A stretch of DNA of 64,000 nucleotides. Origin: a virus. The position numbers were made by a program, and so were the translations under genes. Positions 1-64,000 of the stretch are shown here, piece by piece. The notes beneath the pieces are model-generated. The model did not search any database, was not told the origin of the DNA, and worked only from the letters and a program-made list of their open reading frames with translations. How positions within the stretch are numbered: the stretch's first letter is position 1; each line of letters opens with the position of its first letter. The stretch spans positions 1-64,000 of IMG/VR virus record IMGVR_UViG_3300045972_000140; one strand, written 5' to 3'.

Positions 1-560
1 GCAGAGGCTTCATCGCGTGCTGCTGAATCGTGATTATATTTGTTCATTTTTTCTATTGCAACTTGCGATGCTTTATACGGTGGTCTTGCTGGGCCAAAAA
101 TGAGTTCACTTGCTGTTGCTATATCAAGTGTATCTCCGGACTCTTGCAATGTTTTTATTACTTTGTCATCCTCTGCAAAATAGGAAATTGTCGACGTCCT
201 TAGCGCATCTAAATTGGCCTTATCTTCGGCATCAGACACATACGGAACATATTTTTCAATGTATTCTAATGCTACTTTTTTTGATGTACCTATTCTTTCA
301 ATTAACGATGCTGTTTCTTTACTATTTTTTGCAAGAGTAGTTATTACTGCCTGCGATTCTAGTCTCCGAACCATATCGATTTGTGTGCTTGCTATATTAG
401 TAATTTCGACGCTAGGTAGGGCGTTATTTGCAATATCATCTACTGCTACGTGAATTTTTTGAATTTGAAACAATGCAAATAAGCCTATCCCTGTAGTAAA
501 CAGCGCAGTTAGGGTAAAAGCTAATAATAATTTGTACTTGAGTTTAAGATTTGTGAACAT
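1..560 (-). CDS. chemoreceptor (MCP)-like protein, N-terminal part; continues beyond the left edge
   Basis: The minus-strand frame opens with ATG at 560 and stays open to the window edge (about 186 codons), so the C-terminus is not seen. It starts MFTNLKLKYKLLLAFTLTAL: a short basic cytoplasmic stretch and one hydrophobic membrane segment (about residues 11-31), followed by a helical, charged region without cysteines or obvious catalytic motifs. That layout and wording (ALPSVEITNIASTQIDMVRR) match the four-helix-bundle sensor domain (4HB_MCP) of methyl-accepting chemotaxis proteins and related transmembrane sensors. In that family the domain lies in the periplasm and signals through HAMP and cytoplasmic coiled-coil modules. 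Those modules would lie outside the window, so it could also be a sensor lacking a signalling domain. A GATAAATA box lies 28 bases upstream of the start and GGAG precedes the ATG. Confidence 0.7.
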   Translation of the reverse strand, partial: MFTNLKLKYKLLLAFTLTALFTTGIGLFALFQIQKIHVAVDDIANNALPSVEITNIASTQIDMVRRLESQAVITTLAKNSKETASLIERIGTSKKVALEYIEKYVPYVSDAEDKANLDALRTSTISYFAEDDKVIKTLQESGDTLDIATASELIFGPARPPYKASQVAIEKMNKYNHDSAARDEAS

Positions 561-587
561 AGTGACTCCGTGTGTGGTATATCACAT

Positions 588-595
588 TATTTATC
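588..595 (-). promoter_or_regulatory. late-promoter-like box GATAAATA
   Basis: GATAAATA on the minus strand, 28 bases before the ATG of the chemoreceptor-like gene. It matches the recurring box found before many genes here and resembles the T4 late promoter TATAAATA. Confidence 0.55.
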
Positions 596-607
596 ACATA
601 TCAAGAG

Positions 608-627
608 AATGGGGCCGAAGCCCCATT
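608..627 (-). terminator. hairpin with UUCG tetraloop, likely end of the tmRNA transcript
   Basis: Perfect 8-bp stem AATGGGGC/GCCCCATT with loop TTCG as read on the minus strand. It lies between the tmRNA tag frame and the promoter of the next gene. The following bases CTCTTGAT are only weakly U-rich, so it could be a processing or stability hairpin rather than a strong terminator. Confidence 0.5.
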
Positions 628-629
628 GG

Positions 630-945
630 TTGTTTCTTTTACAAGGTAAGTCCTACCTCGTTGTGGCCCTTAGGCTACAAGTGCGAACTTTTCGTCTGCG
701 TTTACTTATTTTCTTCTTTTTACATCGTTGCTGATGTGCTGTCTACTTATGTACTTTTTGCGGAGTCGATCCTGTGTCATCCCCATTAGTAAGAACTTTA
801 GGTGTATTGAGATGTCATTAAAAAGAGGAGATCTCCGGGATACCAAACCTGATCACTTAAGATTCAAAAATTCTTACTGGTGGAGATGCCGGGCACTGCC
901 CCCGGGTGTTCCACTCATTTCTATTTGCTTCATACAGCAATAACT
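630..945 (-). ncRNA. ssrA: circularly permuted two-piece tmRNA
   Basis: Read on the minus strand, the acceptor piece comes first. A T-arm-like hairpin CCGGG-GGCAGTG-CCCGG is followed by CATCTCC-A-CCA (CCA at 880-878). After a 93-base spacer, the 5' tRNA-like end GGGGATGACACAGGATCGAC starts at 784. GGGGATG pairs with CATCTCC over seven base pairs, including a G3-U70 wobble (the alanine identity signal), with A73. The spacer ends carry AGTAAGAA and TTCTTACT, which extend the acceptor helix in the precursor and would be removed by processing. A tag frame at 705-670 reads (V)NADEKFALVA then TAA; the exact resume codon is uncertain. ACATC/GATGT upstream of the tag can form a small helix. Known tmRNA rescues stalled ribosomes and tags the product for proteolysis; this gene order is that of alpha-type permuted tmRNA genes. 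The outer boundaries are approximate. Confidence 0.85.
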
Positions 946-977
946 TCTACTGTAACACTATTTAGTGTCTATGTCAA

Positions 978-1901
978 TTATTCTTTAAAATATTCAATGG
1001 TTTTTAATAAACCGGTTTCTAAGTTAACAGTTGGTTTCCACTTTAATAGTTTCTTTGCAACAGTAATATCGGGCTGGCGTTGCTTTGGATCATCTTCCGG
1101 GAGTGGTTTATATAATATGCTGCTAGATGATCCTGTAAGTTTTATAACCTTTTCTGCCAATTCTAATATAGTAAATTCGGAAGGATTACCTATGTTAATA
1201 GGCCCTGTTATATTATCATCTGTTGCCATTAACGCCATCATGCCATCAATTAAATCATCCACATAGCAAAAGCTACGTGTTTGGTCACCTTGACCGTAAA
1301 CAGTAATATCTTGTTGGTTTAGTGCCTGAACAATAAAGTTGCTAACAACTCTACCATCACCTTCTGCCATTCGTGGACCATATGTGTTGAATATACGCAT
1401 TATCTTTACGCGCACATCGTGCATACGGTGATAATCCATAAACAATGTTTCTGCTGCGCGTTTACCTTCATCGTAGCAACTACGAATTCCTACGGGATTT
1501 ACATTACCCCAATATTCTTCAACTTGAGGATGAACAACAGGATCTCCATATACTTCTGATGTTGATGCTTGCAATATTTTAGCGCCTGTGCGTTTTGCAA
1601 GTCCTAGCATATTGTATGCACCTAGGACACTTGTTTTCATTGTCTGAATAGGATCGTGCTGATAATACTTAGGACTAGCGGGACAGGCTAAGTTATAAAT
1701 TTGATCTACTTCTATATATAGTGGAAAACAGACATCTTGCCTAATAACTTCAAAATTCTTAAAATCAAGTAGGTGATTTATATTGTCTTTACTACCAGTG
1801 AAATAGTTATCCACACACAATACGTGATGACCTTGTTTAACTAACCTATCACAGAGGTGACTACCAATGAAGCCGGCTCCGCCCGTAACTAATATTTTCA
1901 T
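978..1901 (-). CDS. NAD-dependent epimerase/dehydratase, UDP-glucuronate decarboxylase-like
   Basis: 307 residues, usual length for the extended short-chain dehydrogenase family. The start [16 protein letters not shown] carries the Rossmann TGGAGFIG motif at the very N-terminus; the open frame extends upstream but that part overlaps the preceding gene and is not family-like. The catalytic YxxxK is in SCYDEGK, followed by the typical [10 protein letters not shown] and [16 protein letters not shown] signatures. These wordings are closest to UDP-glucuronate decarboxylases (UDP-xylose synthases) and dTDP-glucose 4,6-dehydratases; the reaction on a nucleotide sugar is inferred. The gene follows the radical SAM gene after only four bases, so the two are probably co-transcribed. 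It would supply an activated sugar for the glycosyltransferase-like genes nearby. Confidence 0.85.
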
Positions 1902-1905
1902 TATA

Positions 1906-3225
1906 TTATAAATTCTTACAGTGAATATAAAATTCACCAAGTTCAGGAAATACATCTGCAAAATTAACATTTAATATCTTACTAGTTTTTTCCATTTCAG
2001 TATAAAACTTTTTTAAAATATAAGGATCGGCCGGAGGTGCCGATAATATACCTGCCTTGATAGATTTTAGAAAATTAATATAATCTTGTTTGAATATTTT
2101 GTTGCGATATTGATTATTTTCCATGAAATTAATCGCATAATCTATGTACACAGAAAAGGATGCAGGTAAATTAAATGCAAATAGATACTTCGGTGTTGCT
2201 ACCATACTAATCGGTAATCCAATAAATTTATTATATTTGTCGATTAATGCTTTATGCCATTTTAAAAATTCAACAAATCGCGGAATGGCCAATAAATTTA
2301 TAACAGGATGTATGGTAATCATTTCGGGATGAACATTGGAGGACATTAATAGGTGTACATTTTTTTCAAAATTATCCCACTTGAGTTTTGTCCTTATAAA
2401 TTCTGCTTGCGTACCAATCGACTCCATACTTATAGAAACATATACCCGAAATATGGTGGAAAGTTTTTCAATATATTCTAAAAATTTTACAAATTGTTTT
2501 TCCGGAGTGTTTAAATTAGTAACGATAGATAGTTGTACTGTGTGTGGCGTGAAATCTTTGTATATGTCCATTAATTTATCCATGTACACATAAAATTCCG
2601 GCATAATTGTAGGCTCGCCCCCGAGTATAGAAATTGAACGTATATTATTCTTCGATGTATTGATCCATTGCCATGCACCCGATACAAATACATTATCCTG
2701 AATGTTAAGATTAACAGTCTTATATCTGCTAAGTTCTATTGATTTTTCGTTTAGTTTTCTCAACGCCCATTGTGTGCTACTATTCTCGTTACAATAGACA
2801 CACTGTAAATCGCATAAATTACTCAACACAATCTCTGCACGATCTATATATGTACTTTCTAAAATTTTACTGTTTATGTCTACAGACTTCGATATTTCTT
2901 GTAAATCTGTTGTTCCAAATTCGTGTAGTAATCGTTCACCTAGGATCTCTTGGACATTATTTCCATCTCTAAGCCGCATACTAATTGCACCAGAATCTTC
3001 TACCTTCCAGCATTCGGTACAATCTTCGTGCCTTACCCCGGTAAGAGACATCAGCCGTTTTTGTTTTTCAAATTCTGTGTTTAAGAAAAAATCTGTGTTG
3101 CCCATTTCATTAATATTAACCGATCTATCGGGGCTCTTACAACACATTTTAAATGTCGATTTTGAGGTATTTATAATAGGGTACGCCCAAAGATGCGTGC
3201 ATATTGTGCGTGATATATCGGCCAT
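1906..3225 (-). CDS. radical SAM enzyme with extra N-terminal cysteine (twitch-like) region
   Basis: 439 residues. The [4Fe-4S]-SAM motif CDLQCVYC is at residues 138-145 (C-x3-C-x2-C), followed by the GGEPT motif that contacts SAM. The region before the core carries CTHLW, CC and CTECW cysteines, an arrangement seen in phage 'twitch domain' radical SAM proteins where an auxiliary cluster is likely. The architecture resembles the plus-strand protein at 3975-5078. It lies between the spanin genes (three bases downstream of Rz1) and the sugar epimerase in one minus-strand unit. Substrate unknown. The separation from the plus-strand radical SAM block by the lysis genes is unusual. Confidence 0.85.
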
Positions 3226-3228
3226 TGC

Positions 3229-3498
3229 TTATTTACAAGCGTTAAACTTTGATAATAATTCTATCTCGTAACCTAAGCTTAAATCTCTGTCGGACAACAA
3301 GCATTTTGTCTTATCAAAAATATCCGATGTGTCTGTTAATTTACCAAAACAATAATCGGGAGTAACTGGTGCAACTTCTTTGCAAGGTACCGCAACAGGT
3401 ACTTCTACTTTTTGCGTAACAACTTTTACAGTTGGTTCTGTTGTTGCACAACCCGCCAAGCACAATAATGAAACTAAAATTAATTTATTTGTTAGCAT
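3229..3498 (-). CDS. Rz1: Rz1-like outer-membrane spanin lipoprotein
   Basis: 89 residues. MLTNKLILVSLLCLAGCATT is a lipoprotein signal with lipobox LAGC, so a mature protein with a lipidated cysteine near residue 16 is expected at the outer membrane. The remainder is short and proline/valine-rich (TVKVVTQKVEVPVAVPC), as in o-spanins. Its start lies inside the end of the upstream i-spanin gene (14-base overlap), the usual nested or overlapping Rz/Rz1 layout. Function: fuses inner and outer membranes in the last step of lysis of a Gram-negative host. Confidence 0.8.
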   Translation of the reverse strand: MLTNKLILVSLLCLAGCATTEPTVKVVTQKVEVPVAVPCKEVAPVTPDYCFGKLTDTSDIFDKTKCLLSDRDLSLGYEIELLSKFNACK

Positions 3499-3889
3499 TT
3501 TTTAATACCTCATTGATAAGAGAATTTGCGGCATCGCACTTTGGTATGTTTGCTTCTGCTTGGCGCTTTAATAAATCAGCCGCTTGCTGTCTATAGGTAT
3601 TTGCCGTATCTTGAGCTTTTTTAACCTCGACTGCGTGTGCCGCAACTCGTGCATCGGCATCTAACTTTAGCTTGTCAATTGCTGTATTTTGAGCCTGTAT
3701 ATCATTTTGCAATTGTTTAAGATTGGCCTGCGATTCTGTAAGTTGCGTTGTAATTGTTGCTTTTTCGGCTACCAATGTTGCTTTTTCAGATTTTAGAATT
3801 TGTATATACCCGAAACCTCCTGCAAGAATAGCAACCAATATCAGCCCAATTACTAGATTTTTGTTGTTTAATAAGAATGATAGAAACAT
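3485..3889 (-). CDS. Rz: Rz-like inner-membrane spanin
   Basis: 134 residues: an N-terminal membrane anchor (LVIGLILVAILAGGFGYI, about residues 12-30), then a long heptad-rich coiled coil (about 32-110) and a short tail with PKCDAANSLINEVL, a pattern common in phage i-spanins. The Rz1-like lipoprotein gene overlaps its 3' end. No endolysin or holin is visible beside it. A GATAAATA box sits upstream at 3908-3915 and AAAGGAG directly precedes the start, so late expression is likely. Confidence 0.8.
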   Translation of the reverse strand: MFLSFLLNNKNLVIGLILVAILAGGFGYIQILKSEKATLVAEKATITTQLTESQANLKQLQNDIQAQNTAIDKLKLDADARVAAHAVEVKKAQDTANTYRQQAADLLKRQAEANIPKCDAANSLINEVLKNANK

Positions 3890-3907
3890 ATTGTTCTCCT
3901 TTTATCT

Positions 3908-3915
3908 TATTTATC
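3908..3915 (-). promoter_or_regulatory. late-promoter-like box GATAAATA
   Basis: Minus-strand TGATAAATAAG about 20 bases before the spanin start. Together with the plus-strand box at 3928-3935 it forms a divergent late promoter pair. Confidence 0.6.
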
Positions 3916-3927
3916 ATTAAGTAAGCA

Positions 3928-3935
3928 GATAAATA
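3928..3935 (+). promoter_or_regulatory. late-promoter-like box GATAAATA, plus strand
   Basis: CAGATAAATATG on the plus strand, 40 bases upstream of the radical SAM block. A second near match, AATAAATACAG, ends directly before the ATG at 3975. It is divergent from the spanin promoter. Confidence 0.5.
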
Positions 3936-3974
3936 TGTTATGCGAACCAATATTCATTTACAAATAAATACAGT

Positions 3975-5078
3975 ATGAACAAAGATTACAGATGCACTTT
4001 GCCATTTACGGGACTTACCCGATTACATCTTCACTTAAAAGAAGTAGTGCCTTGCTGTAAAATAAAGTCGTGGAAATATGACGATGAATTACTAACAGAA
4101 AAACACATTGCACTTCGACAAGATATTATAGACAATGTAAAAAGCCCGCTTTGCAAATCCTGTTGGGACATAGAAGACGAAGGTGGATATTCGTATAGAC
4201 AACGTAGATCAGAGCACTTTGCCACTGGATGGAATATTACAGATGCAACTGCACCTATTACAAAAATAGAGGTAAAGTTTTCAAATAAATGTCAGTTGAT
4301 GTGTATGTATTGTGGGCCGGATAATTCTACAATGTGGGAAACCGCACATACAATGAAATATCCAATTACTGCCGGATATTACACATCGCACAGCATAAAG
4401 ATAGAAGATGCCGTAGACGTTTCTAAATTAACAGAAGTACGAGTAACTGGTGGCGAACCTATGTTAGAAGAACAGTGTATTGATTTTTTACTGAAATTAC
4501 CGTATAACAAAGATAGAAAATTATCTATAATTACTAACTTATCATACGGTGATACAACAATAAATGAATTATTAAAAATCACAAAGTTGCATCCTAATAT
4601 AGATGTATTATGTAGTTTAGATGCAATAGGCGAAAACATAACTAGACGATTCCTAAATTGGAAACTTTGGGAAAGAAACTATTATTCGTTACTTGACGAT
4701 TTACAACTTCGTAGGAAAGAAAATCCTACCGCAACTGTACAAATATTAGTGACAGTTAATATACTAAATTATAAGAATTTACAGGAAATTATTAATTATC
4801 ACATAAACAATATTAAGAACGGATATCAGGGTATTCACTTTGTTCTTAACTATGTTAGTTTGGATGAAAAATTATCTATTAAGTCCAAGGAAGTTGATCG
4901 AGGATATAAAATAGTAATATCAGAAGACGATAGTGCCCTGCTATCGAAAATAGAAAGAAATATGATAGAATCGATGAATAGTCTACTAGATACTATTACT
5001 GTAGATAAAGAGTTAGAACAACAAACTGAGAATTTTTTAAAAGAATATAATGACTATACGCCCAATAAAAATACATAA
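3975..5078 (+). CDS. radical SAM enzyme, first gene of the plus-strand block
   Basis: 367 residues. The cluster motif CQLMCMYC is at residues 106-113 and GGEPM follows at about residue 157. Before the core there are CTLPF, PCCKI and LCKSCW cysteines, the same extra N-terminal cysteine layout as the minus-strand protein at 1906-3225; the two are probably distant paralogues. The last 29 bases overlap the start of the next gene, so translation is probably coupled. It belongs to a run of four radical SAM genes ending in a glycosyltransferase-like gene. A peptide or glycan modification is plausible, but no precursor peptide is visible. Confidence 0.85.
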   Translation: MNKDYRCTLPFTGLTRLHLHLKEVVPCCKIKSWKYDDELLTEKHIALRQDIIDNVKSPLCKSCWDIEDEGGYSYRQRRSEHFATGWNITDATAPITKIEVKFSNKCQLMCMYCGPDNSTMWETAHTMKYPITAGYYTSHSIKIEDAVDVSKLTEVRVTGGEPMLEEQCIDFLLKLPYNKDRKLSIITNLSYGDTTINELLKITKLHPNIDVLCSLDAIGENITRRFLNWKLWERNYYSLLDDLQLRRKENPTATVQILVTVNILNYKNLQEIINYHINNIKNGYQGIHFVLNYVSLDEKLSIKSKEVDRGYKIVISEDDSALLSKIERNMIESMNSLLDTITVDKELEQQTENFLKEYNDYTPNKNT

Positions 5079-6039
5079 AACAAAAGAACAGAATTCAAGA
5101 CTGATTGAATGGAAATTAGGTAATACATGTAATTACGATTGTTCCTTTTGTGATATCAGTAATAAAGCAAGAGACCAACCTTGGTTAGATATCGACGTAT
5201 GTAAACATGTATGTACAAAATTAATGGCACAAGCAGATAGTGCTGGGAAGAAAATATTTTTTCAATTTACTGGAGGAGAGCCGACATTATATCCTAACTT
5301 CTTAGAACTTTGCAAATTCGTATCAGACAATGGACATTTTGTTAAAGTATTAACAAACGGAAGTAGGACAATGCGCTGGTGGGAAGAAATAGCAGAAGCC
5401 AACGTGCTTAATACATTATATCTAACTATACACACCGAACAAAATCCAGATATAGATCATTTAATTAAATTAATAAAACTGTTCGAAAAGAAACCTGTAT
5501 TTGTATTAGCCCAGTCTACGGCACCTGTAAATATATTCAATGAAGCATATGCTGCACATAAAAAAATTCTCGAGAGCACAGCGGTATGTGCAAGTTTAAA
5601 ACCTATCAATACTGGGCACAAACATCTTTCATTTATAGACAAATATACAGATGAACAGTTGGAAATATTAAAAGCTAATGGATTAATTAAAAGTGAAAAC
5701 TATCGAGGTACAAAAGCAGAACCAACAAATTGGCACGGCTCGGACTTGGAAGTAACATATTCGGATAATTCTACTAGTGTAATGTCTGCCCATAGAATTT
5801 TGACAACTAAACAAAATACCTATCAAGGATGGGATTGTTCTGTCGGAATGGATTATTTAACAATTATACACGACAAAGCATATCGTGGTATATGTAGGCA
5901 GGGCGGATCTATTTGGTCAATTTATGACGACAACATAGGATTCATGATGGAGCCTATTAATTGCAAAAGCGAAAGATGTACATGCCTTGCTGACCTAAGC
6001 GAAAACAAAATAGATCCAACATTTAAAAATAATGTATAA
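5050..6039 (+). CDS. radical SAM enzyme, second gene of the block
   Basis: 329 residues. The motif CNYDCSFC lies near the N-terminus (residues 27-34) and FTGGEPTLYPNF follows, as in compact radical SAM cores. C-terminal cysteines (MDYLTIIHDKAYRGICRQGG and CKSERCTC) could hold an auxiliary cluster. The start overlaps the previous gene by 29 bases and the end overlaps the next by 8. Substrate unknown. Confidence 0.85.
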   Translation: MTIRPIKIHKTKEQNSRLIEWKLGNTCNYDCSFCDISNKARDQPWLDIDVCKHVCTKLMAQADSAGKKIFFQFTGGEPTLYPNFLELCKFVSDNGHFVKVLTNGSRTMRWWEEIAEANVLNTLYLTIHTEQNPDIDHLIKLIKLFEKKPVFVLAQSTAPVNIFNEAYAAHKKILESTAVCASLKPINTGHKHLSFIDKYTDEQLEILKANGLIKSENYRGTKAEPTNWHGSDLEVTYSDNSTSVMSAHRILTTKQNTYQGWDCSVGMDYLTIIHDKAYRGICRQGGSIWSIYDDNIGFMMEPINCKSERCTCLADLSENKIDPTFKNNV

Positions 6040-7090
6040 GCTAGAGAATATAAAACAAGTACACCTAGAAATGACAGAGCGGTGTCAAGCCGCTTGCCCT
6101 ATGTGTCCTCGTATGAATTCGAAAGGAGAAGTTAATCCACGATTAACAATGAGCGAATTATCGTTTGACGATTTTGTAAAGATATTTCCTCCCGACTTTA
6201 TAAAACAATTAGATAAACTAAACATGTGTGGCAACTTCGGTGACCCTGCTGCTGCCAAAGACACATTAGAAGTATTTAGATATATTAGATTACATAATCC
6301 AACTATGGTACTTGAAATGTTTACTAACGGTGGGCTCAGGCATACCGAGTGGTGGATTGAATTGGCGCACATCCTAGGTAAAAATGGTAGGGTTATTTTT
6401 AGTGTAGATGGGTTAGAAGATACTAATCACATATACAGAAAAAATGTTAATTGGGGTATTCTAAGAAATAATATTGTGGCGTTTATAAATGCAGGTGGTA
6501 GGGCAGTTTGGGAATTTCTTATCTTTGCACACAATCAACATCAATTAGAAGAAGCAAGGGCATTAAGTAAAGAATTAGGATTTATTAGTATAGTGTTTAA
6601 AAAAAGTTCAAGATTTCACATCGACCTAAATACTGTTCGTACAGCAATAGTAAAACACAAAGGAGTTACTACCGAAATAACTGCACCTACCCAGGAATAT
6701 CAAAATATAGTTTCAACCAAGCAAACTCCTATACTTCAAAAATATGGGTCCGATAATGAGTTTTGTAATAAGACTGCTATATCATGTAAAGCAATAACCC
6801 GTAGTGGCATTTTTATCTCAGCAGAAGGATTAATGATGCCTTGTTGCTGGCTTGGCGGAGCAATGTATTGGAATGTTAAAGAAGAAAACGAGATATGGAA
6901 ACTAATAGATCAAATAGGTGGAAAAGATAAATTAGATGCAAGGAACGGACTAGCTACTGTTTTTAATTCAGGTATATTAGAACTTATACAAGATAGTTGG
7001 AATAAATCAAGTGTGGCAGACGGAAGGTTGCTTACCTGTATTAGAACATGTAGTTCAGAATTTGACCCAATAGGCTCACAATATGTATAA
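6032..7090 (+). CDS. radical SAM/SPASM-like enzyme, third gene (paralogue of the fourth)
   Basis: 352 residues. The motif CQAACPMC is at residues 18-25. The C-terminal half has a SPASM-like cysteine set: ISCKAI, then LMMPCCWLGG, then CIRTCS. The gene is closely similar to its downstream neighbour at both protein and DNA level (shared MYK-ENIKQVHLE start and shared NPRLTMSEL and GDPAAAKDTLEVF blocks), so it arose by tandem duplication. SPASM enzymes typically modify peptides or proteins; here the target is unknown. Confidence 0.85.
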   Translation: MYKLENIKQVHLEMTERCQAACPMCPRMNSKGEVNPRLTMSELSFDDFVKIFPPDFIKQLDKLNMCGNFGDPAAAKDTLEVFRYIRLHNPTMVLEMFTNGGLRHTEWWIELAHILGKNGRVIFSVDGLEDTNHIYRKNVNWGILRNNIVAFINAGGRAVWEFLIFAHNQHQLEEARALSKELGFISIVFKKSSRFHIDLNTVRTAIVKHKGVTTEITAPTQEYQNIVSTKQTPILQKYGSDNEFCNKTAISCKAITRSGIFISAEGLMMPCCWLGGAMYWNVKEENEIWKLIDQIGGKDKLDARNGLATVFNSGILELIQDSWNKSSVADGRLLTCIRTCSSEFDPIGSQYV

Positions 7091-8165
7091 AATAGAAAAT
7101 ATAAAACAAGTGCACCTAGAGATAACTGAGAAGTGCCAAGCAGGATGTGCAATGTGTGGAAGAACATGGGGAGCGGGTAACGTTAATCCAAGATTAACAA
7201 TGAGCGAATTATCATTAGAAGATTGTAAAACTATATTCCCTGTCGAATTTGTGAAACAACTGCACCATATATTTTTATGTGGTACGTTTGGTGATCCTGC
7301 TGCTGCTAAAGATACACTTGAAGTTTTTAAGTATTTTAGAGAATGCAACCCCGACTTAATACTAACAATGCATACAAATGGCGGGCTCAGGAATACAGCA
7401 TGGTGGACTGAATTGGCCCAAGTTTTGAGTAATCGTGGAAGTAAGGTAGTTTTTAGTGTAGACGGATTACAAGATACTAATCACATATATAGACAAAATG
7501 TTAATTGGGATATAGTCGAAAGTAATATGAGAACGTTTATAAGTGCAGGTGGCAATGCGGTATGGGAATATCTTATTTTTCAACATAATCAACATCAAAT
7601 TGAAGAGGCAAGGGCGCTAAGTGAAGAAATAGGATTTAAGAACATATTGTTTAAGAAAAGTGCAAGATTCTCGGGCAACTTGGATTCATTGAAATCAGAT
7701 GTGACGTTTAAAACTAGGAGAGGAGAATCGGTGATATTAGCAGAACCCGATTCTCCTCATCAAAATATTGAAAAAACAAAACAAGCATCTGTGCTAACAC
7801 AATATGGAACAAGCGAAAACTATTACAACACTACACCAATATCATGTAAAGCAATAAACGAGTCATCGATCTACATAACAGCGGAAGGATTATTTTTGCC
7901 GTGTTGTTGGCTAGCAGGACCTATGTATAATTGGTCAGACGATAATATAGATTATAAACAAAACGATGTTTGGAAACTAATAGACAAAGTAGGTGGAAAG
8001 AGTAAGCTCGATGCAAGGAAAGGACTAACTAATGTTTTTAATTCAGGTATATTGGAAATGATAGAAAAAGGATGGAGTACAGATCGCGAACACGGCAGAA
8101 TATTTCGATGTGCACAAGTATGCGGCATAGGATATTCACCATATAGTGTAGAAATAACAAAATGA
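7083..8165 (+). CDS. radical SAM/SPASM-like enzyme, fourth gene (tandem duplicate)
   Basis: 360 residues. The motif CQAGCAMC is at residues 18-25. C-terminal cysteines in ISCKAI, LFLPCCWLAG and FRCAQVCG repeat the neighbour's auxiliary-cluster pattern, so both copies appear functional. It overlaps the previous gene by 8 bases and the next by 4, as expected for a tightly coupled operon. The copies have diverged most between about residues 195 and 240, perhaps reflecting different substrates. Confidence 0.85.
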   Translation: MYKIENIKQVHLEITEKCQAGCAMCGRTWGAGNVNPRLTMSELSLEDCKTIFPVEFVKQLHHIFLCGTFGDPAAAKDTLEVFKYFRECNPDLILTMHTNGGLRNTAWWTELAQVLSNRGSKVVFSVDGLQDTNHIYRQNVNWDIVESNMRTFISAGGNAVWEYLIFQHNQHQIEEARALSEEIGFKNILFKKSARFSGNLDSLKSDVTFKTRRGESVILAEPDSPHQNIEKTKQASVLTQYGTSENYYNTTPISCKAINESSIYITAEGLFLPCCWLAGPMYNWSDDNIDYKQNDVWKLIDKVGGKSKLDARKGLTNVFNSGILEMIEKGWSTDREHGRIFRCAQVCGIGYSPYSVEITK

Positions 8166-9082
8166 TTTTTGATTTAACAACTTACGATGTAGTTTTTATT
8201 AGTTACGACGAACCAAATGCAGAACAAAATTGGGAAGATTTAATAACAAAAGTACCAAAGGCAAAGCGAGTGCACGGTGTGAAAGGGCTTGCTACTGCTC
8301 ACCGCACTGCAGGTAGGTTATCGACCACTGATAAGACAATAACAATAGACGGTGATAATAGATTATTCAAAGACCTTACTAACAAGTCTTTTGAAATAAA
8401 TGACGAATGCGACTTTAAAGAAATACTATTGAACTGGCCAAGTAAAAATATTATAAACGGGCTAGAATACGGCAATGGCGGTATTAAATTATGGCCAACT
8501 CATATATTAGCAAATTGCAGTACAGACGAGTTTGCAATAAAAGGGACCCCGCAGCAAGTAGATTACAGCTACGGTTTAAAAAATCAAATTACATTCCATG
8601 AGTGTTATTCGTATATCTATCCAAATGCTAGTCCGTTACAGGCATGGCGTGCTGGTTTCAGAGAAGGGGTTAAATTAGGGCTAAAGCGTGGAGTAAAAAT
8701 TGATGACTTGGCAGACTACTGGCCGGGCGGACGCAAGCGGTTATCATTATGGATGACTGTGGGCGCCGATGTAGAAAATGGTATATGGTCAATATTAGGT
8801 GCGAGACAAGGTTGTTACCTAACTCAATTTACAGACTGGGATATGTCTAACAACGGTGATTTTGATTATCTCAACAATTATTTCCAAAATAATGTTGCAA
8901 TTCTGTCTGAAGAAGAAGCGTTAATAGAATGTGTTAAGCTAGGCAAGATAATAGGTCACAAATTTGAAATTTGTGACCCATTTACTGCCGAACAAAGTAA
9001 GTTTGTAAAAAACATGAACCCTGATCCGGATGCACAAGAGCGGTCAGGTTGGCATTGGGTTTCTAAACCACAGTGGGATTAG
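8162..9082 (+). CDS. glycosyltransferase-like protein (GT-A/DxD type)
   Basis: 306 residues. The N-terminus YDVVFISYDEPNAEQNWEDL is followed by KRVHGVKG and an IDGDN acidic motif (D63, D65) of the kind that binds a metal and nucleotide sugar in GT-A glycosyltransferases. The family occurs in many marine and freshwater phages with unproven function. It closes the plus-strand radical SAM operon with a 4-base overlap, so its product probably acts in the same pathway. Its end overlaps by four bases, tail to tail, the minus-strand sulfotransferase-like gene. Confidence 0.6.
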   Translation: MIFDLTTYDVVFISYDEPNAEQNWEDLITKVPKAKRVHGVKGLATAHRTAGRLSTTDKTITIDGDNRLFKDLTNKSFEINDECDFKEILLNWPSKNIINGLEYGNGGIKLWPTHILANCSTDEFAIKGTPQQVDYSYGLKNQITFHECYSYIYPNASPLQAWRAGFREGVKLGLKRGVKIDDLADYWPGGRKRLSLWMTVGADVENGIWSILGARQGCYLTQFTDWDMSNNGDFDYLNNYFQNNVAILSEEEALIECVKLGKIIGHKFEICDPFTAEQSKFVKNMNPDPDAQERSGWHWVSKPQWD

Positions 9083-9834
9083 TCAAAGCCTAGGTTTTGT
9101 TTAATCCAGTCCCAGTTCCCTATAACATCCTGCGGGCGACTGTTATTTTGTTTAAACAAGGTGATAGGTTTTTTAACAATATCTAATTCAAGATCTCTGG
9201 TTGCAAAATACTCTTGTAACCTGTTCAACATAGTGTCTAGATGATAGTTCTCAAAATCATCTTCGTACACTAGATGTAAATTAGATCTATTTCTAGATTT
9301 TAAATTTTTCTCAACCTTTTCCCAATATATAATTGAGCTGTATTCATCCTTAATAAATTCATCAGCTGTTGTTAAAATCTTTAATTCAGATGTATCAACC
9401 TTAAACCATTTTTCTATTTTACCGGCCTGCATAAAACTTGTAAACCGTTTGAGTTTATTACGCCTCTTCACTGTAATAAAAATGGCATCATCTAAATCAA
9501 ACAAGAAATACAAATTAAACTGATCAAGGTAGTGACGTTGTATTTTTATTACCTTTGTGCGTGGATCAAGCTCATCCATAATTGCTAACGATCTTTGCGG
9601 GTTAGCACGTATTGCTTCTATGAGTGGTATAGTCTCGTTTGGTACGTTATATTCCTCCGAAAAACGCACTCTTTCGTGATCCTCGAGTAATAGCAAGCTG
9701 TCTGGGTTACTATTGCTTATGTGCGTACTAAAAAACTCGTTTAACACACGCAGACGTGGAAAACATTCTAATATTTCGCACAGTAGATTACTGCCCGATC
9801 TAGGCTCTGCAAATATAACAATTAATCTAGACAT
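9079..9834 (-). CDS. sulfotransferase-like protein
   Basis: About 251 residues from the chosen start MSRLIVIFAEPRSGSNLL. That ATG has GGAG six bases upstream, whereas the longer in-frame extension has none. EPRSGSNLL is the 5'-phosphosulfate-binding loop of the sulfotransferase P-loop family, and the rest is compatible with that fold. The expected reaction is transfer of sulfate from PAPS to a sugar, lipid or protein hydroxyl; the substrate is unknown. A second, only distantly similar member is encoded at 29845-30639. Confidence 0.7.
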   Translation of the reverse strand: MSRLIVIFAEPRSGSNLLCEILECFPRLRVLNEFFSTHISNSNPDSLLLLEDHERVRFSEEYNVPNETIPLIEAIRANPQRSLAIMDELDPRTKVIKIQRHYLDQFNLYFLFDLDDAIFITVKRRNKLKRFTSFMQAGKIEKWFKVDTSELKILTTADEFIKDEYSSIIYWEKVEKNLKSRNRSNLHLVYEDDFENYHLDTMLNRLQEYFATRDLELDIVKKPITLFKQNNSRPQDVIGNWDWIKQNLGFD

Positions 9835-9853
9835 ATATACTCCGTTAAACACA

Positions 9854-9861
9854 TATTTATC
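9854..9861 (-). promoter_or_regulatory. late-promoter-like box GATAAATA
   Basis: Minus-strand CGATAAATATG, 20 bases upstream of the preferred sulfotransferase start at 9834. Its position inside the longer open frame supports the shorter start. Confidence 0.55.
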
Positions 9862-9917
9862 GAGCACAAACGACGAAGCCCCTAGTACCGGTTAAGATAC
9901 TAGGGGCGTCTATTGTG

Positions 9918-9992
9918 TGGACCCGCCTACAGGAATCGAACCTGTATCCCTACGTTCGTAGCGTAGTGTACTATCCATTGTACTAAGGCGAG
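9918..9992 (-). tRNA. tRNA-Arg(ACG)
   Basis: Cloverleaf with encoded CCA. Acceptor CTCGCCT/AGGCGGG, anticodon loop CTACGAA, T-loop TTCGATT. A34 would need deamination to inosine to read CGN codons. It is the last tRNA of the array in the direction of transcription. Confidence 0.9.
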
Positions 9993-10004
9993 TTAAATTA
10001 AAAC

Positions 10005-10056
10005 AGAATGCGATTTGGTTTCATTTTCAATTGAATTTAATTGCTGAATGCATTCT
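10005..10056 (-). ncRNA. E1: structured intergenic RNA element (open form)
   Basis: Minus strand: AGAATGC-ATT-CAGCAA, a small TTCA/TGAA hairpin, then GCATTCT followed by GTTTTA. AGAATGC and GCATTCT form a 7-bp stem. It fills the gap between tRNA-Leu(UAA) and tRNA-Arg. It is one of six open-form copies whose stems covary while CNGCAA and the 3' GUUUUA stay constant. Function unknown. Confidence 0.55.
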
Positions 10057-10063
10057 TTAAATT

Positions 10064-10140
10064 TGGTACCCCTCCCCGGATTCGAACCGGGATCCAACAG
10101 ATTTTAAATCTGGCCGCACTACCAATTAGCGTACAGGGGC
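10064..10140 (-). tRNA. tRNA with leucine anticodon UAA, short variable loop
   Basis: Encoded CCA, A73. Acceptor GCCCCTG/GAGGGGT has a G-G mismatch at 7-66. The anticodon arm CCAGA-TTTAAAA-TCTGT gives UAA. The variable loop is only about five bases (TGGAT), unlike the class II tRNA-Leu of bacteria. It shares its acceptor with the UAG and CAA tRNAs of this array. Confidence 0.8.
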
Positions 10141-10216
10141 ATAAATTCGATAATGTAGCGGGTCAACTTCTTCAGGGATTAGACATACCACTTGCTCTCG
10201 TTGCAAGCTTCTCAAA

Positions 10217-10585
10217 TTATGTAACTTCACCAAGCTCTGCCTGTAATTTCTTTAACAGTGCAATCTTGGAATCTTTATCTTTTAAATCTTTCTTATATTT
10301 CTTTAGTCTAGCAGCTTCGGCGCGGGCAACCTTTTCTTTTTCTAATTTTGCTGCTTCTTCTTTTGCTCTTGCAATTTCCTCAGAAACAGTTTTTGCAACA
10401 AAGTCTTTAATATTGGTTGGTTGTTCAATTATCTTAAAACCTTTACGATATGATGCATTCTGCAATACCACAAAATCTTCATGGGATATTTCTTCCCATT
10501 CTGTTATACTATTTACAATGTGGCGATAATCGTCATCATAATCATAGATGTCAGTTGTTATAAGAATTGCTACTTTGTGTGTCAT
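10217..10585 (-). CDS. hypothetical protein with C-terminal coiled coil
   Basis: 122 residues; not recognised. The N-terminal 60 residues look globular (MTHKVAILITTDIYDYDDDY). About residues 65-118 form a highly charged helix (EEIARAKEEAAKLEKEKVAR) typical of a coiled coil. AGAGG precedes the start. It sits between tRNA-Leu(UAA) and tRNA-Lys(UUU), so it is carried on the same minus-strand transcript or processed from it. Confidence 0.65.
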   Translation of the reverse strand: MTHKVAILITTDIYDYDDDYRHIVNSITEWEEISHEDFVVLQNASYRKGFKIIEQPTNIKDFVAKTVSEEIARAKEEAAKLEKEKVARAEAARLKKYKKDLKDKDSKIALLKKLQAELGEVT

Positions 10586-10601
10586 ATTGACCTCTTTAAT
10601 T

Positions 10602-10679
10602 TGGTAGGGCTGGAGGGACTCGAACCCTCTCCTGGCAGATTAAAAGTCTGCTGTGCTAACCATTGAACACTACAACCCC
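10602..10679 (-). tRNA. tRNA-Lys(UUU)
   Basis: Acceptor GGGGTTG/CAGCCCT, A73, encoded CCA. Anticodon arm GCAGA-CTTTTAA-TCTGC. Confidence 0.92.
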
Positions 10680-10687
10680 AAATTTTC

Positions 10688-10777
10688 TGGAGGAAGATGT
10701 GGGATTCGAACCCACGGACCGTTTTAATGATCGTCACTTTAGCAAAGTGATGCAATAAGCCTCTCTACCAATCTTCC
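10688..10777 (-). tRNA. tRNA-Ser(GCU)
   Basis: Class II tRNA of 90 bases with a long variable arm. Acceptor GGAAGAT/ATCTTCC, anticodon arm TCACT-TTGCTAA-AGTGA, encoded CCA. Position 73 is U rather than the usual G of tRNA-Ser. Confidence 0.9.
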
Positions 10778-10821
10778 ATAAACTTATTATACTACAAAGT
10801 TAAGTACTTTGCAAACTATTC

Positions 10822-10895
10822 TGGCAGCCCGTGTAGGAATCGAACCTACGCATACTGAGTCAGAGTCAGTCATTCTTCCATTAAACTAACAGGCA
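10822..10895 (-). tRNA. tRNA-Gln(CUG)
   Basis: Anticodon arm ACTGA-CTCTGAC-TCAGT, G73, encoded CCA. The first acceptor position is an unpaired U1/U72, in keeping with the weak 1-72 pair of glutamine tRNAs. Confidence 0.88.
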
Positions 10896-10899
10896 ATTC

Positions 10900-10971
10900 T
10901 GGACCCCCGTAAAGGACTCGAACCTTTGCAAGCTGGTTTAGAAGACCGGCCGCCGTTCCATCGGACGGGAG
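10900..10971 (-). tRNA. tRNA-Arg(UCU)
   Basis: Acceptor CTCCCGT/ACGGGGG, anticodon loop CTTCTAA, T-loop TTCGAGT, encoded CCA. Reads AGA/AGG, codons frequent in an AT-rich genome. Confidence 0.88.
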
Positions 10972-10979
10972 TTATGTAC

Positions 10980-11054
10980 TGGTGGTAGTGATAGGAATCG
11001 AACCTACTTTGTGCAGCGTATGAAGCTGTTGCATTACCTTAATGCTACACTACC
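10980..11054 (-). tRNA. tRNA with anticodon CAU (elongator Met or, after modification, Ile)
   Basis: Acceptor GGTAGTG/CACTACC with a normal G1-C72 pair, so not an initiator. Anticodon loop TTCATAC, A73, encoded CCA. Whether C34 is converted to lysidine cannot be told from sequence. Confidence 0.88.
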
Positions 11055-11124
11055 AAATCAGACTACTTTTTGTTTTTTTAAAACCATATTAAAAATTTTA
11101 ATTTGCTGTAAGTAATCTTTAAAT

Positions 11125-11787
11125 CTATTGCGGACCTAGCGGTGCTAGATCCGTATCGTATTCTTTGCCGTTTATTTTTACAGGCGGTGGACGCATTCCT
11201 TTTGCTAATGCTGCCCTAAATGCGGTTGCTTCGTCATCACTTAACGGTTCGTATTTTTCGCTAACTACATCATCGTAAATCATCGGCATTGTATCAGCAA
11301 AACTGTTTGTCAACTCTTCAATTGTTTTCTTAGACCTAGCTGGCGGTAATTTCTTACGGGATGCTTCTTCAAAAATGTCAACTGTTTCGTTTGCTTTCCA
11401 ATATACAGAATCTATAACAACTCCATAATTTAACGCTGCATGTTCTTTTAACTTTTTCTCTACATCAGCTAACTTGCGCGTTGCTGTATACTTACTCAAC
11501 ACAAAATGCTTGGTTGTTTCTACAGCTACAATAAAGAAATGAGATCTTTCGTCTATAGGCATTGCTCTATATCTATACATACCGCCTAATATTTCTAATG
11601 ACGAAAATACCTCAACAACAGACATACGCACCATTTCTAAGCGCCATTCTCTGCGCTCCTCTAATGTCATTTTTGCTTCATCTATAATTGTTTGGCCGGC
11701 ATCGGTTTGTGTTCCGGCCGGTAAATAATATTCTAATATAGATTTCGGCTTTGACCTTGGTGTTTTTTTAAAAAAAGAAAATAGCAT
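11125..11787 (-). CDS. hypothetical protein
   Basis: 220 residues; family not recognised. It begins MLFSFFKKTPRSKPKS, has no membrane segment after that, and is mixed alpha/beta in composition with a charged C-terminal half (KKTIEELTNSFADTMPMIYD) and a proline-rich end. A GATAAATA box lies eight bases upstream of its ATG, so it is probably a late gene with a very short leader. It is isolated between the tRNA-Met and tRNA-Val genes. Confidence 0.65.
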   Translation of the reverse strand: MLFSFFKKTPRSKPKSILEYYLPAGTQTDAGQTIIDEAKMTLEERREWRLEMVRMSVVEVFSSLEILGGMYRYRAMPIDERSHFFIVAVETTKHFVLSKYTATRKLADVEKKLKEHAALNYGVVIDSVYWKANETVDIFEEASRKKLPPARSKKTIEELTNSFADTMPMIYDDVVSEKYEPLSDDEATAFRAALAKGMRPPPVKINGKEYDTDLAPLGPQ

Positions 11788-11794
11788 AGTGTAT

Positions 11795-11802
11795 TATTTA
11801 TC
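11795..11802 (-). promoter_or_regulatory. late-promoter-like box GATAAATA
   Basis: Minus-strand CGATAAATAATAC directly upstream of the hypothetical gene ending at 11125. The short distance to the ATG suggests an almost leaderless transcript, or a start further inside the gene. Confidence 0.5.
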
Positions 11803-11836
11803 GTAATTTACGCTGCCTAAAATGCTAATACTTAAC

Positions 11837-11910
11837 TGGTGGATCGTAAAGGAATCGAACCTTTGTATCTGTCGAGTCAGAACAGAACTCTACCATTGAG
11901 CTAACGAACC
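11837..11910 (-). tRNA. tRNA-Val(GAC)
   Basis: Anticodon arm CTGTT-CTGACTC-GACAG, A73, encoded CCA. Acceptor GGTTCGT/ACGATCC has a U-U mismatch at 3-70. U37 is unusual. Confidence 0.85.
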
Positions 11911-11914
11911 AAAT

Positions 11915-11974
11915 TGGAGCGGCGTATGGAGTTTTACCCCGGGCGTATTTGTCGGCTTTTATAGTCCCCACCGC
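11915..11974 (-). ncRNA. possible short CCA-ended tRNA-like element
   Basis: Sixty bases that start GCGGTGG and end ACGCCGC-T-CCA; six of seven acceptor pairs form. There is no recognisable anticodon arm and no TTCRA T-loop; a GGGGT-AAA-ACTCC mini-hairpin is in the T-arm place. It could be a decayed tRNA. Confidence 0.3.
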
Positions 11975-12011
11975 GTTGGACCACCGTACCCCTGTACTTC
12001 TTGCAAGAAAC

Positions 12012-12099
12012 TGGAGGAAAATAACAGAATCGAACTGTCACCGCTATTAACAGTGGAACATCTTTCCAAGATGCTTAGTGACCATCACTTCTACTTTCC
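12012..12099 (-). tRNA. tRNA-Ser(GGA)
   Basis: Class II with long variable arm. Acceptor GGAAAGT/ATTTTCC, anticodon loop TTGGAAA, T-loop TTCGATT, encoded CCA, U73. Confidence 0.88.
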
Positions 12100-12110
12100 A
12101 TAATTAAAAC

Positions 12111-12165
12111 AGAATCCTTATTTTTCAATTAAAAGTTGAATTTTTATATTTGCTGAACGGATTCT
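12111..12165 (-). ncRNA. E2: structured intergenic RNA element (open form)
   Basis: AGAATCC-GTT-CAGCAA, inner TTCAA/TTGAA hairpin, then GGATTCT followed by GTTTTA. Relative to E1, two stem positions change together (GC to CC with GC to GG), preserving pairing. Confidence 0.55.
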
Positions 12166-12171
12166 TAAAAC

Positions 12172-12245
12172 TGGTGCGGGCTAGGAGAATCGAACTCCTG
12201 ACTAAACGTTGGCAACGTATAATTTTACCATTAAACTAAGCACGC
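12172..12245 (-). tRNA. tRNA-Gly(GCC)
   Basis: Acceptor GCGTGCT/AGCCCGC with one mismatch, anticodon loop TTGCCAA, A73, encoded CCA. Confidence 0.85.
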
Positions 12246-12250
12246 ATATT

Positions 12251-12338
12251 TGGCGGGGCGCAATGGAATCGAACCATCACCGCTATTAACAATGGAACGG
12301 TATTCAAAGCCGCTTAACTCCCAGAGTTTCTGCACCCC
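12251..12338 (-). tRNA. tRNA-Ser(UGA)
   Basis: Class II, G73, encoded CCA. Acceptor GGGGTGC/GCGCCCC, anticodon loop TTTGAAT. It shares most of its anticodon and variable arm with the adjacent CGA copy, so the two are a tandem duplication. Confidence 0.85.
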
Positions 12339-12343
12339 ATATT

Positions 12344-12431
12344 TGGCGGATCATAATAGAATCGAACTATCACCGCTATTAACGATGGAACGGTATTCGA
12401 AGCCGCTTAGTGCCCAGCACATCTATGATCC
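12344..12431 (-). tRNA. tRNA-Ser(CGA)
   Basis: Class II, G73, encoded CCA. Acceptor GGATCAT/ATGATCC, anticodon loop TTCGAAT. Its core is nearly identical to the UGA neighbour, but the acceptor differs. Confidence 0.85.
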
Positions 12432-12450
12432 AAATGAGAGATGTTATTTA

Positions 12451-12517
12451 ACGTCACCTACCCTCCCTGACTATTTTGAACTCCTGCTTGCCATTGTGGT
12501 GCAGGTAACCGTGGCGT
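12451..12517 (-). ncRNA. possible decayed tRNA-like element without CCA
   Basis: Ends ACGCCAC and GTGACGT pair at six of seven positions, enclosing a CCTGC/GCAGG hairpin and a TTCAAAA stretch that recalls a T-loop. No CCA and no readable anticodon. Confidence 0.25.
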
Positions 12518-12603
12518 CTTCAAAACTTAATTAACAGTATTGTACTTCATCCTGATCAGGGCCTATATACAATGGTGCTCCCGTCTTTCGACACTATTAA
12601 ACT

Positions 12604-12679
12604 TGGTACATCGTGACGGGCTCGAACCGCCGACATTCTGAATGTAAATCAGACACTCTACCAACTGAGTTAACGATGT
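12604..12679 (-). tRNA. tRNA-Val(UAC), copy 1
   Basis: Acceptor ACATCGT/ACGATGT, anticodon arm TCTGA-TTTACAT-TCAGA, T-loop TTCGAGC, A73, encoded CCA. Confidence 0.92.
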
Positions 12680-12687
12680 ATATTCTT

Positions 12688-12957
12688 TTAAAATATCGAT
12701 GCCCCAAATCCAGTTTCGTCATCTTCAACAAATTCTGGATAAAGTTCATCGTGCAGCATCTGCAATCTCATTAAGGCCATTAAGACTTCGTATGGAAATC
12801 CTTGCCTATCATTTCTTCCATCTGCGATAAGTTTTCCCATATATTTTGGAAATGCCTTATCGCCCCACATTAACTCAATACCTTTTCCTATTCTAGGAAA
12901 TGCTGCGTGTATAAGTAATAGCGAACTATTTAGCGTATTTGAGTGCTCATCGGTCAT
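12688..12957 (-). CDS. hypothetical protein downstream of and overlapping rpoZ
   Basis: 89 residues from the ATG at 12957 (MTDEHSNTLNSSLLLIHAAF), which overlaps the end of rpoZ by 11 bases; an alternative start lies 24 bases upstream. Mostly helical with an acidic C-terminus (EFVEDDETGFGASIF). Not recognised. The overlap suggests translational coupling to the omega-like protein and perhaps a joint role. Confidence 0.6.
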   Translation of the reverse strand: MTDEHSNTLNSSLLLIHAAFPRIGKGIELMWGDKAFPKYMGKLIADGRNDRQGFPYEVLMALMRLQMLHDELYPEFVEDDETGFGASIF

Positions 12958-13177
12958 TATCTTTTTCATTTTTAATGCCAACTTTCTTTAGGTAATCACG
13001 ACCTACTAAACCTTCTTCGATTTCACGAAGTGCCGTAACTGTTGGACCATTCTTAGATGGTGGCAACAAAGATTTATATCCACGCTTCAATTCGCGAACA
13101 CGAGCGGCAGCAATCAGTACCATATCAAATCTGTTTCCGATCATTTCTACTGCTTTTTGCGATGTAATTCTTGCCAT
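12947..13177 (-). CDS. rpoZ: RNA polymerase omega subunit homologue
   Basis: 76 residues, full omega length apart from the variable tail. MARITSQKAVEMIGNRFDMV and the later TALREIEEGLVGRDYL match the conserved core of bacterial omega (E. coli form [20 protein letters not shown] ... IALREIEEGL). Omega binds beta-prime and assists RNA polymerase assembly. A phage copy could replace or alter host omega, for example to favour late transcription; that is inference. No beta or beta-prime gene is in this window. Confidence 0.85.
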   Translation of the reverse strand: MARITSQKAVEMIGNRFDMVLIAAARVRELKRGYKSLLPPSKNGPTVTALREIEEGLVGRDYLKKVGIKNEKDNDR

Positions 13178-13194
13178 ATAAACCTTAATAAAAT

Positions 13195-13267
13195 TGGTGG
13201 ACCGCGACGGGCACGACCCGACTGTTAGACGGCTCTGATATTTCTATCTTAAAGCATGAAGCAGCCC
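13195..13267 (-). ncRNA. anticodon-less tRNA-Ala-like RNA with CCA
   Basis: Acceptor GGGCTGC/GCGGTCC with the G3-U70 wobble that marks alanine tRNAs, A73 and encoded CCA. A T-arm (GTCGG/CCGTC with loop GTCGTGC) is plausible. The D and anticodon arms are replaced by one hairpin, CTTT-AA-GATA capped by GAAA and closed by TATC-AGAG. An AATAAATA box at 13274-13281 sits seven bases upstream, arguing against a dead relic. It could be aminoacylated but not decode. Confidence 0.45.
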
Positions 13268-13299
13268 GAATAGTATTTATTATATTGTCTATTGCGTTG

Positions 13300-13551
13300 C
13301 TAGTCAAATAATCCTTCAAACACAGCTTCTGTGGTTACATCGCTACCTTTTAAATCGGTAAATGCTTTTTTAACTGCAAAAGCGGCGGTTTTATAGTCTG
13401 CACCACGTGTATGTAATACATCGATAGTAGACATAACAGCAGCACGATCGGCTGTACCTATTGCAAACATCTGTGTAAGATATTTTTTAGCGGTATGTAC
13501 TAAATCAAATGCTGCCGATACATCTTCTTTTAAAAATTCACTTGCTTTCAT
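13300..13551 (-). CDS. hypothetical protein
   Basis: 83 residues, helical, starting MKASEFLKEDVSAAFDLVHT; not recognised. The opening MKxxEFL resembles the N-termini of many small virion or capsid-associated phage proteins, but nothing more specific is visible. Late-type box at 13570-13577, 19 bases upstream. Confidence 0.6.
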   Translation of the reverse strand: MKASEFLKEDVSAAFDLVHTAKKYLTQMFAIGTADRAAVMSTIDVLHTRGADYKTAAFAVKKAFTDLKGSDVTTEAVFEGLFD

Positions 13552-13569
13552 ATGTCTAACCTAAACATA

Positions 13570-13577
13570 TATTTATC
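13570..13577 (-). promoter_or_regulatory. late-promoter-like box GATAAATA
   Basis: Minus-strand CTGATAAATATATG, 19 bases before the start of the small gene ending at 13300. Confidence 0.55.
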
Positions 13578-13894
13578 AGATCGAGTTGCACAGGTACTAT
13601 GTACTCGCAACTAGGAAGTTATACCGAATTTACTGCTCGGGAATATTAACCAATCTAAATTTGGTGGACACAATACTTATATAGTCTAGTGATGTGTAAA
13701 GGCCCGTAAAATGGTTTATTGTATGTAGGTTTTGCCGGGTTATTAGCCTACACATCACGACGCCATACTAAGTAGGATATTTCTACCTTGTTGCAACCTG
13801 CACTTAGCGCACCGCTCGATACCACAGCTTAGTTTACATACATAGAAACAGTTGCGTTATATATGTACAACACTAAGTCGTCCGGACAATAATT
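13578..13894. other. gene-free stretch with stem-loops in the tRNA array
   Basis: No coding frame or complete tRNA is evident. A perfect 10-bp inverted repeat, GTGATGTGTA (13689-13698) and TACACATCAC (13749-13758), encloses a second pairing between GGCCCG and CGGGTT. Further inverted segments follow around 13780-13880. It probably yields structured RNA on the minus-strand transcript. Confidence 0.4.
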
Positions 13895-13971
13895 TGGTAC
13901 CCCTGGAGAGATTCGAACTCTCACTGAACAGATTCTAAATCTGCTGACTCTACCAATTGGCCTACAGGGGC
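13895..13971 (-). tRNA. tRNA with leucine anticodon UAG, short variable loop
   Basis: Acceptor GCCCCTG/CAGGGGT, A73, encoded CCA. Anticodon arm GCAGA-TTTAGAA-TCTGT. The variable loop is five bases (TCAGT) instead of the long arm expected for bacterial tRNA-Leu. Confidence 0.85.
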
Positions 13972-13977
13972 ATAACA

Positions 13978-14054
13978 TGGTACCCGGATAGAGAATCGAA
14001 CTCTACTATTTCCACTTGTAAGGAGGATGGCTTCACCAGCTGCACTCTCCGGGC
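13978..14054 (-). tRNA. tRNA-Val(UAC), copy 2
   Basis: Acceptor GCCCGGA/TCCGGGT, anticodon loop CTTACAA in a TCCTC/GTGGA stem with one mismatch, T-loop TTCGATT, A73, encoded CCA. Not a recent copy of the UAC gene at 12604. Confidence 0.82.
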
Positions 14055-14161
14055 ATAAAATAAAATATAGAACAAGAGCTTATTAAAACAAGGTGGCACG
14101 CACCGTGGACCATATCATCCCTTTCTTTGTGGCAGTCTAATAATGATTGTTCTATAAAGGG

Positions 14162-14239
14162 TGGAATAGCAGGTGAGATTTGAACTCACGGTTTTACGGA
14201 TTTGCAATCCGATGCGTTGGGCCTCTCCGCCACTGCTAC
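14162..14239 (-). tRNA. tRNA-Cys(GCA)
   Basis: Acceptor GTAGCAG/CTGCTAT, anticodon loop TTGCAAA, U73 (the cysteine discriminator), encoded CCA, T-loop TTCAAAT. Confidence 0.9.
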
Positions 14240-14245
14240 ATAAAA

Positions 14246-15703
14246 TTAAAAGATACTTACACCTGTTAGCTCACTAAATCTGTAAGCGTCTTCCCAGGTA
14301 TTTACTAATGGCTCACCTCGCACATTTAAACTTGTATTCATTAGAATCGGGCAACCACTTGCATTGTGCCAGGCCTCCAGTAAGAGTCTAAATTGAGAAT
14401 TTGTAGTAGATGTTACTGTTTGTACTCTGCTACTGTTGTCAATATGACATATACCGGGAAGTTCATTAGGATATAAACATTGTGAAACATATTGCATGTA
14501 AGGAGAAGTAGACACCGGTATATCGAAATAACTGTGTGCGTATTCTTCAAGGATTGCTGGCGCAAATGGCCTAAATTGTTCTCTGTGCTTAACTGTATTC
14601 ATTAAGGCCTTTGCATTCGGGCCGCGTGGGTCGCACAATAGACTCCTGTTACCGAATGCCCTTGGTCCAAATTCTGCTCGCCCATTTGCAACTGCAACAA
14701 TCTCCCCGTTTTTTAATTTTTTAACGATCGAATCTATATCTAAAGTACGCTCAATGTTTGTACCTAAAAACGGAGTATCCCATGTTAAGTAAGAATTTGT
14801 ATATGCTGCTACTGCGCCAATTGCACTACCGGAATCACCGGGATTCGGCATTATCCAAATATTTTTAAATATATTTTCTCTTGCGATGATGCTGTTTGCA
14901 ACACAGTTGAGAGCAATTCCTCCCATTAATACTAAATTATCGCTGTTACAAATAGTTTTCATCCATTTGATGGTGTGTAATAAATAATCCTCAACAATTG
15001 ATTGTACGCTTGCTGCAATATCGTACTTACTAAAGTTTGCATTTGACGGCACCCACCAGTTGCAACCCTTATGCATATTAAACTTTAATTCAAAGTCGGG
15101 TGCTGATATATGCTGAAAGAATGTGTCTAATATTTCATTTTTATATATCGGTTGTCCGTATGCAGCCATCCCCATTAGGATGTATTCTTCTTCGTTTGGT
15201 TTCAAACCTAAATATGCTGTCATTGCAGAATAAAACAATCCAATACTATTTGGATATTTCTTTGTCCATATTTTTGATAGCACTGTATCTTTTGCAGACC
15301 AAATACTAACAGTGTCCCATTCCCCGATTGCATCAACTACTAATATTGCAGCATCACGAAATCCACTTGTAAAATATCCGCCTGCGGCATGACTACAGTG
15401 ATGACCTGTAAAGTGTACAGGCAAGTGATTCAATTTGAATTTCTTTAACTCGTTTCTATGTGTAGCAAACGTAATGGGCTGTCTTGCATATAGTTGTCGC
15501 GTGTTCTTTAATAGTGGTTGTTCAAACCAAACAACTTCAGTCGGAGATCCATACTGTTGCATATCGTTAATAATGTGTTGATTCAATACACTATCATTCT
15601 TAATACGGCTGTACCGCTCACTATGCGCGGCCCAAACTATTTTATCTCCATCAATTAATGCAAGACTTGCATCATGGTTGTTCGATGTAATACCTAATAT
15701 CAT
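14246..15703 (-). CDS. carbamoyltransferase (NodU/CmcH/TobZ family)
   Basis: 485 residues. The N-terminal kinase-like domain starts MILGITSNNHDASLALIDGD, with HHCSHAAGGYF carrying the conserved histidines and GGIALNCVANS. The C-terminal half has the carbamoyl-phosphate-handling signature RAEFGPRAFGNRSLLCDPR and EQFRPFAPAIL. It is somewhat shorter than the 550-600 residues of characterised members but ends at a natural stop. The family carbamoylates hydroxyls of sugars or antibiotics; some phage members act in modification pathways. It is divergent from the SGNH-like gene at 15854, with which it may form a pair. Stop six bases from tRNA-Cys. Confidence 0.9.
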   Translation of the reverse strand: MILGITSNNHDASLALIDGDKIVWAAHSERYSRIKNDSVLNQHIINDMQQYGSPTEVVWFEQPLLKNTRQLYARQPITFATHRNELKKFKLNHLPVHFTGHHCSHAAGGYFTSGFRDAAILVVDAIGEWDTVSIWSAKDTVLSKIWTKKYPNSIGLFYSAMTAYLGLKPNEEEYILMGMAAYGQPIYKNEILDTFFQHISAPDFELKFNMHKGCNWWVPSNANFSKYDIAASVQSIVEDYLLHTIKWMKTICNSDNLVLMGGIALNCVANSIIARENIFKNIWIMPNPGDSGSAIGAVAAYTNSYLTWDTPFLGTNIERTLDIDSIVKKLKNGEIVAVANGRAEFGPRAFGNRSLLCDPRGPNAKALMNTVKHREQFRPFAPAILEEYAHSYFDIPVSTSPYMQYVSQCLYPNELPGICHIDNSSRVQTVTSTTNSQFRLLLEAWHNASGCPILMNTSLNVRGEPLVNTWEDAYRFSELTGVSIF

Positions 15704-15833
15704 ACTGATTAATAAATAAACGGGTCATTCTTCGACATTTTTTTAATTCTTAATTTTAATTTTACTTTCCTGTAATAGTTGTAAATCTTTTTAATCATCT
15801 TCTTAATCATCATATCTCTCCATTAACTGACAG

Positions 15834-15841
15834 TATTTATA
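15834..15841 (-). promoter_or_regulatory. late-promoter-like box TATAAATA
   Basis: Exact T4 late consensus TATAAATACTG on the minus strand, about 130 bases before the carbamoyltransferase start. On the plus strand the overlapping AATAAATA (15841-15848) lies just upstream of the ATG at 15854, so the site could serve both directions. Confidence 0.5.
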
Positions 15842-15853
15842 ATAAATAACTGT

Positions 15854-16666
15854 ATGAAATATAATATAGATATCGAAGACTTTGGGAGAAAAACCTGGAA
15901 ATCAGGTACGTGGAACTCAACCGACACACAAGAAAATTATAAAGAGATATCATCAACTGGACTTAAAAATATATATAGGCCAGAGGATTTTGATTACAAA
16001 TATAATTCAAATCATTTTAGATGCGACGAGTTTACATTAAATTCGGAATTTCCTATATTATTTGCCGGATGTAGCATAACCGAGGGAGTTGGTGTTCCTA
16101 TAGAACATACATGGTCGCATATATTATTAGAAAAAATAAGACAGGCTACTGGTAAAAATATACCATATTGGAATATAGGAACAGCCGGAACCGGCATAGA
16201 TACTATTGCTAGGTTAACCTATTTATTTGCCGAAAAGTTAAATGCAAAATATCTATTCATTGTTATGCCGATGATATTTAGAAGAGAATATAGTGCAGAA
16301 GATAAATCTAATATTGCGTGGAATATAATAAATAAATGCAATGATGGGTCTCAGTATCCGTATGCAAATAGTGTAAATGAATTATTCTATGACCAAACAT
16401 TTGCCGAATGTCAAACATCAAGGAGTTGCATGATAATAGATTCTACACTAAAATCTATAAACTGTGAGGCGTATACCACATCTTGGTTACGCGACGATAC
16501 TCACGAACGAGAAGTTTTAAAAATGTTTCCTTATCTTAACTATCACAGAAATACAACACGGATAGTTTGTACCGATGTCGGTAGAGATAATATGCACCCT
16601 GGACCAATATGGCACAGACTGAAAGCAGAAGAAATATGGAATAATGTAAAACACAAATTTACATAA
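15854..16666 (+). CDS. SGNH/GDSL-like hydrolase
   Basis: 270 residues. FPILFAGCSITEGVGVP fits block I of the SGNH family, with serine in GCS in place of GDS, and DNMHPGPIWH near the C-terminus provides the D-x-x-H pair. The asparagine and glycine blocks are less clear. Such enzymes remove or transfer acyl groups from glycans and lipids. It is one of the few plus-strand genes, divergent from the carbamoyltransferase, which hints at a shared role in glycan decoration. Moderately sure. Confidence 0.6.
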   Translation: MKYNIDIEDFGRKTWKSGTWNSTDTQENYKEISSTGLKNIYRPEDFDYKYNSNHFRCDEFTLNSEFPILFAGCSITEGVGVPIEHTWSHILLEKIRQATGKNIPYWNIGTAGTGIDTIARLTYLFAEKLNAKYLFIVMPMIFRREYSAEDKSNIAWNIINKCNDGSQYPYANSVNELFYDQTFAECQTSRSCMIIDSTLKSINCEAYTTSWLRDDTHEREVLKMFPYLNYHRNTTRIVCTDVGRDNMHPGPIWHRLKAEEIWNNVKHKFT

Positions 16667-16674
16667 AAATTCTT

Positions 16675-16748
16675 TGGGGTGACCGATGGGAGTTGAACCC
16701 ATACTACTAGAGTCACAGTCTAGGTTGCTACCGCTACAACACGGCCAC
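16675..16748 (-). tRNA. tRNA-His(GUG)
   Basis: Acceptor GTGGCCG/CGGTCAC, anticodon arm CTAGA-CTGTGAC-TCTAG, C73 (histidine discriminator), encoded CCA. The base before G1 is U, so the usual G-1 is not encoded in the expected place. Confidence 0.9.
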
Positions 16749-16775
16749 ACTAAAGAATTCTCTTTGAAATAAAAC

Positions 16776-16876
16776 AGGATGCCTTGCCTAAGACAGGGAC
16801 TCGAACCCTATGGCAAACCCCCGGCGGGCCAGTCTCGCGAGTTTTGGAGCGAAATTAAAATTGCTGTAATCATCCT
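16776..16876 (-). ncRNA. E3: structured RNA element (open form) enclosing a T-arm
   Basis: AGGATGA-TTA-CAGCAA at the 5' side and GCATCCT followed by GTTTTA at the 3' side, with six stem pairs. The 100-base interior contains a T-arm, AGGG-TTCGAGT-CCCT, and a CTCGCGAG palindrome, but no complete tRNA. The stop codon of the HD-GYP gene (TGA at 16872-16870) lies in the 5' stem strand. Confidence 0.5.
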
Positions 16877-17538
16877 TGAAACTTGAAATTTTCTAGATGT
16901 TTAACTATGTTAACATCAAACCACTCTGGGTGGGAATTTAAATAATCTAATACCTGCTGTATTGTCCAGGGTGTACGATACGGTCTTTTTGCCGTTAATG
17001 CTTCTGTAACATCGGCAATGGTTAATATGCGTATATCTGTTGGAATTTGATCAGCTGTTAATCTATTTGGATAGCCAGTACCATCTAATCGTTCGTGGTG
17101 CATTAATGCATACTTCTTTAAATTCCACGGCGTCTGTATATAAGATATTATGCTGGCGCCTATAGTGGTATGTGTTTCTATTATTGTTCGTTCATCTGCT
17201 GTTATAGGGCTAGGACGTGTTATAATTTCTCTATCAATTCCTATTTTGCCTATATCGTGCATTAGAGATCCTAACGACAACCCTACTAGTTCGAACTCAG
17301 AAAAAGATAGTGCAATACCTAGGTACTCAGCAATCTGTGCTGACGAATTTAAATGTAATTCTGTACCTGCATCAAATGTAGCAACAATTGCCAATAGTGT
17401 TTCATAATACTCGACTACTGTTCTTGTACGATTCGAATTTGTTGCATAATAATCTGCACCTAATATTTCTTCCATACCTGCCACATATTCTTTAGAAAAT
17501 CGGCAACTGGTTAAAATATCTTTTATTTTTTGACGCAT
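16870..17538 (-). CDS. HD-GYP domain phosphodiesterase
   Basis: 222 residues. HDIGKIGID (HD at residues 94-95), ETHTTIGA and HHERLDGTGYP (147-157) give the metal-binding HD and GYP signatures, followed by ILTIADVTEALTAKRPYR. HD-GYP enzymes hydrolyse cyclic di-GMP to GMP. There is no receiver or sensor domain, so activity would be constitutive or set by expression. Lowering c-di-GMP would favour motility and disfavour biofilm in many hosts. It lies alone between tRNA genes. TTACCG upstream contains only a weak AAATAAC match to the late box. Confidence 0.9.
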   Translation of the reverse strand: MRQKIKDILTSCRFSKEYVAGMEEILGADYYATNSNRTRTVVEYYETLLAIVATFDAGTELHLNSSAQIAEYLGIALSFSEFELVGLSLGSLMHDIGKIGIDREIITRPSPITADERTIIETHTTIGASIISYIQTPWNLKKYALMHHERLDGTGYPNRLTADQIPTDIRILTIADVTEALTAKRPYRTPWTIQQVLDYLNSHPEWFDVNIVKHLENFKFQG

Positions 17539-17581
17539 ATGTTATTTACCGTACATTGTACAATAGTTTAATACACTGTTA

Positions 17582-17658
17582 TGGTACCCCTGGTCAGATT
17601 CGAACTGACACTTCACTCCTTTTGAGAGAGCCGACTCTACCAATTGGCCTACAGGGGC
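17582..17658 (-). tRNA. tRNA with leucine anticodon CAA, short variable loop
   Basis: Acceptor GCCCCTG/CAGGGGT, A73, encoded CCA. Anticodon arm GCTCT-CTCAAAA-GGAGT. The variable loop is five bases (GAAGT). Third member of the short-loop leucine-anticodon set. Confidence 0.85.
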
Positions 17659-17663
17659 ATGTT

Positions 17664-17737
17664 TGGATGCGGGTGAAGGATTCGCACCTCCGTTGATCCG
17701 AGCTTATGAGACTGGATTGTTGGCTTCACTACCCGCT
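17664..17737 (-). tRNA. initiator-like tRNA-fMet(CAU), atypical elbow
   Basis: GCGGGT/ACCCGC acceptor preceded by an A1-A72 mismatch, the lack of a 1-72 pair being the initiator hallmark. The anticodon loop CTCATAA is that of fMet. It lacks the three G-C pairs expected in the initiator anticodon stem, has no GG in the D-loop, and its T-loop reads TGCGAAT, so both partners of the usual elbow contact are changed. CCA encoded. Confidence 0.65.
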
Positions 17738-17932
17738 ATATTCTACTCTTTTAAGTGTGAATGTTGTTAATTCACACTCGATATATTTTTCGTTAACTGG
17801 CGAACCTATTCCGTTTAAATGAACAAGTAATTCGTGTCCTATAACAGTAACGTGCGAAACTGTATAATAATGATTATTATACTTGACTTCTTTTCCATAT
17901 GCAAAAAGTTTCATTCGATACGTGTCTTTCAT
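17729..17932 (-). CDS. small hypothetical protein
   Basis: 67 residues from ATG at 17932 (MKDTYRMKLFAYGKEVKYNN); the upstream in-frame ATG would lie inside tRNA-Phe. The CCAGG at the 3' end of the tRNA serves as a plausible ribosome binding site (AGGGTATT-ATG). Beta-rich, no recognised domain. The C-terminal end overlaps tRNA-fMet by nine bases. Confidence 0.55.
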   Translation of the reverse strand: MKDTYRMKLFAYGKEVKYNNHYYTVSHVTVIGHELLVHLNGIGSPVNEKYIECELTTFTLKRVEYSG

Positions 17933-17939
17933 AATACCC

Positions 17940-18015
17940 TGGTGCAACCTGTAGGAATCGAACCTACTTCAATGGTTCTTCAGACCACCGCTATGACCAC
18001 ATCAGCTAAAGTTGC
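17940..18015 (-). tRNA. tRNA-Phe(GAA)
   Basis: Acceptor GCAACTT/AGGTTGC, anticodon arm GTGGT-CTGAAGA-ACCAT, A73, encoded CCA. Confidence 0.92.
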
Positions 18016-18021
18016 TTAAAC

Positions 18022-18095
18022 TGGCGTACCTCCAAGGACTCGAACCTTGACTGACGGTTTTGGAGACCGCGATGCTGCCATTACACTAGAGATAC
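18022..18095 (-). tRNA. tRNA-Trp(CCA)
   Basis: Acceptor GTATCTC/GAGGTAC, anticodon arm GCGGT-CTCCAAA-ACCGT, G73, encoded CCA. A GATAAATA box lies nine bases upstream. Confidence 0.92.
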
Positions 18096-18103
18096 ATTAA
18101 CAT

Positions 18104-18111
18104 TATTTATC
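18104..18111 (-). promoter_or_regulatory. late-promoter-like box GATAAATA before tRNA-Trp
   Basis: Minus-strand GATAAATA between tRNA-Gln(UUG) and tRNA-Trp, nine bases from the tRNA-Trp 5' end. Suggests that parts of the array have their own late transcription. Confidence 0.5.
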
Positions 18112-18114
18112 ATT

Positions 18115-18188
18115 TGGCAGACGTGTCAGGTTTCGAACCTAAACTAACAGAGTCAAAGTCTGTGGTGCTACCGTTACACTACACGCCC
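18115..18188 (-). tRNA. tRNA-Gln(UUG), copy 1
   Basis: Acceptor GGGCGTG/CACGTCT, anticodon arm ACAGA-CTTTGAC-TCTGT, G73, encoded CCA. Confidence 0.9.
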
Positions 18189-18193
18189 ATAAT

Positions 18194-18268
18194 TGGTAGG
18201 GGTACTTGGAATCGAACCAAGATTAGCGAGTTCAAAGCCCGCTGTGATAACCATTACACTATACCCCA
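18194..18268 (-). tRNA. tRNA-Gln(UUG), copy 2
   Basis: 5' end TGGGGTA as in bacterial tRNA-Gln; pairs with TACCCCT leaving U1/U72 unpaired. Anticodon arm GCGGG-CTTTGAA-CTCGC. Discriminator is A rather than G73, so identity is less sure than for copy 1. Confidence 0.8.
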
Positions 18269-18632
18269 ATAGAACTGGCTCCGTCAGCAAGACTCGAACT
18301 TGCGATAAGGGCTTAAAATCGCGTATGCTGGGTGCCCCCGTGTTTCCCAAAGTTACCATTACATCCCCTCAGCGCCTTATCTCACTTTTCATTCATTTCA
18401 ACCTGTTCCGCACTTCCCGGACTCACAGTGTTTGGTTTTTAAGCCTACGCGATTGTTATCTACTTTGAACTACTAACTGCCTTATCTCACCTACTCAATG
18501 CTACTCTACCTTCCTCTACACTATAACGAAATAAAATAATTGAATGTACTAACCATTATACTAACTACCAGCGACGCCATTACACGGTGTATGGTCATTG
18601 CCACGATTCGAACGTAATCTTTCAATTAAAAT
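18269..18632. other. region of tRNA fragments and repeats without an intact tRNA
   Basis: On the minus strand it contains a CCA-ended T-arm piece (GCAAG-TTCGAGT-CTTGC then TGACGGA-G-CCA at 18276-18310) without a matching 5' acceptor strand, D-arm-like pieces, GCCTTATCTCAC repeated about 105 bases apart (18374 and 18479), and long-range complementarity between TTTTAAGCC and GGCTTAAAA. No coding frame. It may hold split, permuted or decayed tRNA genes. Confidence 0.4.
18537..18628 (-). ncRNA. tRNA-like element with T-arm before D-arm (permuted order)
   Basis: Outer 8-bp stem TAATTGAA (18628-18621) with TTCAATTA (18544-18537). Inside, in minus-strand order: a T-arm ACG-TTCGAAT-CGT, GGCAATG-A-CCA (CCA at 18594-18592), then a D-arm-like GTATAATGGTTAGTAC (18561-18546). 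The outer stem is placed where the anticodon stem would be in a circularly permuted tRNA. A matching acceptor 5' strand is not found, so it may be degraded. Confidence 0.35.
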
Positions 18633-18710
18633 TGGCTCCGCACACTGGAATCGAACCAGTTTAAACAGTGATTAACAGTCACGGCCTTGTCCTTACTTGG
18701 CTTCTGCGGA
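18633..18710 (-). tRNA. tRNA-Asn(GUU)
   Basis: Acceptor TCCGCAG/GTGCGGA with a mismatch at 7-66, anticodon loop CTGTTAA, G73, encoded CCA. Confidence 0.88.
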
Positions 18711-18783
18711 ATAAAACTAACACCCTAGGTACACCACTGCTCCTTGTTATCAGGTTCCCTTGCTGTTACGCAAGTGCATTTAC

Positions 18784-19101
18784 TTATGCTATGTGTATAG
18801 GTTCGACTATTTCTACAATAGTCATATTTTTTGCTGTATACCAAAGTCCACCTTGTGACTCTGGTCTTACGTGCGATGTATAATTGGTAAACTTTACCTT
18901 TGCCCAAACACGATCTTTCTTACTAAGATGTGGGGCATTCATTTCAGAACAAATATGCCAACCCGGCCTAAACGCAAACCCTTTTGTCAAATGTTCTTCG
19001 GCAACATACTTTGCGCCTATAACAAGTTTCTGTTTACGATTAATAAACAGTGGACCTAGGGTGCCATCTTTTCTTTGTCTAAAAAGTTTGTAACCAATCA
19101 T
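18784..19101 (-). CDS. hypothetical protein
   Basis: 105 residues starting MIGYKLFRQRKDGTLGPLFI. Contains FAFRPGWHICSEMNAPHLSK and RPESQGGLWYTAKN, conserved-looking blocks that I associate with uncharacterised phage proteins of similar size, without known function. No signal or membrane segment. It lies between tRNA-Asn and tRNA-Gly(UCC), separated from tRNA-Gly by 11 bases; no clear promoter of its own. Confidence 0.65.
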   Translation of the reverse strand: MIGYKLFRQRKDGTLGPLFINRKQKLVIGAKYVAEEHLTKGFAFRPGWHICSEMNAPHLSKKDRVWAKVKFTNYTSHVRPESQGGLWYTAKNMTIVEIVEPIHIA

Positions 19102-19112
19102 ACTTTCTTTCT

Positions 19113-19189
19113 TGGAGCGGATAACCGGATTCGAACCGGTACTTTCAGTTTGGAAGACTATCGTGCTAACCGTTAAACACTATACCCGC
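19113..19189 (-). tRNA. tRNA-Gly(UCC)
   Basis: Acceptor GCGGGTA/TATCCGC, anticodon loop CTTCCAA, U73 as in glycine tRNAs, encoded CCA. Confidence 0.9.
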
Positions 19190-19252
19190 AAAATAAAATC
19201 ATCGATAGCGGCCCTAGGATACTCACCTATATCGTGCATATCGATTTTGTAA

Positions 19253-20275
19253 TTAAATGTTAGCCCAAACTAACACATTTGTATTTTTAACCAACTTACG
19301 GTTTGTAGACGTAGATTGAATAAAGATCTCATATTGACCATGTTGTCCGGGTGCAAGTTTGCAGGTACCGGTTTGTGGCAAGCCCAGCATATCTCTGGCT
19401 GCAAAACCGCTATAAACCGCACCCTTTTGCTTGTCTCGAATGGCAATTTGCTTGTAGTCCTGCACTTCTTCAGTTTTGTTCAACTGATAAAATGCACAAC
19501 CTTTAGTAAATGTAACGCCCTGCGCTTGCACAAAGTCGCGGATTTGAACACCATCGTTGTTGCTACCAACAACGTAAACATCGACTTGACTTGAAACATC
19601 AACCAATGCTTGCTTCACTTCTGTAAGAGAAACCTTGCTCAAATCGGCATAGAACTTGTCGGTGCTCTTTACGCCGGTAGCACGAGCAGCATAGAAATCT
19701 TTAACTGCTGTACGAGTAGCAACGGATGCTGCCTGAACACCGCGTGTAGTTTGTTCCCATTCGAGAATATTACCTTCAGGGATACCGTAGTTAATCAATG
19801 AACGCTTGCCGCCACGTGGAACGCGAAAAACAAATGTCCAACGATCAGTGGCTTGCAATTCTTTAATTTTGCGACTAATGGAAGAACCAGACCATTTTTG
19901 CGAAGAATTTTCTTCACCGTCTGTAATAACCATAACAACGAAAGAAACTTCTGGATCTGCAGCATCCGGAACTGCTTGAAGCTGTTCAATCAAATCGCCG
20001 ACGGAATCAAAGAGCGGGGTGGAGTTACCATCAGCAATATAATCACCGTCTGCAATGGCTTCAAGAACCTGTACATTTGAATTGATAACTTCGCGAACAA
20101 CTCGAGCTGGGCGGCCTGCGCCACATTTAACAACACTAACAATAGTGTCAATGCCGTGTTCGATTGCACCTTCTTTAATGGAAGCAATATTATCATTGTA
20201 ATCACGTCCTGCTGCAAGAGCAATACCGTGCATAGAACCGCTATGATCGCGGCTAATTCCTACGTAGTTCTTCAT
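19253..20275 (-). CDS. VWA-domain protein
   Basis: 340 residues. The MIDAS metal site is intact: DHSGSM at residues 10-15 (DxSxS), a threonine in DGNSTPLFDSV, and an aspartate in ITDGEEN. The remainder (about residues 215-340) is a beta-rich extension ending TNRKLVKNTNVLVWANI. VWA domains mediate metal-dependent protein contacts, often with an AAA or chelatase partner; none is visible here. Codon use looks less AT-rich than in the neighbours, which may point to high expression or separate acquisition. Confidence 0.85.
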   Translation of the reverse strand: MKNYVGISRDHSGSMHGIALAAGRDYNDNIASIKEGAIEHGIDTIVSVVKCGAGRPARVVREVINSNVQVLEAIADGDYIADGNSTPLFDSVGDLIEQLQAVPDAADPEVSFVVMVITDGEENSSQKWSGSSISRKIKELQATDRWTFVFRVPRGGKRSLINYGIPEGNILEWEQTTRGVQAASVATRTAVKDFYAARATGVKSTDKFYADLSKVSLTEVKQALVDVSSQVDVYVVGSNNDGVQIRDFVQAQGVTFTKGCAFYQLNKTEEVQDYKQIAIRDKQKGAVYSGFAARDMLGLPQTGTCKLAPGQHGQYEIFIQSTSTNRKLVKNTNVLVWANI

Positions 20276-20335
20276 TTGTGCCTTTCGGGGTTAATATGAA
20301 CTAAAGTATAATAGCAATCTATGCTATTGTCAAAT

Positions 20336-20453
20336 TGGTGTCGCGTGCCTGGATTTGCACCAAGTCCTCTTCCTTGTAATGGAAATTTGAGTTGCTGTAA
20401 GGATCCTTGTCAGGATCGCCTTTTTAAGCGTGCTACTATTACACTACAGCGAC
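20336..20453 (-). tRNA. tRNA-Val(UAC)-like gene with a 44-base insertion (E7, closed form)
   Basis: 5' GTCGCTG-TA and D-arm GTG-TAATAGTAG-CAC, then an insertion (20429-20386), then anticodon arm TTTCC-ATTACAA-GGAAG, T-arm CTTGG-TGCAAAT-CCAGG, and GCGAC-A-CCA. The acceptor pairs GTCGC/GCGAC and then TG/CA with one bulged C. The insertion reads AAAAAGGC, hairpin GATCCT-GACA-AGGATC, CTTA, CAGCAA: the same module as the intergenic E elements but in circularly permuted order. The T-loop is TGC rather than TTC. It could be an intron, a ribozyme-like insert or a decayed tRNA. Confidence 0.5.
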
Positions 20454-20592
20454 ATATTGGACGTCGGGCTTATCATACGAATATGCAACAAGAGTTACAG
20501 GGAATATATGGCCCGGCGATAAATTGGAGCAAGGCATTTGTCTATTACATACAAACATAGTTTGTAGATAGCAATAGTACCCGGCATAAAAT

Positions 20593-20669
20593 TGGTGGGA
20601 ATACAGGAATTCGAATCCTGACCTGACGGATTAAGAGTCCGCTATGCTACCTAATAACACCTCATTCCC
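20593..20669 (-). tRNA. tRNA-Lys(CUU)
   Basis: Acceptor GGGAATG/TATTCCC, anticodon arm GCGGA-CTCTTAA-TCCGT, A73, encoded CCA. Confidence 0.92.
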
Positions 20670-20674
20670 AAAAA

Positions 20675-20749
20675 TGGTACTTCCGAACGGTTTCGATCCG
20701 TCTTCTACTGATTGAAGGTCAGTCATCCTAGCCATTAGACGACGGAAGT
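20675..20749 (-). tRNA. tRNA-Glu(UUC), copy 1
   Basis: Acceptor ACTTCCG/CGGAAGT, anticodon arm ACTGA-CCTTCAA-TCAGT with C33 instead of U33, T-loop ATCGAAA, A73, encoded CCA. The last codons and stop of the upstream endonuclease gene run 15 bases into this tRNA. Confidence 0.8.
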
Positions 20750-21289
20750 ATTATTCTTACTATATTGATTAATTCCGGACGGATTACCTTTACCTATCCT
20801 GGATTGTCCAGCACATTGCCTAGAACAAAAATTAATCTTTTTTCTTAATCTTTCTTTTGAATTTGTAAATATCGACTTACTACATACACCACATACTAAT
20901 GTATACTTTGGTTTGTAATTGTCGTATAATTCTACTATATCTGTAAATTTATAATTATCCTTAACCCAATCAAATTGAATTTGTAAATCGTCTTTACGCA
21001 AAATAACTATATTATATCCGTGGAACTTAGCAACATTAGTCTTCTTATCTACAGAATCTTGTTTTTCGTATCCCTTAATTTCTACTATATCTTTCCCGAT
21101 TAAAAAATCTGGATAATACCTAACACCATTGTGTTCTAGTAAATTATCAAATCGACTAAATGCAATATTATTATCAATGCAATGTATAACCCACACTAAC
21201 TCATATGTGGATCCACAATATATGCCTTTATAATATCCTGTCTTAGCTCTTCCAGAACCAGGACGATAACCACCGTGCCCGTTTGCCAT
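20735..21289 (-). CDS. putative PD-(D/E)XK homing endonuclease with C-terminal zinc motif
   Basis: 184 residues from MANGHGGYRPGSGRAKTG; that ATG is six bases after GGAG, so it is preferred over the one two codons upstream. YYPDFLIGKDIVEIKGY gives the PD...ExK catalytic pattern. Near the C-terminus CGVC and CSRQC form a zinc-binding set. Free-standing endonucleases commonly sit beside phage tRNAs and target alleles lacking them. The final sense codons and TAA are contributed by the first 15 bases of tRNA-Glu(UUC), so the gene is fused exactly onto the tRNA. Confidence 0.7.
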   Translation of the reverse strand: MANGHGGYRPGSGRAKTGYYKGIYCGSTYELVWVIHCIDNNIAFSRFDNLLEHNGVRYYPDFLIGKDIVEIKGYEKQDSVDKKTNVAKFHGYNIVILRKDDLQIQFDWVKDNYKFTDIVELYDNYKPKYTLVCGVCSKSIFTNSKERLRKKINFCSRQCAGQSRIGKGNPSGINQYSKNNTSVV

Positions 21290-21411
21290 TGTCATCTCCG
21301 TTTATGTATTTAGCATAAACTTGATTATATACTGTTCTAAGCAAAATGTAAAAAGATAATGTATTCCTCTGCTTGAACTACCAATGCAAAATCTACGACA
21401 CTATCTAAAAA

Positions 21412-21504
21412 TGGTGGATCCGGGTGGATTTGAACTACCCCAATCACGCTGCATTATCGCTGTTTACCGGCGCCGTATGCGTGAATATACTACCTTAGGA
21501 ACCC
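21412..21504 (-). ncRNA. divergent CCA-ended tRNA-like RNA, 93 bases
   Basis: Acceptor GGGTTCC/CGGATCC (one mismatch), A73, CCA, T-arm GGTAG-TTCAAAT-CCACC. In place of D and anticodon arms there is a long hairpin built from TCACGC/GCGTGA with an inner CGC/GCG; its terminal loop contains GTA, so a tRNA-Tyr origin is conceivable. It shares the 5' CTAAGG and AGTATATT with its neighbour at 21509. Confidence 0.4.
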
Positions 21505-21508
21505 AAAC

Positions 21509-21602
21509 TGGCGGGTGCGTCGCGGAATCGAACCGGACCTTCAACACGGTTGGAATGTGCTTCACTAGACTTTCGACATCTAATATACTGCCTTAGTCAC
21601 CC
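21509..21602 (-). ncRNA. divergent CCA-ended tRNA-like RNA, 94 bases
   Basis: 5' GGGTGAC and 3' CGCACCC-G-CCA pair at five of seven positions; T-loop TTCGATT. Between them lies an AGA-TGTCGAAAG-TCT hairpin and a CAC-ATTCCAACC-GTG arm whose 9-base loop contains TCC. Same 5' CTAAGG and AGTATATT as 21412-21504, so the two form a family. Decoding ability doubtful. Confidence 0.4.
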
Positions 21603-21608
21603 ATAAAC

Positions 21609-21683
21609 TGGAGTCGCGTACGGGGATCGAACCCGTCTGGTCAGCGTGAAAGGCTGAAGACCTCACCAAAAGTCAAACGCGAC
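21609..21683 (-). tRNA. tRNA-Glu(UUC), copy 2
   Basis: Acceptor GTCGCGT/ACGCGAC, anticodon arm TCAGC-CTTTCAC-GCTGA, T-loop TTCGATC, encoded CCA, U73. Confidence 0.9.
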
Positions 21684-21690
21684 ATAAAAC

Positions 21691-21766
21691 TGGTGCCCTA
21701 GAAAGGAATCGAACCTTAAATCGATCGGTTATCAGCCGATTGCTCGAACCATTGAGCTACTGGGGC
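21691..21766 (-). tRNA. tRNA-Ile(GAU)
   Basis: Acceptor GCCCCAG/CTAGGGC with one mismatch, anticodon arm ATCGG-CTGATAA-CCGAT, A73, encoded CCA. Confidence 0.9.
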
Positions 21767-21802
21767 AAAAGACTTGCATAGCTTTCGCCTTGAATGCAAA
21801 TC
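21767..21802 (-). terminator. hairpin followed by U-run in the tRNA array
   Basis: Minus strand: 9-bp stem GATTTGCAT/ATGCAAGTC (one G-U pair) with a 14-base loop, then TTTT. It sits between tRNA-Pro (upstream) and tRNA-Ile (downstream); CAGCAA lies just before the stem. Confidence 0.5.
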
Positions 21803-21813
21803 GTTGCTGAAAT

Positions 21814-21887
21814 TGGTCACCGTGGGTGGAATCGAACCACCGTCTCCCGGGTCCAGGCCGGTTAGTTTACCACTAATGTACACGGAG
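21814..21887 (-). tRNA. probable tRNA-Pro(UGG), atypical anticodon loop
   Basis: C1-G72 and A73, the proline-specific acceptor features; CTCCGTG/CACGGTG with a mismatch at 2-71, encoded CCA. The anticodon arm ACCGG-CCTGGAC-CCGGG places UGG at 34-36 but with C33. Alternative register would read GGA. Confidence 0.65.
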
Positions 21888-21895
21888 ATAAAACT

Positions 21896-21969
21896 TGGTC
21901 AGGATAGAAGGAATCGAACCTTCGCCACGACGTCCCAAACGTCGCATGATACCATTTCACCACACCCTG
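21896..21969 (-). tRNA. tRNA-Pro(UGG)
   Basis: Acceptor CAGGGTG/TATCCTG with C1-G72 and A73, anticodon arm CGACG-TTTGGGA-CGTCG, encoded CCA. Confidence 0.92.
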
Positions 21970-21983
21970 ATAAAAACTAAAAC

Positions 21984-22089
21984 AGAATGCTTTTTTCTCT
22001 ATTGTCGGCTGTGCTACCACTACACTAAACACGGAATCGAACCGTCCCCGCTGATTGGCTTTAAGATTAAAATTTGCTGGAAGCATTCT
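21984..22089 (-). ncRNA. E4: structured RNA element (open form) with permuted tRNA arms
   Basis: AGAATGC-TTC-CAGCAA ... GCATTCT followed by GTTTTA. Inside, in minus-strand order, a complete T-arm ACGG-TTCGATT-CCGT (22045-22031) is followed after GTTTA by a complete D-arm GTG-TAGTGGTAG-CAC (22025-22011), then AGAAAAAAGC and the 3' stem strand. T before D is the reverse of normal tRNA order, and no acceptor stem or CCA is present. Confidence 0.55.
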
Positions 22090-22198
22090 AAAAATTATTA
22101 AGTAGTGAGCACAGATTCACAGTCTGCTTTTATACTTTTCTAAAAAGATAAGGTAGTGATCGACAATAACTACTCGCTATTGGTTTATACCTTCTAAC
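22090..22198 (-). ncRNA. two small stem elements with anticodon-arm-like hairpins
   Basis: Minus strand: AAGGTATAAA ... GATCACTACCTT around a CAATA/TATTG hairpin, and AAAGTATAAA ... TCACTACTT around GCAGA-CTGTGAA-TCTGT, which looks like a tRNA-His(GUG) anticodon arm. The two copies share outer stem, TATAAA and UCACUAC, with AGGTA/TACCT changing to AGTA/TACT. Function unknown. Confidence 0.35.
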
Positions 22199-22274
22199 TG
22201 GTGCTCTTTGAGAGGATCGAACTCCCATCTATGGACTACAAAACCATCATAATCTGCCATTATACTAAAAGAGC
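22199..22274 (-). tRNA. tRNA-Thr(UGU)
   Basis: Acceptor GCTCTTT/AAAGAGC, anticodon loop TTTGTAG, T-loop TTCGATC, A73, encoded CCA. Its first base is the last base of the stop codon of the HNH gene. Confidence 0.85.
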
Positions 22275-22687
22275 TAAAAACTTTTTCCTTCGGCATATAG
22301 TTGTCGTCTATAATGCCGGCCATTACCAATATTCTTTGCCTTATAAGTCAGTGACTGACTATGACAGTTCGGGCATAGAAGTTCTAAATTATCTTCTATG
22401 TTATTATCGCTATTACCATCTTTGTGTTCTAACTCGAGCGTAATAGGCTTATCCCTCCAGGTGTCATTACTGCAACCTGCACACTTGCCATCTTGTTTCT
22501 TAAAGAAGTATTTGCGTAACCACCCAGCTGTACCACTTACTCTTGTGGTTTTACCAGTCATTTTCCATTCTGCAATAAGCTTATCATATCGTTGATCTGA
22601 TGCACACTGTTTACTACAGTAGACAGCATTTGTCCAATCACTTGATGATTCTTTTTTACAATGGAGACATTGAAATATTTTTGGCAT
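22274..22687 (-). CDS. HNH homing endonuclease
   Basis: 137 residues from MPKIFQCLHCKKES. N-terminal zinc motif CLHCK...CSKQC, a DNA-contacting middle region, then the HNH core: CAGCSN, ELEHKDGNSDNNIEDN and LLCPNCHSQ, with the catalytic histidine in EHKD and flanking CxxC pairs. Free-standing HNH genes are typical invaders of phage tRNA regions. The stop TAG shares its G with position 1 of tRNA-Thr, matching the way the other endonuclease gene abuts tRNA-Glu. Confidence 0.85.
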   Translation of the reverse strand: MPKIFQCLHCKKESSSDWTNAVYCSKQCASDQRYDKLIAEWKMTGKTTRVSGTAGWLRKYFFKKQDGKCAGCSNDTWRDKPITLELEHKDGNSDNNIEDNLELLCPNCHSQSLTYKAKNIGNGRHYRRQLYAEGKSF

Positions 22688-22733
22688 ATCACATAATAAC
22701 ACTATTCATATAATATGTCAACGAAAATAAAAC

Positions 22734-22789
22734 AGAGTGCGCTTTTTTACATTATGGAAGTAATTTTTTTAGTTTGCGGTAAACACTCT
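22734..22789 (-). ncRNA. E5: structured intergenic RNA element (open form)
   Basis: AGAGTGT-TTA-CCGCAA, inner TTAC/GTAA hairpin, then GCACTCT followed by GTTTTA. Both the outer stem (AGAGTG/CACTCT) and the inner hairpin differ from the other copies by compensating changes. Confidence 0.55.
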
Positions 22790-22796
22790 TTAAAAC

Positions 22797-22871
22797 TGGC
22801 GCCTCGTAGGAGAATCGAACTCCTGTGCACCACTAGACAGGCGGGCATAATGACCATTATATGAACGAGGC
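22797..22871 (-). tRNA. tRNA-Asp(GUC)
   Basis: Acceptor GCCTCGT/ACGAGGC, anticodon loop CTGTCTA, G73 (aspartate discriminator), T-loop TTCGATT, encoded CCA. Confidence 0.88.
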
Positions 22872-22882
22872 TTAAAATAAAC

Positions 22883-22941
22883 AGAATGCATTTTTAGTTT
22901 CATTGAAATTGAAGTTTTATAATGTTTGCAGTATGCATTCT
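22883..22941 (-). ncRNA. E6: structured intergenic RNA element (open form)
   Basis: AGAATGC-ATA-CTGCAA, inner TTCA/TGAA hairpin, then GCATTCT followed by GTTTAT. The outer stem can extend to nine pairs. It lies between tRNA-Asp and the short CCA-ended element. Confidence 0.55.
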
Positions 22942-22948
22942 TTAGAAT

Positions 22949-23005
22949 TGGCGGGACAGTAGATGTTGCAGAATAAATTCTTTACAGAATTATATTTTTG
23001 TCCCG
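22949..23005 (-). ncRNA. E9: 57-base CCA-ended mini RNA carrying the closed-form module
   Basis: Perfect 7-bp acceptor-like stem CGGGACA/TGTCCCG ending in CCA. Inside: AAAATAT, hairpin AATTCT-GTAA-AGAATT, TATT, CTGCAA. The order hairpin, three bases, CNGCAA is the same as in the tRNA-Val insertion and the circular permutation of E1-E6. No D, anticodon or T arm. Confidence 0.45.
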
Positions 23006-23010
23006 TAACT

Positions 23011-23085
23011 TGGTGGACCGTAAGGGACTCGAACCCTTTTCCTCTACGTGCAAGGCAGAGATAATACCCCGTATACGAACAGCCC
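23011..23085 (-). tRNA. tRNA-Ala(UGC), copy 1
   Basis: Acceptor GGGCTGT/ACGGTCC with G3-U70 (alanine identity), anticodon arm TCTGC-CTTGCAC-GTAGA, A73, encoded CCA. Confidence 0.92.
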
Positions 23086-23158
23086 AAAATTATTTAACAT
23101 ACGGATGCTAACCCGTTTCTTCGTGTAGTTCGACACTATCGGTAGCACCCGAACGTAT

Positions 23159-23233
23159 TGGTGGAGGCCGAGGGAATCGAACCCTTCTAGACACGATACT
23201 TGCAAGGCATCGCCGTAACCCATTACTGCCCCC
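23159..23233 (-). tRNA. tRNA-Ala(UGC), copy 2
   Basis: Acceptor GGGGGCA/GGCCTCC with G3-U70, anticodon arm GATGC-CTTGCAA-GTATC, A73, encoded CCA. Mismatch at 7-66. Confidence 0.88.
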
Positions 23234-23397
23234 AATGTAGGTTTTTGAGAGGCTACCTATCCTTGTTGAAGGGACTCAATAGTTTGTCTCGAATAAGGGA
23301 GATCTTGTTTCTTTCGCGTTAAACCCGTTAGTGTAATACTAGACCTACTACACTCACCGCTACTTACGACTCGAACCTTACCGTCTATCTCAAAATC
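23234..23397. other. inter-tRNA stretch with an isolated T-arm-like hairpin
   Basis: Minus strand contains AAGG-TTCGAGT-CGTA at about 23385-23370 followed by GTGTAGTAGG-like D-arm wording and closed by GAGAT/ATCTC. No CCA and no readable anticodon. Otherwise nothing recognised. Confidence 0.3.
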
Positions 23398-23484
23398 TGG
23401 TGGTGCATATAGGATTCGAACCTATTCATCCTTACGGAAAGAGGGTTACAGCCTCTCACGCCTCTCCAACTGCGTCGCTACACC
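23398..23484 (-). tRNA. tRNA-Tyr(GUA), copy 1
   Basis: Class II with long variable arm. Acceptor GGTGTAG/ATGCACC, anticodon arm AGAGG-CTGTAAC-CCTCT, A73, encoded CCA. Confidence 0.92.
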
Positions 23485-23489
23485 AAATA

Positions 23490-23577
23490 TGGTGGGTACT
23501 ATAGGATTCGAACCTATTCAGGCATAAGCCAACAGTTTTACAGACTGTCACGCACTCTCCAACTTGGTCGCGTACCC
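23490..23577 (-). tRNA. tRNA-Tyr(GUA), copy 2
   Basis: Class II. Acceptor GGGTACG/AGTACCC, anticodon arm ACAGT-CTGTAAA-ACTGT, A73, encoded CCA. Tandem with copy 1; first intact tRNA of the array in the direction of transcription. Confidence 0.92.
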
Positions 23578-23630
23578 GTATTTCTTAACACACTGTTTGC
23601 GGCATTACAGCCCATATCAACTCAATGTGT

Positions 23631-23701
23631 ATGTTAAAATGCACTGCTGTCCACTTCAGCCAGCGCGCCAGAGGGATTCGAACCCAAGTGCATTTTAACA
23701 T
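23631..23701 (-). ncRNA. 15-bp stem capped by a T-arm followed by a D-arm-like hairpin
   Basis: Perfect inverted repeat ATGTTAAAATGCACT / AGTGCATTTTAACAT (23701-23687 with 23645-23631). The 41-base cap reads, on the minus strand, T-arm GGG-TTCGAAT-CCC, then CTGGCGCGCTG, then GCTG-AAGTGGA-CAGC, a D-arm-like hairpin with GG in the loop. This is a tRNA elbow in permuted order without acceptor or CCA. Confidence 0.5.
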
Positions 23702-23848
23702 AACGGATTTTTTTATCTACAAGAAGATAAGCCATCCCCGTTACCGCCCGTTCATTCCATGTTTATAGTGCAGAATCAGGACCTCGTTTCCTGGGCATAT
23801 AGCTCTTACTTCACACTTTAACCAACCATCACGCTTCACAGCGATCAA
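23702..23848. other. gene-free stretch at the 5' end of the tRNA array
   Basis: Contains a two-step hairpin on the minus strand, TAACGG/CCGTTA outside and TTATCT/AGATAA inside, with an AAAAAT internal loop strand. No coding frame or complete tRNA. It could contain the tRNA transcript leader; no clear GATAAATA box is present. Confidence 0.3.
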
Positions 23849-23878
23849 CAAAAAAGCCACTTAGTTTCCTAGTGGCTT
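23849..23878 (-). terminator. bidirectional-looking terminator
   Basis: GCCACT/AGTGGC stem with nine-base loop and TTTTTT on the minus strand, 30 bases after the stop of the small gene at 23909. It would separate that gene from the tRNA array, implying that the array has its own promoter. Confidence 0.75.
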
Positions 23879-23908
23879 CCTTTTATAAATGTTCTGGTTA
23901 CTTTTGTG

Positions 23909-24085
23909 TTAGTTTCCAGACCCCTTATAGAAGGAAGCCGTAATCGGCGCGTTCATCGGATCGTGTTTAATATTAAATAAACTTGTAGACCCGCCAATGC
24001 TATTCTCGAGCCAATAACCGGCGCAGGCAGTTGTTCGCTGTTGCGACACTACTGTTTGCTGTGTTAATGATTTCAAGTTCAACAT
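23909..24085 (-). CDS. small hypothetical protein
   Basis: 58 residues from ATG at 24085 (MLNLKSLTQQTVVSQQRTTA), preceded by GGAAAAAGAA. It has one cysteine (ACAGYW) and a glycine/serine-rich C-terminus. Two late-type boxes and a terminator frame it as a monocistronic late unit, which suggests abundant expression. A virion or peptide role is possible; not recognised. It was considered as a substrate for the radical SAM enzymes, but nothing links them directly. Confidence 0.55.
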   Translation of the reverse strand: MLNLKSLTQQTVVSQQRTTACAGYWLENSIGGSTSLFNIKHDPMNAPITASFYKGSGN

Positions 24086-24136
24086 TTCTTTTTCCAAAAT
24101 TCAATTATGTGTAAACGCCTATCGCTTACACAAAGT

Positions 24137-24144
24137 TATTTATC
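24137..24144 (-). promoter_or_regulatory. late-promoter-like box GATAAATA
   Basis: Minus-strand GATGATAAATAAC, 51 bases before the start of the small gene at 24085. Confidence 0.55.
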
Positions 24145-24392
24145 ATCTACCGCTTAAAAGCCTAATTATACAGGTCTTTTAAGCATTGTCAAGTAATTCT
24201 TACAAATACTGTATAGTTAGTGTATGGGAATTGTTTAGTCCCAACCTTTAAATCTGTACCGGCTTCATATTAGTACAGCAACCACTATATACACTATCTC
24301 TCAACCTATGCCGCAAGTTTAACAAAGTTATAGTAGTCTGTCAAGTTATTCAGGTTATCTTCTAAGAAACAAACATATTGCTGCGACAAAAG

Positions 24393-24400
24393 TATTTATC
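24393..24400 (-). promoter_or_regulatory. late-promoter-like box GATAAATA
   Basis: Second box in the same intergenic region (GATGATAAATACTT), giving a long leader or an RNA ahead of the 24085 gene. Confidence 0.5.
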
Positions 24401-24496
24401 ATCTGTCATTATAACAGTGCTTTAGATAGGTATCAAACATCTTGGTTGCTTTTATACTTTGATTCACCATAAAGCTCTGCATAAGTAGCTAATGTA

Positions 24497-25171
24497 CTAC
24501 TTACCGTCTTGCCCGTCAACCTCTGATTGCTTATTCCACAAAAATGCAGATGTACCTATGTGAAACACATGCCTCGATGTATCAGCATCAACGAATATCT
24601 TGTATCCGTGATCTGTGACATTCATCCAGAAGTTCATATCTTCGCCTAAATAGTCATCGACTGTGTGATCGTATGTAATAGGGAACCATGGTTTAGGCAA
24701 ATCATAAAAAATTTCGGTGCGCGTCAATACGCAGCCCATTCCTATGCCATCTATCTGTACAAGCCCGGTTGACTCTCTACTAATACAGCTAGTCCAGTCC
24801 TGCAGGTCAGTATATGCTACTGCCTTTAGCGGTAATCCGCGGGTTGAATAATTACAGGCAACAGCATCCAAATTATGACCTAAAAGAATTTCGCATATGT
24901 TACGAGGAAATACCATATCTGAATCTAACCACAATATATGTGTAGCAGATGCGTCTAATGCACACCTCGCAAGCTTCTCGCGCTGATTTCCAATTAGTGT
25001 TCCTAGATTAAATTCTACTTGAGTATCTAAACCAATTAGTGTGTTGTATTGCACCATTGCCTGTAATGCGTATGCAAAATGTGCGTACATTTGGTCTTTG
25101 GTGGGGACGGCTACAAAAATTTTGGTCTTTGGTTTAGTAACCGACGGAATGAAGTAATTTTGTATATTCAC
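24497..25171 (-). CDS. glycosyltransferase (GT-A fold)
   Basis: 224 residues. KIFVAVPTKDQMYAHFAYAL opens a GT-A Rossmann-like domain. HILWLDSDMVFP holds the DxD metal site (D83, D85), and the C-terminal EDMNFW followed by RHVFHIGT supplies the second acidic site and a late histidine. There is no membrane anchor. Start ATG overlaps the upstream gene stop by four bases (25168-25171), so translation is coupled. It may glycosylate virion or host surface components; acceptor unknown. Confidence 0.75.
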   Translation of the reverse strand: MNIQNYFIPSVTKPKTKIFVAVPTKDQMYAHFAYALQAMVQYNTLIGLDTQVEFNLGTLIGNQREKLARCALDASATHILWLDSDMVFPRNICEILLGHNLDAVACNYSTRGLPLKAVAYTDLQDWTSCISRESTGLVQIDGIGMGCVLTRTEIFYDLPKPWFPITYDHTVDDYLGEDMNFWMNVTDHGYKIFVDADTSRHVFHIGTSAFLWNKQSEVDGQDGK

Positions 25172-25644
25172 GATATTATGGGTATGCTCGAAGGTATAGG
25201 AGATTGCGTCGCTAGGCCCCTATCTCCTATTTCCTGTATCTTACTCGATAACCTACCAGCAACGGACATTGCTGCCACGTAATGTTCCTCTTCTAAACAC
25301 ATTAGTAAATCCATTGTCTCTGGTCGAATTCTGCCGTATGTAGATATTTCTAATGCGGATTGTCTTCCAAGTTTATGTATCCAATACGTAGGTTCTGCAT
25401 CTTCTATGTTTCCTATGCTGTTAGGGTCTATAGAAGATAAATGTGTATCTATCATTTTACATAATTTTTCTAATTCCATCTTTCTATAGAACGGAATATC
25501 TTTATCAATATAAAAAGAAGCTATATCTTTTCTTCTAGATAGATCGGAAATAAGATGAGGCACAGAATGATGTGCCCCAACAATGAATGTATCAAAATAA
25601 TACTGTGTAACAGGAATATCAATTAACGGGTCAAGTGTGCTCAT
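25168..25644 (-). CDS. hypothetical protein coupled to the glycosyltransferase
   Basis: 158 residues from the ATG at 25644 (MSTLDPLIDIPVTQYYFDTF). A TTG six codons upstream is an alternative start but would place the exact late box TATAAATA (25650-25657) inside the gene. Contains FIVGAHHSVPHLI and a helical C-terminus. Not recognised. The four-base overlap with the glycosyltransferase suggests a joint function. Confidence 0.6.
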   Translation of the reverse strand: MSTLDPLIDIPVTQYYFDTFIVGAHHSVPHLISDLSRRKDIASFYIDKDIPFYRKMELEKLCKMIDTHLSSIDPNSIGNIEDAEPTYWIHKLGRQSALEISTYGRIRPETMDLLMCLEEEHYVAAMSVAGRLSSKIQEIGDRGLATQSPIPSSIPIIS

Positions 25645-25649
25645 TGCTA

Positions 25650-25657
25650 TATTTATA
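25650..25657 (-). promoter_or_regulatory. late-promoter-like box TATAAATA
   Basis: Exact T4 late consensus on the minus strand, six bases before the ATG at 25644. Such a short gap would give a leaderless or nearly leaderless message, unless initiation uses a later codon. Confidence 0.45.
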
Positions 25658-25677
25658 GACAATGATCACCGACCTTA

Positions 25678-25878
25678 TTAATAATCGAACGGCGTAGTTC
25701 TTCCACCAAATACGTTACTAAACGGTGTGTTTATATTACCGCGACCTATGTAACCATTAAGTTTTACAGTGGCGCTACTACCTATGCTCACAGGTGTAGT
25801 AGATGTTGACCCAGAATAAGCGTGGCCTGTTCGGCCCATACTTATTCTAGTACCTGTTGCTGGTAGTGTAAAACTCAT
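25678..25878 (-). CDS. small glycine/threonine-rich protein downstream of a tail fibre
   Basis: 66 residues, MSFTLPATGTRISMGRTGHA, preceded by AAAGG and three bases after the fibre stop. Rich in G, T and S with short beta-like repeats; contains no cysteine. The placement directly behind a fibre gene is that of a fibre tip, adhesin or assembly protein. No recognised family. Confidence 0.6.
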   Translation of the reverse strand: MSFTLPATGTRISMGRTGHAYSGSTSTTPVSIGSSATVKLNGYIGRGNINTPFSNVFGGRTTPFDY

Positions 25879-25881
25879 TGT

Positions 25882-28800
25882 TTAACCTTTCAATGCAGCA
25901 ACTTGAGCTTTCAAATCATCGACCATTGCGCTAAGTTCTTTAATAGACTCAATAAGTACTGGTACTAATTTTTCATAAGCAACTGTCTTGAATGATTGTC
26001 CGTCAATGCTAGGTGAAGTGTGGATAAGCTCTGGTAATACTGCTTCAACCTGATCTGCATTTACACCTATATCGGGCTTGCCTGCCTTGAATTCAGTATG
26101 TGCAATACCTGCTCTCCAGACAAATCTATATCCGCCTAATTGTTTAACTATTGCTAATGCACCCGCAATAGGCACCATATTATCTTTTAACTTTGGATCA
26201 GAATATGCAACAACATCACCTGTTGCTATAAAATCACCCGATGTAGTAGTTGTGCCTGTGCCGCTATTTATGGAAACGCCTGCGGCACCAGAAACTATGT
26301 CAGTATACACTGTTGTTGCTGCAACCGATGCTAATCCTGCTAACGTCAATGTTGTAGAACCGAGCGGAATATTTGTAGAGCCAATTGTGATAGAACCTGC
26401 TGTTATCCCCGATGTAATTGCATCATCTACGTATTGCTTATTAGTTAAATCACTTGCACCTAGTCCAGTAGCATATTGCGATGCCGTAGGTCCTGCCACA
26501 GTTACCTTCGCACCTACTGCTAGAGTGTTTATAACATTACCAGTACCTGCTTGTAACGTTAATGTAGTTGCTGCATATATAAGGCCTGCGCCTGCTGTAC
26601 CAACATCGACTTTGCCAGATGTACCGCCATCTAACGCTAATCCTGCCTCACCAATGATAGTCATTGGTTGACCTACATCTGACTGGATAATAGATGGAGA
26701 ACCACCGCCTATTGTACAAACACCGGCATCGTCGATTACAATACGCTCGTTGCCGTCACCATCAGAAATAATAATTTGATTACTCAATCCGTCAATGGAT
26801 GCACCGTCTGTGCTACCAATAACAACATTTGATGTTCCATTTGTTACTGCGGCACCGGAATTATATCCAAGGAATACATTTCTATCGCCGGATGTTATAG
26901 CACTACCTGCACCATAACCAATTGCTGTATTGTTATTACCATTATTACTATTCAATGCATAGTAACCATCAGCAGTATTACCGTATCCGTCTACGTTACT
27001 ATATAAAGCATAATAACCATCTGCCGTATTACTGTTACCAGTAGTGTTACTAGTCAATGCATAATAACCATCAGCAGTATTACCAAAGCCGGTGGTGTTC
27101 GAATACAAAGCATAATAACCTGTAGCTGAATTAGCAGAACCAGTTGTATTATTAAATAACGAATATCCGCCAGTTGCCGTATTAAAGTTGCCGCTATCAT
27201 TGGTATTCAATGCAGAATAGCCCACTGCTGTATTACTATTACCTGTTACACTATATTGCAGCGCCATTGCCCCGATTGCAGTATTGTTATCTGTTGTAGT
27301 CTGCTGAAGAGACATATAACCGACTGCTGTATTATAATTGACACCGGAATAGCCGCCGGCAGTATACATCGATCTTTCACCAATTGCTGTATTGCCGTCG
27401 CCGTTTGGATTTTGATTAATTGTATTATTACCCAACGATACATTATATCTACCATTAGAATTGTTATGTGCCGAAAATGCACCAATTGATATATTAGAAT
27501 ATCCATTTCTGTTTTGATATGCTGCCTCCATACCAATAGCAATATTTGCATAACCGTCGCTACCATTTTCCGATGTACTAATACTTACGTCATTATATAA
27601 CGCATTTGTACCAATACCGATTGATCCACCATTTTCGCCGCCGTTGTATAGCGCACTATAACCGATTGCGATTTTATCTGACTTAGTTGTATTAAAATAA
27701 GATGCGTTAACACCTATGGCAACGTTATTGGTACCTGTTGTATTACTGTTTAATGCATTATAACCATCTGCTACGTTGTTGGAACCATATGTATTATTGA
27801 GTAATGCATAATGACCTGTTGCATTATTTCCCGATGCATCACCTTCGCCACTTCCAGCATTATTTTGCAATGCCTGGTTACCAATAGCAACGTTGTATTG
27901 ACCTAGTTGGTTATAGTTCATTGCCTGCAAGCCGATTGCTACATTGTTACTTGCCGTGCTGTACTGCAATGTATAATTACCAATTGATGTATTCTTTTCG
28001 CCAACATTGCCGGCGTACATTGAATAATGGCCCATTGCAATATTATTTGTACCAGTATACGGACCATATGTGCTACCGTATAATACTTTATTACCAATAC
28101 CAATATTAGAATAGCCATCACCTTCGCCGTATCCGGATGCATCGTTATATAGCGCCTGATTTCCTATAGCAATAGATCCTGTACCACTTGTATTTGCATA
28201 TAACGATTCGTCACCTATTGCGATATTGTAAGATGAATTTAAATTGTATGCTGCAGATTTTCCAAATACAATGTTAGAACTACCGTTATTGATAGAATAT
28301 AAAGATTGGTAACCATTGGCAATGTTGTAGCTGCCCTTCTGGTTGCCTTGCGTTGATTGATAACCACATGCGCTATTGTGCGAGCCAGTTGTATTTTGAT
28401 TTAATGCTTGATAACCGCACGCATTATTACCGATGCCCGTTGTATTAGAATATAAACTTTCGTATCCAATTGCAGTGTTGGCATAACCGTCTGTATTAAG
28501 AAACATCGTCCTGGTACCAAGTGCAATATTATTTGTACCAGTAGTATTATTTGTTAATGCAGTGTATCCGTCGGCAATATTGTCTGTACCAGTTGTATTA
28601 TTTGCTAATGCAGATGTACCAAATGCTATATTATGCTGACCTAATGTGTTGGCATATAAAGAATTAAAACCTAATGCAATATTACCGATGCCGGTGGTTC
28701 CATATCCGTCGGATGTATTACTAAAAAGAGCACTGTCTCCTAGTGCAATATTGTTATATCCATCGATATTACTATATAATGCTTGATTTCCTAATGCAAT

Positions 28801-29514
28801 ATTACTGTAACCAGTATCGTTACTCATCATTGATTTAGAACCAATGGAGATATTGTCGTAACCAGATGTATTACCGTTTAACGCTTGGCGACCAGTGGCT
28901 ACGTTATTTGAACCAGTGGTGTTATTATACATTGCATTATTGCCCATAGCGATATTGTCGTGGCCGTCGCCACTATCACTAACACCCAGAGTATTGTATA
29001 GTGAATTATATCCTACCGCAATGTTGTCACTACCCGATTCATTCGAGTATAAAGTGTTAACGCCTATACCTACGTTGTTGTTACCGTCTATGTTACTATA
29101 TAATGCTTGTGAACCCATAGCAGCATTATTGTTACCTGTTGTATTTTGATATAATGTAAGGTAGCCGTCGGCTACGTTATTACTACCAGTAGTATTATTA
29201 TATAATGAATTATAACCATCGGCTACGTTGCCGGAACCAGTTGTGTTATTCAGCATTGACCACGCACCAACAGCCGTGTTACCATATCCGTCTACATTAG
29301 AATATAATGCATTATAACCGATTGCGGTTGTTGCCATACCGTCATTGGTTATACTTTTTAATGCATCAATACCTAATGCTGTGTTGTTATTTCGTGTATA
29401 AGAAGCAAATAATATATTGCCCCAGCCTGTTCCGTTATAGGTTAAGAAGTTGCCGGGCAATAAGCCGACAATATCAATATCGTTTAGTTGTGAGAGAGTT
29501 ACAGGTGTAGACAT
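25882..29514 (-). CDS. tail fibre with YadA-like head repeats and S74 intramolecular chaperone
   Basis: 1210 residues. From about residue 40 to 880 there are some 36 repeats of roughly 23 residues built on GNNAALGYNALYSNTTG-like units (NTAIG, NNVADGYxSLY), resembling the beta-roll of trimeric YadA-type adhesins. The C-terminus has SDPKLKDNM followed by ALAIVKQLGGYRFVWR and an ending coiled coil (ELSAMVDDLKAQVAALKG), the S74 peptidase/chaperone domain that trimerises the fibre and cuts itself off before the serine. The fibre probably binds the host. It starts after AAGGA. Internal DNA repeats are coding. Confidence 0.85.
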   Translation of the reverse strand: MSTPVTLSQLNDIDIVGLLPGNFLTYNGTGWGNILFASYTRNNNTALGIDALKSITNDGMATTAIGYNALYSNVDGYGNTAVGAWSMLNNTTGSGNVADGYNSLYNNTTGSNNVADGYLTLYQNTTGNNNAAMGSQALYSNIDGNNNVGIGVNTLYSNESGSDNIAVGYNSLYNTLGVSDSGDGHDNIAMGNNAMYNNTTGSNNVATGRQALNGNTSGYDNISIGSKSMMSNDTGYSNIALGNQALYSNIDGYNNIALGDSALFSNTSDGYGTTGIGNIALGFNSLYANTLGQHNIAFGTSALANNTTGTDNIADGYTALTNNTTGTNNIALGTRTMFLNTDGYANTAIGYESLYSNTTGIGNNACGYQALNQNTTGSHNSACGYQSTQGNQKGSYNIANGYQSLYSINNGSSNIVFGKSAAYNLNSSYNIAIGDESLYANTSGTGSIAIGNQALYNDASGYGEGDGYSNIGIGNKVLYGSTYGPYTGTNNIAMGHYSMYAGNVGEKNTSIGNYTLQYSTASNNVAIGLQAMNYNQLGQYNVAIGNQALQNNAGSGEGDASGNNATGHYALLNNTYGSNNVADGYNALNSNTTGTNNVAIGVNASYFNTTKSDKIAIGYSALYNGGENGGSIGIGTNALYNDVSISTSENGSDGYANIAIGMEAAYQNRNGYSNISIGAFSAHNNSNGRYNVSLGNNTINQNPNGDGNTAIGERSMYTAGGYSGVNYNTAVGYMSLQQTTTDNNTAIGAMALQYSVTGNSNTAVGYSALNTNDSGNFNTATGGYSLFNNTTGSANSATGYYALYSNTTGFGNTADGYYALTSNTTGNSNTADGYYALYSNVDGYGNTADGYYALNSNNGNNNTAIGYGAGSAITSGDRNVFLGYNSGAAVTNGTSNVVIGSTDGASIDGLSNQIIISDGDGNERIVIDDAGVCTIGGGSPSIIQSDVGQPMTIIGEAGLALDGGTSGKVDVGTAGAGLIYAATTLTLQAGTGNVINTLAVGAKVTVAGPTASQYATGLGASDLTNKQYVDDAITSGITAGSITIGSTNIPLGSTTLTLAGLASVAATTVYTDIVSGAAGVSINSGTGTTTTSGDFIATGDVVAYSDPKLKDNMVPIAGALAIVKQLGGYRFVWRAGIAHTEFKAGKPDIGVNADQVEAVLPELIHTSPSIDGQSFKTVAYEKLVPVLIESIKELSAMVDDLKAQVAALKG

Positions 29515-29544
29515 TTATAGAATCCTTGTTTTTGCTTTTAAAAA

Positions 29545-29778
29545 TTAAACTGCTACGTTGCTTGCTGCTGTCAACGGTGCTAAATTTTCTGTTGACCAGA
29601 AAGTCTTAGCGAGCATAATTTTCAAATGAGCAACATTACGCTTTACTGTAGCAATTTCTTCTGCAGAGCGTGTTGGCAAGGCCATAAGTTTGTTAATAAG
29701 GTTAACAGAATCCATTGCTGCGCTATAGTGTTTAGCGATTTCTGCTGGTGTTGGAACTGTTGTTGTTGGTGTTGCCAT
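29545..29778 (-). CDS. small helical protein upstream of the S74 fibre
   Basis: 77 residues from MATPTTTVPTPAEIAKHYSA. That ATG has AGGAG five bases upstream; the longer frame does not. Mostly helical, without cysteine or membrane segment. It starts the transcription unit read from the box at 29807-29814 and runs 30 bases ahead of the fibre. Possibly a fibre assembly factor; not recognised. Confidence 0.6.
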   Translation of the reverse strand: MATPTTTVPTPAEIAKHYSAAMDSVNLINKLMALPTRSAEEIATVKRNVAHLKIMLAKTFWSTENLAPLTAASNVAV

Positions 29779-29806
29779 AATGACTCCTAATTGATAATTA
29801 ATCAAG

Positions 29807-29814
29807 TATTTATC
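29807..29814 (-). promoter_or_regulatory. late-promoter-like box GATAAATA
   Basis: TTGATAAATACTT on the minus strand, 29 bases before the start at 29778; it supports that start. Confidence 0.6.
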
Positions 29815-29844
29815 AAAAAGAATGGTTTATATTAACACGATGTA

Positions 29845-30639
29845 CTATATACCTTGCTTTTTTGGGCGCCAAATTTCATGTCCCGAATATTGCTGGATAA
29901 GATCTGGTGGTAAAATCATTTTACGTTCTATATAAGAGACTTTTTTGCGAGTTGTATGTAGCCCTGTTAACTGTATTTCGCTGTCAAACTCGTCGTACGA
30001 ACACTCAACATTGTCGAAATTATGATTAAAGTAAGGTTTACCGATAAAATTATAAATTTCTTTCATGGTCTTCTCAGGGGACCTAGCTAAATTATCGTAT
30101 TCCATTATGTAAATAGACGATTTTTCGGTCGAATAAATGGCTTGCTTTACCCCATCGAACGCAAACCCTAATGTCTTATCGGGTCGCATTAATGTATGTG
30201 CTCTACTATATACATTTACATTTTCGGCAGGAGCAAACATAGTGGTTGTAGATAGGAAATTCTTTCTGACAAGTGTTTCAAACGAATCTAAAATCCAGGG
30301 CAAGGATCGTACACATAGTATCATTTTAGACTGCGGATACAAATCCTTCAATAAGGGGGTCAATAATGACCACCCACGGTTGGTATCAAAGTAAACTTCT
30401 TTCCCTTTTGTATCGCAGTAGTTGTCAAATATTCCGTATATAAGCTTTTTACGCATCTCTGGTGGACACTGATATTTATAACCACCCTGTGACGAAGATT
30501 CGGATATGATTGCACGCACAAATCGTGCAAGAGGACCAGAGATTGATGCGTTAAATGTTGGATTCTGATTAAGAATTGTGGATAACAGTGTTGAACCAGA
30601 CCTTGGTAAGCCAGAAATAAAGTGAAACTGCTTAGACAT
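29845..30639 (-). CDS. sulfotransferase-like protein
   Basis: 264 residues. FHFISGLPRSGSTLLSTILN near the N-terminus is the phosphosulfate-binding loop, and MILCVRSLPWILDSF resembles the 3'-phosphate-binding segment of the sulfotransferase family. Complete length for a cytosolic member. It lies between fibre genes, so a sulfated virion or host glycan is a reasonable guess. Separate lineage from the protein at 9079-9834. A CATAAATA box at 30662-30669 precedes it. Confidence 0.75.
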   Translation of the reverse strand: MSKQFHFISGLPRSGSTLLSTILNQNPTFNASISGPLARFVRAIISESSSQGGYKYQCPPEMRKKLIYGIFDNYCDTKGKEVYFDTNRGWSLLTPLLKDLYPQSKMILCVRSLPWILDSFETLVRKNFLSTTTMFAPAENVNVYSRAHTLMRPDKTLGFAFDGVKQAIYSTEKSSIYIMEYDNLARSPEKTMKEIYNFIGKPYFNHNFDNVECSYDEFDSEIQLTGLHTTRKKVSYIERKMILPPDLIQQYSGHEIWRPKKQGI

Positions 30640-30661
30640 AAATACCCCGTGTTAATAGGAG

Positions 30662-30669
30662 TATTTATG
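30662..30669 (-). promoter_or_regulatory. late-promoter-like box CATAAATA
   Basis: Minus-strand ACATAAATACTCC, 23 bases before the sulfotransferase start; one base different from the T4 late consensus. Confidence 0.45.
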
Positions 30670-30682
30670 TCTGCAATACGAG

Positions 30683-33600
30683 TTAGGTTAAATTAACTAT
30701 CTTAGCTATACCTGCGTCTACAATCATTGGAAGATTATATTTACTAGAATTATTTACAATTTTAGCAATTTGCTGACCACCTGCTACTACAAAATAAGAT
30801 CCATTTGATGCCACAACCGAGGCCGGGATGGCACCACGTAATGTCCAAGTGATACCATCCGGAGAAGTGGCAGAATTAAATGCAGAATTAGAAACTGCAC
30901 AAAATAAAGACCCATTCCACGCAATCGAAACCCATCCTACAGCAGCAGGTAATGTTCGTTGAGTCCAGGTAATGCCATCTGGAGAGGTAGCAGCAATATT
31001 GCTACTAAGAGCCACAGCACAAAATAAAGACCCATTCCACGCAATCGAATACCAATTAACAGCAGTAGGTAATGTTTGTTGTGTCCAAGTGATACCATCG
31101 GGGGAAGTAAGAGCAACCGAACTGGTAAATCCTATTACACAAAATAAGGATCCATTCCACGCAATTGATGTCCAAGTAGTAGAAGCAGGTAATGTTCGTG
31201 CAGTCCAAGTAATACCATCTGGAGAAGTAGCTGCAACAGTAGTATTAGCGATAGCACAAAAGACAGATCCGTTCCATGCAATTGAGGACCAATTAGATGC
31301 AGATGGTAATGTTCGTTGTGTCCAAGTAATACCATCTGGAGATGTAGCAGCAATGTTACTGGTACTAGTGGATACAGCACAAAAAATAGATCCATTCCAT
31401 GCAATTGAGCTCCACGTAGCCTGGACAGGCATCGATCGTGCATACCAAGTTATTCCATCAGAAGAAGTAAGACTAGCAACACCCGTAGAGACAGCACAAA
31501 AAATAGATCCATTCCACGCAATTGCATTCCAAGTTGATGATGGAATCGACTCCCACGTCTGTAAGTCCGAACTTACGGCTACTAAATTACTAGACGTTGT
31601 ACTAATACATACTGTATTGGTAGACGACGAATTTATTAGAGAATAATTTGCTAAAGCGTTATTTGTATTTGTCCATGTTATAGCATCTGCGGATTTACTT
31701 AAGAAATTAGGTCCCGCAGCAGCGAAGGAGGTACCCAATGCTGTAATTGCTGCATATGCAGGAGATGCCTGCCACGGTGTAAATCCGTTACTAGAAATAA
31801 AAGACGTTGTTGCAGATGACGAGATCGCACAGAATTTTGAGCCCATGCTGCATACTGCTGCTAGAGTATTCAAATACGGCATCGTTTGTTGCGTCCAAGT
31901 AATTCCGTCTGGAGAGGTAGCTACCAAAGGGCCCGATACGACGCAAAAGATAGATCCGTTCCATGCAACAGAAGCCCAACTAGAGAAAGATGGTAATGTT
32001 CGCGCTGTCCACGTAATACCATCCGGTGAAGTAGCAGCAACGGAAGTAAATTGAGCTGCTGCAAAGAAAACAGATCCATTCCACGCAATTGAGATCCACG
32101 TCGCCGAGGCAGGTAATGTTCGTGCAGTCCAAGTAATACCATCTGGAGAAGTGGCTGCGGTAGTACTAGCCGATGCAAGAGCACAAAAAACAGATCCGTT
32201 CCATGCAATCGAGGTCCAACTAGCTGCAGATGGTAATGTTCGTGCTGTCCAAGTAATACCATCTGGAGAAGTGGCTGCGGCCGAGCTGTTACTATTAGAA
32301 ACTATACAGAATGTTGAACCACTCCACGCGATAGCAACCCAACTAGCAGAAGACGGTAATGTTTGTGCTGTCCAGGTAATGCCATCCGGAGATGTAGCTG
32401 CGGCTGTGCTGTTTTGACTAATAGCACAAAAAACAGATCCGTTCCACGCAACAGAAGTCCATGTAGCAGTGGTAGGTAACGGTCTCGCAGTCCAGGTAAG
32501 TCCGTCTGTAGAAGTAGCAGCAATATTACCGCTTGTGTTTGATATAGCAACAAAGGTAGTACTGTTAGACGCAATAGACTTCCATTGTGCAGCAGGTAAT
32601 GGGGAAATAGTAGGTGACCATGTTGCCCCTGTTGCACTAGTAAGACACCTATTTAAATTTGTAATAGCAGCAAACTTAGAACCATTCCATGCAATGGATG
32701 CAACAGTTTCAGTTGAGACTGGATTATCTGCAATTGGTTGTAACGTCCAGGTAGATCCATCTGTGGTTTTATAAACTGAATTGTTATTACCTGCAATAAT
32801 ATATGTCGATGCCCCGAATGCAACACTGCCTGTAGCTGTGCCCATAAGTCGTGTAGTTGTATAAGTAACAAGATCGGTTGTAGAACATGCACCGATTGTC
32901 GGCGATATGAAATAAGCAGTACCATCTACTTTAGTTGCTAAAGTACCGTTACCATTAACAGAAGGTGTTGTCTTTCTTGTCCATGTAATGCCATCGGGCG
33001 AGGTTGCAGCGACACCGTTTAATGCAGATGATATAGCACAAAATAAAGATCCATTCCATATAATTCTGCTCCAAGCAGTAACAGATGGTAATACTCGTTG
33101 TGTCCAAGTGATGCCATCTGGAGAAGTAGCGGCTATAGCACTATTTGACCCGACGGTACAAAAGACAGATCCGTTCCATGCTATAGAAATCCAACTAACA
33201 GACGACGGTAATGTACGCTGGGTCCAAGTAATACCATCTGGAGAAGTGGCGGCTACAGTACCACCTAATGCAACAGCACAAAAGACAGATCCGTTCCACG
33301 CCATAGAAATCCAGCTAGCCGAGACAGGTAATACTCGTTGGGTCCACGTAATACCATCTGGTGAAGTGGCGGCAATAGTGCTACCAGTTCCTATAATACA
33401 AAATACAGATCCATTCCAGGTGATGGCGCCCCAGCTGGTAGAGACAGGTAATACTCGTTGGGTCCACGTAATACCATCTGGTGAAGTGGCGGCTATGGTG
33501 CTAATACCCGAAGGCGAACAAAAAACTGTTCCATTCCATGCAATTGAGTTCCAATTACCGGAAATAGGTAATTGACGTACCGTCCAATTTATACCATCTG

Positions 33601-35047
33601 TTGAGGTCATTGCTGATGTGGCGCCCGAGGCCACTGTACAAAATGTTGTACCATTCCATGCAGGTGTAGACCATGTACCCGTAATAGAACTTGTTCCTAG
33701 TATATTTGCCGTCCAAGCAACACCACTATTTGTAGAAGTTGCTGTCGTTATATTATTACCTGCTATAGCACAGAATGTTGTGCCACCCGCTGCTATACCA
33801 GTCCACGAATCTTGAGTGGGCATTGTTCGTGCAGTCCACGTGATGCCATCGGGCGAAGTGGTTGCAGCATTGGTGCCACTAACAACACAAAAAGCAGATC
33901 CATTCCACGCAATCGAACTCCAATTAGATGGTGACGGTAGTGTCCGCGTGGTCCAGGTAATGCCATCTGGAGAAGTAGCGGCAGAGGTACTAGCAAATGG
34001 TACAGCACAAAATAAAGATCCATTCCAAGCAATTGCATTCCATATCAGTGAAGACGGTAATGTACGTGCAGTCCAAGTAATGCCATCTGAAGAAGTGGCG
34101 GCTATAGTACTAGATTGAGCAATAGCGCAGAATGTTGTGCCACCTGCTGCTATACCAATCCACGTAGAAGAAGAAGGTAATACTCGCTGTGTCCAAGTAA
34201 TTCCATCTGGAGAAGTGGCGGCTATAGTACTAGATTGAGCTATGGCACAAAATACAGATCCATTCCACGCTAACCCAATCCAAGTAGCAGAAACAGGTAA
34301 TATTCGCTGTGTCCAAGTAATTCCATCTGGAGAAGTGGCGGCTATAGTACTAGATTGAGATATGGCACAAAATACTGTTCCGTTCCATACAATTGAATTC
34401 CAAGTTGCCGAAGTTGGTAACGATCGTTGTGTCCAGTTAACACCGTCTGAAGAAGTAGCAGCATTGATAGTCGATTGATTTACAGCGCAAAATACAGATC
34501 CATTCCATGCAATTGCTTTCCAGCCGTTTGTGGTTCCCGGCATACCGGGCGACTGCCCTGTCCAACTAGTTCCATTATTTGTACTAGATATGGTTCCAAC
34601 CGATGTGATTGCTACTAGTTTAGTACCTATCGACACAACTGACTTAAATGCGGCACCTACTGCATTACTAGAAGTCCAAGTGATACCATCGGTTGAGATT
34701 GCCGCTTTACATTCAGAGGACGATACAGCGCAAAATACGGTACCATTCCATGTCACTGATACCCAAGAAGAAACAGATGGCATTGTAGTAGCAGACCAAT
34801 TTTTGCCGTCTGTGCTATAAATCGCCGTTGCCGAGTTTGTGCTACCTATAGAAATCCATTTTCCGTTACCAAATACCGGTGTTATCCAAACCTGATTTCC
34901 CGGTAAACTAACACTAGAAATCGATACAGTAGTACCATCTTGTAAATATCCTGCAAGTGCTGTATTTGTTGATTTATTAATAGATGCAGGAGAAGTGGAT
35001 ACATTATATCCAGATAATACGCCAACTGTCGAAAGTAATTTTGTCAT
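30683..35047 (-). CDS. giant Asp-box (BNR) repeat protein, probable tail fibre/appendage
   Basis: 1454 residues composed almost entirely of about 44-residue repeats of the type SPDGITWTxRxLP-x6-WxSIAWNGSVFCAI. The SPDGITW core fits the Asp-box (S-x-D-x-G-x-T-W) of sialidase-type beta-propellers; around 30 copies are present, enough for several propellers. The N-terminus MTKLLSTVGVLSGYNVSTSP is non-repetitive and probably the attachment part; the last 40 residues are also unique. It is followed in the same unit by 35056-36903 as its upstream neighbour. Likely a glycan-binding surface protein; enzymatic activity is not evident. Confidence 0.75.
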   Translation of the reverse strand: MTKLLSTVGVLSGYNVSTSPASINKSTNTALAGYLQDGTTVSISSVSLPGNQVWITPVFGNGKWISIGSTNSATAIYSTDGKNWSATTMPSVSSWVSVTWNGTVFCAVSSSECKAAISTDGITWTSSNAVGAAFKSVVSIGTKLVAITSVGTISSTNNGTSWTGQSPGMPGTTNGWKAIAWNGSVFCAVNQSTINAATSSDGVNWTQRSLPTSATWNSIVWNGTVFCAISQSSTIAATSPDGITWTQRILPVSATWIGLAWNGSVFCAIAQSSTIAATSPDGITWTQRVLPSSSTWIGIAAGGTTFCAIAQSSTIAATSSDGITWTARTLPSSLIWNAIAWNGSLFCAVPFASTSAATSPDGITWTTRTLPSPSNWSSIAWNGSAFCVVSGTNAATTSPDGITWTARTMPTQDSWTGIAAGGTTFCAIAGNNITTATSTNSGVAWTANILGTSSITGTWSTPAWNGTTFCTVASGATSAMTSTDGINWTVRQLPISGNWNSIAWNGTVFCSPSGISTIAATSPDGITWTQRVLPVSTSWGAITWNGSVFCIIGTGSTIAATSPDGITWTQRVLPVSASWISMAWNGSVFCAVALGGTVAATSPDGITWTQRTLPSSVSWISIAWNGSVFCTVGSNSAIAATSPDGITWTQRVLPSVTAWSRIIWNGSLFCAISSALNGVAATSPDGITWTRKTTPSVNGNGTLATKVDGTAYFISPTIGACSTTDLVTYTTTRLMGTATGSVAFGASTYIIAGNNNSVYKTTDGSTWTLQPIADNPVSTETVASIAWNGSKFAAITNLNRCLTSATGATWSPTISPLPAAQWKSIASNSTTFVAISNTSGNIAATSTDGLTWTARPLPTTATWTSVAWNGSVFCAISQNSTAAATSPDGITWTAQTLPSSASWVAIAWSGSTFCIVSNSNSSAAATSPDGITWTARTLPSAASWTSIAWNGSVFCALASASTTAATSPDGITWTARTLPASATWISIAWNGSVFFAAAQFTSVAATSPDGITWTARTLPSFSSWASVAWNGSIFCVVSGPLVATSPDGITWTQQTMPYLNTLAAVCSMGSKFCAISSSATTSFISSNGFTPWQASPAYAAITALGTSFAAAGPNFLSKSADAITWTNTNNALANYSLINSSSTNTVCISTTSSNLVAVSSDLQTWESIPSSTWNAIAWNGSIFCAVSTGVASLTSSDGITWYARSMPVQATWSSIAWNGSIFCAVSTSTSNIAATSPDGITWTQRTLPSASNWSSIAWNGSVFCAIANTTVAATSPDGITWTARTLPASTTWTSIAWNGSLFCVIGFTSSVALTSPDGITWTQQTLPTAVNWYSIAWNGSLFCAVALSSNIAATSPDGITWTQRTLPAAVGWVSIAWNGSLFCAVSNSAFNSATSPDGITWTLRGAIPASVVASNGSYFVVAGGQQIAKIVNNSSKYNLPMIVDAGIAKIVNLT

Positions 35048-35055
35048 TGTTAACC

Positions 35056-36903
35056 TTATTTAAGTATATTGTTTAAACCACTATCTAACGATACAGGAAC
35101 ATTTAATAATGTAGCCGATGATGTCGAAATTTTACATAAATTGCCTGTGCCCACTAAAACAAAAGATCCCGTATTGCCGGCAATTGAGGTCCACGATGCA
35201 CTCGCCGGCAATACTATTTGAGTCCAGGTGATACCATCCGGCGAAGTGGCCGCAACGTTAGAAGATGAAGCTGCACAAAATAAAGATCCGTTCCAGGCGA
35301 CTGAAACCCACGTCGCCGAAGACGGTAATGTCGAATATGACCAATTAATACCGTTTGTTGATGTAAACGCCAATTGCCCGCTATTAGATACGCCGCAAAA
35401 AATAGTTCCGTTTGATGTTATTGCAGCCAATCCATTATAAGGAAGACTGTACGCTAACCAGTTAATACCATCAGTTGATACTGCAATATCTTTGGTGCCT
35501 TGAGTTATAGCACAAAGAGTTGTTCCTTTTGCCGATATACCATTCCATACCACAGAATTACCTATCGACCGTATAGTCCATGCAATACCGTCTGGAGACG
35601 TTGCCATACTAGAAGAGCTTTGTATTATCACACAAAATAAAGATCCATTCCACGCAATTGCTTTCCAATTAAACGATTGTGGCATTGTTCGTGCTGTCCA
35701 AGTAATACCATCTGGAGAAGTGGCGGCGGCGGTAGTATTAGATGCAATAGCACAAAATACAGATCCGTTCCATGCAATTGAGGCCCAGGTAGATGATGTT
35801 GGTAATGTTCGTGGTGTCCATGTTATGCCATCCGGGGAAGTAGCAGCCATAGTACTACCTGTTGCGATAGCACAAAAGATAGATCCGTTCCACGCTATTG
35901 CAGTCCAACTTGCCGGATATATAGACCAGGCAATGCCATCCGTAGAAACAGAGGCAAGAATACTACTCGATAAAGCGCAGAATGTTGTACCACCCGCTGC
36001 TATAGTAGTCCACGTTATTGCACCAACAGTCTGCCGTTGTGTCCAGGTAATGCCATCTGGAGAAGTAGCAGAGACAGCATTAATCTGACTAATAGCACAA
36101 AAGACGGATCCGTTCCAGGCGATCGAAGTCCACCCAGTAGTAGCAGGTAATACTCGCTGTGTCCAAGTAATACCATCTGGTGAAGTGGCTGCAATATTAT
36201 TGCTTGTCATAATAGCGCAAAATACAGATCCATTCCACGCGATTGCCTTCCAGTTAGTAGTTGCCGGTAGTGTTCGAGCTGTCCAAGTGATGCCATCTGG
36301 AGAAGTAGCGGCTATGGTGCTGGCAGAAGAGATAGCGCAGAATACAGTACCATTCCATGCGATAGCAACCCAATTAGTCGAGGCCGATAGTACTCGTTGA
36401 GTCCAGGTAATGCCATCTGGGGAGGTGGCGGCAATAGTACCTCCCGCTGCAATAGCGCAAAATACAGATCCATTCCATGCTAAATCGTTCCAACTGGCAG
36501 AAACTGGCATTGCTCGCTGAGTCCACGTAATTCCATCTGGGGAGGTGGCAGCGTTGGCGCTAGATTGAGCTATGGCACAAAATACAGATCCATTCCAAGA
36601 TATTACTTGCCAGTTTCCTGCTACCGGTAATGTTTGCGCTGTCCAATTAATGCCGTTTGGCGAAGTAGCAGCCACGGTGCTGCCGCCAGCAGCTACTGCA
36701 CAAAATTTTGTTCCGTTCCATACAAGACTTCGCCAAGCGGAGGCGGATGGCATATTCACAGGAATAGATGTTTTGTAATCATTACCCGATGGTAAAAAAT
36801 TAGCAAGTTGTGGATTAGTCGACTTGCCTGCACTAGTAACACTCGGTGTAACTCTGGTGCCAGTTAATGTAGGCACCTGAACTGCTGATAAATTAACAGT
36901 CAT
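35056..36903 (-). CDS. Asp-box repeat protein, shorter paralogue
   Basis: 615 residues with about a dozen SPDGITWT / WxxIAWNGSVFCAI repeats. The N-terminus (MTVNLSAVQVPTLTGTRVTP) and C-terminal tail (ATLLNVPVSLDSGLNNILK) correspond in position to those of the 1454-residue neighbour (TSPASINKSTN / SAGKSTNPQLAN), so it is a paralogue with fewer repeats. The gap of eight bases to the next gene suggests one operon. Repeat-number change by recombination is likely. Confidence 0.75.
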   Translation of the reverse strand: MTVNLSAVQVPTLTGTRVTPSVTSAGKSTNPQLANFLPSGNDYKTSIPVNMPSASAWRSLVWNGTKFCAVAAGGSTVAATSPNGINWTAQTLPVAGNWQVISWNGSVFCAIAQSSANAATSPDGITWTQRAMPVSASWNDLAWNGSVFCAIAAGGTIAATSPDGITWTQRVLSASTNWVAIAWNGTVFCAISSASTIAATSPDGITWTARTLPATTNWKAIAWNGSVFCAIMTSNNIAATSPDGITWTQRVLPATTGWTSIAWNGSVFCAISQINAVSATSPDGITWTQRQTVGAITWTTIAAGGTTFCALSSSILASVSTDGIAWSIYPASWTAIAWNGSIFCAIATGSTMAATSPDGITWTPRTLPTSSTWASIAWNGSVFCAIASNTTAAATSPDGITWTARTMPQSFNWKAIAWNGSLFCVIIQSSSSMATSPDGIAWTIRSIGNSVVWNGISAKGTTLCAITQGTKDIAVSTDGINWLAYSLPYNGLAAITSNGTIFCGVSNSGQLAFTSTNGINWSYSTLPSSATWVSVAWNGSLFCAASSSNVAATSPDGITWTQIVLPASASWTSIAGNTGSFVLVGTGNLCKISTSSATLLNVPVSLDSGLNNILK

Positions 36904-36904
36904 T

Positions 36905-39900
36905 TTAGATCAACTTCCAGTTTGTATTATAGGAATTGTACATTAAGTTTATTGCAGAACCAGACACATTTATCGATAATCCTGTTGCATCAAACTCAAC
37001 TGTGTGCCCTCCGCTTGCTGCAATCAGAACAGCATTAATGCTACATTTATTCGTAATATCGACTAATCCAACTTTATCCCCATCTGCCGGAGATGCTGGT
37101 AGTGTAACAGTAAACGGAGCGGTTGTAGAATCCGTTCGGACCAGATCATTTACTGCCGCTGTATAGGCCGAAGTCTTAACAGATGTAATTGCTAGACCGC
37201 CGGCGGGTGCTGGTGCCCAGGTCGGAGCAGATGAACCATTGGATGTTAATACTTGACCAGTTGTACCGTTTGTTACAAAGCTTGTGGTACCTGGTGCTGA
37301 TTGATAATGAAGGTTGCCTGCACTTCCTGCCGCAATATTTGTTGCAGTGGTTGCACTCGCTACCGTGCCAGTAACGTTGGCACCAGTTAAGCTTGTTAGG
37401 CCGGAACCATTACCAGTTGGTGCAAGATAGTTAGTACCTGCAACAAAGTTAGCTGCTCTATAATCACTTGCATATGTTGAATTAGCTGCATTATCGCCGG
37501 TATTTGTGCCAGATAAGTTAGCTACTGCGGCATTGGCTAAGTTTGCATTAGCAATAGCTGTGCCATTCCACACACCAGTTGTAATTGTACCAACACTTGT
37601 TAAGCTAGACGAAACTACAGTCGAGTTAAGTGCTGTACCAGTTAGTGTACCTGCTGCTGCTGTTACTGTGCCACTTGCACCAAGTGCAATAGCTGTACCG
37701 TTTACTGTTATAGAACTATTTACAAGTTTAACATTAGCGATAGATCCTGCTAACATTGTATTCGTAACAACACTAGTACCGGTTGTATAAACACCATTTG
37801 TAACTGTACCTGCGTTACCTGTTACTGAACCACTAATTGGGTTCGTAACTGTTAAGTTAGTAAGAGTACCAACGCTTGTTAAACTAGAACTTACAACATT
37901 AGATGCTAGTGTTGTTCCAGTTAGTGCATTTGCAGAACCACCAAACGATGGTCCACCCACTGTATAGCCTAAGTACGTAGTGCCACTATCAACGGTTACT
38001 AATGTCACGAAGGTATAAACTGTTGCAGAAATAACCGGGGCGGATCCTGTAACCCAAGAAACAGATGCTGGCCAGGTAATAGTATAGTTACTCGGATTAG
38101 GCGCAATTTGCATTGCAATATTAGTCCAATATCCGGATATAGCGTTAACAAAGGAGAATGTAGTATTACCAGATAATGTGCAGGTATAGTTAGTACCATC
38201 ATCGGCAAAAGCAAGTGTTACGGCGCCCGATGCTGCTATATCAGTGGTCTTATAACCAATAGCACCGTTAGCCTTTATATAACCAGAAAGTGTTTGATCA
38301 CCGGATACACCAGTTTGCAATAGAATGTTAGCAGCCTGACCTGTATCAGAGTCGCCACCGTAGAAACGAATATCACCACCACGTGTACCACCGGTGCCTG
38401 GATCAGTATATAATCGAATCGCATTACCGGTTGATGCACGGATTAATAACGAAGACGAAACACCGGCTGGTTGCCATATAGAATTTGATCCACCTAATAT
38501 TAAACCATAACTATCAACACCTGTACCTACTTGGAATTGTCTAGATGCATCGTCATAAGTTAACCCATCGCTAAACACTGTTGTACTTGCTGCGCTCTGG
38601 AATGGAACTTGCATTGCTACACCTGCCGCAATATTTGTTGCTGTGGTTGCAGATGTTGCTGTAGGAACTGTACCTGTTACAGCAATTGTTACTGCACCAG
38701 TTGCGCCTGATACAGATATGTTTGATCCTGCAGAAACAGATGTTACGCCAGTGTTGGCAAAAGTATTGCCTGTTAAAGATAAGCCTGTACCTGCAACATA
38801 AGTACCAGATCCGCTGAATTGAGCATAAACAATCGGGTCTGTGCCAACAGTTACTACGGTTGCTGTCTCTGTCCATCCGGTGTCGGCTTGTGTTGTACCT
38901 ACCTGTACATATACCGCTTCGCCATCAAGTTGTGCTGCTGTTGCTGAATCTGTTGCACGAGTCCATGCACTAGCTGCCACCACATAAATACCGTTCTGAG
39001 ATTGAGTTGTTTGATTTTTAACAAGTATGCGATTACCTGCAACCAATGCAATACCGTCGACTGTTTGTGTTCCAGATAATGTAATGTTTGCTGTTGTTGC
39101 TGCTCTAACCGATGTCTTCCAGCTTAGACCTGCTACCGCTGCGTCAACATAATTCTTTGTTGTTGCATCTGTCCCCGATGTAGGTGATGTAAGTCCAGTA
39201 ACTGTACCAGCCGAGAATGTAAGTGTTCCGGTGATTGTGTCGCCTGCTGTATTTACCGGAGTATAACCAAGTGCAGTTGTGATGTCACCTGTTGTTACTG
39301 CGGTTGTTGCGGTTACCAAGCCCTTGCCGTTTGTTGTAATCTTTTGGAATGACGCTGTAACTGGCGAAGCATTAACTGTCGCTAATGTTGCATTCGTAAT
39401 TGCTGTACCTGTGGTGCCCGACATTGTGATATCGCCACCTGTTACAGAGATTGCACCAGACGGAATACTAACTGATGTGGTTGTAACGGCTGTTACTAAA
39501 CCTTTACCGTTTACTGTAACTTGTGGAATTTGTGTAGCAGAACCGTATGTACCTACATCGCTGTTAACTGTTGCAAGAGTTGCTGCAAATGATCCTGTAC
39601 CGGAACCTGTTACATCGCCTGTTAATGCTATCGTCTGATCGCCGGTATTTGTACCACTTAAATTTGATCCGGCTACTGTGCCAGTAGCTACTACACTAGT
39701 AGGTGTAATATTGCCTAAACTAAGCGAAATAGTACCGCTAGTTGTTACTGGACTGCCTGACACTGTTATGCCGTTGCTACCAGATGCTGCAACAGATGTA
39801 ACGGTACCGGTGTTAGTTGTATAACCAGATGGATTAGAATTGTTATATGGAGTAAATCCGAGTGCTGTTGTAACCTGTGCACTTGTTAAGCTTAATGCAC

Positions 39901-40744
39901 CACTAAGTGTAAGCGAACCGGTCGACGTTACTGTTCCAGATAATGTTAAACCACTTACCGTTCCTGTACCAACTACAGATGTAACTGTTCCTGTATTAGT
40001 TGTATATCCATCTGGATTAGTCGAATTGTATGGAGTAAATCCAAGTGCATTTGTTACATCACTTCCACTGATGCTAGAAATATAACCAGCTGGGTTAGTT
40101 GCGTTGTATGGAGTAAAAGTTAGTGCAGTTGTTACATCCGACAATGTTAGTGTAATAGCACCTTGTCTTGTATTAAAACTAGTAACACCGCCAATGACGC
40201 CACCATTTACTGTGGGTTCTACTGCAAAATCAACTACACCAGTAGCACGATTAATAGAGTAAACTATATTTGATGTTAATCCGTTATCTGCTATTCTAAC
40301 AAATTCGAAATCAGATCCTGATGACGCACCTGTCTCTGTCATACTGTTTGCTTGCATTAACCAACGATCAACACCCGATGTTTGAAAACGCAATGTTCTA
40401 TTAAGAACATCTGCATTAGATATGCTAATGCCAGTGTTAGTAAGTGTCGAAGTAGATGTTAATGCACCAGTTGATTTATTAATAACAAACTTAGCACTGC
40501 CACCAAATGTGCCGCCATCGTTGAACTGAATTTGGGTATCGGCGCCACCGGGCGTAATTGCTCCACTCATCCAAGAAACATTAGTTCCGTTTGTTACCAG
40601 CAGTTTGCCGGCCTGTCCTGCCTGCGCCGGCAATAACGCATTTATTGCTGTAGGTGCAGTGGTTTGTCCGGTACCGCCAAGAGCAATAGGAATGGGACCA
40701 CCATTTGATTGAACTAAAATATTACCAGCTAGTTGTACGCCCAT
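36905..40744 (-). CDS. large tail fibre protein (paralogue A)
   Basis: 1279 residues, rich in G, T, S, N and V. The N-terminal 60 residues (GGTGQTTAPTAINALLP, then GGADTQIQFNDGGTFGGSA near residue 65) recur in the proteins at 40866 and 60747 and probably attach to a common base. At about residues 530-655 lies a KNYVDAAVAGLSWKTSVRAA module ending in ADTGWTETATVV that also occurs in 40866-44048 and 56464-59442. The middle has TTALGFTPYN repeats. No chaperone domain is visible. GGAG lies six bases before the ATG; a late box is at 40784. Confidence 0.75.
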   Translation of the reverse strand: MGVQLAGNILVQSNGGPIPIALGGTGQTTAPTAINALLPAQAGQAGKLLVTNGTNVSWMSGAITPGGADTQIQFNDGGTFGGSAKFVINKSTGALTSTSTLTNTGISISNADVLNRTLRFQTSGVDRWLMQANSMTETGASSGSDFEFVRIADNGLTSNIVYSINRATGVVDFAVEPTVNGGVIGGVTSFNTRQGAITLTLSDVTTALTFTPYNATNPAGYISSISGSDVTNALGFTPYNSTNPDGYTTNTGTVTSVVGTGTVSGLTLSGTVTSTGSLTLSGALSLTSAQVTTALGFTPYNNSNPSGYTTNTGTVTSVAASGSNGITVSGSPVTTSGTISLSLGNITPTSVVATGTVAGSNLSGTNTGDQTIALTGDVTGSGTGSFAATLATVNSDVGTYGSATQIPQVTVNGKGLVTAVTTTSVSIPSGAISVTGGDITMSGTTGTAITNATLATVNASPVTASFQKITTNGKGLVTATTAVTTGDITTALGYTPVNTAGDTITGTLTFSAGTVTGLTSPTSGTDATTKNYVDAAVAGLSWKTSVRAATTANITLSGTQTVDGIALVAGNRILVKNQTTQSQNGIYVVAASAWTRATDSATAAQLDGEAVYVQVGTTQADTGWTETATVVTVGTDPIVYAQFSGSGTYVAGTGLSLTGNTFANTGVTSVSAGSNISVSGATGAVTIAVTGTVPTATSATTATNIAAGVAMQVPFQSAASTTVFSDGLTYDDASRQFQVGTGVDSYGLILGGSNSIWQPAGVSSSLLIRASTGNAIRLYTDPGTGGTRGGDIRFYGGDSDTGQAANILLQTGVSGDQTLSGYIKANGAIGYKTTDIAASGAVTLAFADDGTNYTCTLSGNTTFSFVNAISGYWTNIAMQIAPNPSNYTITWPASVSWVTGSAPVISATVYTFVTLVTVDSGTTYLGYTVGGPSFGGSANALTGTTLASNVVSSSLTSVGTLTNLTVTNPISGSVTGNAGTVTNGVYTTGTSVVTNTMLAGSIANVKLVNSSITVNGTAIALGASGTVTAAAGTLTGTALNSTVVSSSLTSVGTITTGVWNGTAIANANLANAAVANLSGTNTGDNAANSTYASDYRAANFVAGTNYLAPTGNGSGLTSLTGANVTGTVASATTATNIAAGSAGNLHYQSAPGTTSFVTNGTTGQVLTSNGSSAPTWAPAPAGGLAITSVKTSAYTAAVNDLVRTDSTTAPFTVTLPASPADGDKVGLVDITNKCSINAVLIAASGGHTVEFDATGLSINVSGSAINLMYNSYNTNWKLI

Positions 40745-40783
40745 ATTATGTCTCCAAAGAGTTATTAGATTGAAAGTTATTGT

Positions 40784-40791
40784 TATTTATC
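40784..40791 (-). promoter_or_regulatory. late-promoter-like box GATAAATA
   Basis: CGGATAAATAAC on the minus strand, 40 bases before the fibre start at 40744 and just after the terminator of the preceding gene. Confidence 0.6.
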
Positions 40792-40819
40792 CGATATTTA
40801 AAAATATCAAGTTACAGTC

Positions 40820-40851
40820 AAGAAAATAGGCACTGAAGTGCCTATTTTCTT
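40820..40851 (-). terminator. strong intrinsic terminator
   Basis: Perfect 15-bp stem AAGAAAATAGGCACT/AGTGCCTATTTTCTT with a GA loop, in the gap after the stop at 40866. The U-rich arm serves as the tail in either direction. Confidence 0.8.
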
Positions 40852-40865
40852 GTAGTTAAAAAGTA

Positions 40866-43800
40866 TTAGGTTATTGCTGTACCAGAGATAATCCAAGTAG
40901 TTGCTGCTATTTTAAGGATGGTAGCAAACCCGTATGTACCTACTGTTCTGCTGCCTGTTGTACCAGCGCCTGCCAAGTACAATGTATCAGAAGTGATAGC
41001 AATTGTGCATGGTGTTGAGCTTTGATTTACAAAGCTGATCGCTGTACCAATTGGATATGCAACCGATGAGTTTGCAGGAATAGTGTAGGTTTGGCCACCG
41101 GATGCGGTATAAATGTGCTTTCCGGAATCGCTCAATCCTAATGTTGTTGTGCCTGTTACACGCTGTGGAACTTCAAGATATCCAACAGTGTATGAACCAG
41201 CGCCTGCTACAGGCACAGATGTCATTGCACCAGCTGCCGTAACTGTAGTGAAGGACGGAGTCAATGTGGTTGCAATTGTAACTGCACCTGTTGCACCCGA
41301 TACGGTAATATTTGTACCGGCTACCGCACTTGATACGCCGCCGGCGCCACCTGCTGCCCAAGTTGGTACACCGGCTGCTAAAGTTAATACGTAGCCATTT
41401 GTACCGGCTGCTAACATTGTTGTTGCGCCTGGACCTGTTTGGTATGCAATAGAACCTGCTGCACCACCTGCAAGATTAGTTGCTGCGCCGGCTGTTAAAC
41501 TCGATGCTGTACCTGTTAGTCCCGTACCTGGTCCTGTGAATTGAGTGGATGCAGTAAATGTAGTACCAGTGTATGCATTTGCTACATTAAGTGCATTAGC
41601 TGTGCCAACGGTTAAACTTGCTGCTGTGCCTGTAAGATTTGTTCCAGCAAATGTAGGTGCTGCTACTAAACCAATAGTGACTGCACCTGTTGCACTTGAT
41701 ACAGAAATATTTGTACCTGCTACATTAGATGTTACGCCGGCATTAGAAATTATATTACCGGCTATAGAAATACCTGTACCTGCCGTAAACGAGCCACCAC
41801 CTGTAAATTGTGCAAATACAATATTAGATGATCCAATTGTTGGATTAGCAGTTGTTTGTGTCCAACCTGTATCTAAGTTTATAGAACCGTTTGTAACATA
41901 CAAAGACGCATTACTTAATTCTGCAGATGTATTTGCATCAGTGGAACGACTCCAGGCACCGGATGCTGCAATATAGATACCATTTTGTGTTTGATTTGTT
42001 TGATTCTTAACTAAAACACGATCGCCTGCTAATGTTGTATATGTATCGATTGCCTGTAAACCGGACAATGTAATGTTTGCCGTTGTTGCCACTGCTGCCG
42101 ATGCTTTCCATTCTAAGCCAGCAACTGCATTATCGACATAATTCTTGTTGGCAGCGTCAGACGCATTTGTCGGATCAGGTAAGCCTGTAACTGTATGAGT
42201 ACCATCCATTGTAATAGTACCGGTCATTGAGCCACCAGTTAACAATAGATTAGATGATGCTGCGCCAGTTAATGCGCCAACAAATGTAGTCGATGTGACA
42301 GAAGTTAAACCAGCTAATGTAGTATGTGTACTACCAAGTGCAAAAGCAGTAGAACCTATTGTTACTGAACTGTTTGTTAGTGAACTGTTTGGAATATTAG
42401 AGATTGTAGCAGAGTTTGACCATGCTGCAGGTGCTCCTGCTCCTGCACTTACAAAAACTTGTCCTGCTGCGCCGACTGAGCCATTAACTGCAACAGAACC
42501 ATCTGTATTTATTGCAAGCCAATCTGTAAATACTGTCGATGTACCTGTTGACAAATATAATGCAGTATCAGATATCATTCTTAGTGGCTGACTTGTACCT
42601 GCTTCTACTAATGCAACACCTGTACCGCCCACTGTTAAAATGTTTACAGCCGGATCATATGTTAATGTAGAATATGTTGACGAACTTGTTCCTGTACCGT
42701 ATACGATCTGATTTGCTGGGTATGCCGGTGTGTGCGGGACTTGCCAAGTTGGTGCAGCACTAGGACCATTAGATGTTAATACATATAATGATGTACCCGG
42801 TGCAATATACGAAGTTGTATCTGCTGCAGACTGGTATGGTAGATAACCGATTGCGCCGCCGGCAATATTCGTTGATGTTGTTGTGCTTGTGGCAGAACTT
42901 GCCGTTGCTGCATTACCAGAAATACTAATGTTCCATGTTCCGGATGCATTTGTACCTGTTGTAGATGGCGCACCTATTGTATTATAAGAAATTGTTGTTG
43001 CGCTGCCACCATTAAACGATGATGGACTTGCTGCGCCAGTACCTGCGTTATTAAATGTTACTGCATTAATAACACTTGCTGAGCTGCCGTTAACTGAACC
43101 TGTAATTGTTCCTGTAACTGTTAAGTTTGCAAGTGTACCAACACTTGTTAAGCTTGATGTAACAATATTGGATGCTAATGTTGTTCCTGTTAGTGTGTTT
43201 GCTGCGCCAGATGCCGGTGTTGTCCAGGTTGGGATAGATGCACCGTTAGATGTTAACACTTGCCCGGATGTACCATTTGCAAGGAATGCAGTTGTATTTG
43301 TACCAGATTGGTACACAATATTGCCGGCGGCACCGCCATTAAGCGCAGTTGCTTTAGCAGCGGTTCCGTTAATAGAACCAACAATTGTTCCCGTAACTGT
43401 TAAGTTAGCTAATGTACCAACACTTGTTAAGCTAGACGAAACTACATTAGACGCTAATGTAGTGCCGGTTAGTGAGCCGGCACTAGCCGAAGTTGATATA
43501 GCCGTACCATTTACTGTAGGAGTTGTTTTAAAATCAAATACACCGGTGGCGCGGTTAACGCTATAAACTATATTTGATGTTAATCCATTATCTGCTACAC
43601 GAACAAATTCGAAATTAGATCCAGTATTTGAACCAACTTCGACGTTGTTGTTTACTTGAGATAACCAGCGATCGCTGCCTAGTGTTTGATAACTAAGTGT
43701 TCTATATAGTTCAGCTGAATTAGATATAATAAGGCCGGCATTAGTAAGTGTCGATGTAGATGTTATAGCGCCCGTCGATTTATTGATAACAAGAAATGCA

Positions 43801-44048
43801 TTACCACCAAACGTACCAGCGTCATTATATTGGATCATTGTATCTGACCCACCCGGAGTCATTACTACCGAATTCCAGAAAACATCAGTTCCGTTTGTTA
43901 CTAAGATCTTACCAGACTGATTAGACTGTGTAGGCAATAGTGCGTTAATTGCTGTTGGTGCTGTGGTTTGACCAGTACCACCCATGCTAATGGGTAACGC
44001 CTCGCCTTGTGATGATGCTAATATATTACCTGCGATTGTTACTGCCAT
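40866..44048 (-). CDS. large tail fibre protein (paralogue B)
   Basis: 1060 residues. MAVTIAGNILASSQGEALPI followed by SMGGTGQTTAPTAINALLP is the N-terminal module shared with 36905-40744 and 60747-61535. It has repeated GTTLASNVVSSSLTSVGTL units, and the KNYVDNAVAGLEWKASAAVA module at about residues 640-745. The C-terminus IKIAATTWIISGTAIT is short and hydrophobic. No enzymatic motif. Bounded by its own late box and terminator. Probably a fibre acting with, or alternative to, paralogue A. Confidence 0.75.
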   Translation of the reverse strand: MAVTIAGNILASSQGEALPISMGGTGQTTAPTAINALLPTQSNQSGKILVTNGTDVFWNSVVMTPGGSDTMIQYNDAGTFGGNAFLVINKSTGAITSTSTLTNAGLIISNSAELYRTLSYQTLGSDRWLSQVNNNVEVGSNTGSNFEFVRVADNGLTSNIVYSVNRATGVFDFKTTPTVNGTAISTSASAGSLTGTTLASNVVSSSLTSVGTLANLTVTGTIVGSINGTAAKATALNGGAAGNIVYQSGTNTTAFLANGTSGQVLTSNGASIPTWTTPASGAANTLTGTTLASNIVTSSLTSVGTLANLTVTGTITGSVNGSSASVINAVTFNNAGTGAASPSSFNGGSATTISYNTIGAPSTTGTNASGTWNISISGNAATASSATSTTTSTNIAGGAIGYLPYQSAADTTSYIAPGTSLYVLTSNGPSAAPTWQVPHTPAYPANQIVYGTGTSSSTYSTLTYDPAVNILTVGGTGVALVEAGTSQPLRMISDTALYLSTGTSTVFTDWLAINTDGSVAVNGSVGAAGQVFVSAGAGAPAAWSNSATISNIPNSSLTNSSVTIGSTAFALGSTHTTLAGLTSVTSTTFVGALTGAASSNLLLTGGSMTGTITMDGTHTVTGLPDPTNASDAANKNYVDNAVAGLEWKASAAVATTANITLSGLQAIDTYTTLAGDRVLVKNQTNQTQNGIYIAASGAWSRSTDANTSAELSNASLYVTNGSINLDTGWTQTTANPTIGSSNIVFAQFTGGGSFTAGTGISIAGNIISNAGVTSNVAGTNISVSSATGAVTIGLVAAPTFAGTNLTGTAASLTVGTANALNVANAYTGTTFTASTQFTGPGTGLTGTASSLTAGAATNLAGGAAGSIAYQTGPGATTMLAAGTNGYVLTLAAGVPTWAAGGAGGVSSAVAGTNITVSGATGAVTIATTLTPSFTTVTAAGAMTSVPVAGAGSYTVGYLEVPQRVTGTTTLGLSDSGKHIYTASGGQTYTIPANSSVAYPIGTAISFVNQSSTPCTIAITSDTLYLAGAGTTGSRTVGTYGFATILKIAATTWIISGTAIT

Positions 44049-44073
44049 GTTATGTCTCCGATGAAGTTAGTGT

Positions 44074-44081
44074 TATTTATC
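44074..44081 (-). promoter_or_regulatory. late-promoter-like box GATAAATA
   Basis: TTGATAAATAACAC on the minus strand, 26 bases before the start at 44048. Confidence 0.6.
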
Positions 44082-44114
44082 AACAAATCTTGTATTGCTT
44101 TTGTTATCTTATGA

Positions 44115-47100
44115 TTAGTTAGTGGGGAACGGTCCTGTCGGTACAGCAAACGAGCTAACATATCGACCAACGCCTTTTGTAATTCTTAAGTCGTCTATGG
44201 AACCGTTAAAGAATGAACCATTAGCTGTATTTGCATCAACACCAAGTGCAGGACGATTGACGCCATTGACATATGTGGTTGCATCTGTCCACGGTGACCC
44301 TTCTTGAATTCCATTTACAAACAGTCTTGTGACACCAGACACCCTAGATACTGCAACAAAATTCCAGGTGTTTGCTGCCAAGGCAGTGGTACTTGCAATC
44401 TGAATAGTTGCATTTACATAAACTTGAATAGTTTGTGTTGTAGTTTTCCATAGTGTAAGACCTGCGTATGTTGCTGTGCCAGCTGGTCGTGAATCATATA
44501 ATCCATATTGAGTTCCTGTTGCTCCTGCATTAAACCAGAACTCAACCGTGTAATCACCTGTACCGAATGCAAAGTTAGGGTTTGTACCAGGAACATATGC
44601 ATAGTCAGTAGAACCATTTAGTGCCAAGGCGCCGTTGCCAAATTTGGAATTAGATCCAACTTGTGCCGAGCCAACTAACATAAGATCGCTACCACCAACA
44701 TTATCAATGATACCACCATTAGTACCATTTAATAACAGTGCAGTACCGGAGATTGCGGTAAGAGGGGCAGTCGGTAGTGCAAATGACGACCCAGTGTAGA
44801 CTGCTGTACCGTTTACTACTCGAGCATTTGAAATATAACCGTTCCAGAAGGTAGCTGTGCCACGGTTACATAATCCAACTTGCATAGTCGGGTAAGTGTT
44901 AAGGATAGTATTGGTAGCACTTTGTACAGAGAGAACACCGTTTACATATGTAGACCATAGGCCACCGGTTCTTGTAACTGCTACGTGATTCCACGAATTT
45001 AAATAAATTAAGTCCGGTCCGGCCCACGATGCTGCGCCGCTGCCTCCGTTGGTAAAGAGTCTAATAGTAGTGCTATTCCCAGTTGTAGGTGTAGCAACAA
45101 TTTCAAATGCGTCAGAATTAGACGCAATGATTGCACAAGCCTGGGACGGACCAGTAAACGATAATGGATAAACCCACGCCTCAACTGTACAATCGTTCCC
45201 GGCAGATATATTCAGTGTACTACTAGCAGATACAGGTGTGGACAAATAATCAGTGCTACCATTAAATAACATTGATCCACTATTTGTTGAGGTGGAGTAT
45301 GAACTTGATACAGCAAATGGTGTAGCTGCTTGTATGGATGGTGTACCTGTTGCAGTAAGTGCAAAATTATTAGCACTGTTATCAACGAAACGGTTATTTT
45401 GCAATGTTAAAAGTGCTGTATTAGTAATAGCGGATAATGGCGATGTTGGTACAGTAAAGTTAGATGTATAAACTGCGGTGCCTTTGACGACACGTAGGTT
45501 GGAAATGTAACCTGCAAAGAAATGTGCATTAGCTGCATCTGTGTACAATCTACCGATAGTTGGCGCGGCAGCAGATGTTAAATTGTACACAACAGATGTA
45601 GATGCTGAGTTAACACCATTTACATAAAGAGTAGTTGTACCGGATAATCGAGCTGCCGCTAAATGAACCCACGTATTTGCCGAAACAGGATTTGCAGATA
45701 TTACCCCAGTACCTGTAGCAGATGTACCCAGATATACTTGTGGTTTTAAATCTGATCCCATTATTATAGCAGCGAATGTGTTAGTAGTAACTGTAGCATT
45801 GCCGCCGGTGCTATAAACTCCGGCAACCGTTAGTGCAGTCACATATACCCAGGCTTCGATTGTAAAATCTGCTGTACCTAGCACAAAAGCAGCATTGGCA
45901 GGAAGAGCTAGATAATCTGTGGTACCGTTAAAGTAACCACTCCATCCATTTTGGTCGAACGGACTGAATGTACCTTGTATTGGTGTACCAGTTGGTGTAA
46001 TTACCGATGTGTTAAGACTGCTATCTAAGAATAAATTGTTCTTAGAAACATTTTGTGTAACAGATTGAATATCACCTTGTAACAATAGCGCATTGTATTG
46101 GAAATATGGGTCAGTTGTGCCATTGTTTGGTAATGCTGCTGTAGGTGCAGTAAAGTTAGAAGTATAACGTGCAATACCGTTTGTGATGCGGAGGTCATCG
46201 ATATAACCGACAAATGCGGTCGCCCACCTTTGTGCCCATCCTACTGTCAGTAATCCAGTTGAATCTGTAATATTAGCCGATACGCCTGTAAATGTTCCGC
46301 AGGCTGTGCCATTGCAATACCAAGTCAATGTTGTACCATTTCTAACTATTGCCCAGTGTTCCCATACATTTGCAGTAGGTGTCACCGTAGATGCATAATC
46401 AGTAGCCACTGTACGGAAAGAATATGAGTTAATATTCGATGCTGTATTTCGATATATTATCCAACCAGTGGATGCATCGTTGAGCTTCTGACCGATACCG
46501 GCGCCGTTGCTAGATGTCCACGCACCAGTGAAATATTGTTGCCACTCGACTGTAAAGTTACCTGTACCAAAATTAGCAAAGCCAGTATTTGGCGCTGTTA
46601 GATAGCCGCTACCATCAAAATACATAGAACCTGTACCAAATTTAACTTGCGTAGTTGATGTAGTAGCTGTGCTTACAGTTGTAAGATTAATCTTACCTGT
46701 TCCATCAATGATACCAGAACCTGCAGCATTCAATAACAATGCCGTATTACCTGTAATTGCTAATGGTGCTGTAGGCGGAATAAAATTAGCTTTATATAAT
46801 GCAGTTCCGTTAACAAGCCTTGCATTAGATACATAACCAGAAAAATATGTTATGCCTGTAATGTTCTGTGGATCGGTACCAATTTTGAAGTTAGCACCTG
46901 CAGTAATTGTACCCGCTAATGCACCAGTACCTACGCTTAGTCCGTCAACGTAAACAGTTGCAGTTGATCCACTTCTAACCAATGCAATGTGGTGCCACAC
47001 ATTTGTTGTATACGTACCGGATGATTGTGTTATAGAATAAGCAGTAGTTCCTGCAGATCCTACTGCTGCAATAATATTGGCCGAGCCATTACTACGCTGT

Positions 47101-50100
47101 AAATAAAATCCTTGCCAAGTACCTGTTGTTCTGCATCCAAGTGCTGTAGCGTATGTTGTTGTACCTTTATCGTATACCCACGCTTCAACAGTAAAATCGC
47201 CCGGAATGGTAACTGAACCTGCTGCCGATACATAATCTGTGGTACCATTGAGATATATCGATCTACCATTTATTGTAGATGAGTATGATACACCAGTTGT
47301 CACAGGACCGCCAAAATTAATTGCGGGTGCGCCAGCGCCTGTAGTTATTGCAAATGCATTTACACTATTATCAACGAATCTACCGTTCTGTAATGTTAAT
47401 AATGATGTTCCAGTAATTGCAGGAAGTTGAACAGTAGTGGGTGTAAATGCGGACGTATAAACTGCCGTGCCTTTTACGATACGAAGATTAGACATATAGA
47501 ATTGACCATATACTCCCCACGTATTTGCATAACCTATTTTCAGAGAATCGGGATCAGTGATATTAGATGAATTAGTACCGGTTGCATCAACAACGCCATT
47601 CTTATACCACGTTACTGTTGAGCCATTGCGGACTAATGCCCAGTGTTGCCATACGCTATTTGCTGGCGTAGATCCAGTAAAGAAATCGTTTGTTAAAGAT
47701 AACCTGGCCGCCATGAGGTTTGCCTGAGAGCCGTTTCTGTAAATCTGCCAACCATTTGTTGTATCGTCGAGTTTTTTACCCATAACAGCACCGGCACCTA
47801 ACGATGCCCACGCACCCGGTACATATAACCAAAACTCAACTGTAAAGTTGCCGGCACCTAAATCGAGTGCTGTATTATTTGATACATTAGAATAACTTGC
47901 ATTATTATAGAATGCGCCCCAACCATTATTATCAAACGGACTAAATGTGCCTTGTATTGGTGCACCAGTTTTTGTTATAGTAAAAGCATTATACGAGCTA
48001 TCAATAATAGTATTATTATTGTTAGCTGGCGATGTATAAACAGTACCATCGGCGTGCATTAATAACGATACAGAGTTAAAATATGGATCACCTAAACTAT
48101 TATCTGGAAATGCAGATGTTGGTACAGTGAATCCACCTGTATAGCGAGCAATACCGGTTGTTATACGCAAATCGTCTAAGTAGCCGTTTAAATACCTTGG
48201 TGCGGTGCTGTTTAACCATCCTATTGCTAATGTAGTTAATGTGCTAATTCTAGCTGTAGCACTAGATGCGATAGCTACATTACTGCCATTAATATACAAG
48301 TTTGCGTTTGTTCCACTTACTACTGCCGCAATATAATACCATGCATTTGCAACCACAGTAGTCGAGGACGTCATATCGAATATAGTTGTTGTACCATCGT
48401 CATTACCTAATAAGAAACGAGGTTTACTTGTTGCACCTGTCAACATCAACATAACTTGTGTAGTGGTGCTACCATTAGTGATAGCATATATGCACTGATC
48501 AGTTGATACTGAGTTGAAGTTTACCCAACATTCAATTGTAAAGTTACCGGTACCAATTGGTTGTGTCTTACCTGTTATGCTGTCACTTGTACCATTAAAA
48601 TACATCCCACCTGTTCCAAATTTAGAGGAACTGGCCGTTACATAACCAGTGGTAGGACCTGCTAATGTAGGTGTCTGCGCTGTACCGATCGCCGTAAATG
48701 TGTAATTATTTACACTGCTATCTTTTAATAAAGCAGACGTGTTAAATAATAATAAGGTAGTCCCCGCAATTGCAGTAAGTGGCGCGACCGGTGGACGGAA
48801 TGGTGCTGTATAAACTGCAATACCGTCGACAATACGGAAGTTACTTATGCTTCCTGCAAAGGTTGTACCACCTCCTCCGCCTAATGTAAATACATCGGCA
48901 CCGGCAAACGCATTGTTTGCACCGATTGCAATAAGAGCACCATTTACATAAATCTTTAGACCACCGGCGCCGGTATTTTCTCTAACGAATGCAATATGAT
49001 TCCATACATTTATAGGAAGGATTGCGGCGGTCCATGCAAAGTATGTTGCGCCGCCGCCGGCGTTACCTTGAAAAGTAATACCTATATTTCCACTGAATAA
49101 ATTGCCAATTAGCCAACCGCTATTTTCTATCATCCAGTAACCTGTGGCAGTATATGATGCTGCTTTGACCCACATTTCTATTGTAAATGCACTGCCGCTT
49201 GCAGGATTAATAGATGCTGATGTAACACCGTTGGTTGTGCCTGCAAATGCAACACTGTATGGTGCAGCAATGGTAACCGCTGCATATGCATTATTGTGTG
49301 TTACTTCCGCAGTGCCTACAGTAGTTAAGTTGGATTTTCCTGATGCATCAATAGCACCAGTTGGTGTAGCCGATAATAATAATTGTGTGCCAGTTATTGG
49401 CGCAAGTGGTGTCGTGGGTGGTGTAAATGCGCCTGTGTAAACTGCTGTACCATTTACTACGCGAACACTAGATAGATAGCCAGGGAATGTCCAGTTAGCC
49501 GATGCGCCAGCATAGTACTGACCAACACCAATTGATGTAGTGTTAGGTGTTCTGATACCAGATGCAACAGTGCCTACCTGAACACCGTTTACATACAAAT
49601 ATAATGTCTGGCTACGTTGAACCCCTGCAATATGAAACCACTGATTTAGTGGAAGAATTGTAGCAGATGTTATAATACTACGACCTGGATCGTTCCCAAC
49701 AAGGAACGTTGGTTTACCAGTTGAATCAAATGCAAGACTAGAACCCCACACAGAACCTGTACCGCCGTTGTCTGTTGACATTATACCGCAAACAACACCC
49801 GGGAATGATGTTTTATAAACCCATGCTTCCATAGTAAAATCGTTTGCGCCAAACGCAAAACCTGCAGAACTAGCAGTTAATGAATCAGTGCTTCCGCTCA
49901 AATATATTGATCCACCGTTTACACTTGCAGTGTATGGTGCAGCTGGTTCAAACGGCGATACTGCCTGTATAGATGGCGTACCGGTAGCAGTCAATGCAAA
50001 GTTGTTTGTGCTATTATCCTTAAAGCGATTAGATTGTAATGTCAATAAAGACGTATTAGTAATAGCAGTCAACGGTGCGGTAGATGGTGTAAAATTAGTT

Positions 50101-52034
50101 GTGTAAATTGCTGTGCCTTTAACTATACGAACATTGGAAATATAACCAGCGTAATAGTTAGTACTATTTCCAGAGTTACGACCAATATTAAGTGCTGTAG
50201 CACTATCCGACATGGCTGTGGCAGAAGTTGCAGATGCAACTAAAGTACCATTAACATAAAGATTATAAGATGTACCGTATCTTACAGCAGCCACATGGGT
50301 CCAAACACCTGTAGTAGAAAAAGGATATGTTACACCGGCACCCACAGCAGTTGAATAAAATCCCAATGTGTTTGCTGTAGCAAAACCAATATAATAACCT
50401 GTATTTGTGGCAGACCATTTTGTTAGCATAGCGCCCGATGCAGTCGATTGAGCGTTGAACCAGAATTCTATAGTAAAGTCGCCAGACGGAAGTTGAAGTG
50501 GTGCAGCATCGGCAACACTTACATAATCCGATACACCACCAAAATATCCACTCCAGCCAGTTTGACTAAATGGTGTAAATGTACCTTGTATAGGTGTGCC
50601 AGTGGGAGTTATAGCAATATCGTTACTACTCGAGTCAACAAATGTCTTATTATTGAACGGTATCGAGTTTTGTAGAGTCAATAATGTAGTACCGGGCACT
50701 GCCGTGAGTGGAGATGTTGGCGCGGTAAAGCCGCCTGTAGCATACACTATGCTGCCCACAACAACACGAACATTAGAGATATTTCCCATAATTGACGAGG
50801 AGCCTGAAGACCAGCCACCGATACTAACGCTGTCCGTAGTCTGCGGATAGACTGCCACATTGGCCCCGGAGCCCACTAAAACACCGTTTGCATAAAGATA
50901 AACTGTACCGGCAGATCGCTGAACGCAAATATGTGTCCATACATTGGATGGCCAGACACCATTTGACGACGTTACACCGAATGCGGATATCCGGCTGTTT
51001 GTAGCTGTTGAAACACCGTTGGCGGCGCCGGAAAACCATACGCTCGTACCTGCAACTTGCATGTATGACCAGAATTCAACAGTAAAGGCGCCAGTACCAA
51101 GAGCAAAACCCGGATGAGATACAGTGCTTATGTATTGATCTCCACCAGTGCCACCATTAAACCATGCACTGCCTGTTAATAAATTTGGTGTTGTGACAAA
51201 AGGATTAGTCGATGCTGTGCCTATAGAACCTGTGTTTGTGATAGCATAATTATTTCCACTGTTGTCCTTTATATATCCGTCTTGGCAAGTTAACAAGCTT
51301 GTACCAGATATTGCTGTCAACGGTGCAGTAGGAACAGTGAAGTTAGATGTATATACTGCTGTACCTTTAACTGTTCGAATATTAGACATATAGCAACTAG
51401 CATATCCAACACCCGATTGATAACCTATATAGTTCGAACCTGTGGCAGGCATACTTGTCGCAACCGTAGCAGTACCTACCTGTGTACCGTTAATAAACAA
51501 ACGTTCTGTATTAGATGCTCTCGTTACAGCGATGTGGTACCATAAGCCAACAATCGGTGTAAATGCTGCTGTAATATCAGTTGTCGGTGTTGTATTTGTT
51601 GTAGTAGCATGGCCGGCAATAATAGCTGTACCAGTTGTATAAAGTGCAAAAGAATTAACAGTATTAGAATTTATAAGATTGCTGGCGCCGGTATTAATGA
51701 AATTAAACCACCCTTCTACAGTAAAATCGCCTGTGCCAAATTGCCATACAGTAGTATTTGTAATAGTTAGATATTGTGCTCCGCCTGTGCAATTTATACT
51801 ATAATTACCTGTGCCCTGATATGGACTAAACGGGTCAATGCGTAACTGGGTAGTTGCGGTCGGTGTTAATAATAAGTTATTCGGACCGGCATCGGATATC
51901 GCAGATGTGGTGATACTTGTTGTGGGTTCGCCATTTAATAGTAAACTAACATACTGGAAAAGTGAATCTGTAGTTGACCCTGGCGCCCCTGTTGTTGTTT
52001 GAAAAGTCGCGAACATCTGTTGCATCATACCCAT
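44115..52034 (-). CDS. 2639-residue protein with twelve LamG/concanavalin-like domains
   Basis: By counting the F-T-(V/I)-E-x-W strand motif (FTVEGWF, FTIEFWF, FTMEAWV, CTVEAWV, YTVEFWF and so on) I find twelve domains of about 200-220 residues. Each has W-x-H-x-A-x-x-R, LYVNG and a closing GYISNVRIVKGTAVYT strand, typical of LamG-like jelly-roll lectin domains. There is a short non-repeated N-terminus (MGMMQQMFATFQTTTGAPGS). LamG domains bind carbohydrate or protein, so this is a likely adhesion appendage. It is the longest gene in the window. AAAGGAA precedes the start and a late box is at 52060. Confidence 0.8.
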   Translation of the reverse strand: MGMMQQMFATFQTTTGAPGSTTDSLFQYVSLLLNGEPTTSITTSAISDAGPNNLLLTPTATTQLRIDPFSPYQGTGNYSINCTGGAQYLTITNTTVWQFGTGDFTVEGWFNFINTGASNLINSNTVNSFALYTTGTAIIAGHATTTNTTPTTDITAAFTPIVGLWYHIAVTRASNTERLFINGTQVGTATVATSMPATGSNYIGYQSGVGYASCYMSNIRTVKGTAVYTSNFTVPTAPLTAISGTSLLTCQDGYIKDNSGNNYAITNTGSIGTASTNPFVTTPNLLTGSAWFNGGTGGDQYISTVSHPGFALGTGAFTVEFWSYMQVAGTSVWFSGAANGVSTATNSRISAFGVTSSNGVWPSNVWTHICVQRSAGTVYLYANGVLVGSGANVAVYPQTTDSVSIGGWSSGSSSIMGNISNVRVVVGSIVYATGGFTAPTSPLTAVPGTTLLTLQNSIPFNNKTFVDSSSNDIAITPTGTPIQGTFTPFSQTGWSGYFGGVSDYVSVADAAPLQLPSGDFTIEFWFNAQSTASGAMLTKWSATNTGYYIGFATANTLGFYSTAVGAGVTYPFSTTGVWTHVAAVRYGTSYNLYVNGTLVASATSATAMSDSATALNIGRNSGNSTNYYAGYISNVRIVKGTAIYTTNFTPSTAPLTAITNTSLLTLQSNRFKDNSTNNFALTATGTPSIQAVSPFEPAAPYTASVNGGSIYLSGSTDSLTASSAGFAFGANDFTMEAWVYKTSFPGVVCGIMSTDNGGTGSVWGSSLAFDSTGKPTFLVGNDPGRSIITSATILPLNQWFHIAGVQRSQTLYLYVNGVQVGTVASGIRTPNTTSIGVGQYYAGASANWTFPGYLSSVRVVNGTAVYTGAFTPPTTPLAPITGTQLLLSATPTGAIDASGKSNLTTVGTAEVTHNNAYAAVTIAAPYSVAFAGTTNGVTSASINPASGSAFTIEMWVKAASYTATGYWMIENSGWLIGNLFSGNIGITFQGNAGGGATYFAWTAAILPINVWNHIAFVRENTGAGGLKIYVNGALIAIGANNAFAGADVFTLGGGGGTTFAGSISNFRIVDGIAVYTAPFRPPVAPLTAIAGTTLLLFNTSALLKDSSVNNYTFTAIGTAQTPTLAGPTTGYVTASSSKFGTGGMYFNGTSDSITGKTQPIGTGNFTIECWVNFNSVSTDQCIYAITNGSTTTQVMLMLTGATSKPRFLLGNDDGTTTIFDMTSSTTVVANAWYYIAAVVSGTNANLYINGSNVAIASSATARISTLTTLAIGWLNSTAPRYLNGYLDDLRITTGIARYTGGFTVPTSAFPDNSLGDPYFNSVSLLMHADGTVYTSPANNNNTIIDSSYNAFTITKTGAPIQGTFSPFDNNGWGAFYNNASYSNVSNNTALDLGAGNFTVEFWLYVPGAWASLGAGAVMGKKLDDTTNGWQIYRNGSQANLMAARLSLTNDFFTGSTPANSVWQHWALVRNGSTVTWYKNGVVDATGTNSSNITDPDSLKIGYANTWGVYGQFYMSNLRIVKGTAVYTSAFTPTTVQLPAITGTSLLTLQNGRFVDNSVNAFAITTGAGAPAINFGGPVTTGVSYSSTINGRSIYLNGTTDYVSAAGSVTIPGDFTVEAWVYDKGTTTYATALGCRTTGTWQGFYLQRSNGSANIIAAVGSAGTTAYSITQSSGTYTTNVWHHIALVRSGSTATVYVDGLSVGTGALAGTITAGANFKIGTDPQNITGITYFSGYVSNARLVNGTALYKANFIPPTAPLAITGNTALLLNAAGSGIIDGTGKINLTTVSTATTSTTQVKFGTGSMYFDGSGYLTAPNTGFANFGTGNFTVEWQQYFTGAWTSSNGAGIGQKLNDASTGWIIYRNTASNINSYSFRTVATDYASTVTPTANVWEHWAIVRNGTTLTWYCNGTACGTFTGVSANITDSTGLLTVGWAQRWATAFVGYIDDLRITNGIARYTSNFTAPTAALPNNGTTDPYFQYNALLLQGDIQSVTQNVSKNNLFLDSSLNTSVITPTGTPIQGTFSPFDQNGWSGYFNGTTDYLALPANAAFVLGTADFTIEAWVYVTALTVAGVYSTGGNATVTTNTFAAIIMGSDLKPQVYLGTSATGTGVISANPVSANTWVHLAAARLSGTTTLYVNGVNSASTSVVYNLTSAAAPTIGRLYTDAANAHFFAGYISNLRVVKGTAVYTSNFTVPTSPLSAITNTALLTLQNNRFVDNSANNFALTATGTPSIQAATPFAVSSSYSTSTNSGSMLFNGSTDYLSTPVSASSTLNISAGNDCTVEAWVYPLSFTGPSQACAIIASNSDAFEIVATPTTGNSTTIRLFTNGGSGAASWAGPDLIYLNSWNHVAVTRTGGLWSTYVNGVLSVQSATNTILNTYPTMQVGLCNRGTATFWNGYISNARVVNGTAVYTGSSFALPTAPLTAISGTALLLNGTNGGIIDNVGGSDLMLVGSAQVGSNSKFGNGALALNGSTDYAYVPGTNPNFAFGTGDYTVEFWFNAGATGTQYGLYDSRPAGTATYAGLTLWKTTTQTIQVYVNATIQIASTTALAANTWNFVAVSRVSGVTRLFVNGIQEGSPWTDATTYVNGVNRPALGVDANTANGSFFNGSIDDLRITKGVGRYVSSFAVPTGPFPTN

Positions 52035-52059
52035 GATTGTATTCCTTTAAAGTTACTGT

Positions 52060-52067
52060 ATTTATCC
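52060..52067 (-). promoter_or_regulatory. late-promoter-like box GATAAATA
   Basis: TTGGATAAATACAG on the minus strand, 26 bases before the giant LamG gene. Confidence 0.6.
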
Positions 52068-52115
52068 AAAAGGATACTATGCCTCTCCAGACAACATAAT
52101 TCTGTGATTGTATGA

Positions 52116-52733
52116 TTAGTGTCTAATTTCGTAGACTATTTCGAAGTCGGCACAGTCATAGAACATCTGTGGCGTGATGCGTTTGTAATGTTGCACTAAT
52201 GCTTCAAAATTTGCAAAATTTGTAGAATATGTTGGATCAGCCAATAATGCCTGCCTAATTAATTCTACACAACTTAATTGCTGATCTTGTGCCATATCAT
52301 ATAGCGTATCATATGGTTTACCTAATTCAGATTTTGCTTTATCAAATACAGTAGTCCATTCTTTAATGGGCATATTCTTAGGCTTTAATAATACAGTGGA
52401 ACTTGTCGTAAATACTTCATCAAATGTTGCGTATGCTACGCCTTTACCGGTTGATTGTATTAATCTAAAGTCATCATCTGTTTCTACACTATCTTCAAAA
52501 TTCATTAAACCGTGTGACCAATAACTCCAACCACGGCCGATAATAAAGTCACCAAAAGAAACTGCATACGCAGACAAGTGAGAATTGGTACGAGTAAGAA
52601 TAATATAATAATCTTCCTTCAGCAGTTCTCGTACTTTGGCCTGTTCTTCTACAGTTAATGGATCGCGTAATGTCCAATTGATTTTACCAATTAATGTAAT
52701 GACAGCGTTTTCAATTTTCTGTAGTAAATTCAT
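52116..52733 (-). CDS. permuted NlpC/P60 (YiiX-like) papain-fold hydrolase
   Basis: 205 residues from MNLLQKIENAVITLIGKINW; the ATG at 52733 follows the stop of the upstream gene by one base. A histidine block (WSYWSHGLMNFED) comes before the cysteine block (LSCVELIRQAL), the order found in circularly permuted NlpC/P60 enzymes, with GKPYDTLYD between. Such enzymes cleave amide bonds in peptidoglycan or lipids. Among structural genes it may aid cell-wall passage or virion maturation. Confidence 0.65.
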   Translation of the reverse strand: MNLLQKIENAVITLIGKINWTLRDPLTVEEQAKVRELLKEDYYIILTRTNSHLSAYAVSFGDFIIGRGWSYWSHGLMNFEDSVETDDDFRLIQSTGKGVAYATFDEVFTTSSTVLLKPKNMPIKEWTTVFDKAKSELGKPYDTLYDMAQDQQLSCVELIRQALLADPTYSTNFANFEALVQHYKRITPQMFYDCADFEIVYEIRH

Positions 52734-52734
52734 T

Positions 52735-53064
52735 TTACATACCTGATGCAATTTGTTGCTGGCGGATAATAGCTAACATTTGTACCATAACAGAGTTTAA
52801 TGTAGTGTTTGGGCCTAGTGCTGCGCCGCTCGATGGGTCAACAATGGGAACAGGATCATTACCGTGTGCTACTAAATCTGCTGTAAATACAAGTGGTGCA
52901 ATTGTTTCTAAGTTCCTAACAGAACCATCTGCTAATTTAACAGCCATACATTGCGAAATTGCAATAATAGGTTTGTTACGATCGGCACCATCGGGCCAAT
53001 TTACTACTACCTGTGTGCCGCGAACATATGGCACGCCTACCTGTGTTGAATCATAATTTGCCAT
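52735..53064 (-). CDS. hypothetical structural-region protein
   Basis: 109 residues, MANYDSTQVGVPYVRGTQVV. Beta-rich N-terminus with VNWPDGADRNKPIIAISQCM, then a helical end LNSVMVQMLAIIRQQQIASG. It is immediately upstream of, and probably coupled to, the NlpC/P60-like gene. Not recognised. Confidence 0.65.
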   Translation of the reverse strand: MANYDSTQVGVPYVRGTQVVVNWPDGADRNKPIIAISQCMAVKLADGSVRNLETIAPLVFTADLVAHGNDPVPIVDPSSGAALGPNTTLNSVMVQMLAIIRQQQIASGM

Positions 53065-53078
53065 AATTTACTCCAATA

Positions 53079-53684
53079 TTAATATAAGAATCCTGTTACA
53101 ATACAAGATACTGTTGATGCTACTGCTGATATAATCTGACTTATACCTATTTGCTGGCCGGCAGCAATTTCTATGCCATCTGGGACTGTATAATTAGCAA
53201 GATTGCCTACGCCTGCTGCATTTGTACCTGTTAGGCCGGGAATCACTATATCCATTACTATCCCCGATGATGCTGCAACGGCTACTGCTGATCTAACCCT
53301 AATTCTTCCCGATTGATTTGTTGTATTTGTAGTTCTTACAGAACCGCTAATTGCTTGTAATCTTAATTTTTTACCTGCAGGTACTGTATATGAGGTACCT
53401 GTAGTAACTGTACCACCAGTATTAATATTCATTGTCACTAATGCTTCCGTTGTTACACCCGCAATAGCATCGATGTAGAAAGTCATATAAGTACGGCCCG
53501 AATCTTTGGCATCTTGCGTAGGAAAAAAGTTAGTTGCCTGTGTACTTTTAGCCGTTGCTGCAACAGCTACAGCACCTACTTGATCGATGTTTACTGGTAA
53601 ATCAGATTGATCACTTGCTATTACAACAGGTGCAGAATTTGCACTTGTTGCCTGACCGTTTGGATTATTTGGATTATATGCCAT
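53079..53684 (-). CDS. probable virion structural protein
   Basis: 201 residues, MAYNPNNPNGQATSANSAPV then VVIASDQSDLPVNIDQVG. Low-complexity N-terminus and a beta-sandwich-like remainder (VPAGKKLRLQAISGSVRT) ending SCIVTGFLY. The VIASDQS-DLPV opening is common to decoration or base-plate-associated phage proteins of unknown role. In line with neighbouring minus-strand structural genes. Confidence 0.6.
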   Translation of the reverse strand: MAYNPNNPNGQATSANSAPVVIASDQSDLPVNIDQVGAVAVAATAKSTQATNFFPTQDAKDSGRTYMTFYIDAIAGVTTEALVTMNINTGGTVTTGTSYTVPAGKKLRLQAISGSVRTTNTTNQSGRIRVRSAVAVAASSGIVMDIVIPGLTGTNAAGVGNLANYTVPDGIEIAAGQQIGISQIISAVASTVSCIVTGFLY

Positions 53685-53698
53685 ATTCGTTATTTACC

Positions 53699-54190
53699 TT
53701 AAATGATATTCCAATTAGCACCATCGGATACTAATGTGAGAGATGTGTATCTGACCGGCAAGGATGCTGTTGTACTACCGTCAATTGTCTGTGACGAAGT
53801 TGTTGCTACAGTTGCTACACCTGTTCCCGCGTTCTTTATTGTGTAAGTATTTAAGTTACCTATTGCTGTTGGTAGTGTTATAGTAGTTGTGCCAGAAACA
53901 AGATATGTATAATTTACATTTATAACATTTGCTGCTGTTGTATTTGTTGACACACTTAATACAAGGTTTTCGTAGCCTACCAAGTTCCAGGCACTACCCT
54001 GATATAGATATAAATTATAATTTGTTACGTCAACATACAAAGAACCAGCACCGTATGTAGGGGCGCCAGATGGTGCTCCGCTGCCGCCCGTAACAGACGG
54101 AATTGTTCCGCCAGTAGAGACTGTAAGTGGATTACCGTTTACATCCGGAATTACCGTAAAACTATCTGAGCCTAAAAACTGTGTCGACAT
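53699..54190 (-). CDS. hypothetical virion-associated protein
   Basis: 163 residues. Short, Gly/Ser/Thr-rich, with GAPTYGAGSLYVDVTNYNLY and a beta-rich C-terminal half (TYTIKNAGTGVATVATTSSQ) like the small beta domains at fibre tips. Late box 20 bases upstream. No specific family recognised. Confidence 0.6.
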   Translation of the reverse strand: MSTQFLGSDSFTVIPDVNGNPLTVSTGGTIPSVTGGSGAPSGAPTYGAGSLYVDVTNYNLYLYQGSAWNLVGYENLVLSVSTNTTAANVINVNYTYLVSGTTTITLPTAIGNLNTYTIKNAGTGVATVATTSSQTIDGSTTASLPVRYTSLTLVSDGANWNII

Positions 54191-54209
54191 AATATCTCCG
54201 CTATTCTCT

Positions 54210-54217
54210 TATTTATC
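54210..54217 (-). promoter_or_regulatory. late-promoter-like box GATAAATA
   Basis: AAGATAAATAAGAG on the minus strand, 20 bases before the start at 54190. Confidence 0.6.
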
Positions 54218-54232
54218 TTAATACAGGCAGTA

Positions 54233-54946
54233 TTAGCCTTGCACTAACCTAGTATCATTTGTTACAGGGCTTATAGCATATACAAAATTAACACCTGTTG
54301 CCGCACCAATGGGCGTCATTGTATTACCGTTGCCTGTATAATCTGAACATAATATCACATTTGCGCCGGGTGTGCTTTCATTAAATAATGCCGAATATTG
54401 TTGTCCAGATGTTATGCCATCGGCACAACCCGCAGAACCATAAATAGTGGCTATTTCACCTGCCGGTAAAACTCTGTTATAAACTCGAATATCGTCAACA
54501 GTTACTAGGCCTGTTTCTGTTGTAGTTCCTGTAGGAAAACCATTTATATACACTGATGTATCGGTTCCTGCTAATTGTGCTACAGTAGAGGTAGTTATTA
54601 ATGCGCCATTAACATACATCTGGTGTGTGGTACCGTTATATGTATATACTAGATGATACCAAGTATTATTAACCATAGAAAATAATCCCGAACTAGAGAT
54701 TAATACTGTGCCGCCCCAATACCATATATCAAAAGCACCTGCTCCGCTCCTTGTCCCAAACTGTAATCCACCGCCACCTGTTGTTGCATTTGTGTACAAT
54801 CCAACCATACTATGTGTTTGGCCACCTGTCCATGTAGCAGCATTTACCCACGCCGATAGCGTGAATGTCCCTAGTTGATTTATAGAGAGATTACCTGCTT
54901 GCACTGCAAGATGATAATCAACTGCGCCAGGTGATGTTACTGCCAT
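54233..54946 (-). CDS. single LamG/concanavalin-like domain protein
   Basis: 237 residues. FTLSAWVNAATWTGGQ, NNTWYHLVYTYNGTTHQMYV and VTVDDIRVYNRVLPAGEI are the strands of one LamG jelly-roll domain, followed by an 60-residue tail with two cysteines (AGCADG, LCSDYTG). It is a one-domain relative of the twelve-domain protein at 44115-52034. Probably carbohydrate-binding. Confidence 0.7.
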   Translation of the reverse strand: MAVTSPGAVDYHLAVQAGNLSINQLGTFTLSAWVNAATWTGGQTHSMVGLYTNATTGGGGLQFGTRSGAGAFDIWYWGGTVLISSSGLFSMVNNTWYHLVYTYNGTTHQMYVNGALITTSTVAQLAGTDTSVYINGFPTGTTTETGLVTVDDIRVYNRVLPAGEIATIYGSAGCADGITSGQQYSALFNESTPGANVILCSDYTGNGNTMTPIGAATGVNFVYAISPVTNDTRLVQG

Positions 54947-54955
54947 AATATCGCC

Positions 54956-56356
54956 TTATGCAAACGATATATCAAGCGAAGACATTAACCAATTAGATGC
55001 TAAGTTCGATGCTACTGTTGTATTCCGTGTAAGTTCAAATTGATATTCAACACCTGCTGTTAAACCAAGAGATGCAAGAGTAGCTGAGTATGTATAATAT
55101 TGTGTGAAAACATTTGTTGTTACACCTACGCTTGTAAACGTCTTGGCTGCAGACCAAGCACTGATAGCAGCGTTGTTAGGAATACTTCTGTAATATAAAT
55201 TCATTTGAATATTTACAGCGGCAACCGGTGCAGTCTGTGGACGACCACGATATGTAAATTGAATAGTTGTAGCAGTAGCCGGTATGGTAAGTAAAAGTCC
55301 GACGCCTTGCTCTATTGTGTTTGAAAACTGTCTTACGTTTATTGCTGCATTAGTAGGATCAGCCACAGTAGGTGCTAATGCATTTATTACCCAGTCAGCA
55401 TTATTAGGTGAATCTAAACTTGTTGCATAATAGGATAATGTTCTTATTGCAGATACTGTTGCTACACCACTTGCACCTGTGGCCGCAATAGCACCCACTA
55501 AATTAAGAGTAGTGTATGTACCGGATAATGCAACACCGTTGTTTTGAACAATAACAGAACTTGGTGTGCTTGCTCCTGCTGCAATAGATGCACCATTTGC
55601 TAATACTGTTACACGCAAAGTTTTTGTATTACCAAATACACGAACAGTTACTACTGATGCAGATGTAATTGTTATTAAATCGGGCTGAACTATTTGATTT
55701 GTGCTTACTTCTGCTAAAGACACAACTACATTTTGTGTTCCTAAACTATGGGTTACGGTAGCAGTATAATACCCGCCTGTATCAGCAACCCACGCTACTG
55801 TGCCGGATGGTCCAACATTCACAGAGAATGACGCAGCACCAATCGGTGTCCATATAGGCGCAGAACTTGTTGCACCATTACCTGTCTGTGCAAGAAATTG
55901 TGTTGTTGTACTTGTATTACCTGGAAGGCGTGCTGAAGTATTTGCACCATTTGCGTAAAGTATATCACCAATAGTTGTTAACGGACTTAATGCGTTGAAT
56001 GCGGCAGATGCAGATGTTTGTCCAGTACCGCCATTTGCAATAGCTAACGTACCTGCTAAAGTAATGGTACCAGACCCTGTAACAGGACCACCACTTGTGG
56101 TAAGACCTGTTGTGCCACCCGATACGGCAACAGAAGTTACTGTACCACCAGAACTAACAGTGGCCCAGGAAGTACCATTATAAAATTCAATAGCTGGTGT
56201 AGATAAACTTGTATTCCACCTTAATGCACCAGCTGTTGCTGTTCCAGGGCGTTGCGCTGTAGTACCTACTGGCAAAGTTAACGCCCCTACACTACTAACC
56301 GAAAATAATGTGGTACTATTAGGCGATATACTCTCTGTTGTAAAATCAAAATCCAT
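54956..56356 (-). CDS. fibre/appendage protein
   Basis: 466 residues from MDFDFTTESISPNSTTLFSV. That start parallels MDFDYSTETITPDNTAILTI of the gene at 56464-59442, so I prefer it over ATGs 18 and 42 bases upstream, the latter inside the late box. The N-terminal third (LPVGTTAQRPGTATAGALRWN) matches the neighbour; the C-terminal part has a beta domain (YYATSLDSPNNADWVINALA). No enzymatic motif. Confidence 0.7.
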   Translation of the reverse strand: MDFDFTTESISPNSTTLFSVSSVGALTLPVGTTAQRPGTATAGALRWNTSLSTPAIEFYNGTSWATVSSGGTVTSVAVSGGTTGLTTSGGPVTGSGTITLAGTLAIANGGTGQTSASAAFNALSPLTTIGDILYANGANTSARLPGNTSTTTQFLAQTGNGATSSAPIWTPIGAASFSVNVGPSGTVAWVADTGGYYTATVTHSLGTQNVVVSLAEVSTNQIVQPDLITITSASVVTVRVFGNTKTLRVTVLANGASIAAGASTPSSVIVQNNGVALSGTYTTLNLVGAIAATGASGVATVSAIRTLSYYATSLDSPNNADWVINALAPTVADPTNAAINVRQFSNTIEQGVGLLLTIPATATTIQFTYRGRPQTAPVAAVNIQMNLYYRSIPNNAAISAWSAAKTFTSVGVTTNVFTQYYTYSATLASLGLTAGVEYQFELTRNTTVASNLASNWLMSSLDISFA

Positions 56357-56388
56357 TTTGCGTTCTTGCCCCATTTTAACTAATATGC

Positions 56389-56396
56389 TATTTATC
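56389..56396 (-). promoter_or_regulatory. late-promoter-like box GATAAATA
   Basis: GATGATAAATAGC on the minus strand, 33 bases before the preferred start at 56356; it lies inside the longest open frame, which argues for the shorter gene. Confidence 0.55.
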
Positions 56397-56415
56397 ATCT
56401 AAAACGCAAATCAGA

Positions 56416-56442
56416 AGAATGCCCGGTTGAACCGGGCATTCT
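56416..56442 (-). terminator. intrinsic terminator
   Basis: 12-bp stem AGAATGCCCGGT/ACCGGGCATTCT with TGA/TCA loop, 22 bases after the stop of 56464-59442. No long U-run, but the stem is GC-rich. The AGAATGC/GCATTCT ends equal the stem sequence of the tRNA-region E elements, probably by chance. Confidence 0.7.
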
Positions 56443-56463
56443 ATATTCAATTAATTAAATTGA

Positions 56464-59442
56464 TTAGTTAGTTACTTGTGCAAGATCTGCTGTAGCAACC
56501 CAACGAATTGTATTCGCTGCGATACCAGGGACAGAAATCTTCAAGCTTCCGTTTGTTGTATCAGCGGAAACTGTAGGATCGTTCGTTGCATTAGAGATAT
56601 TACCAACTCGTGCAATTGTAGTCTTAGAAACTGCGCCTGCCATTGTTGTTGTAGCTGCTGTTGCATCTTGGTAAATCATACCAGTGAAGATCCAAGAACC
56701 AAGAGTACCTGCTGCATCTGTGCGACGAGCAACTACCTTGATTGTGTATGTCCACGCAGAGTTAGCTGGTAGAACTAAACGCTGTGATGCACCTGCGCCG
56801 TCTAAGAACAATTCTGATGCACCCGTTGTTGTTGTGATAGCACGATAAACTGCTTGCAATGCCTGGGCATCGCCTGCTGAAGCAAATTGACCGTTAGCTG
56901 TTGCAAGAACACCGTATGTAGATGCCTTAGCACCTGAACCAATTGCTACTGCCTGAGACGCTGTTGCTGTTGGAGCGTTAACTGGTGCAGTTGTAAATTC
57001 AGATAAGAACTTAGGTCCTGCTAAAGTAATAGAGCCTGCTGCATTTGTTACATAGATGCTTGTACCACTTACTGCCAATGCTGCGGCAACCGGTGCTGCA
57101 CCTGTAGAACCAATCAATAATTGACCGTTTGTAGGAGCAGAAGTAGTTGTTAACAAACCTGCTGTACCGGAGTACAAGAAGCTGTTTGCTGTTAACGAAG
57201 AAACTGTAACGCCACCTGCGCTTACAAGAGCGCCACCAGCTGTAACTGTTAAACCAGTTGCTGCTGTGATTGTGCTTGTAGAAGCAATAGAGCCAGGAGC
57301 AATAAATGTTGCCGGAATGCTTAATGTAGAAGCGCCAGTTGCTGCTGAAACTGTGACTTGGTTAGCTGTACCAGATAACGATGTAACTGCAAGACCAGAC
57401 AATGTAGACCAAGATGGAGCAGCGGCTGTATTACCGATTAATACCTGACCTGTTGTACCAACTGCGGTTGCACTAACTGCACTTGTACCATTACCTAACA
57501 ATACGCCGTTTGCACCTAATGTTGCTGCACCTGTACCACCGTTTGCTACACCAGCAATTACTGTACCAGCTGTAACACGACCAAATGCATCTGTTGTTAC
57601 TACGCCATAGGTACCTGCTGTACCTGCTGTTGCAAGATTAAGTGTAACAGAACCAGTTGCACCGGATGCTGTAATATTGCCTGCTGTACCAGCAATAGCT
57701 GTAACACCACTGTTTGTGATTGTAACTGCGCCTGTTGCGCCAGATACAGAAATACCTGTACCAGCTACATTGGATGTTACACCAGTGTTAGTGATTGTAA
57801 CTGCACCAGTTGCTGCAACATTTGTAGACAAACCTGTGCTTGTTGTAACGCTTAAAACACCAGTGTTAGCAAATACGTTGCCTGTTAAAGATAAACCTGT
57901 ACCAGCTGTATAAGAACCAGAACCGGAGAACTGAGCATAAACAACGGGATCTGTACCAAGTGTGACTACTGTTGCTGTTTCTGTCCAACCTGTATCGGCA
58001 TTTACTGTACCTTGCTGAACGTAAACTGCTTCGCCGTCGATTTCGACTGCTGTATCAGAGTCTACTGAACGTGCCCAAGCACCTGCTGCAACAACGTAGA
58101 TACCATTTGTAGAAGTTGTTGTTTGATTCTTAACTAAAACGCGGTCATTTGCAACCAATGCAATACCGTCAACTGTCTGTGTACCAGACAATGTGATGTT
58201 TGCTGTTGTTGCCGCTTTTACTGCTTGTTTCCAAGATAAACCCTGGATAGAAGAATCAACATAGCTCTTCGTTGCTGCATCAGAAGAAGCAGACGGTGTT
58301 GCTAAACCAGTAACTGTACCAGACGAGAATGTGATACCTGTCATACCAGCTAACGTTGTGGATGTTGCACCAAGTGCAATGTTTGTAGAGCCAATTGTAA
58401 CGGAACTGTTTGTTAAACCTGCGTTAGGAATACCAGTAATGTTTGTACCAGTGATTGTTGGTGCTGCTACTAAACCAATTGTAACTGCGCCTGTAGCACC
58501 AGAAACTGTAATGTTAGTACCTGCAACATTGGATGTTACACCAGTGTTAGACAATGTTACTGTACCACCTAATGCAACTGGAGAACCAGAAACGCCTAAA
58601 CCTGTACCACCTGTTACAGTAATAGAATTGTTTGTTAACGCACTATTAGGAATACCTGTAAAATTTGTACCAGTAAGTGTTGGTGTATTGGACCAAACTG
58701 GAGCACCTGCAGAACCAGTTAATACCTGAGAAGCTGTACCTTGTGCTGTTACGCCCATTGCAGATGTACCGTTACCGTAGATAACGCCATTTGCTGTAGC
58801 TGTAGATAATCCTGTACCACCAGATGAAACTGGATTAATAACTACACCTGCTGTAACACGACCAAATGCGTCTGTTGTTACTTGAGCATATGTACCTGCT
58901 GTACCTGCTGTTGCAAGGTTAGCGGTTACAGAACCAGTTGCGGCGGATAATGTAACATTACCTGCTGTACCAGCAATAGCTGTAACACCGGTGTTAGCAA
59001 TAGTGATAGAACCTGCTGCGTTTGTTACAGAAATAGCTGTACCAGCTGTTAATGTTGTACGTGTGAAACCAGAACCGTTACCGATATCAATTTGACCGTT
59101 TGTTGGTGTTGTTGTTAAACCTGTACCGCCGTTTGCTACTGCAAGTGTACCACCTAATGTGATAGCGCCGGATGTAGCAGAAGCCGGAGTTAAACCAGTT
59201 GTGCCACCGCTGAATGTAGAAACAGTTGAAGCAGAACCTGTAGAAATAGGTGTCCAGCCACTGTTGATGTAACCCTCAAGATCGTTGATATCTGTGTTAT
59301 AACGCAATGCGCCATTGGAGATACCTGTCACAGGACGGTTTGCTGTAGTACCAACTGGCACTTCAATAGCGCCGGCACCACCAATTGTTAAAATCGCCGT
59401 ATTATCCGGCGTAATCGTTTCGGTTGAATAGTCGAAATCCAT
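56464..59442 (-). CDS. large fibre protein with shared module
   Basis: 992 residues. Starts MDFDYSTETITPDNTAILTI, like its downstream neighbour. Many NTGVTSNVAGTNITVSGATG repeats. At about residues 395-505 it carries the KSYVDSSIQGLSWKQAVKAA module also found in 36905-40744 and 40866-44048. The C-terminal 150 residues (ASELFLDGAGASQRLVLPAN) match the end of 59460-60650 and look like a trimeric tip domain. Codon use is more uniform than in the other fibres, compatible with high expression. Confidence 0.75.
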   Translation of the reverse strand: MDFDYSTETITPDNTAILTIGGAGAIEVPVGTTANRPVTGISNGALRYNTDINDLEGYINSGWTPISTGSASTVSTFSGGTTGLTPASATSGAITLGGTLAVANGGTGLTTTPTNGQIDIGNGSGFTRTTLTAGTAISVTNAAGSITIANTGVTAIAGTAGNVTLSAATGSVTANLATAGTAGTYAQVTTDAFGRVTAGVVINPVSSGGTGLSTATANGVIYGNGTSAMGVTAQGTASQVLTGSAGAPVWSNTPTLTGTNFTGIPNSALTNNSITVTGGTGLGVSGSPVALGGTVTLSNTGVTSNVAGTNITVSGATGAVTIGLVAAPTITGTNITGIPNAGLTNSSVTIGSTNIALGATSTTLAGMTGITFSSGTVTGLATPSASSDAATKSYVDSSIQGLSWKQAVKAATTANITLSGTQTVDGIALVANDRVLVKNQTTTSTNGIYVVAAGAWARSVDSDTAVEIDGEAVYVQQGTVNADTGWTETATVVTLGTDPVVYAQFSGSGSYTAGTGLSLTGNVFANTGVLSVTTSTGLSTNVAATGAVTITNTGVTSNVAGTGISVSGATGAVTITNSGVTAIAGTAGNITASGATGSVTLNLATAGTAGTYGVVTTDAFGRVTAGTVIAGVANGGTGAATLGANGVLLGNGTSAVSATAVGTTGQVLIGNTAAAPSWSTLSGLAVTSLSGTANQVTVSAATGASTLSIPATFIAPGSIASTSTITAATGLTVTAGGALVSAGGVTVSSLTANSFLYSGTAGLLTTTSAPTNGQLLIGSTGAAPVAAALAVSGTSIYVTNAAGSITLAGPKFLSEFTTAPVNAPTATASQAVAIGSGAKASTYGVLATANGQFASAGDAQALQAVYRAITTTTGASELFLDGAGASQRLVLPANSAWTYTIKVVARRTDAAGTLGSWIFTGMIYQDATAATTTMAGAVSKTTIARVGNISNATNDPTVSADTTNGSLKISVPGIAANTIRWVATADLAQVTN

Positions 59443-59459
59443 TATATAATTTCCTTAAA

Positions 59460-60650
59460 TTAATTTGTTACTTCGGTAGTCAACACTGTCGCTGCCCACC
59501 TAATTGTTTTACCAGTCTCGCCAATAGCCATAATTTTCAATGACCCATTTGTTGTGTTTGTAGTGAGTGATACGTCCCAAGGCGAGTCTGTTTCCCCTAA
59601 GACTGTTTTAGATGGTGTGCCAATAAGTGTTATAGATGCTGCCGATGAATCTTTCATTACAACTCCGTCAAACTGATATCCTGCTGCGCCACCTGCGCTA
59701 TCTGTCCTTCTTGCCGTTATAATAATCGAAAAACTTACTACCGAATTTAACGGTAATACAAACGATTGACTTACTCCGTCAAGGTATAATTCTGTGCTTG
59801 TAGCATTAGTTGTTATATTTCTAAGCACATAAACCCCGTGTTGTGCATCACCTGTGCTAGAAAATACTCCGTTAGCAAAAGCTTTTGCACCATATAATGT
59901 TGCATTAGCACCATCTCCAATTACTACCGTATTTATTCCGGCTGCAACTGAAGTACTTGGAGATGTAGGGTTTTCTGTATATAGTTTTAAAGGTAAGTCA
60001 GCATATGCTATATTTCTAAAACTCGGCTGGCCAGAACTACCGTTCGGTCCCAAGAACGCTGTATTTGCAGACTGTGCAACTAATGCCATCGATATATCAC
60101 CCGATGACGTAATTGGTGTATTTGTTATACTATAGATCGGTGCTATAGAAAAATCGGCAAGGCCGACTGATGTTACTGTACCTGCTGATGCATTTGTCCA
60201 ACTCAGTATTCCTGCACCATTTGTTGTTAATACCTGATTAGATGATCCATCGGCTGCTGGCCATTTTAAATTATTTAAATATAATGAACCGCCCAATGAA
60301 TCGTTAATATATAAATCATTACCAATTGTGGTAGACAACTTAGCTGGGCCAGCGCCTGCGTTAAGAACTACGCCTTTACCGGGATCTGTTACAAGTGAAA
60401 GGTCTGTTGAGGTAGCAGCTAATATAGAACTACCGGAAAACTTAATATCCGCTAACTGTGGTGCAGACCAAGATGTGGTAGGAGCAATCCAGGATGAAAT
60501 TACATTTGTACCGGAATTAAACCATACATCTCCATTCTTGGGTGTGTAGGCGAGGCTAGGGTCGATAGATCCCTGATATATTGTCGTTCCATTTTTACCT
60601 ATCGTGAAAAATGGAACGCTCGTACCCTTAGCATTAATAATAATCGACAT
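59460..60650 (-). CDS. fibre protein sharing its C-terminal domain with the 992-residue neighbour
   Basis: 396 residues from MSIIINAKGTSVPFFTIGKN, whose ATG follows AGGAG by five bases; an ATG eight codons upstream has no such site. The C-terminal domain (STELYLDGVSQSFVLPLNSV, then GSLKIMAIGETGKTIRWAAT) is clearly homologous to the end of 56464-59442. The N-terminus differs, so the fibres share tips but not bases. Confidence 0.7.
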   Translation of the reverse strand: MSIIINAKGTSVPFFTIGKNGTTIYQGSIDPSLAYTPKNGDVWFNSGTNVISSWIAPTTSWSAPQLADIKFSGSSILAATSTDLSLVTDPGKGVVLNAGAGPAKLSTTIGNDLYINDSLGGSLYLNNLKWPAADGSSNQVLTTNGAGILSWTNASAGTVTSVGLADFSIAPIYSITNTPITSSGDISMALVAQSANTAFLGPNGSSGQPSFRNIAYADLPLKLYTENPTSPSTSVAAGINTVVIGDGANATLYGAKAFANGVFSSTGDAQHGVYVLRNITTNATSTELYLDGVSQSFVLPLNSVVSFSIIITARRTDSAGGAAGYQFDGVVMKDSSAASITLIGTPSKTVLGETDSPWDVSLTTNTTNGSLKIMAIGETGKTIRWAATVLTTEVTN

Positions 60651-60708
60651 AGCTCTCCTGTTCAGGTATGACACCTGTCCGAATAAATTCGGTCTTTGGC
60701 ATTTACCT

Positions 60709-60716
60709 TATTTATC
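60709..60716 (-). promoter_or_regulatory. late-promoter-like box GATAAATA
   Basis: AAGATAAATAAGG on the minus strand, 59 bases before the start at 60650. Confidence 0.55.
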
Positions 60717-60746
60717 TTCTAAATAAATATTCTAAGAGCTATCAGG

Positions 60747-61535
60747 TTAAGAGATGACTGCCGTCATCGTTAGTACCTTATTATTGGTGTCATAAGTATA
60801 TGTTTCTGTGCGAGTTAAACCGTTGTATGTAATTACTGCGGTTGTTACATTGCCAGATGTGTATGTATATGTCGACACCATTGTACCAGTTGTGTAAACA
60901 TCCGTAACTGTATTAACAGTGCTATCTACATTATAGGTATAGGTAGTAGAAAGTAAATCTATAGAAAGAGGACTCGGCGCAATTGGCTGTCCGTTTACTG
61001 TTGGTGCAGTTTTAAAATCTAAGGTATTTGTAATACGAGAAATTGTAAATATAGTGTTTTCTGTTGTACCATTATCTGCGACGGCAACTAACTGCAAGCC
61101 GGAACCGGCATTAGATCCAGTTTCTGCAACATTATTTGTTTGAAATAACCAACGGTTAGAGCCGGCAGTTTGTAGGCTTAATGTACGGTTGGTACCTGAT
61201 GCACCTGTTACAGATAACCCTACGTTAGCCAATGTGCCTGTTGAAGTTATATTACCTGTTGTTTTATTAACCGAAAGAAACGCATTACCGCCTAATGTCC
61301 CGGAGTCATTGAATTGAATTTGCGTATCCGCGCCGCCGGGCGAGCCGCTACCACCGGCTACCCACGACACATTTGTACCATCTGTACCCAATACCTTACC
61401 ATTATTACCTGCTTGATTTGGTAATAATGCATTAATAGCTGCAGGGGCAGTAGACTGGCCCGTACCTCCATTTGCAATAGGGGTTGGTTGGCCTGTAATT
61501 ACAATGCCGACATCACTTGAAATTCTTACAGCCAT
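60747..61535 (-). CDS. short fibre protein with the common N-terminal module
   Basis: 262 residues from MAVRISSDVGIVITGQPTPI, preceded by GGAGAATAAA. The first 170 residues (NGGTGQSTAPAAINALLPNQ, then GGADTQIQFNDSGTLGGNAF and TNRTLSLQTAGSNRWLFQTN) match the start of the fibres at 36905 and 40866. The remaining part is a short beta-rich repeat (TYTYNVDSTVNTVTDVYTTG). It may be an attachment module with a minimal tip. Confidence 0.7.
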   Translation of the reverse strand: MAVRISSDVGIVITGQPTPIANGGTGQSTAPAAINALLPNQAGNNGKVLGTDGTNVSWVAGGSGSPGGADTQIQFNDSGTLGGNAFLSVNKTTGNITSTGTLANVGLSVTGASGTNRTLSLQTAGSNRWLFQTNNVAETGSNAGSGLQLVAVADNGTTENTIFTISRITNTLDFKTAPTVNGQPIAPSPLSIDLLSTTYTYNVDSTVNTVTDVYTTGTMVSTYTYTSGNVTTAVITYNGLTRTETYTYDTNNKVLTMTAVIS

Positions 61536-61560
61536 TTTATTCTCCAATTTTGGTTAGTAG

Positions 61561-61568
61561 TATTTATC
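61561..61568 (-). promoter_or_regulatory. late-promoter-like box GATAAATA (minus half of a divergent pair)
   Basis: TTGATAAATACTAC on the minus strand, 26 bases before the start at 61535. Confidence 0.6.
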
Positions 61569-61591
61569 AATATTAGTAATCTTGCTGCATT

Positions 61592-61599
61592 GATAAATA
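61592..61599 (+). promoter_or_regulatory. late-promoter-like box GATAAATA (plus half of a divergent pair)
   Basis: TTGATAAATACTAA on the plus strand, 18 bases before the neck gene. It mirrors the minus-strand copy at 61561-61568 in sequence, including the flanking TTG and ACTA. Confidence 0.65.
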
Positions 61600-61617
61600 C
61601 TAAAACAAGGATAAGAT

Positions 61618-62868
61618 ATGCCAAGAATAAGTCTTTGGAATCCCACAAAAGGTGCTGATTTCAATTTTACCGATAGAACTGTAAATGAAAATTTTCGTAT
61701 ATCCGGTGATGGCATCCTAGTACACATGTACGAAGGCCCGGAAATTGACTCAACTGGCAGTACAGATACATCCTTAACATCTATTCAAGATGTACTATTT
61801 TTAGAAAATACATCTAGAAAATATAATCCCGATGTTATTGAGTTACGTGGGCATCATCAACCGCAAGACGTAAATTACGATCTATCCCAATTTGGTATTA
61901 TGCTTAGTTCAGACACTATTCGTATTCAATTCGGGTATACAGATATGATGGATTCGTTAGGCAGAAAACTTATTGCCGGTGATGTTTTAGAGTTTCCTAG
62001 TATGCGCGATGTACCTATCTTCAACAATGCAGTAGGCATAAATAGATATTACGTGGTTCAAGATGCGTTATATGCTGCAGGTGGTTATGGGCAAAAGTGG
62101 TTTCCGCATATATGGATGGTTAGAGCTAAGTTAATGACAGCATCTCCGGAATTTACACAAATCACAGATCAAGCAGCTACAGGACTCACATCGGGTGGTA
62201 TCGGACAAGGACTAGGTATCATGTCTGAAGGATTTACCGATACAATGGATGCAAATGGCGATCCAGGATTAGGTTGTAACCCAGACATAAAGGCCTCATT
62301 GAATTTATTTTGTAAACTTATTAAAATCACAGACCAGAATGTTGCAGAAGCAGAACAAAATGCATTCTTTGATCCAAAATTCTTCGAAAGTGCAAACTTA
62401 TACATATACCTAGATCAAAAGGGTTACCCTGTTATTGGTAGTAATTATTTTAGCGGTGATGGAGCGCCACCTAATTTATCTACAGATTTATCACAAGATT
62501 TAGTACCAAGTGGTCCACTTGTTGGTGCAGGCATTGCATTTCCTCCAGGAATGACAGATGGGCAATATTATTTAAGATTAGATTATTACCCAGAACGTCT
62601 ATTCCAAAAGCAAGGTACGTGTTATAAACTCATCGAAGTTAATGTGCTAAAGAATTGGACTGCATACAACCGTGTGTTAGATACATTTATTGATAATATT
62701 AACGACACAGTTATGCCGGACGGAACTGTATTCCCAGAAAAGCAAGCTGTATCTACTGTAGTAAAACAAAAAGTTGATTTGTACGCGCAACGTAAGAAAG
62801 ATACAACAACTAAAGAAAAAGCAAGATCTAAGATTGCAGATGATCGAGCTAAGAAGAAACCTAACTAA
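61618..62868 (+). CDS. gp14-like neck protein
   Basis: 416 residues. RKYNPDVIELRGHHQPQDVN, DLSQFGI and LIAGDVLEFPSMRDVP are motifs I associate with neck/head-completion proteins of T4-type myoviruses, where gp14 has a comparable 'GDLIYLP' segment. The lysine-rich C-terminus (KKDTTTKEKARSKIADDRAK) is extra. T4 gp14 is about 256 residues, so this is longer. The identity rests mainly on synteny: the next gene is a clear gp15 homologue, as in T4. Late box 18 bases upstream. Confident of structural role, less of the exact gp number. Confidence 0.65.
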   Translation: MPRISLWNPTKGADFNFTDRTVNENFRISGDGILVHMYEGPEIDSTGSTDTSLTSIQDVLFLENTSRKYNPDVIELRGHHQPQDVNYDLSQFGIMLSSDTIRIQFGYTDMMDSLGRKLIAGDVLEFPSMRDVPIFNNAVGINRYYVVQDALYAAGGYGQKWFPHIWMVRAKLMTASPEFTQITDQAATGLTSGGIGQGLGIMSEGFTDTMDANGDPGLGCNPDIKASLNLFCKLIKITDQNVAEAEQNAFFDPKFFESANLYIYLDQKGYPVIGSNYFSGDGAPPNLSTDLSQDLVPSGPLVGAGIAFPPGMTDGQYYLRLDYYPERLFQKQGTCYKLIEVNVLKNWTAYNRVLDTFIDNINDTVMPDGTVFPEKQAVSTVVKQKVDLYAQRKKDTTTKEKARSKIADDRAKKKPN

Positions 62869-62882
62869 GCGAGGCATCCAAA

Positions 62883-64000
62883 ATAGATTTTTTTTACGAT
62901 AGTCAAGTAAGACGTTACTTATTACAATTTATGCGGATATTCTCTGACATAAAAGTCAGGAATGGCCCCGATGCTAACGGACTCTACACTGTCACTCGTA
63001 TACCAATTGTATACGGCGATCCGTCGTGGGTTGTTGCACAACTTATCAAAGGTGGCAGCGAAAATACATTAATGCCGGCACCTATGTTTAGCGCATACAT
63101 AGATAATATTAAGATGGTACCAGATCGCAGACAAGATACTCAATTTGTTAGTAAGATGTCTACGGTAGAAAGAAATGTACAAGGTCTATCAAATAGTCTG
63201 TGCGACGATAACCAAAATCCTACATATGGTAGTCAACCGGGATTTAGATACGATGTAGATCGATATATGCCTGTGCCCTACGACATAACATTCAAATTAG
63301 ATTGCTGGACAACAAATACAACAAACAAATTGCAAGTCTTCGAACAGATTAGTACAGTATTTAATCCATCGATACAATTGCAGCAAAATAGCAACCTTCT
63401 AGACTGGACAAGCATCTTCGAAGTATGGATGGAAGATTTTACTTGGACAAATCGCTCTGTACCGCAAGGCGGAGAAGCAGAGCGTGATGTAATGAGTTGG
63501 AAATTTAAGGTACAGGCATGGATTAATCCTCCTGCCAAAGTTAAACGTAGTTCCCTTATCGCTGAAATTGTTACAAACGTGTTCAGTGATATTGATGTGG
63601 GGTTAGCTGCCGCAACTATAGACAGTAATGAATATGATGTATTTAGGACTTGTTTTGAAGGCATACCAATGCAAATTATTACAACAGAAGGCAATTATAA
63701 GATTTCTGTTACATTGAACGGTACACAAAACGAAATCGTATTACTGAACCAATATGGGCAAGAAGATCCATTGCTGAACTGGCAAAGCCTTATACAAAAG
63801 TACGGGCAGATTACCCCTAATATCACCAAAATTAGGCTTAAATTAGACCCTAACATCGAAGTAAGCGATTCTGACATTATAGGCAGTATTACACAAGATC
63901 CTGCACGTCAAAATGTACTGTTTTTCGTACCCGATGTGGACACAATGCCTGCAAGTACGATTCCGCCCATTAACGATATTATTGACCCAACTGAAGTCAC
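62883..64000 (+). CDS. gp15-like tail completion/sheath stabiliser protein, 5' part; continues beyond the right edge
   Basis: Open to the window end (about 372 codons). The N-terminus DFFYDSQVRRYLLQFMRIFS, then MSAYMxx-like MFSAYIDNIKMVPDRRQD and MPVPYDITFKLDCWTTNTTN correspond to T4 gp15, which caps the tail tube and sheath. The conserved start has no ATG, GTG or TTG: the frame begins ...AAA-ATA-GAT-TTT-TTT, with AGCGAGG eight bases before the ATA (62883-62885). The first in-frame ATG (62931) would remove the conserved first 16 residues. I therefore call an ATA start; a sequencing error (ATG to ATA) is the alternative. Confidence 0.75.
   Translation, partial: MDFFYDSQVRRYLLQFMRIFSDIKVRNGPDANGLYTVTRIPIVYGDPSWVVAQLIKGGSENTLMPAPMFSAYIDNIKMVPDRRQDTQFVSKMSTVERNVQGLSNSLCDDNQNPTYGSQPGFRYDVDRYMPVPYDITFKLDCWTTNTTNKLQVFEQISTVFNPSIQLQQNSNLLDWTSIFEVWMEDFTWTNRSVPQGGEAERDVMSWKFKVQAWINPPAKVKRSSLIAEIVTNVFSDIDVGLAAATIDSNEYDVFRTCFEGIPMQIITTEGNYKISVTLNGTQNEIVLLNQYGQEDPLLNWQSLIQKYGQITPNITKIRLKLDPNIEVSDSDIIGSITQDPARQNVLFFVPDVDTMPASTIPPINDIIDPTEV

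What the first reader, a model, noticed from the sequence alone, without database searches (positions are those of the whole stretch)
630..945. Phage-encoded, circularly permuted two-piece tmRNA
The minus strand shows a CCA-ended acceptor piece before the 5' tRNA-like end, a perfect 7-bp acceptor helix including G3-U70, an 8-bp extension of that helix in the spacer, the GGGGATGA...GGATCGAC 5' signature and a tag frame ending ADEKFALVA-stop. tmRNA is known from a few phages, but a permuted form in a phage is unusual. It could rescue ribosomes stalled by mRNA decay, or retag proteins with a phage-specific degron.
Basis: partly seen in the sequence, partly recalled or inferred. Interest (0 to 1): 0.9.

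Follow-up and report, generated by a model that had tools for sequence, protein, structure and literature searches.

The report
Hybrid two-piece tmRNA in jumbo phage
A very large bacterial virus carries its own ribosome-rescue RNA, of the kind made as two pieces, and that RNA looks like a natural splice of the alphaproteobacterial and betaproteobacterial versions; such two-piece viral RNAs are already known, but this hybrid form appears not to be.

Summary
On the minus strand at about 942-608 lies a complete gene for a circularly permuted, two-piece tmRNA (RF04321, 90.3 bits, cut-off 47), with its own promoter-like and hairpin sequences and a tag ADEKFALVA. It sits in a 126.7-kb fragment of a T4-like jumbo phage related to Pseudomonas phage PA5oct. 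Permuted tmRNA in phages is already known (53 phages in a 2022 survey, PMC9004378), so that part is ordinary. What appears new is that the RNA is a mosaic. Its tRNA-like core (T-arm, acceptor helix, D-loop) is alphaproteobacterial in type: 44 of 47 bases match a bacterial alpha gene, the best beta matches 32. Its mRNA-like domain is betaproteobacterial in type: beta score 35.1 against 13.4 +/- 1.6 in shuffles, alpha score within noise. None of 87 alpha and 16 beta bacterial genes shows this combination; four other distinct phage genes do, in contigs up to 239 kb. The three core helices covary perfectly in these five, and G3-U70 never changes. In the permuted gene order the core is one contiguous cassette that a single recombination could exchange. 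Two close relatives also encode SmpB, one beside its tmRNA. No expression data exist.

The parts
949..977 (-). promoter-like sequence TTGACA-N17-TACAGT, directly after the stop of the upstream epimerase gene
   Evidence: 10 of 12 matches; about as many such sites expected by chance, so supportive only
906..942 (-). 5' part of the acceptor piece (phage scaffold; TTATTGCTGTATGAAG..AGAAA); 914-910 is the 3' strand of helix P2
   Evidence: nearest sequences are L378, Stenotrophomonas phage Yut2 and jumbo relatives G003, G002
889..905 (-). T-arm CCGGG-GGCAGTG-CCCGG with the alphaproteobacterial T-loop
878..888 (-). acceptor 3' strand CATCTCC, discriminator A, encoded CCA
785..877 (-). 93-nt intervening spacer removed on maturation; its ends extend the acceptor helix by 12 pairs; shares CAGGTTTGGTATCCC with the spacer of L379
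765..784 (-). mature 5' end: acceptor 5' strand GGGGATG (G3-U70) and D-loop ACACAGGATCGAC
   Evidence: exact 20-mer in 0 of 84,980 bacterial and archaeal genomes, 6 viral contigs
765..905 (-). 141-bp cassette in gene order (T-arm, acceptor, spacer, acceptor, D-loop) of alpha type, the part inferred to have been exchanged
700..764 (-). P2 5' strand (764-760) and pre-tag region of beta type
670..699 (-). tag reading frame ADEKFALVA and stop TAA; GCA is the resume codon
628..669 (-). post-tag region with hairpin ACGAGGTA..TACCTTGT, beta type
608..627 (-). 8-pair hairpin with TTCG loop, probable terminator (weak T tail on this strand)
   Evidence: fold; one search lists it only for the + strand; aligned to the terminator of the beta model

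Best explanation
This is a functional phage-borne ssrA gene of the permuted type. Shown from sequence: a single precursor with promoter-like and hairpin sequences, all conserved tRNA-like features, a tag frame, and helices that covary among relatives. Inferred: host tRNA-processing enzymes cut the precursor at 878 and 784, giving a roughly 65-nt acceptor piece and a roughly 160-nt piece that stay paired through the acceptor helix and P2. Alanyl-tRNA synthetase charges it through G3-U70, SmpB carries it to stalled ribosomes, and the tag ADEKFALVA is added to the nascent chain. The gene is a hybrid: an alphaproteobacterial-type tRNA-like core inside a betaproteobacterial-type scaffold of the kind found in T4-like phages. 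Because the gene is permuted, T-arm, acceptor and D-loop lie in one stretch of about 140 bp, so one recombination could replace the whole core. The likely advantage (inference) is to match the SmpB, synthetase and tRNA-modifying enzymes of an alphaproteobacterial host while keeping the phage's own mRNA-like domain and tag.
For: Rfam hits over threshold. Core score alpha 38.2 against beta 20.2; mRNA-domain score beta 35.1 (shuffles 13.4 +/- 1.6, largest 21.4) against alpha 18.8 (shuffles 15.2 +/- 1.4, largest 19.3). All 87 bacterial alphas have a flank difference of +4.4 or more, all 16 betas a core difference of -9.6 or less; the window has +18.0 and -16.3. Four more distinct phage genes with the same combination: L373, L375, L377=L378, L379=L380. 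Flank tree: betas plus hybrids form one side of a branch at 100/100; flank with alpha rejected, p-AU 0.011, in a larger set that included jumbo-phage and alpha-type phage genes. Cultured T4-like phage Yut2 has the same scaffold type with a beta core. Covariation: 85 of 85 cells paired, 7 pairs with two-sided changes, covariation score reached in 0 of 500 shuffles. G3-U70 kept in 17 of 17 phage genes with 8 different acceptor helices.
Against: No RNA or protein data. The core is only 47 nt and the core trees are weak: with bacterial references alone, grouping hybrids with beta is not rejected (p-AU 0.17). Also without phage relatives, grouping the hybrid flank with alpha is not rejected by AU (p 0.26) despite the 100/100 branch. 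The hybrids were found by searching for parts of this core or of the hybrid junction, so their frequency is unknown. Bacterial references are a sample, and a bacterial hybrid lineage may exist. Some alpha-core phage genes (L019, L024) have flanks too diverged to classify. Host unknown; no SmpB in the 126.7-kb fragment.
Confidence: 0.74

Rival explanations
1. An ordinary permuted tmRNA copied whole from one bacterial lineage (alphaproteobacterial host or a relative), with the mRNA-like domain simply diverged.
For: RF01849 alpha model over threshold; permuted alpha tmRNAs are common in phages.
Against: The flank scores at noise level against 87 alphas and far above noise against betas; flank tree puts hybrids with betas at 100/100; L373 and L379 carry an almost identical beta stretch GTCAGGCGATCGACGTTAA.GAAGCAAA.
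Confidence: 0.1
2. Convergence: a beta-type phage tmRNA acquired the alpha-type T-loop and D-loop by point mutations while adapting to alphaproteobacterial SmpB, without recombination.
For: Yut2 already has the same acceptor GGGGATG/CATCTCC with a beta T-loop and D-loop, 35 of 47 core bases like the window, so about a dozen changes would do.
Against: 44 of 47 identity to a bacterial alpha core including positions with no evident constraint; spacer homology between the window and L379 suggests the cassette moves with its spacer.
Confidence: 0.13
3. Decayed or decoy gene: no longer works in trans-translation, or acts as an inhibitor of host tmRNA, as reported for the tag-less phage DS6A RNA (cited in PMC11915505).
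For: Lower bit score than many bacterial genes; unusual tag without the AND start; no SmpB on the fragment.
Against: Complete tag frame with stop, perfect acceptor with G3-U70, perfect covariation in related phage genes.
Confidence: 0.07
4. Assembly or binning artefact joining two tmRNA genes.
For: Metagenomic contig; the gene lies 0.6-0.9 kb from the contig end.
Against: The sister gene L378/L377 was assembled from two other metagenomes with the same arrangement, and three other distinct hybrids exist.
Confidence: 0.02

Closest known systems
Permuted tmRNA (Rfam RF04321), alpha_tmRNA RF01849 and beta_tmRNA RF01850
   Same: Gene order, acceptor with G3-U70, CCA, D-loop, tag frame; over threshold for RF04321 and RF01849.
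   Different: Core of alpha type but mRNA-like domain of beta type; beta model 68.9 bits, below its threshold of 84.
Two-piece tmRNA of OM43 phage Melnitz and 53 two-piece phage tmRNAs (PMC9004378)
   Same: Phage-borne two-piece tmRNA of a T4-like phage.
   Different: Melnitz's is described as alphaproteobacterial with a glutamine riboswitch; no riboswitch family was found here. No mosaic is mentioned in the passages read.
tmRNA of Stenotrophomonas phages (Menderavirus, e.g. Yut2 PV130723)
   Same: Same scaffold type and acceptor.
   Different: Beta type in both core and flank.
Jumbo relatives G001 and G002 (IMG/VR, 369 and 385 kb, capsid protein 97% identical)
   Same: Permuted tmRNA in closely related phages.
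   Different: Not clearly alpha in the core; they encode SmpB, in G001 about 125 bp from the tmRNA.
Huge-phage tmRNA and SmpB (PMC7162821)
   Same: Phage-encoded ribosome-rescue parts.
   Different: The passages read give no gene form, adjacency or hybrid structure.

Membership tests
permuted tmRNA (RF04321) | score over the curated gathering threshold | tested here: met
   90.3 bits against 47
permuted tmRNA (RF04321) | acceptor 3' half encoded upstream of the 5' half, complementary over 7 bp, with G3-U70 | tested here: met
permuted tmRNA (RF04321) | tag reading frame with stop codon | tested here: met
   ADEKFALVA-stop, 699-670
permuted tmRNA (RF04321) | mature RNA in two pieces | not testable with these tools
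   needs RNA end mapping
alpha_tmRNA (RF01849) | score over threshold and alpha T-loop and D-loop | tested here: met
   71.9 bits against 50; core alpha 38.2 against beta 20.2
alpha_tmRNA (RF01849) | alpha-type mRNA-like domain | tested here: not met
   alpha flank score 18.8, within shuffles
beta_tmRNA (RF01850) | score over threshold | tested here: not met
   68.9 bits against 84
beta_tmRNA (RF01850) | beta-type mRNA-like domain | tested here: met
   beta flank score 35.1, shuffles at most 21.4; tree 100/100
trans-translation system | SmpB partner | tested here: inconclusive
   none in the 126.7-kb fragment; present in relatives G001 and G002; a host copy is expected

The most novel reading that the evidence does not exclude
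In phages the permuted gene order turns the tRNA-like core of tmRNA into a transferable cassette: phages exchange it between lineages to fit the SmpB of a new host class. Such phage hybrids may have linked the alpha and beta permuted tmRNA lineages, which are taken to have arisen separately.
Probability: 0.2. Interest if true: 0.82.

Novelty: new variant of a known kind. Interest (0 to 1): 0.58.

Why it matters
Phage tmRNA has been treated as a gene borrowed whole from a host. A recurrent hybrid, with breakpoints at the edges of the tRNA-like core, would show that its two domains can be exchanged in nature. It would make testable whether the core must match the host's SmpB, and would offer one mechanism by which permuted tmRNA could pass between distant bacterial groups. 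It also warns that whole-gene tmRNA trees of phages, such as those used to infer host switches, can mislead.

Tried and rejected
Beta-diagnostic reading of the pre-tag motif AGTAAACGCA: rejected, it is common in alpha-type phage tmRNAs. Host tmRNA used as a prophage attachment site: not supported; no integrase model among the neighbours scanned with Pfam, and the record carries T4-type head, portal and late sigma genes. SmpB in the same record: none; in six hybrid or same-core records: none. Standard one-piece tmRNA model in jumbo relatives: no hit over threshold. A bacterial source with the exact 5' 20-mer: none in 84,980 genomes. A bacterial hybrid by a short pattern in 399 Pseudomonadota genomes: only scattered matches that read like chance. 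The first core tree test left out alpha phages and was repeated with bacterial references only. L300 was misparsed and dropped. Database search with the hybrids L378 and L379 among isolate phages: no match.

Full report
Observation. Rfam scores it 90.3 bits as permuted tmRNA (gathering 47) and 71.9 bits as alpha tmRNA (gathering 50). ARAGORN finds it only at a lowered threshold, with the same tag ADEKFALVA. The spacer extends the acceptor helix by 12 pairs (0 of 200 shuffles as long); most other long-spacer phage genes show a comparable extension, so this is a property of the class and not special to the window.

Setting. The window is the first 64 kb of a 126,686-bp virus record. The record has T4-type genes: major head protein, portal, late sigma factor, SbcCD, baseplate hub. 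The head protein is 78% identical to Pseudomonas phage PA5oct and 95-98% identical to many IMG/VR contigs, including 363-385-kb ones, so the record is a fragment of a jumbo phage. It carries 29 or more tRNAs. No SmpB is in the record.

Known kind. Two-piece tmRNA in phages has been reported: 53 in a survey of phage genomes, and in detail for Melnitz (PMC9004378). Pattern scans here gave many more. Seven of 27 related or reference records carry a permuted tmRNA over threshold, among them Sinorhizobium phage Phosso, in whose record no tmRNA is annotated at that place.

Mosaic. With sensitive settings the beta model matched the window almost as well as the alpha model (68.9 bits). I therefore collected 87 alpha-type and 16 beta-type bacterial permuted tmRNAs and scored the tRNA-like core (47 nt) and the mRNA-like flank (150 nt) separately. 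The window core is alpha (38.2 against 20.2). Its flank is beta (35.1, shuffles at most 21.4) and not alpha (18.8, shuffles at most 19.3). No bacterial reference has this combination. The upstream part of the acceptor piece is nearest to other phages (L378, Yut2, G003, G002).

Recurrence. The exact 20-nt 5' end is absent from 84,980 bacterial and archaeal genomes and present in six viral contigs. Three of the distinct genes among them, and a further one found by a junction pattern, are hybrids: L377=L378 (+18.0 core, -9.5 flank), L373 (+18.0, -24.3), L375 (+14.4, -17.9), L379=L380 (+16.1, -22.6). L379 lies in a 239-kb contig, L378 in a 158-kb contig. The flank tree puts all five with the betas at 100/100. 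The cultured phage Yut2 (Menderavirus) has the same scaffold type with a beta core, and so resembles the parental form. The window and L379 also share part of their spacers (score 30.5; shuffles at most 22.5), as expected if core and spacer move together.

Function. In the five hybrids the acceptor, P2 and T helices are paired in 85 of 85 cells, with 7 pairs changed on both sides; the covariation score is reached in 0 of 500 shuffles, and sliding the structure destroys it. The sample is small and the composite alignment was built from the proposed helices, so the count leans towards them. G3-U70 stays fixed in 17 of 17 phage genes while the rest of the acceptor changes (8 different helices); for nine of these the search pattern itself fixed the acceptor, so the informative ones are the seven found by covariance model. 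These facts point to selection for charging and for two-piece assembly. Cleavage, charging, SmpB binding and tagging are inferred from the known biology of tmRNA.

SmpB in relatives. G001 and G002 encode complete SmpB (NCBIfam equivalog cut-offs passed); in G001 the gene ends about 125 bp from the tmRNA. Their tmRNAs have the standard TTCGAAT T-loop. Phage SmpB has been reported for huge phages in general (PMC7162821).

Limits. The core is short and its tree weakly resolved. With bacterial references alone, the AU test does not by itself exclude the flank with alpha (p 0.26), although the branch support is 100/100. The host is unknown. A literature search found nothing on mosaic tmRNA in the held library, which lacks most subscription papers. 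Novelty is therefore a new variant of a known kind.

Noticed in passing
L139 5281-6047 (record IMGVR_UViG_3300045971_000577, 261280-262046): A jumbo phage with a 97% identical capsid protein encodes SmpB directly upstream of a beta-type permuted tmRNA, an apparent two-gene ribosome-rescue unit; G002 also has SmpB, about 14 kb from its tmRNA and among tRNA genes.
   Followed up: partly
L142, tmRNA at G003 160517-160908: The 208-nt spacer of the G003 tmRNA contains a 64-codon open frame with an upstream purine-rich stretch, ending at the mature 5' end; the L378 spacer starts a similar frame that runs into the tmRNA.
   Followed up: partly
window 1-560: N-terminal four-helix ligand-binding domain of a methyl-accepting chemotaxis protein (PF12729) at the contig edge, unusual for a phage record.
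   Followed up: partly
window 3975-9082 and L004 (record 104001-124000): Several radical SAM proteins and companions in two gene clusters; several have homologues in the 158-kb hybrid-bearing record G447.
   Followed up: partly
L149 5866-6284 (G002): GOLLD RNA (RF02032, 212 bits) close to the phage's tRNA cluster.
   Followed up: no
L387 15210-15285 and L377 2315-2390: tRNA with CTA anticodon (called tRNA-Pyl by ARAGORN), a possible amber suppressor in the phage that carries the sister tmRNA.
   Followed up: no
window 877-785 and L379 spacer: Shared spacer stretch CAGGTTTGGTATCCC..AGATC.CCTCTT of unknown function.
   Followed up: partly
window 14246-15703: Nol-like carbamoyltransferase gene among the tRNAs (phrog_1601).
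   Followed up: no
window 21612-21683 and 23493-23577: tRNA-like matches over the Rfam threshold that ARAGORN does not list.
   Followed up: no

What the first reader, a model, noticed from the sequence alone, without database searches (positions are those of the whole stretch)
3975..9082. Four overlapping radical SAM genes plus a glycosyltransferase-like gene
Five genes overlap by 4-29 bases on the otherwise unused strand, and four carry intact C-x3-C-x2-C motifs with additional cysteine sets. A fifth radical SAM gene lies close by (1906-3225). This density suggests a dedicated multi-step pathway, perhaps peptide or glycan modification. I see no precursor peptide. It may be an undescribed phage modification system.
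Basis: partly seen in the sequence, partly recalled or inferred. Interest (0 to 1): 0.78.

Follow-up and report, generated by a model that had tools for sequence, protein, structure and literature searches.

The report
Phage tail-fibre-linked radical SAM enzyme island
A virus of bacteria carries an unusually large set of iron-sulphur radical enzymes and sugar-transferase-like enzymes. Hundreds of related environmental viruses have them in a fixed order beside the tail-fibre genes, so they probably decorate the virus's attachment fibres with an unknown chemistry.

Summary
Five genes overlap by 29, 8, 8 and 4 bp; four are radical SAM (rSAM) genes with CxxxCxxC plus twitch-type cysteines, and the fifth has an AlphaFold model resembling the GT-A fold, with an invariant DxD. 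The 126,686-bp virus record has nine rSAM genes in two clusters. The second, at 109.2-116.9 kb, follows tail-fibre genes and two glycosyltransferase-like genes, and it holds a 41%-identical copy of the fifth gene.

More than 580 matched stretches in IMG/VR encode relatives. In 151 viral loci the order is nearly fixed: tail fibres, f10, gt8a, gt8b, f7, gtA, cargo, gtB, f3, f13, rSAM array. A T4-like late motif, (G/T)ATAAATA, precedes tail-fibre genes and almost never the overlapping enzyme genes. In this phage the motif also lies 39 bp before cluster A. The core glycosyltransferase families are absent from 50,697 isolate records. Bdellovibrionota chromosomes carry much of the same enzyme set.

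Best reading: a late-expressed pathway that decorates virion tail fibres; substrate and product are unknown. rSAM-rich islands in T4-like marine phages are already in print, so this is a new variant with a sharply defined architecture. Cluster A itself is a rearranged satellite of the standard module.

The parts
1906..3225 (-). rS0: N-terminal-twitch rSAM (NF033640, 220 bits over cut-off 170; subfamily rS11)
978..1970 (-). NAD-dependent nucleotide-sugar epimerase/dehydratase next to rS0 (ATG of MKILVTGG.. is probably the true start)
3928..3935 (+). GATAAATA late-promoter-like motif, 39 bp before the first gene of cluster A; a weaker AATAAATA lies at 3963
3975..5078 (+). rS1: rSAM with N-terminal twitch cysteines (C7, C27, C28, C60, C63) and CxxxCxxC at 106; closest to NF033640 (150.7 bits, cut-off 170)
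5050..6039 (+). rS2: rSAM of the A3a subfamily with C-terminal twitch; two more A3a genes in cluster B
6032..7090 (+). rS3: rSAM of family A1; paralogue of rS4 (56% identity)
7083..8165 (+). rS4: rSAM of family A1; AF2 pLDDT 93.0, best PDB match BlsE, then SuiB, SkfB, MoaA
8162..9082 (+). gtA family: GT-A-like protein with invariant DxD; extra copy of the core gtA at 108,214 of the record (41% identity)
9079..9867 (-). sulfotransferase-like protein (sub-threshold Pfam), homologous to a cluster B gene (28%); own GATAAATA at 9854
14246..15703 (-). carbamoyltransferase; same family as the island cargo CarbT (754 bits)
15854..16666 (+). protein grouped with the island's SGNH-like cargo family; no Pfam hit

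Best explanation
The genes are part of a late-expressed pathway that chemically decorates the virion, most likely the tail fibres. In the lineage's standard arrangement, tail-fibre genes are followed without a break by f10, two GT8-like glycosyltransferases (gt8a, gt8b), f7 and the GT-A-like protein gtA. Then comes a variable array of twitch-type rSAM enzymes with tailoring enzymes (carbamoyltransferase, UDP-sugar dehydrogenase, epimerase, PP-loop/QueC-like, aminotransferase-like, sulfotransferase-like, 2OG-like). Shown here: fixed order, overlapping genes, the tail-fibre link, the late motif in front of tail fibres, and the spread across phages. Inferred: that gt8a, gt8b and gtA build or attach a glycan on the fibre, that the rSAMs oxidise, epimerise, decarboxylate or crosslink it, and that variation in the cargo changes host recognition or evasion. 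In this phage the standard module is cluster B; cluster A is a second, rearranged operon (rS1-rS2-rS3-rS4-gtA) with its own late motif.
For: Two clusters with nine rSAM genes and two gtA copies in the record. Strict order and adjacency in 151 viral loci: f10-gt8a 88/88, gt8b-f7 98/99, f7-gtA 96/99; gt8a before A1 43/43, A1 before NtA 73/73. TF4-f10 median gap is 56 bp; later core junctions overlap by a median of about 1-17 bp. The late motif precedes tail-fibre genes (21-75% by family) and 0-1% of gt8a, gt8b, f7, gtA and gtB, so the enzymes appear to ride on the fibre transcript. In this phage 29 of 67 ATAAATA sites lie at same-strand gene starts against 2.5 expected, including before cluster A, the first cluster B enzyme gene, a spanin-like gene and giant structural ORFs. 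Some phages keep the GT core with no rSAM cargo, as expected for a core plus variable tailoring slots. A carbamoyltransferase lies in this window, and UGD, epimerase and aminotransferase-like genes recur in the cargo.
Against: No acceptor residue or product is known. Cluster A is not beside tail fibres. Bdellovibrionota carry gtA/gtB and the rSAMs with no tail-fibre genes recognised nearby, so those enzymes need not act on fibres. No member is assigned to a sugar-modifying rSAM family above cut-off. The loci were collected through A1 and gtA, so their mutual co-occurrence is conditioned, although the tail fibres, gt8a, gt8b, f7 and f10 were not used for selection. This record lacks f3, f13, gtB, NtA, AsnS and PLP.
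Confidence: 0.5

Rival explanations
1. The enzymes remodel the host's surface polysaccharide or LPS during infection, blocking superinfection or easing release. This is the reading published for pelagimyophage glycosyltransferases.
For: GT8-like enzymes, UGD, epimerase and aminotransferase-like genes are typical of O-antigen synthesis; the same enzyme set sits on bacterial chromosomes. PMC7029224 proposes it.
Against: Placement behind tail-fibre genes with a late motif. The core families examined (f10, gt8a, gt8b, f7, gtA, gtB) include no flippase or polymerase, though this was not searched for systematically.
Confidence: 0.22
2. The rSAMs directly modify peptide side chains (crosslinks, epimers, C-methyl groups) of a phage protein or a RiPP-like peptide.
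For: Structure neighbours of rS4 include SuiB, SkfB, anSME and PqqE. The B12-rSAM in cluster B is nearest to RiPP C-methyltransferases, below cut-off. The weak fold neighbour of gtA is the peptide S-glycosyltransferase SunS.
Against: No precursor was found: the conserved small protein f13 has no cysteine, is conserved end to end and is absent here. No RRE was tested. The co-occurring tailoring enzymes look sugar-like.
Confidence: 0.15
3. A diffusible small molecule or cofactor is made (natural-product pathway), acquired from or shared with Bdellovibrionota-like hosts.
For: Multi-rSAM plus PP-loop plus aminotransferase-like set shared with Bdellovibrionota chromosomes; phage A1 clade is sister to a Bdellovibrionota clade. 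Best rS4 structure match is BlsE of blasticidin S synthesis.
Against: Tail-fibre linkage and late motif; no transporter or resistance gene recognised in the core.
Confidence: 0.08
4. Hypermodification of phage DNA (rSAM isomerases, DNA glycosyl- or carbamoyltransferases).
For: rSAM enzymes and glycosyl/carbamoyl transfer are known in phage DNA hypermodification (own knowledge).
Against: No thymidylate synthase-type hydroxymethylase or ThyX in the record (the record may be incomplete). Association is with tail fibres, not replication genes.
Confidence: 0.04

Closest known systems
Host recognition cluster (HRC) of pelagimyophages (PMC7029224)
   Same: T4-like phages with a variable region holding tail fibres, GT8-type glycosyltransferases and cassettes of radical SAM genes.
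   Different: This lineage's portal is closest to the jumbo phages PA5oct/Atu_ph07. It has a fixed core f10-gt8a-gt8b-f7-gtA, and gtA, gtB, gt8b and f10 have no tblastn match in 50,697 isolate phage records, Pelagibacter phages included. Cluster A lies outside the tail-fibre region.
T4-like virus TARA_ERS488813_N000010 with 12 radical SAM genes plus ATC, Cas4, Grx and PaaD (PMC5332604)
   Same: Many rSAM genes in one marine T4-like virus. Genes that look like NfuA, PaaD, ClpP and IscU occur near some arrays here too.
   Different: That paper discusses Fe-S supply, not the tail-fibre/GT architecture. No NifU_N or FeS_assembly_P match in this record.
Twitch-domain radical SAM family NF033640 (N_Twi_rSAM)
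   Same: rS0 exceeds the cut-off; rS1 and the NtB rSAM of cluster B align along nearly the full length.
   Different: rS2, rS3 and rS4 carry their extra cysteines at the C-terminus and score 29-44 bits; the family name gives no reaction.
BlsE (cytosylglucuronate decarboxylase)
   Same: Best PDB structure match of rS4 (E 1.1e-11) and also hit by sequence profile (7vob, E 7.7e-4).
   Different: Only 17% identity; SuiB, SkfB and MoaA score nearly as well, so no reaction follows.

Membership tests
Radical SAM superfamily | CxxxCxxC cluster-binding motif in a radical SAM barrel | tested here: met
   One motif in each of five proteins, invariant in 48 A1 family members; rS4 model matches rSAM structures.
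NF033640 twitch-domain radical SAM | Score over 170 bits along the full length | tested here: inconclusive
   rS0 220 bits met; rS1 150.7 not met; rS2-rS4 29-44 bits not met.
GT-A glycosyltransferase | GT-A fold with DxD metal/nucleotide site | tested here: inconclusive
   D63 and D65 invariant in 44 aligned sequences; model pLDDT 88.7 but best PDB match E 1.2e-3 and TM 0.34; no Pfam family above cut-off.
RiPP system | Short precursor peptide beside the maturase | tested here: not met
   No candidate in the cluster; f13 is conserved end to end without Cys and absent from this record.
RiPP system | RRE (PqqD-like) domain | not tested
   -
Prokaryotic viperin | NF038283 over 180 bits | tested here: not met
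   48.5 bits at best in the window.
Phage pyrimidine hypermodification | Thymidylate synthase-like hydroxymethylase in the genome | tested here: inconclusive
   PF00303 and PF02511 not found, but the record may be a fragment.
Pelagimyophage-type host recognition cluster | Variable island with tail fibres and glycosyltransferases | tested here: met
   Cluster B; not met for cluster A, which lies between Rz-like genes and the tRNA array.
Pelagimyophage-type host recognition cluster | Location between VrlC and gp14 | not tested
   -

The most novel reading that the evidence does not exclude
A large uncultivated jumbo-phage lineage makes chemically modified tail fibres using a conserved multi-radical-SAM pathway (A1, NtA, NtB, A3 plus gtA/gtB) shared with Bdellovibrionota. 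It installs a modified sugar or side chain unknown in any virion.
Probability: 0.3. Interest if true: 0.85.

Novelty: new variant of a known kind. Interest (0 to 1): 0.62.

Why it matters
Radical SAM genes have been reported in environmental phages as unexplained auxiliary genes. Here they sit in fixed order behind tail-fibre genes that carry a late motif, and most of the set also occurs on bacterial chromosomes. That turns a vague auxiliary-gene list into a testable claim about how phage adhesins are modified, and gives a defined enzyme set for new radical chemistry.

Tried and rejected
Close relatives of rS1 and rS2 in IMG/VR by single-sequence scans: none confirmed. The gtA protein alone found nothing; the alignment did. 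Fe-S assembly genes in this record: none. Terminal repeats between the record's ends: none of 20 bp or more in the terminal 3 kb, so neither circularity nor closeness of clusters A and B across the ends can be claimed. Sigma-70 promoter scan: not above shuffles. f13 as RiPP precursor: rejected. PDB sequence search for gtA: nothing meaningful.
Full report
WHAT IS THERE. The window is bases 1-64,000 of a 126,686-bp virus record. The five reported ORFs exist, on one strand, overlapping by 29, 8, 8 and 4 bp. The four rSAM ORFs and the fifth rSAM ORF on the other strand (1906-3225) each hold one CxxxCxxC. Radical_SAM scores leave no doubt for three of the five; 3975-5078 is just under Pfam's cut-off but matches the twitch family NF033640 at 150.7 bits, and 6032-7090 is rescued by its 56% identity to 7083-8165. 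The extra cysteines form twitch-type sets, N-terminal in rS0 and rS1 and C-terminal in rS2-rS4, conserved at 80% or more in the family alignments.

THE FIFTH PROTEIN. No library names it above cut-off. In an alignment of 44 sequences D63 and D65 (DxD) are invariant and it folds at pLDDT 88.7. The PDB matches are weak (best SunS S-glycosyltransferase, E 1.2e-3, TM 0.34). GT-A-like is therefore a reasonable but unproven label.

A SECOND CLUSTER. The same record has more rSAM genes at 109.2-116.9 kb, directly behind tail-fibre genes: f10, gt8a, gt8b, f7, a second gtA (41% identical to the window copy), two A3a rSAMs, an NtB rSAM and a B12-binding rSAM, with sulfotransferase-like and 2OG-like genes.

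THE FAMILY. Alignment-based scans found 585 (A1) and 588 (gtA) matched stretches encoding relatives in IMG/VR, both capped. Clustering the genes of the fetched loci and assigning them by family HMMs gives 151 loci after removing repeats. The order is nearly rigid: tail fibres, f10, gt8a, gt8b, f7, gtA, [cargo], gtB, f3, f13, A1, NtA, then other rSAMs, PP-loop/QueC-like, PLP-like and SDR genes. Adjacencies: f10-gt8a 88/88, gt8a-gt8b 91/94, gt8b-f7 98/99, f7-gtA 96/99. Order: gt8a before A1 43/43, f13 before A1 65/65, A1 before NtA 73/73. Single loci hold up to 13 rSAM genes. Several phages have the GT core and no rSAM array. gtA, gtB, gt8b and f10 have no match in 50,697 isolate phage records. 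The portal is 58.6% identical to Pseudomonas jumbo phage PA5oct and its kin, and tail-adjacent TF17 has relatives in the Atu_ph07/121Q-type jumbo phages.

EXPRESSION CLASS. ATAAATA sites of this record lie at same-strand gene starts 29 times of 67, against 2.5 expected. The GATAAATA form lies before giant structural ORFs (44115-52034, 92498-101476), a spanin-like gene (3485-3889), a tail-fibre gene (103,970), the first enzyme gene of cluster B (105,491) and, at 39 bp, the first gene of cluster A. No site lies inside 3975-9082. In related loci (G/T)ATAAATA precedes 21-75% of tail-fibre genes by family but 0-1% of gt8a, gt8b, f7, gtA and gtB, and rarely the rSAMs, while the gaps between core genes are mostly overlaps. 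It resembles the T4 late promoter TATAAATA (own knowledge). The simplest reading is late co-transcription of fibre and enzyme genes. This is a sequence inference, not a measurement.

BACTERIAL COUNTERPART. Bdellovibrionota contigs with chromosomal neighbours (L180, L181, L209, L184, L186) carry A1, NtA, A3b, NtB, PLP-like, f3 and gtA/gtB homologues in various combinations. In the A1 tree the phage clade (42 phage and 4 others) is sister to a clade of 14 that is almost wholly Bdellovibrionota; rS3 and rS4 are a lineage-specific pair (100/100) inside the phage clade. Some 'bacterial' contigs such as L177, nearly the same gene set as phage contig L001, are probably viral.

WHAT IT DOES. Committed reading, confidence 0.5: a late pathway that decorates tail fibres, with glycosyltransferases building or attaching sugars and rSAMs plus other tailoring enzymes changing them. 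Shown: architecture, order, late motif, spread. Inferred: substrate, product, and the role in host recognition or evasion. rS4's structure neighbours span sugar-type (BlsE, BtrN, SpeY), peptide-type (SuiB, SkfB, anSME) and MoaA enzymes, so chemistry cannot be read from fold.

CLUSTER A. In all 57 viral loci with both, gtA precedes A1; only the window has A1 directly followed by gtA. This record lacks f3, f13, gtB, NtA, AsnS and PLP. Cluster A is thus a rearranged satellite operon rather than the standard module.

NOVELTY. rSAM-rich T4-like marine viruses (PMC5332604) and rSAM cassettes in tail-fibre-containing host recognition clusters of pelagimyophages (PMC7029224) are published. The fixed GT core, its place behind tail fibres with a late motif, and the Bdellovibrionota counterpart were not found in the papers searched (open-access only). 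Hence new variant of a known kind.

CAVEATS. Loci were selected by A1 or gtA, so counts between those two are conditioned; the top-80 limit favours close relatives; loci are related by descent, so the order counts are not independent events; ORFs are mechanical; the record may be a fragment.

Noticed in passing
record G000 119.5-122.0 kb (L018:5548-8047): TctA (PF01970, 285 bits) and a TctC-like gene (sub-threshold, 21.4 bits) of the tripartite tricarboxylate transporter on a phage genome, next to the rSAM cluster B.
   Followed up: partly
window 9918-23484: 29 tRNA genes on the - strand, interspersed with small ORFs, carbamoyltransferase and SGNH-like cargo genes.
   Followed up: no
L180, L181, L184, L186, L209: Bdellovibrionota chromosomal loci with A1, NtA, A3b, NtB, PLP-like, f3 and gtA/gtB homologues: an uncharacterised multi-rSAM pathway in predatory-bacteria relatives.
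   Followed up: partly
L022, L025, L027, L093; L005:4991-5371: Genes that look like NfuA, PaaD/SufT, ClpP and IscU beside phage rSAM arrays, suggesting dedicated Fe-S supply.
   Followed up: partly
L224-L247 (Microcoleus, Tychonema and other cyanobacteria): A long (about 527 aa) A1-related rSAM at a conserved chromosomal position without the other island genes.
   Followed up: no
L017:10552-12208: Two overlapping paralogous genes (41% identity) of unknown family inside cluster B.
   Followed up: no
whole record: GATAAATA is the dominant late-promoter-like variant (about 24 of 31 sites at same-strand gene starts) rather than T4's TATAAATA.
   Followed up: yes
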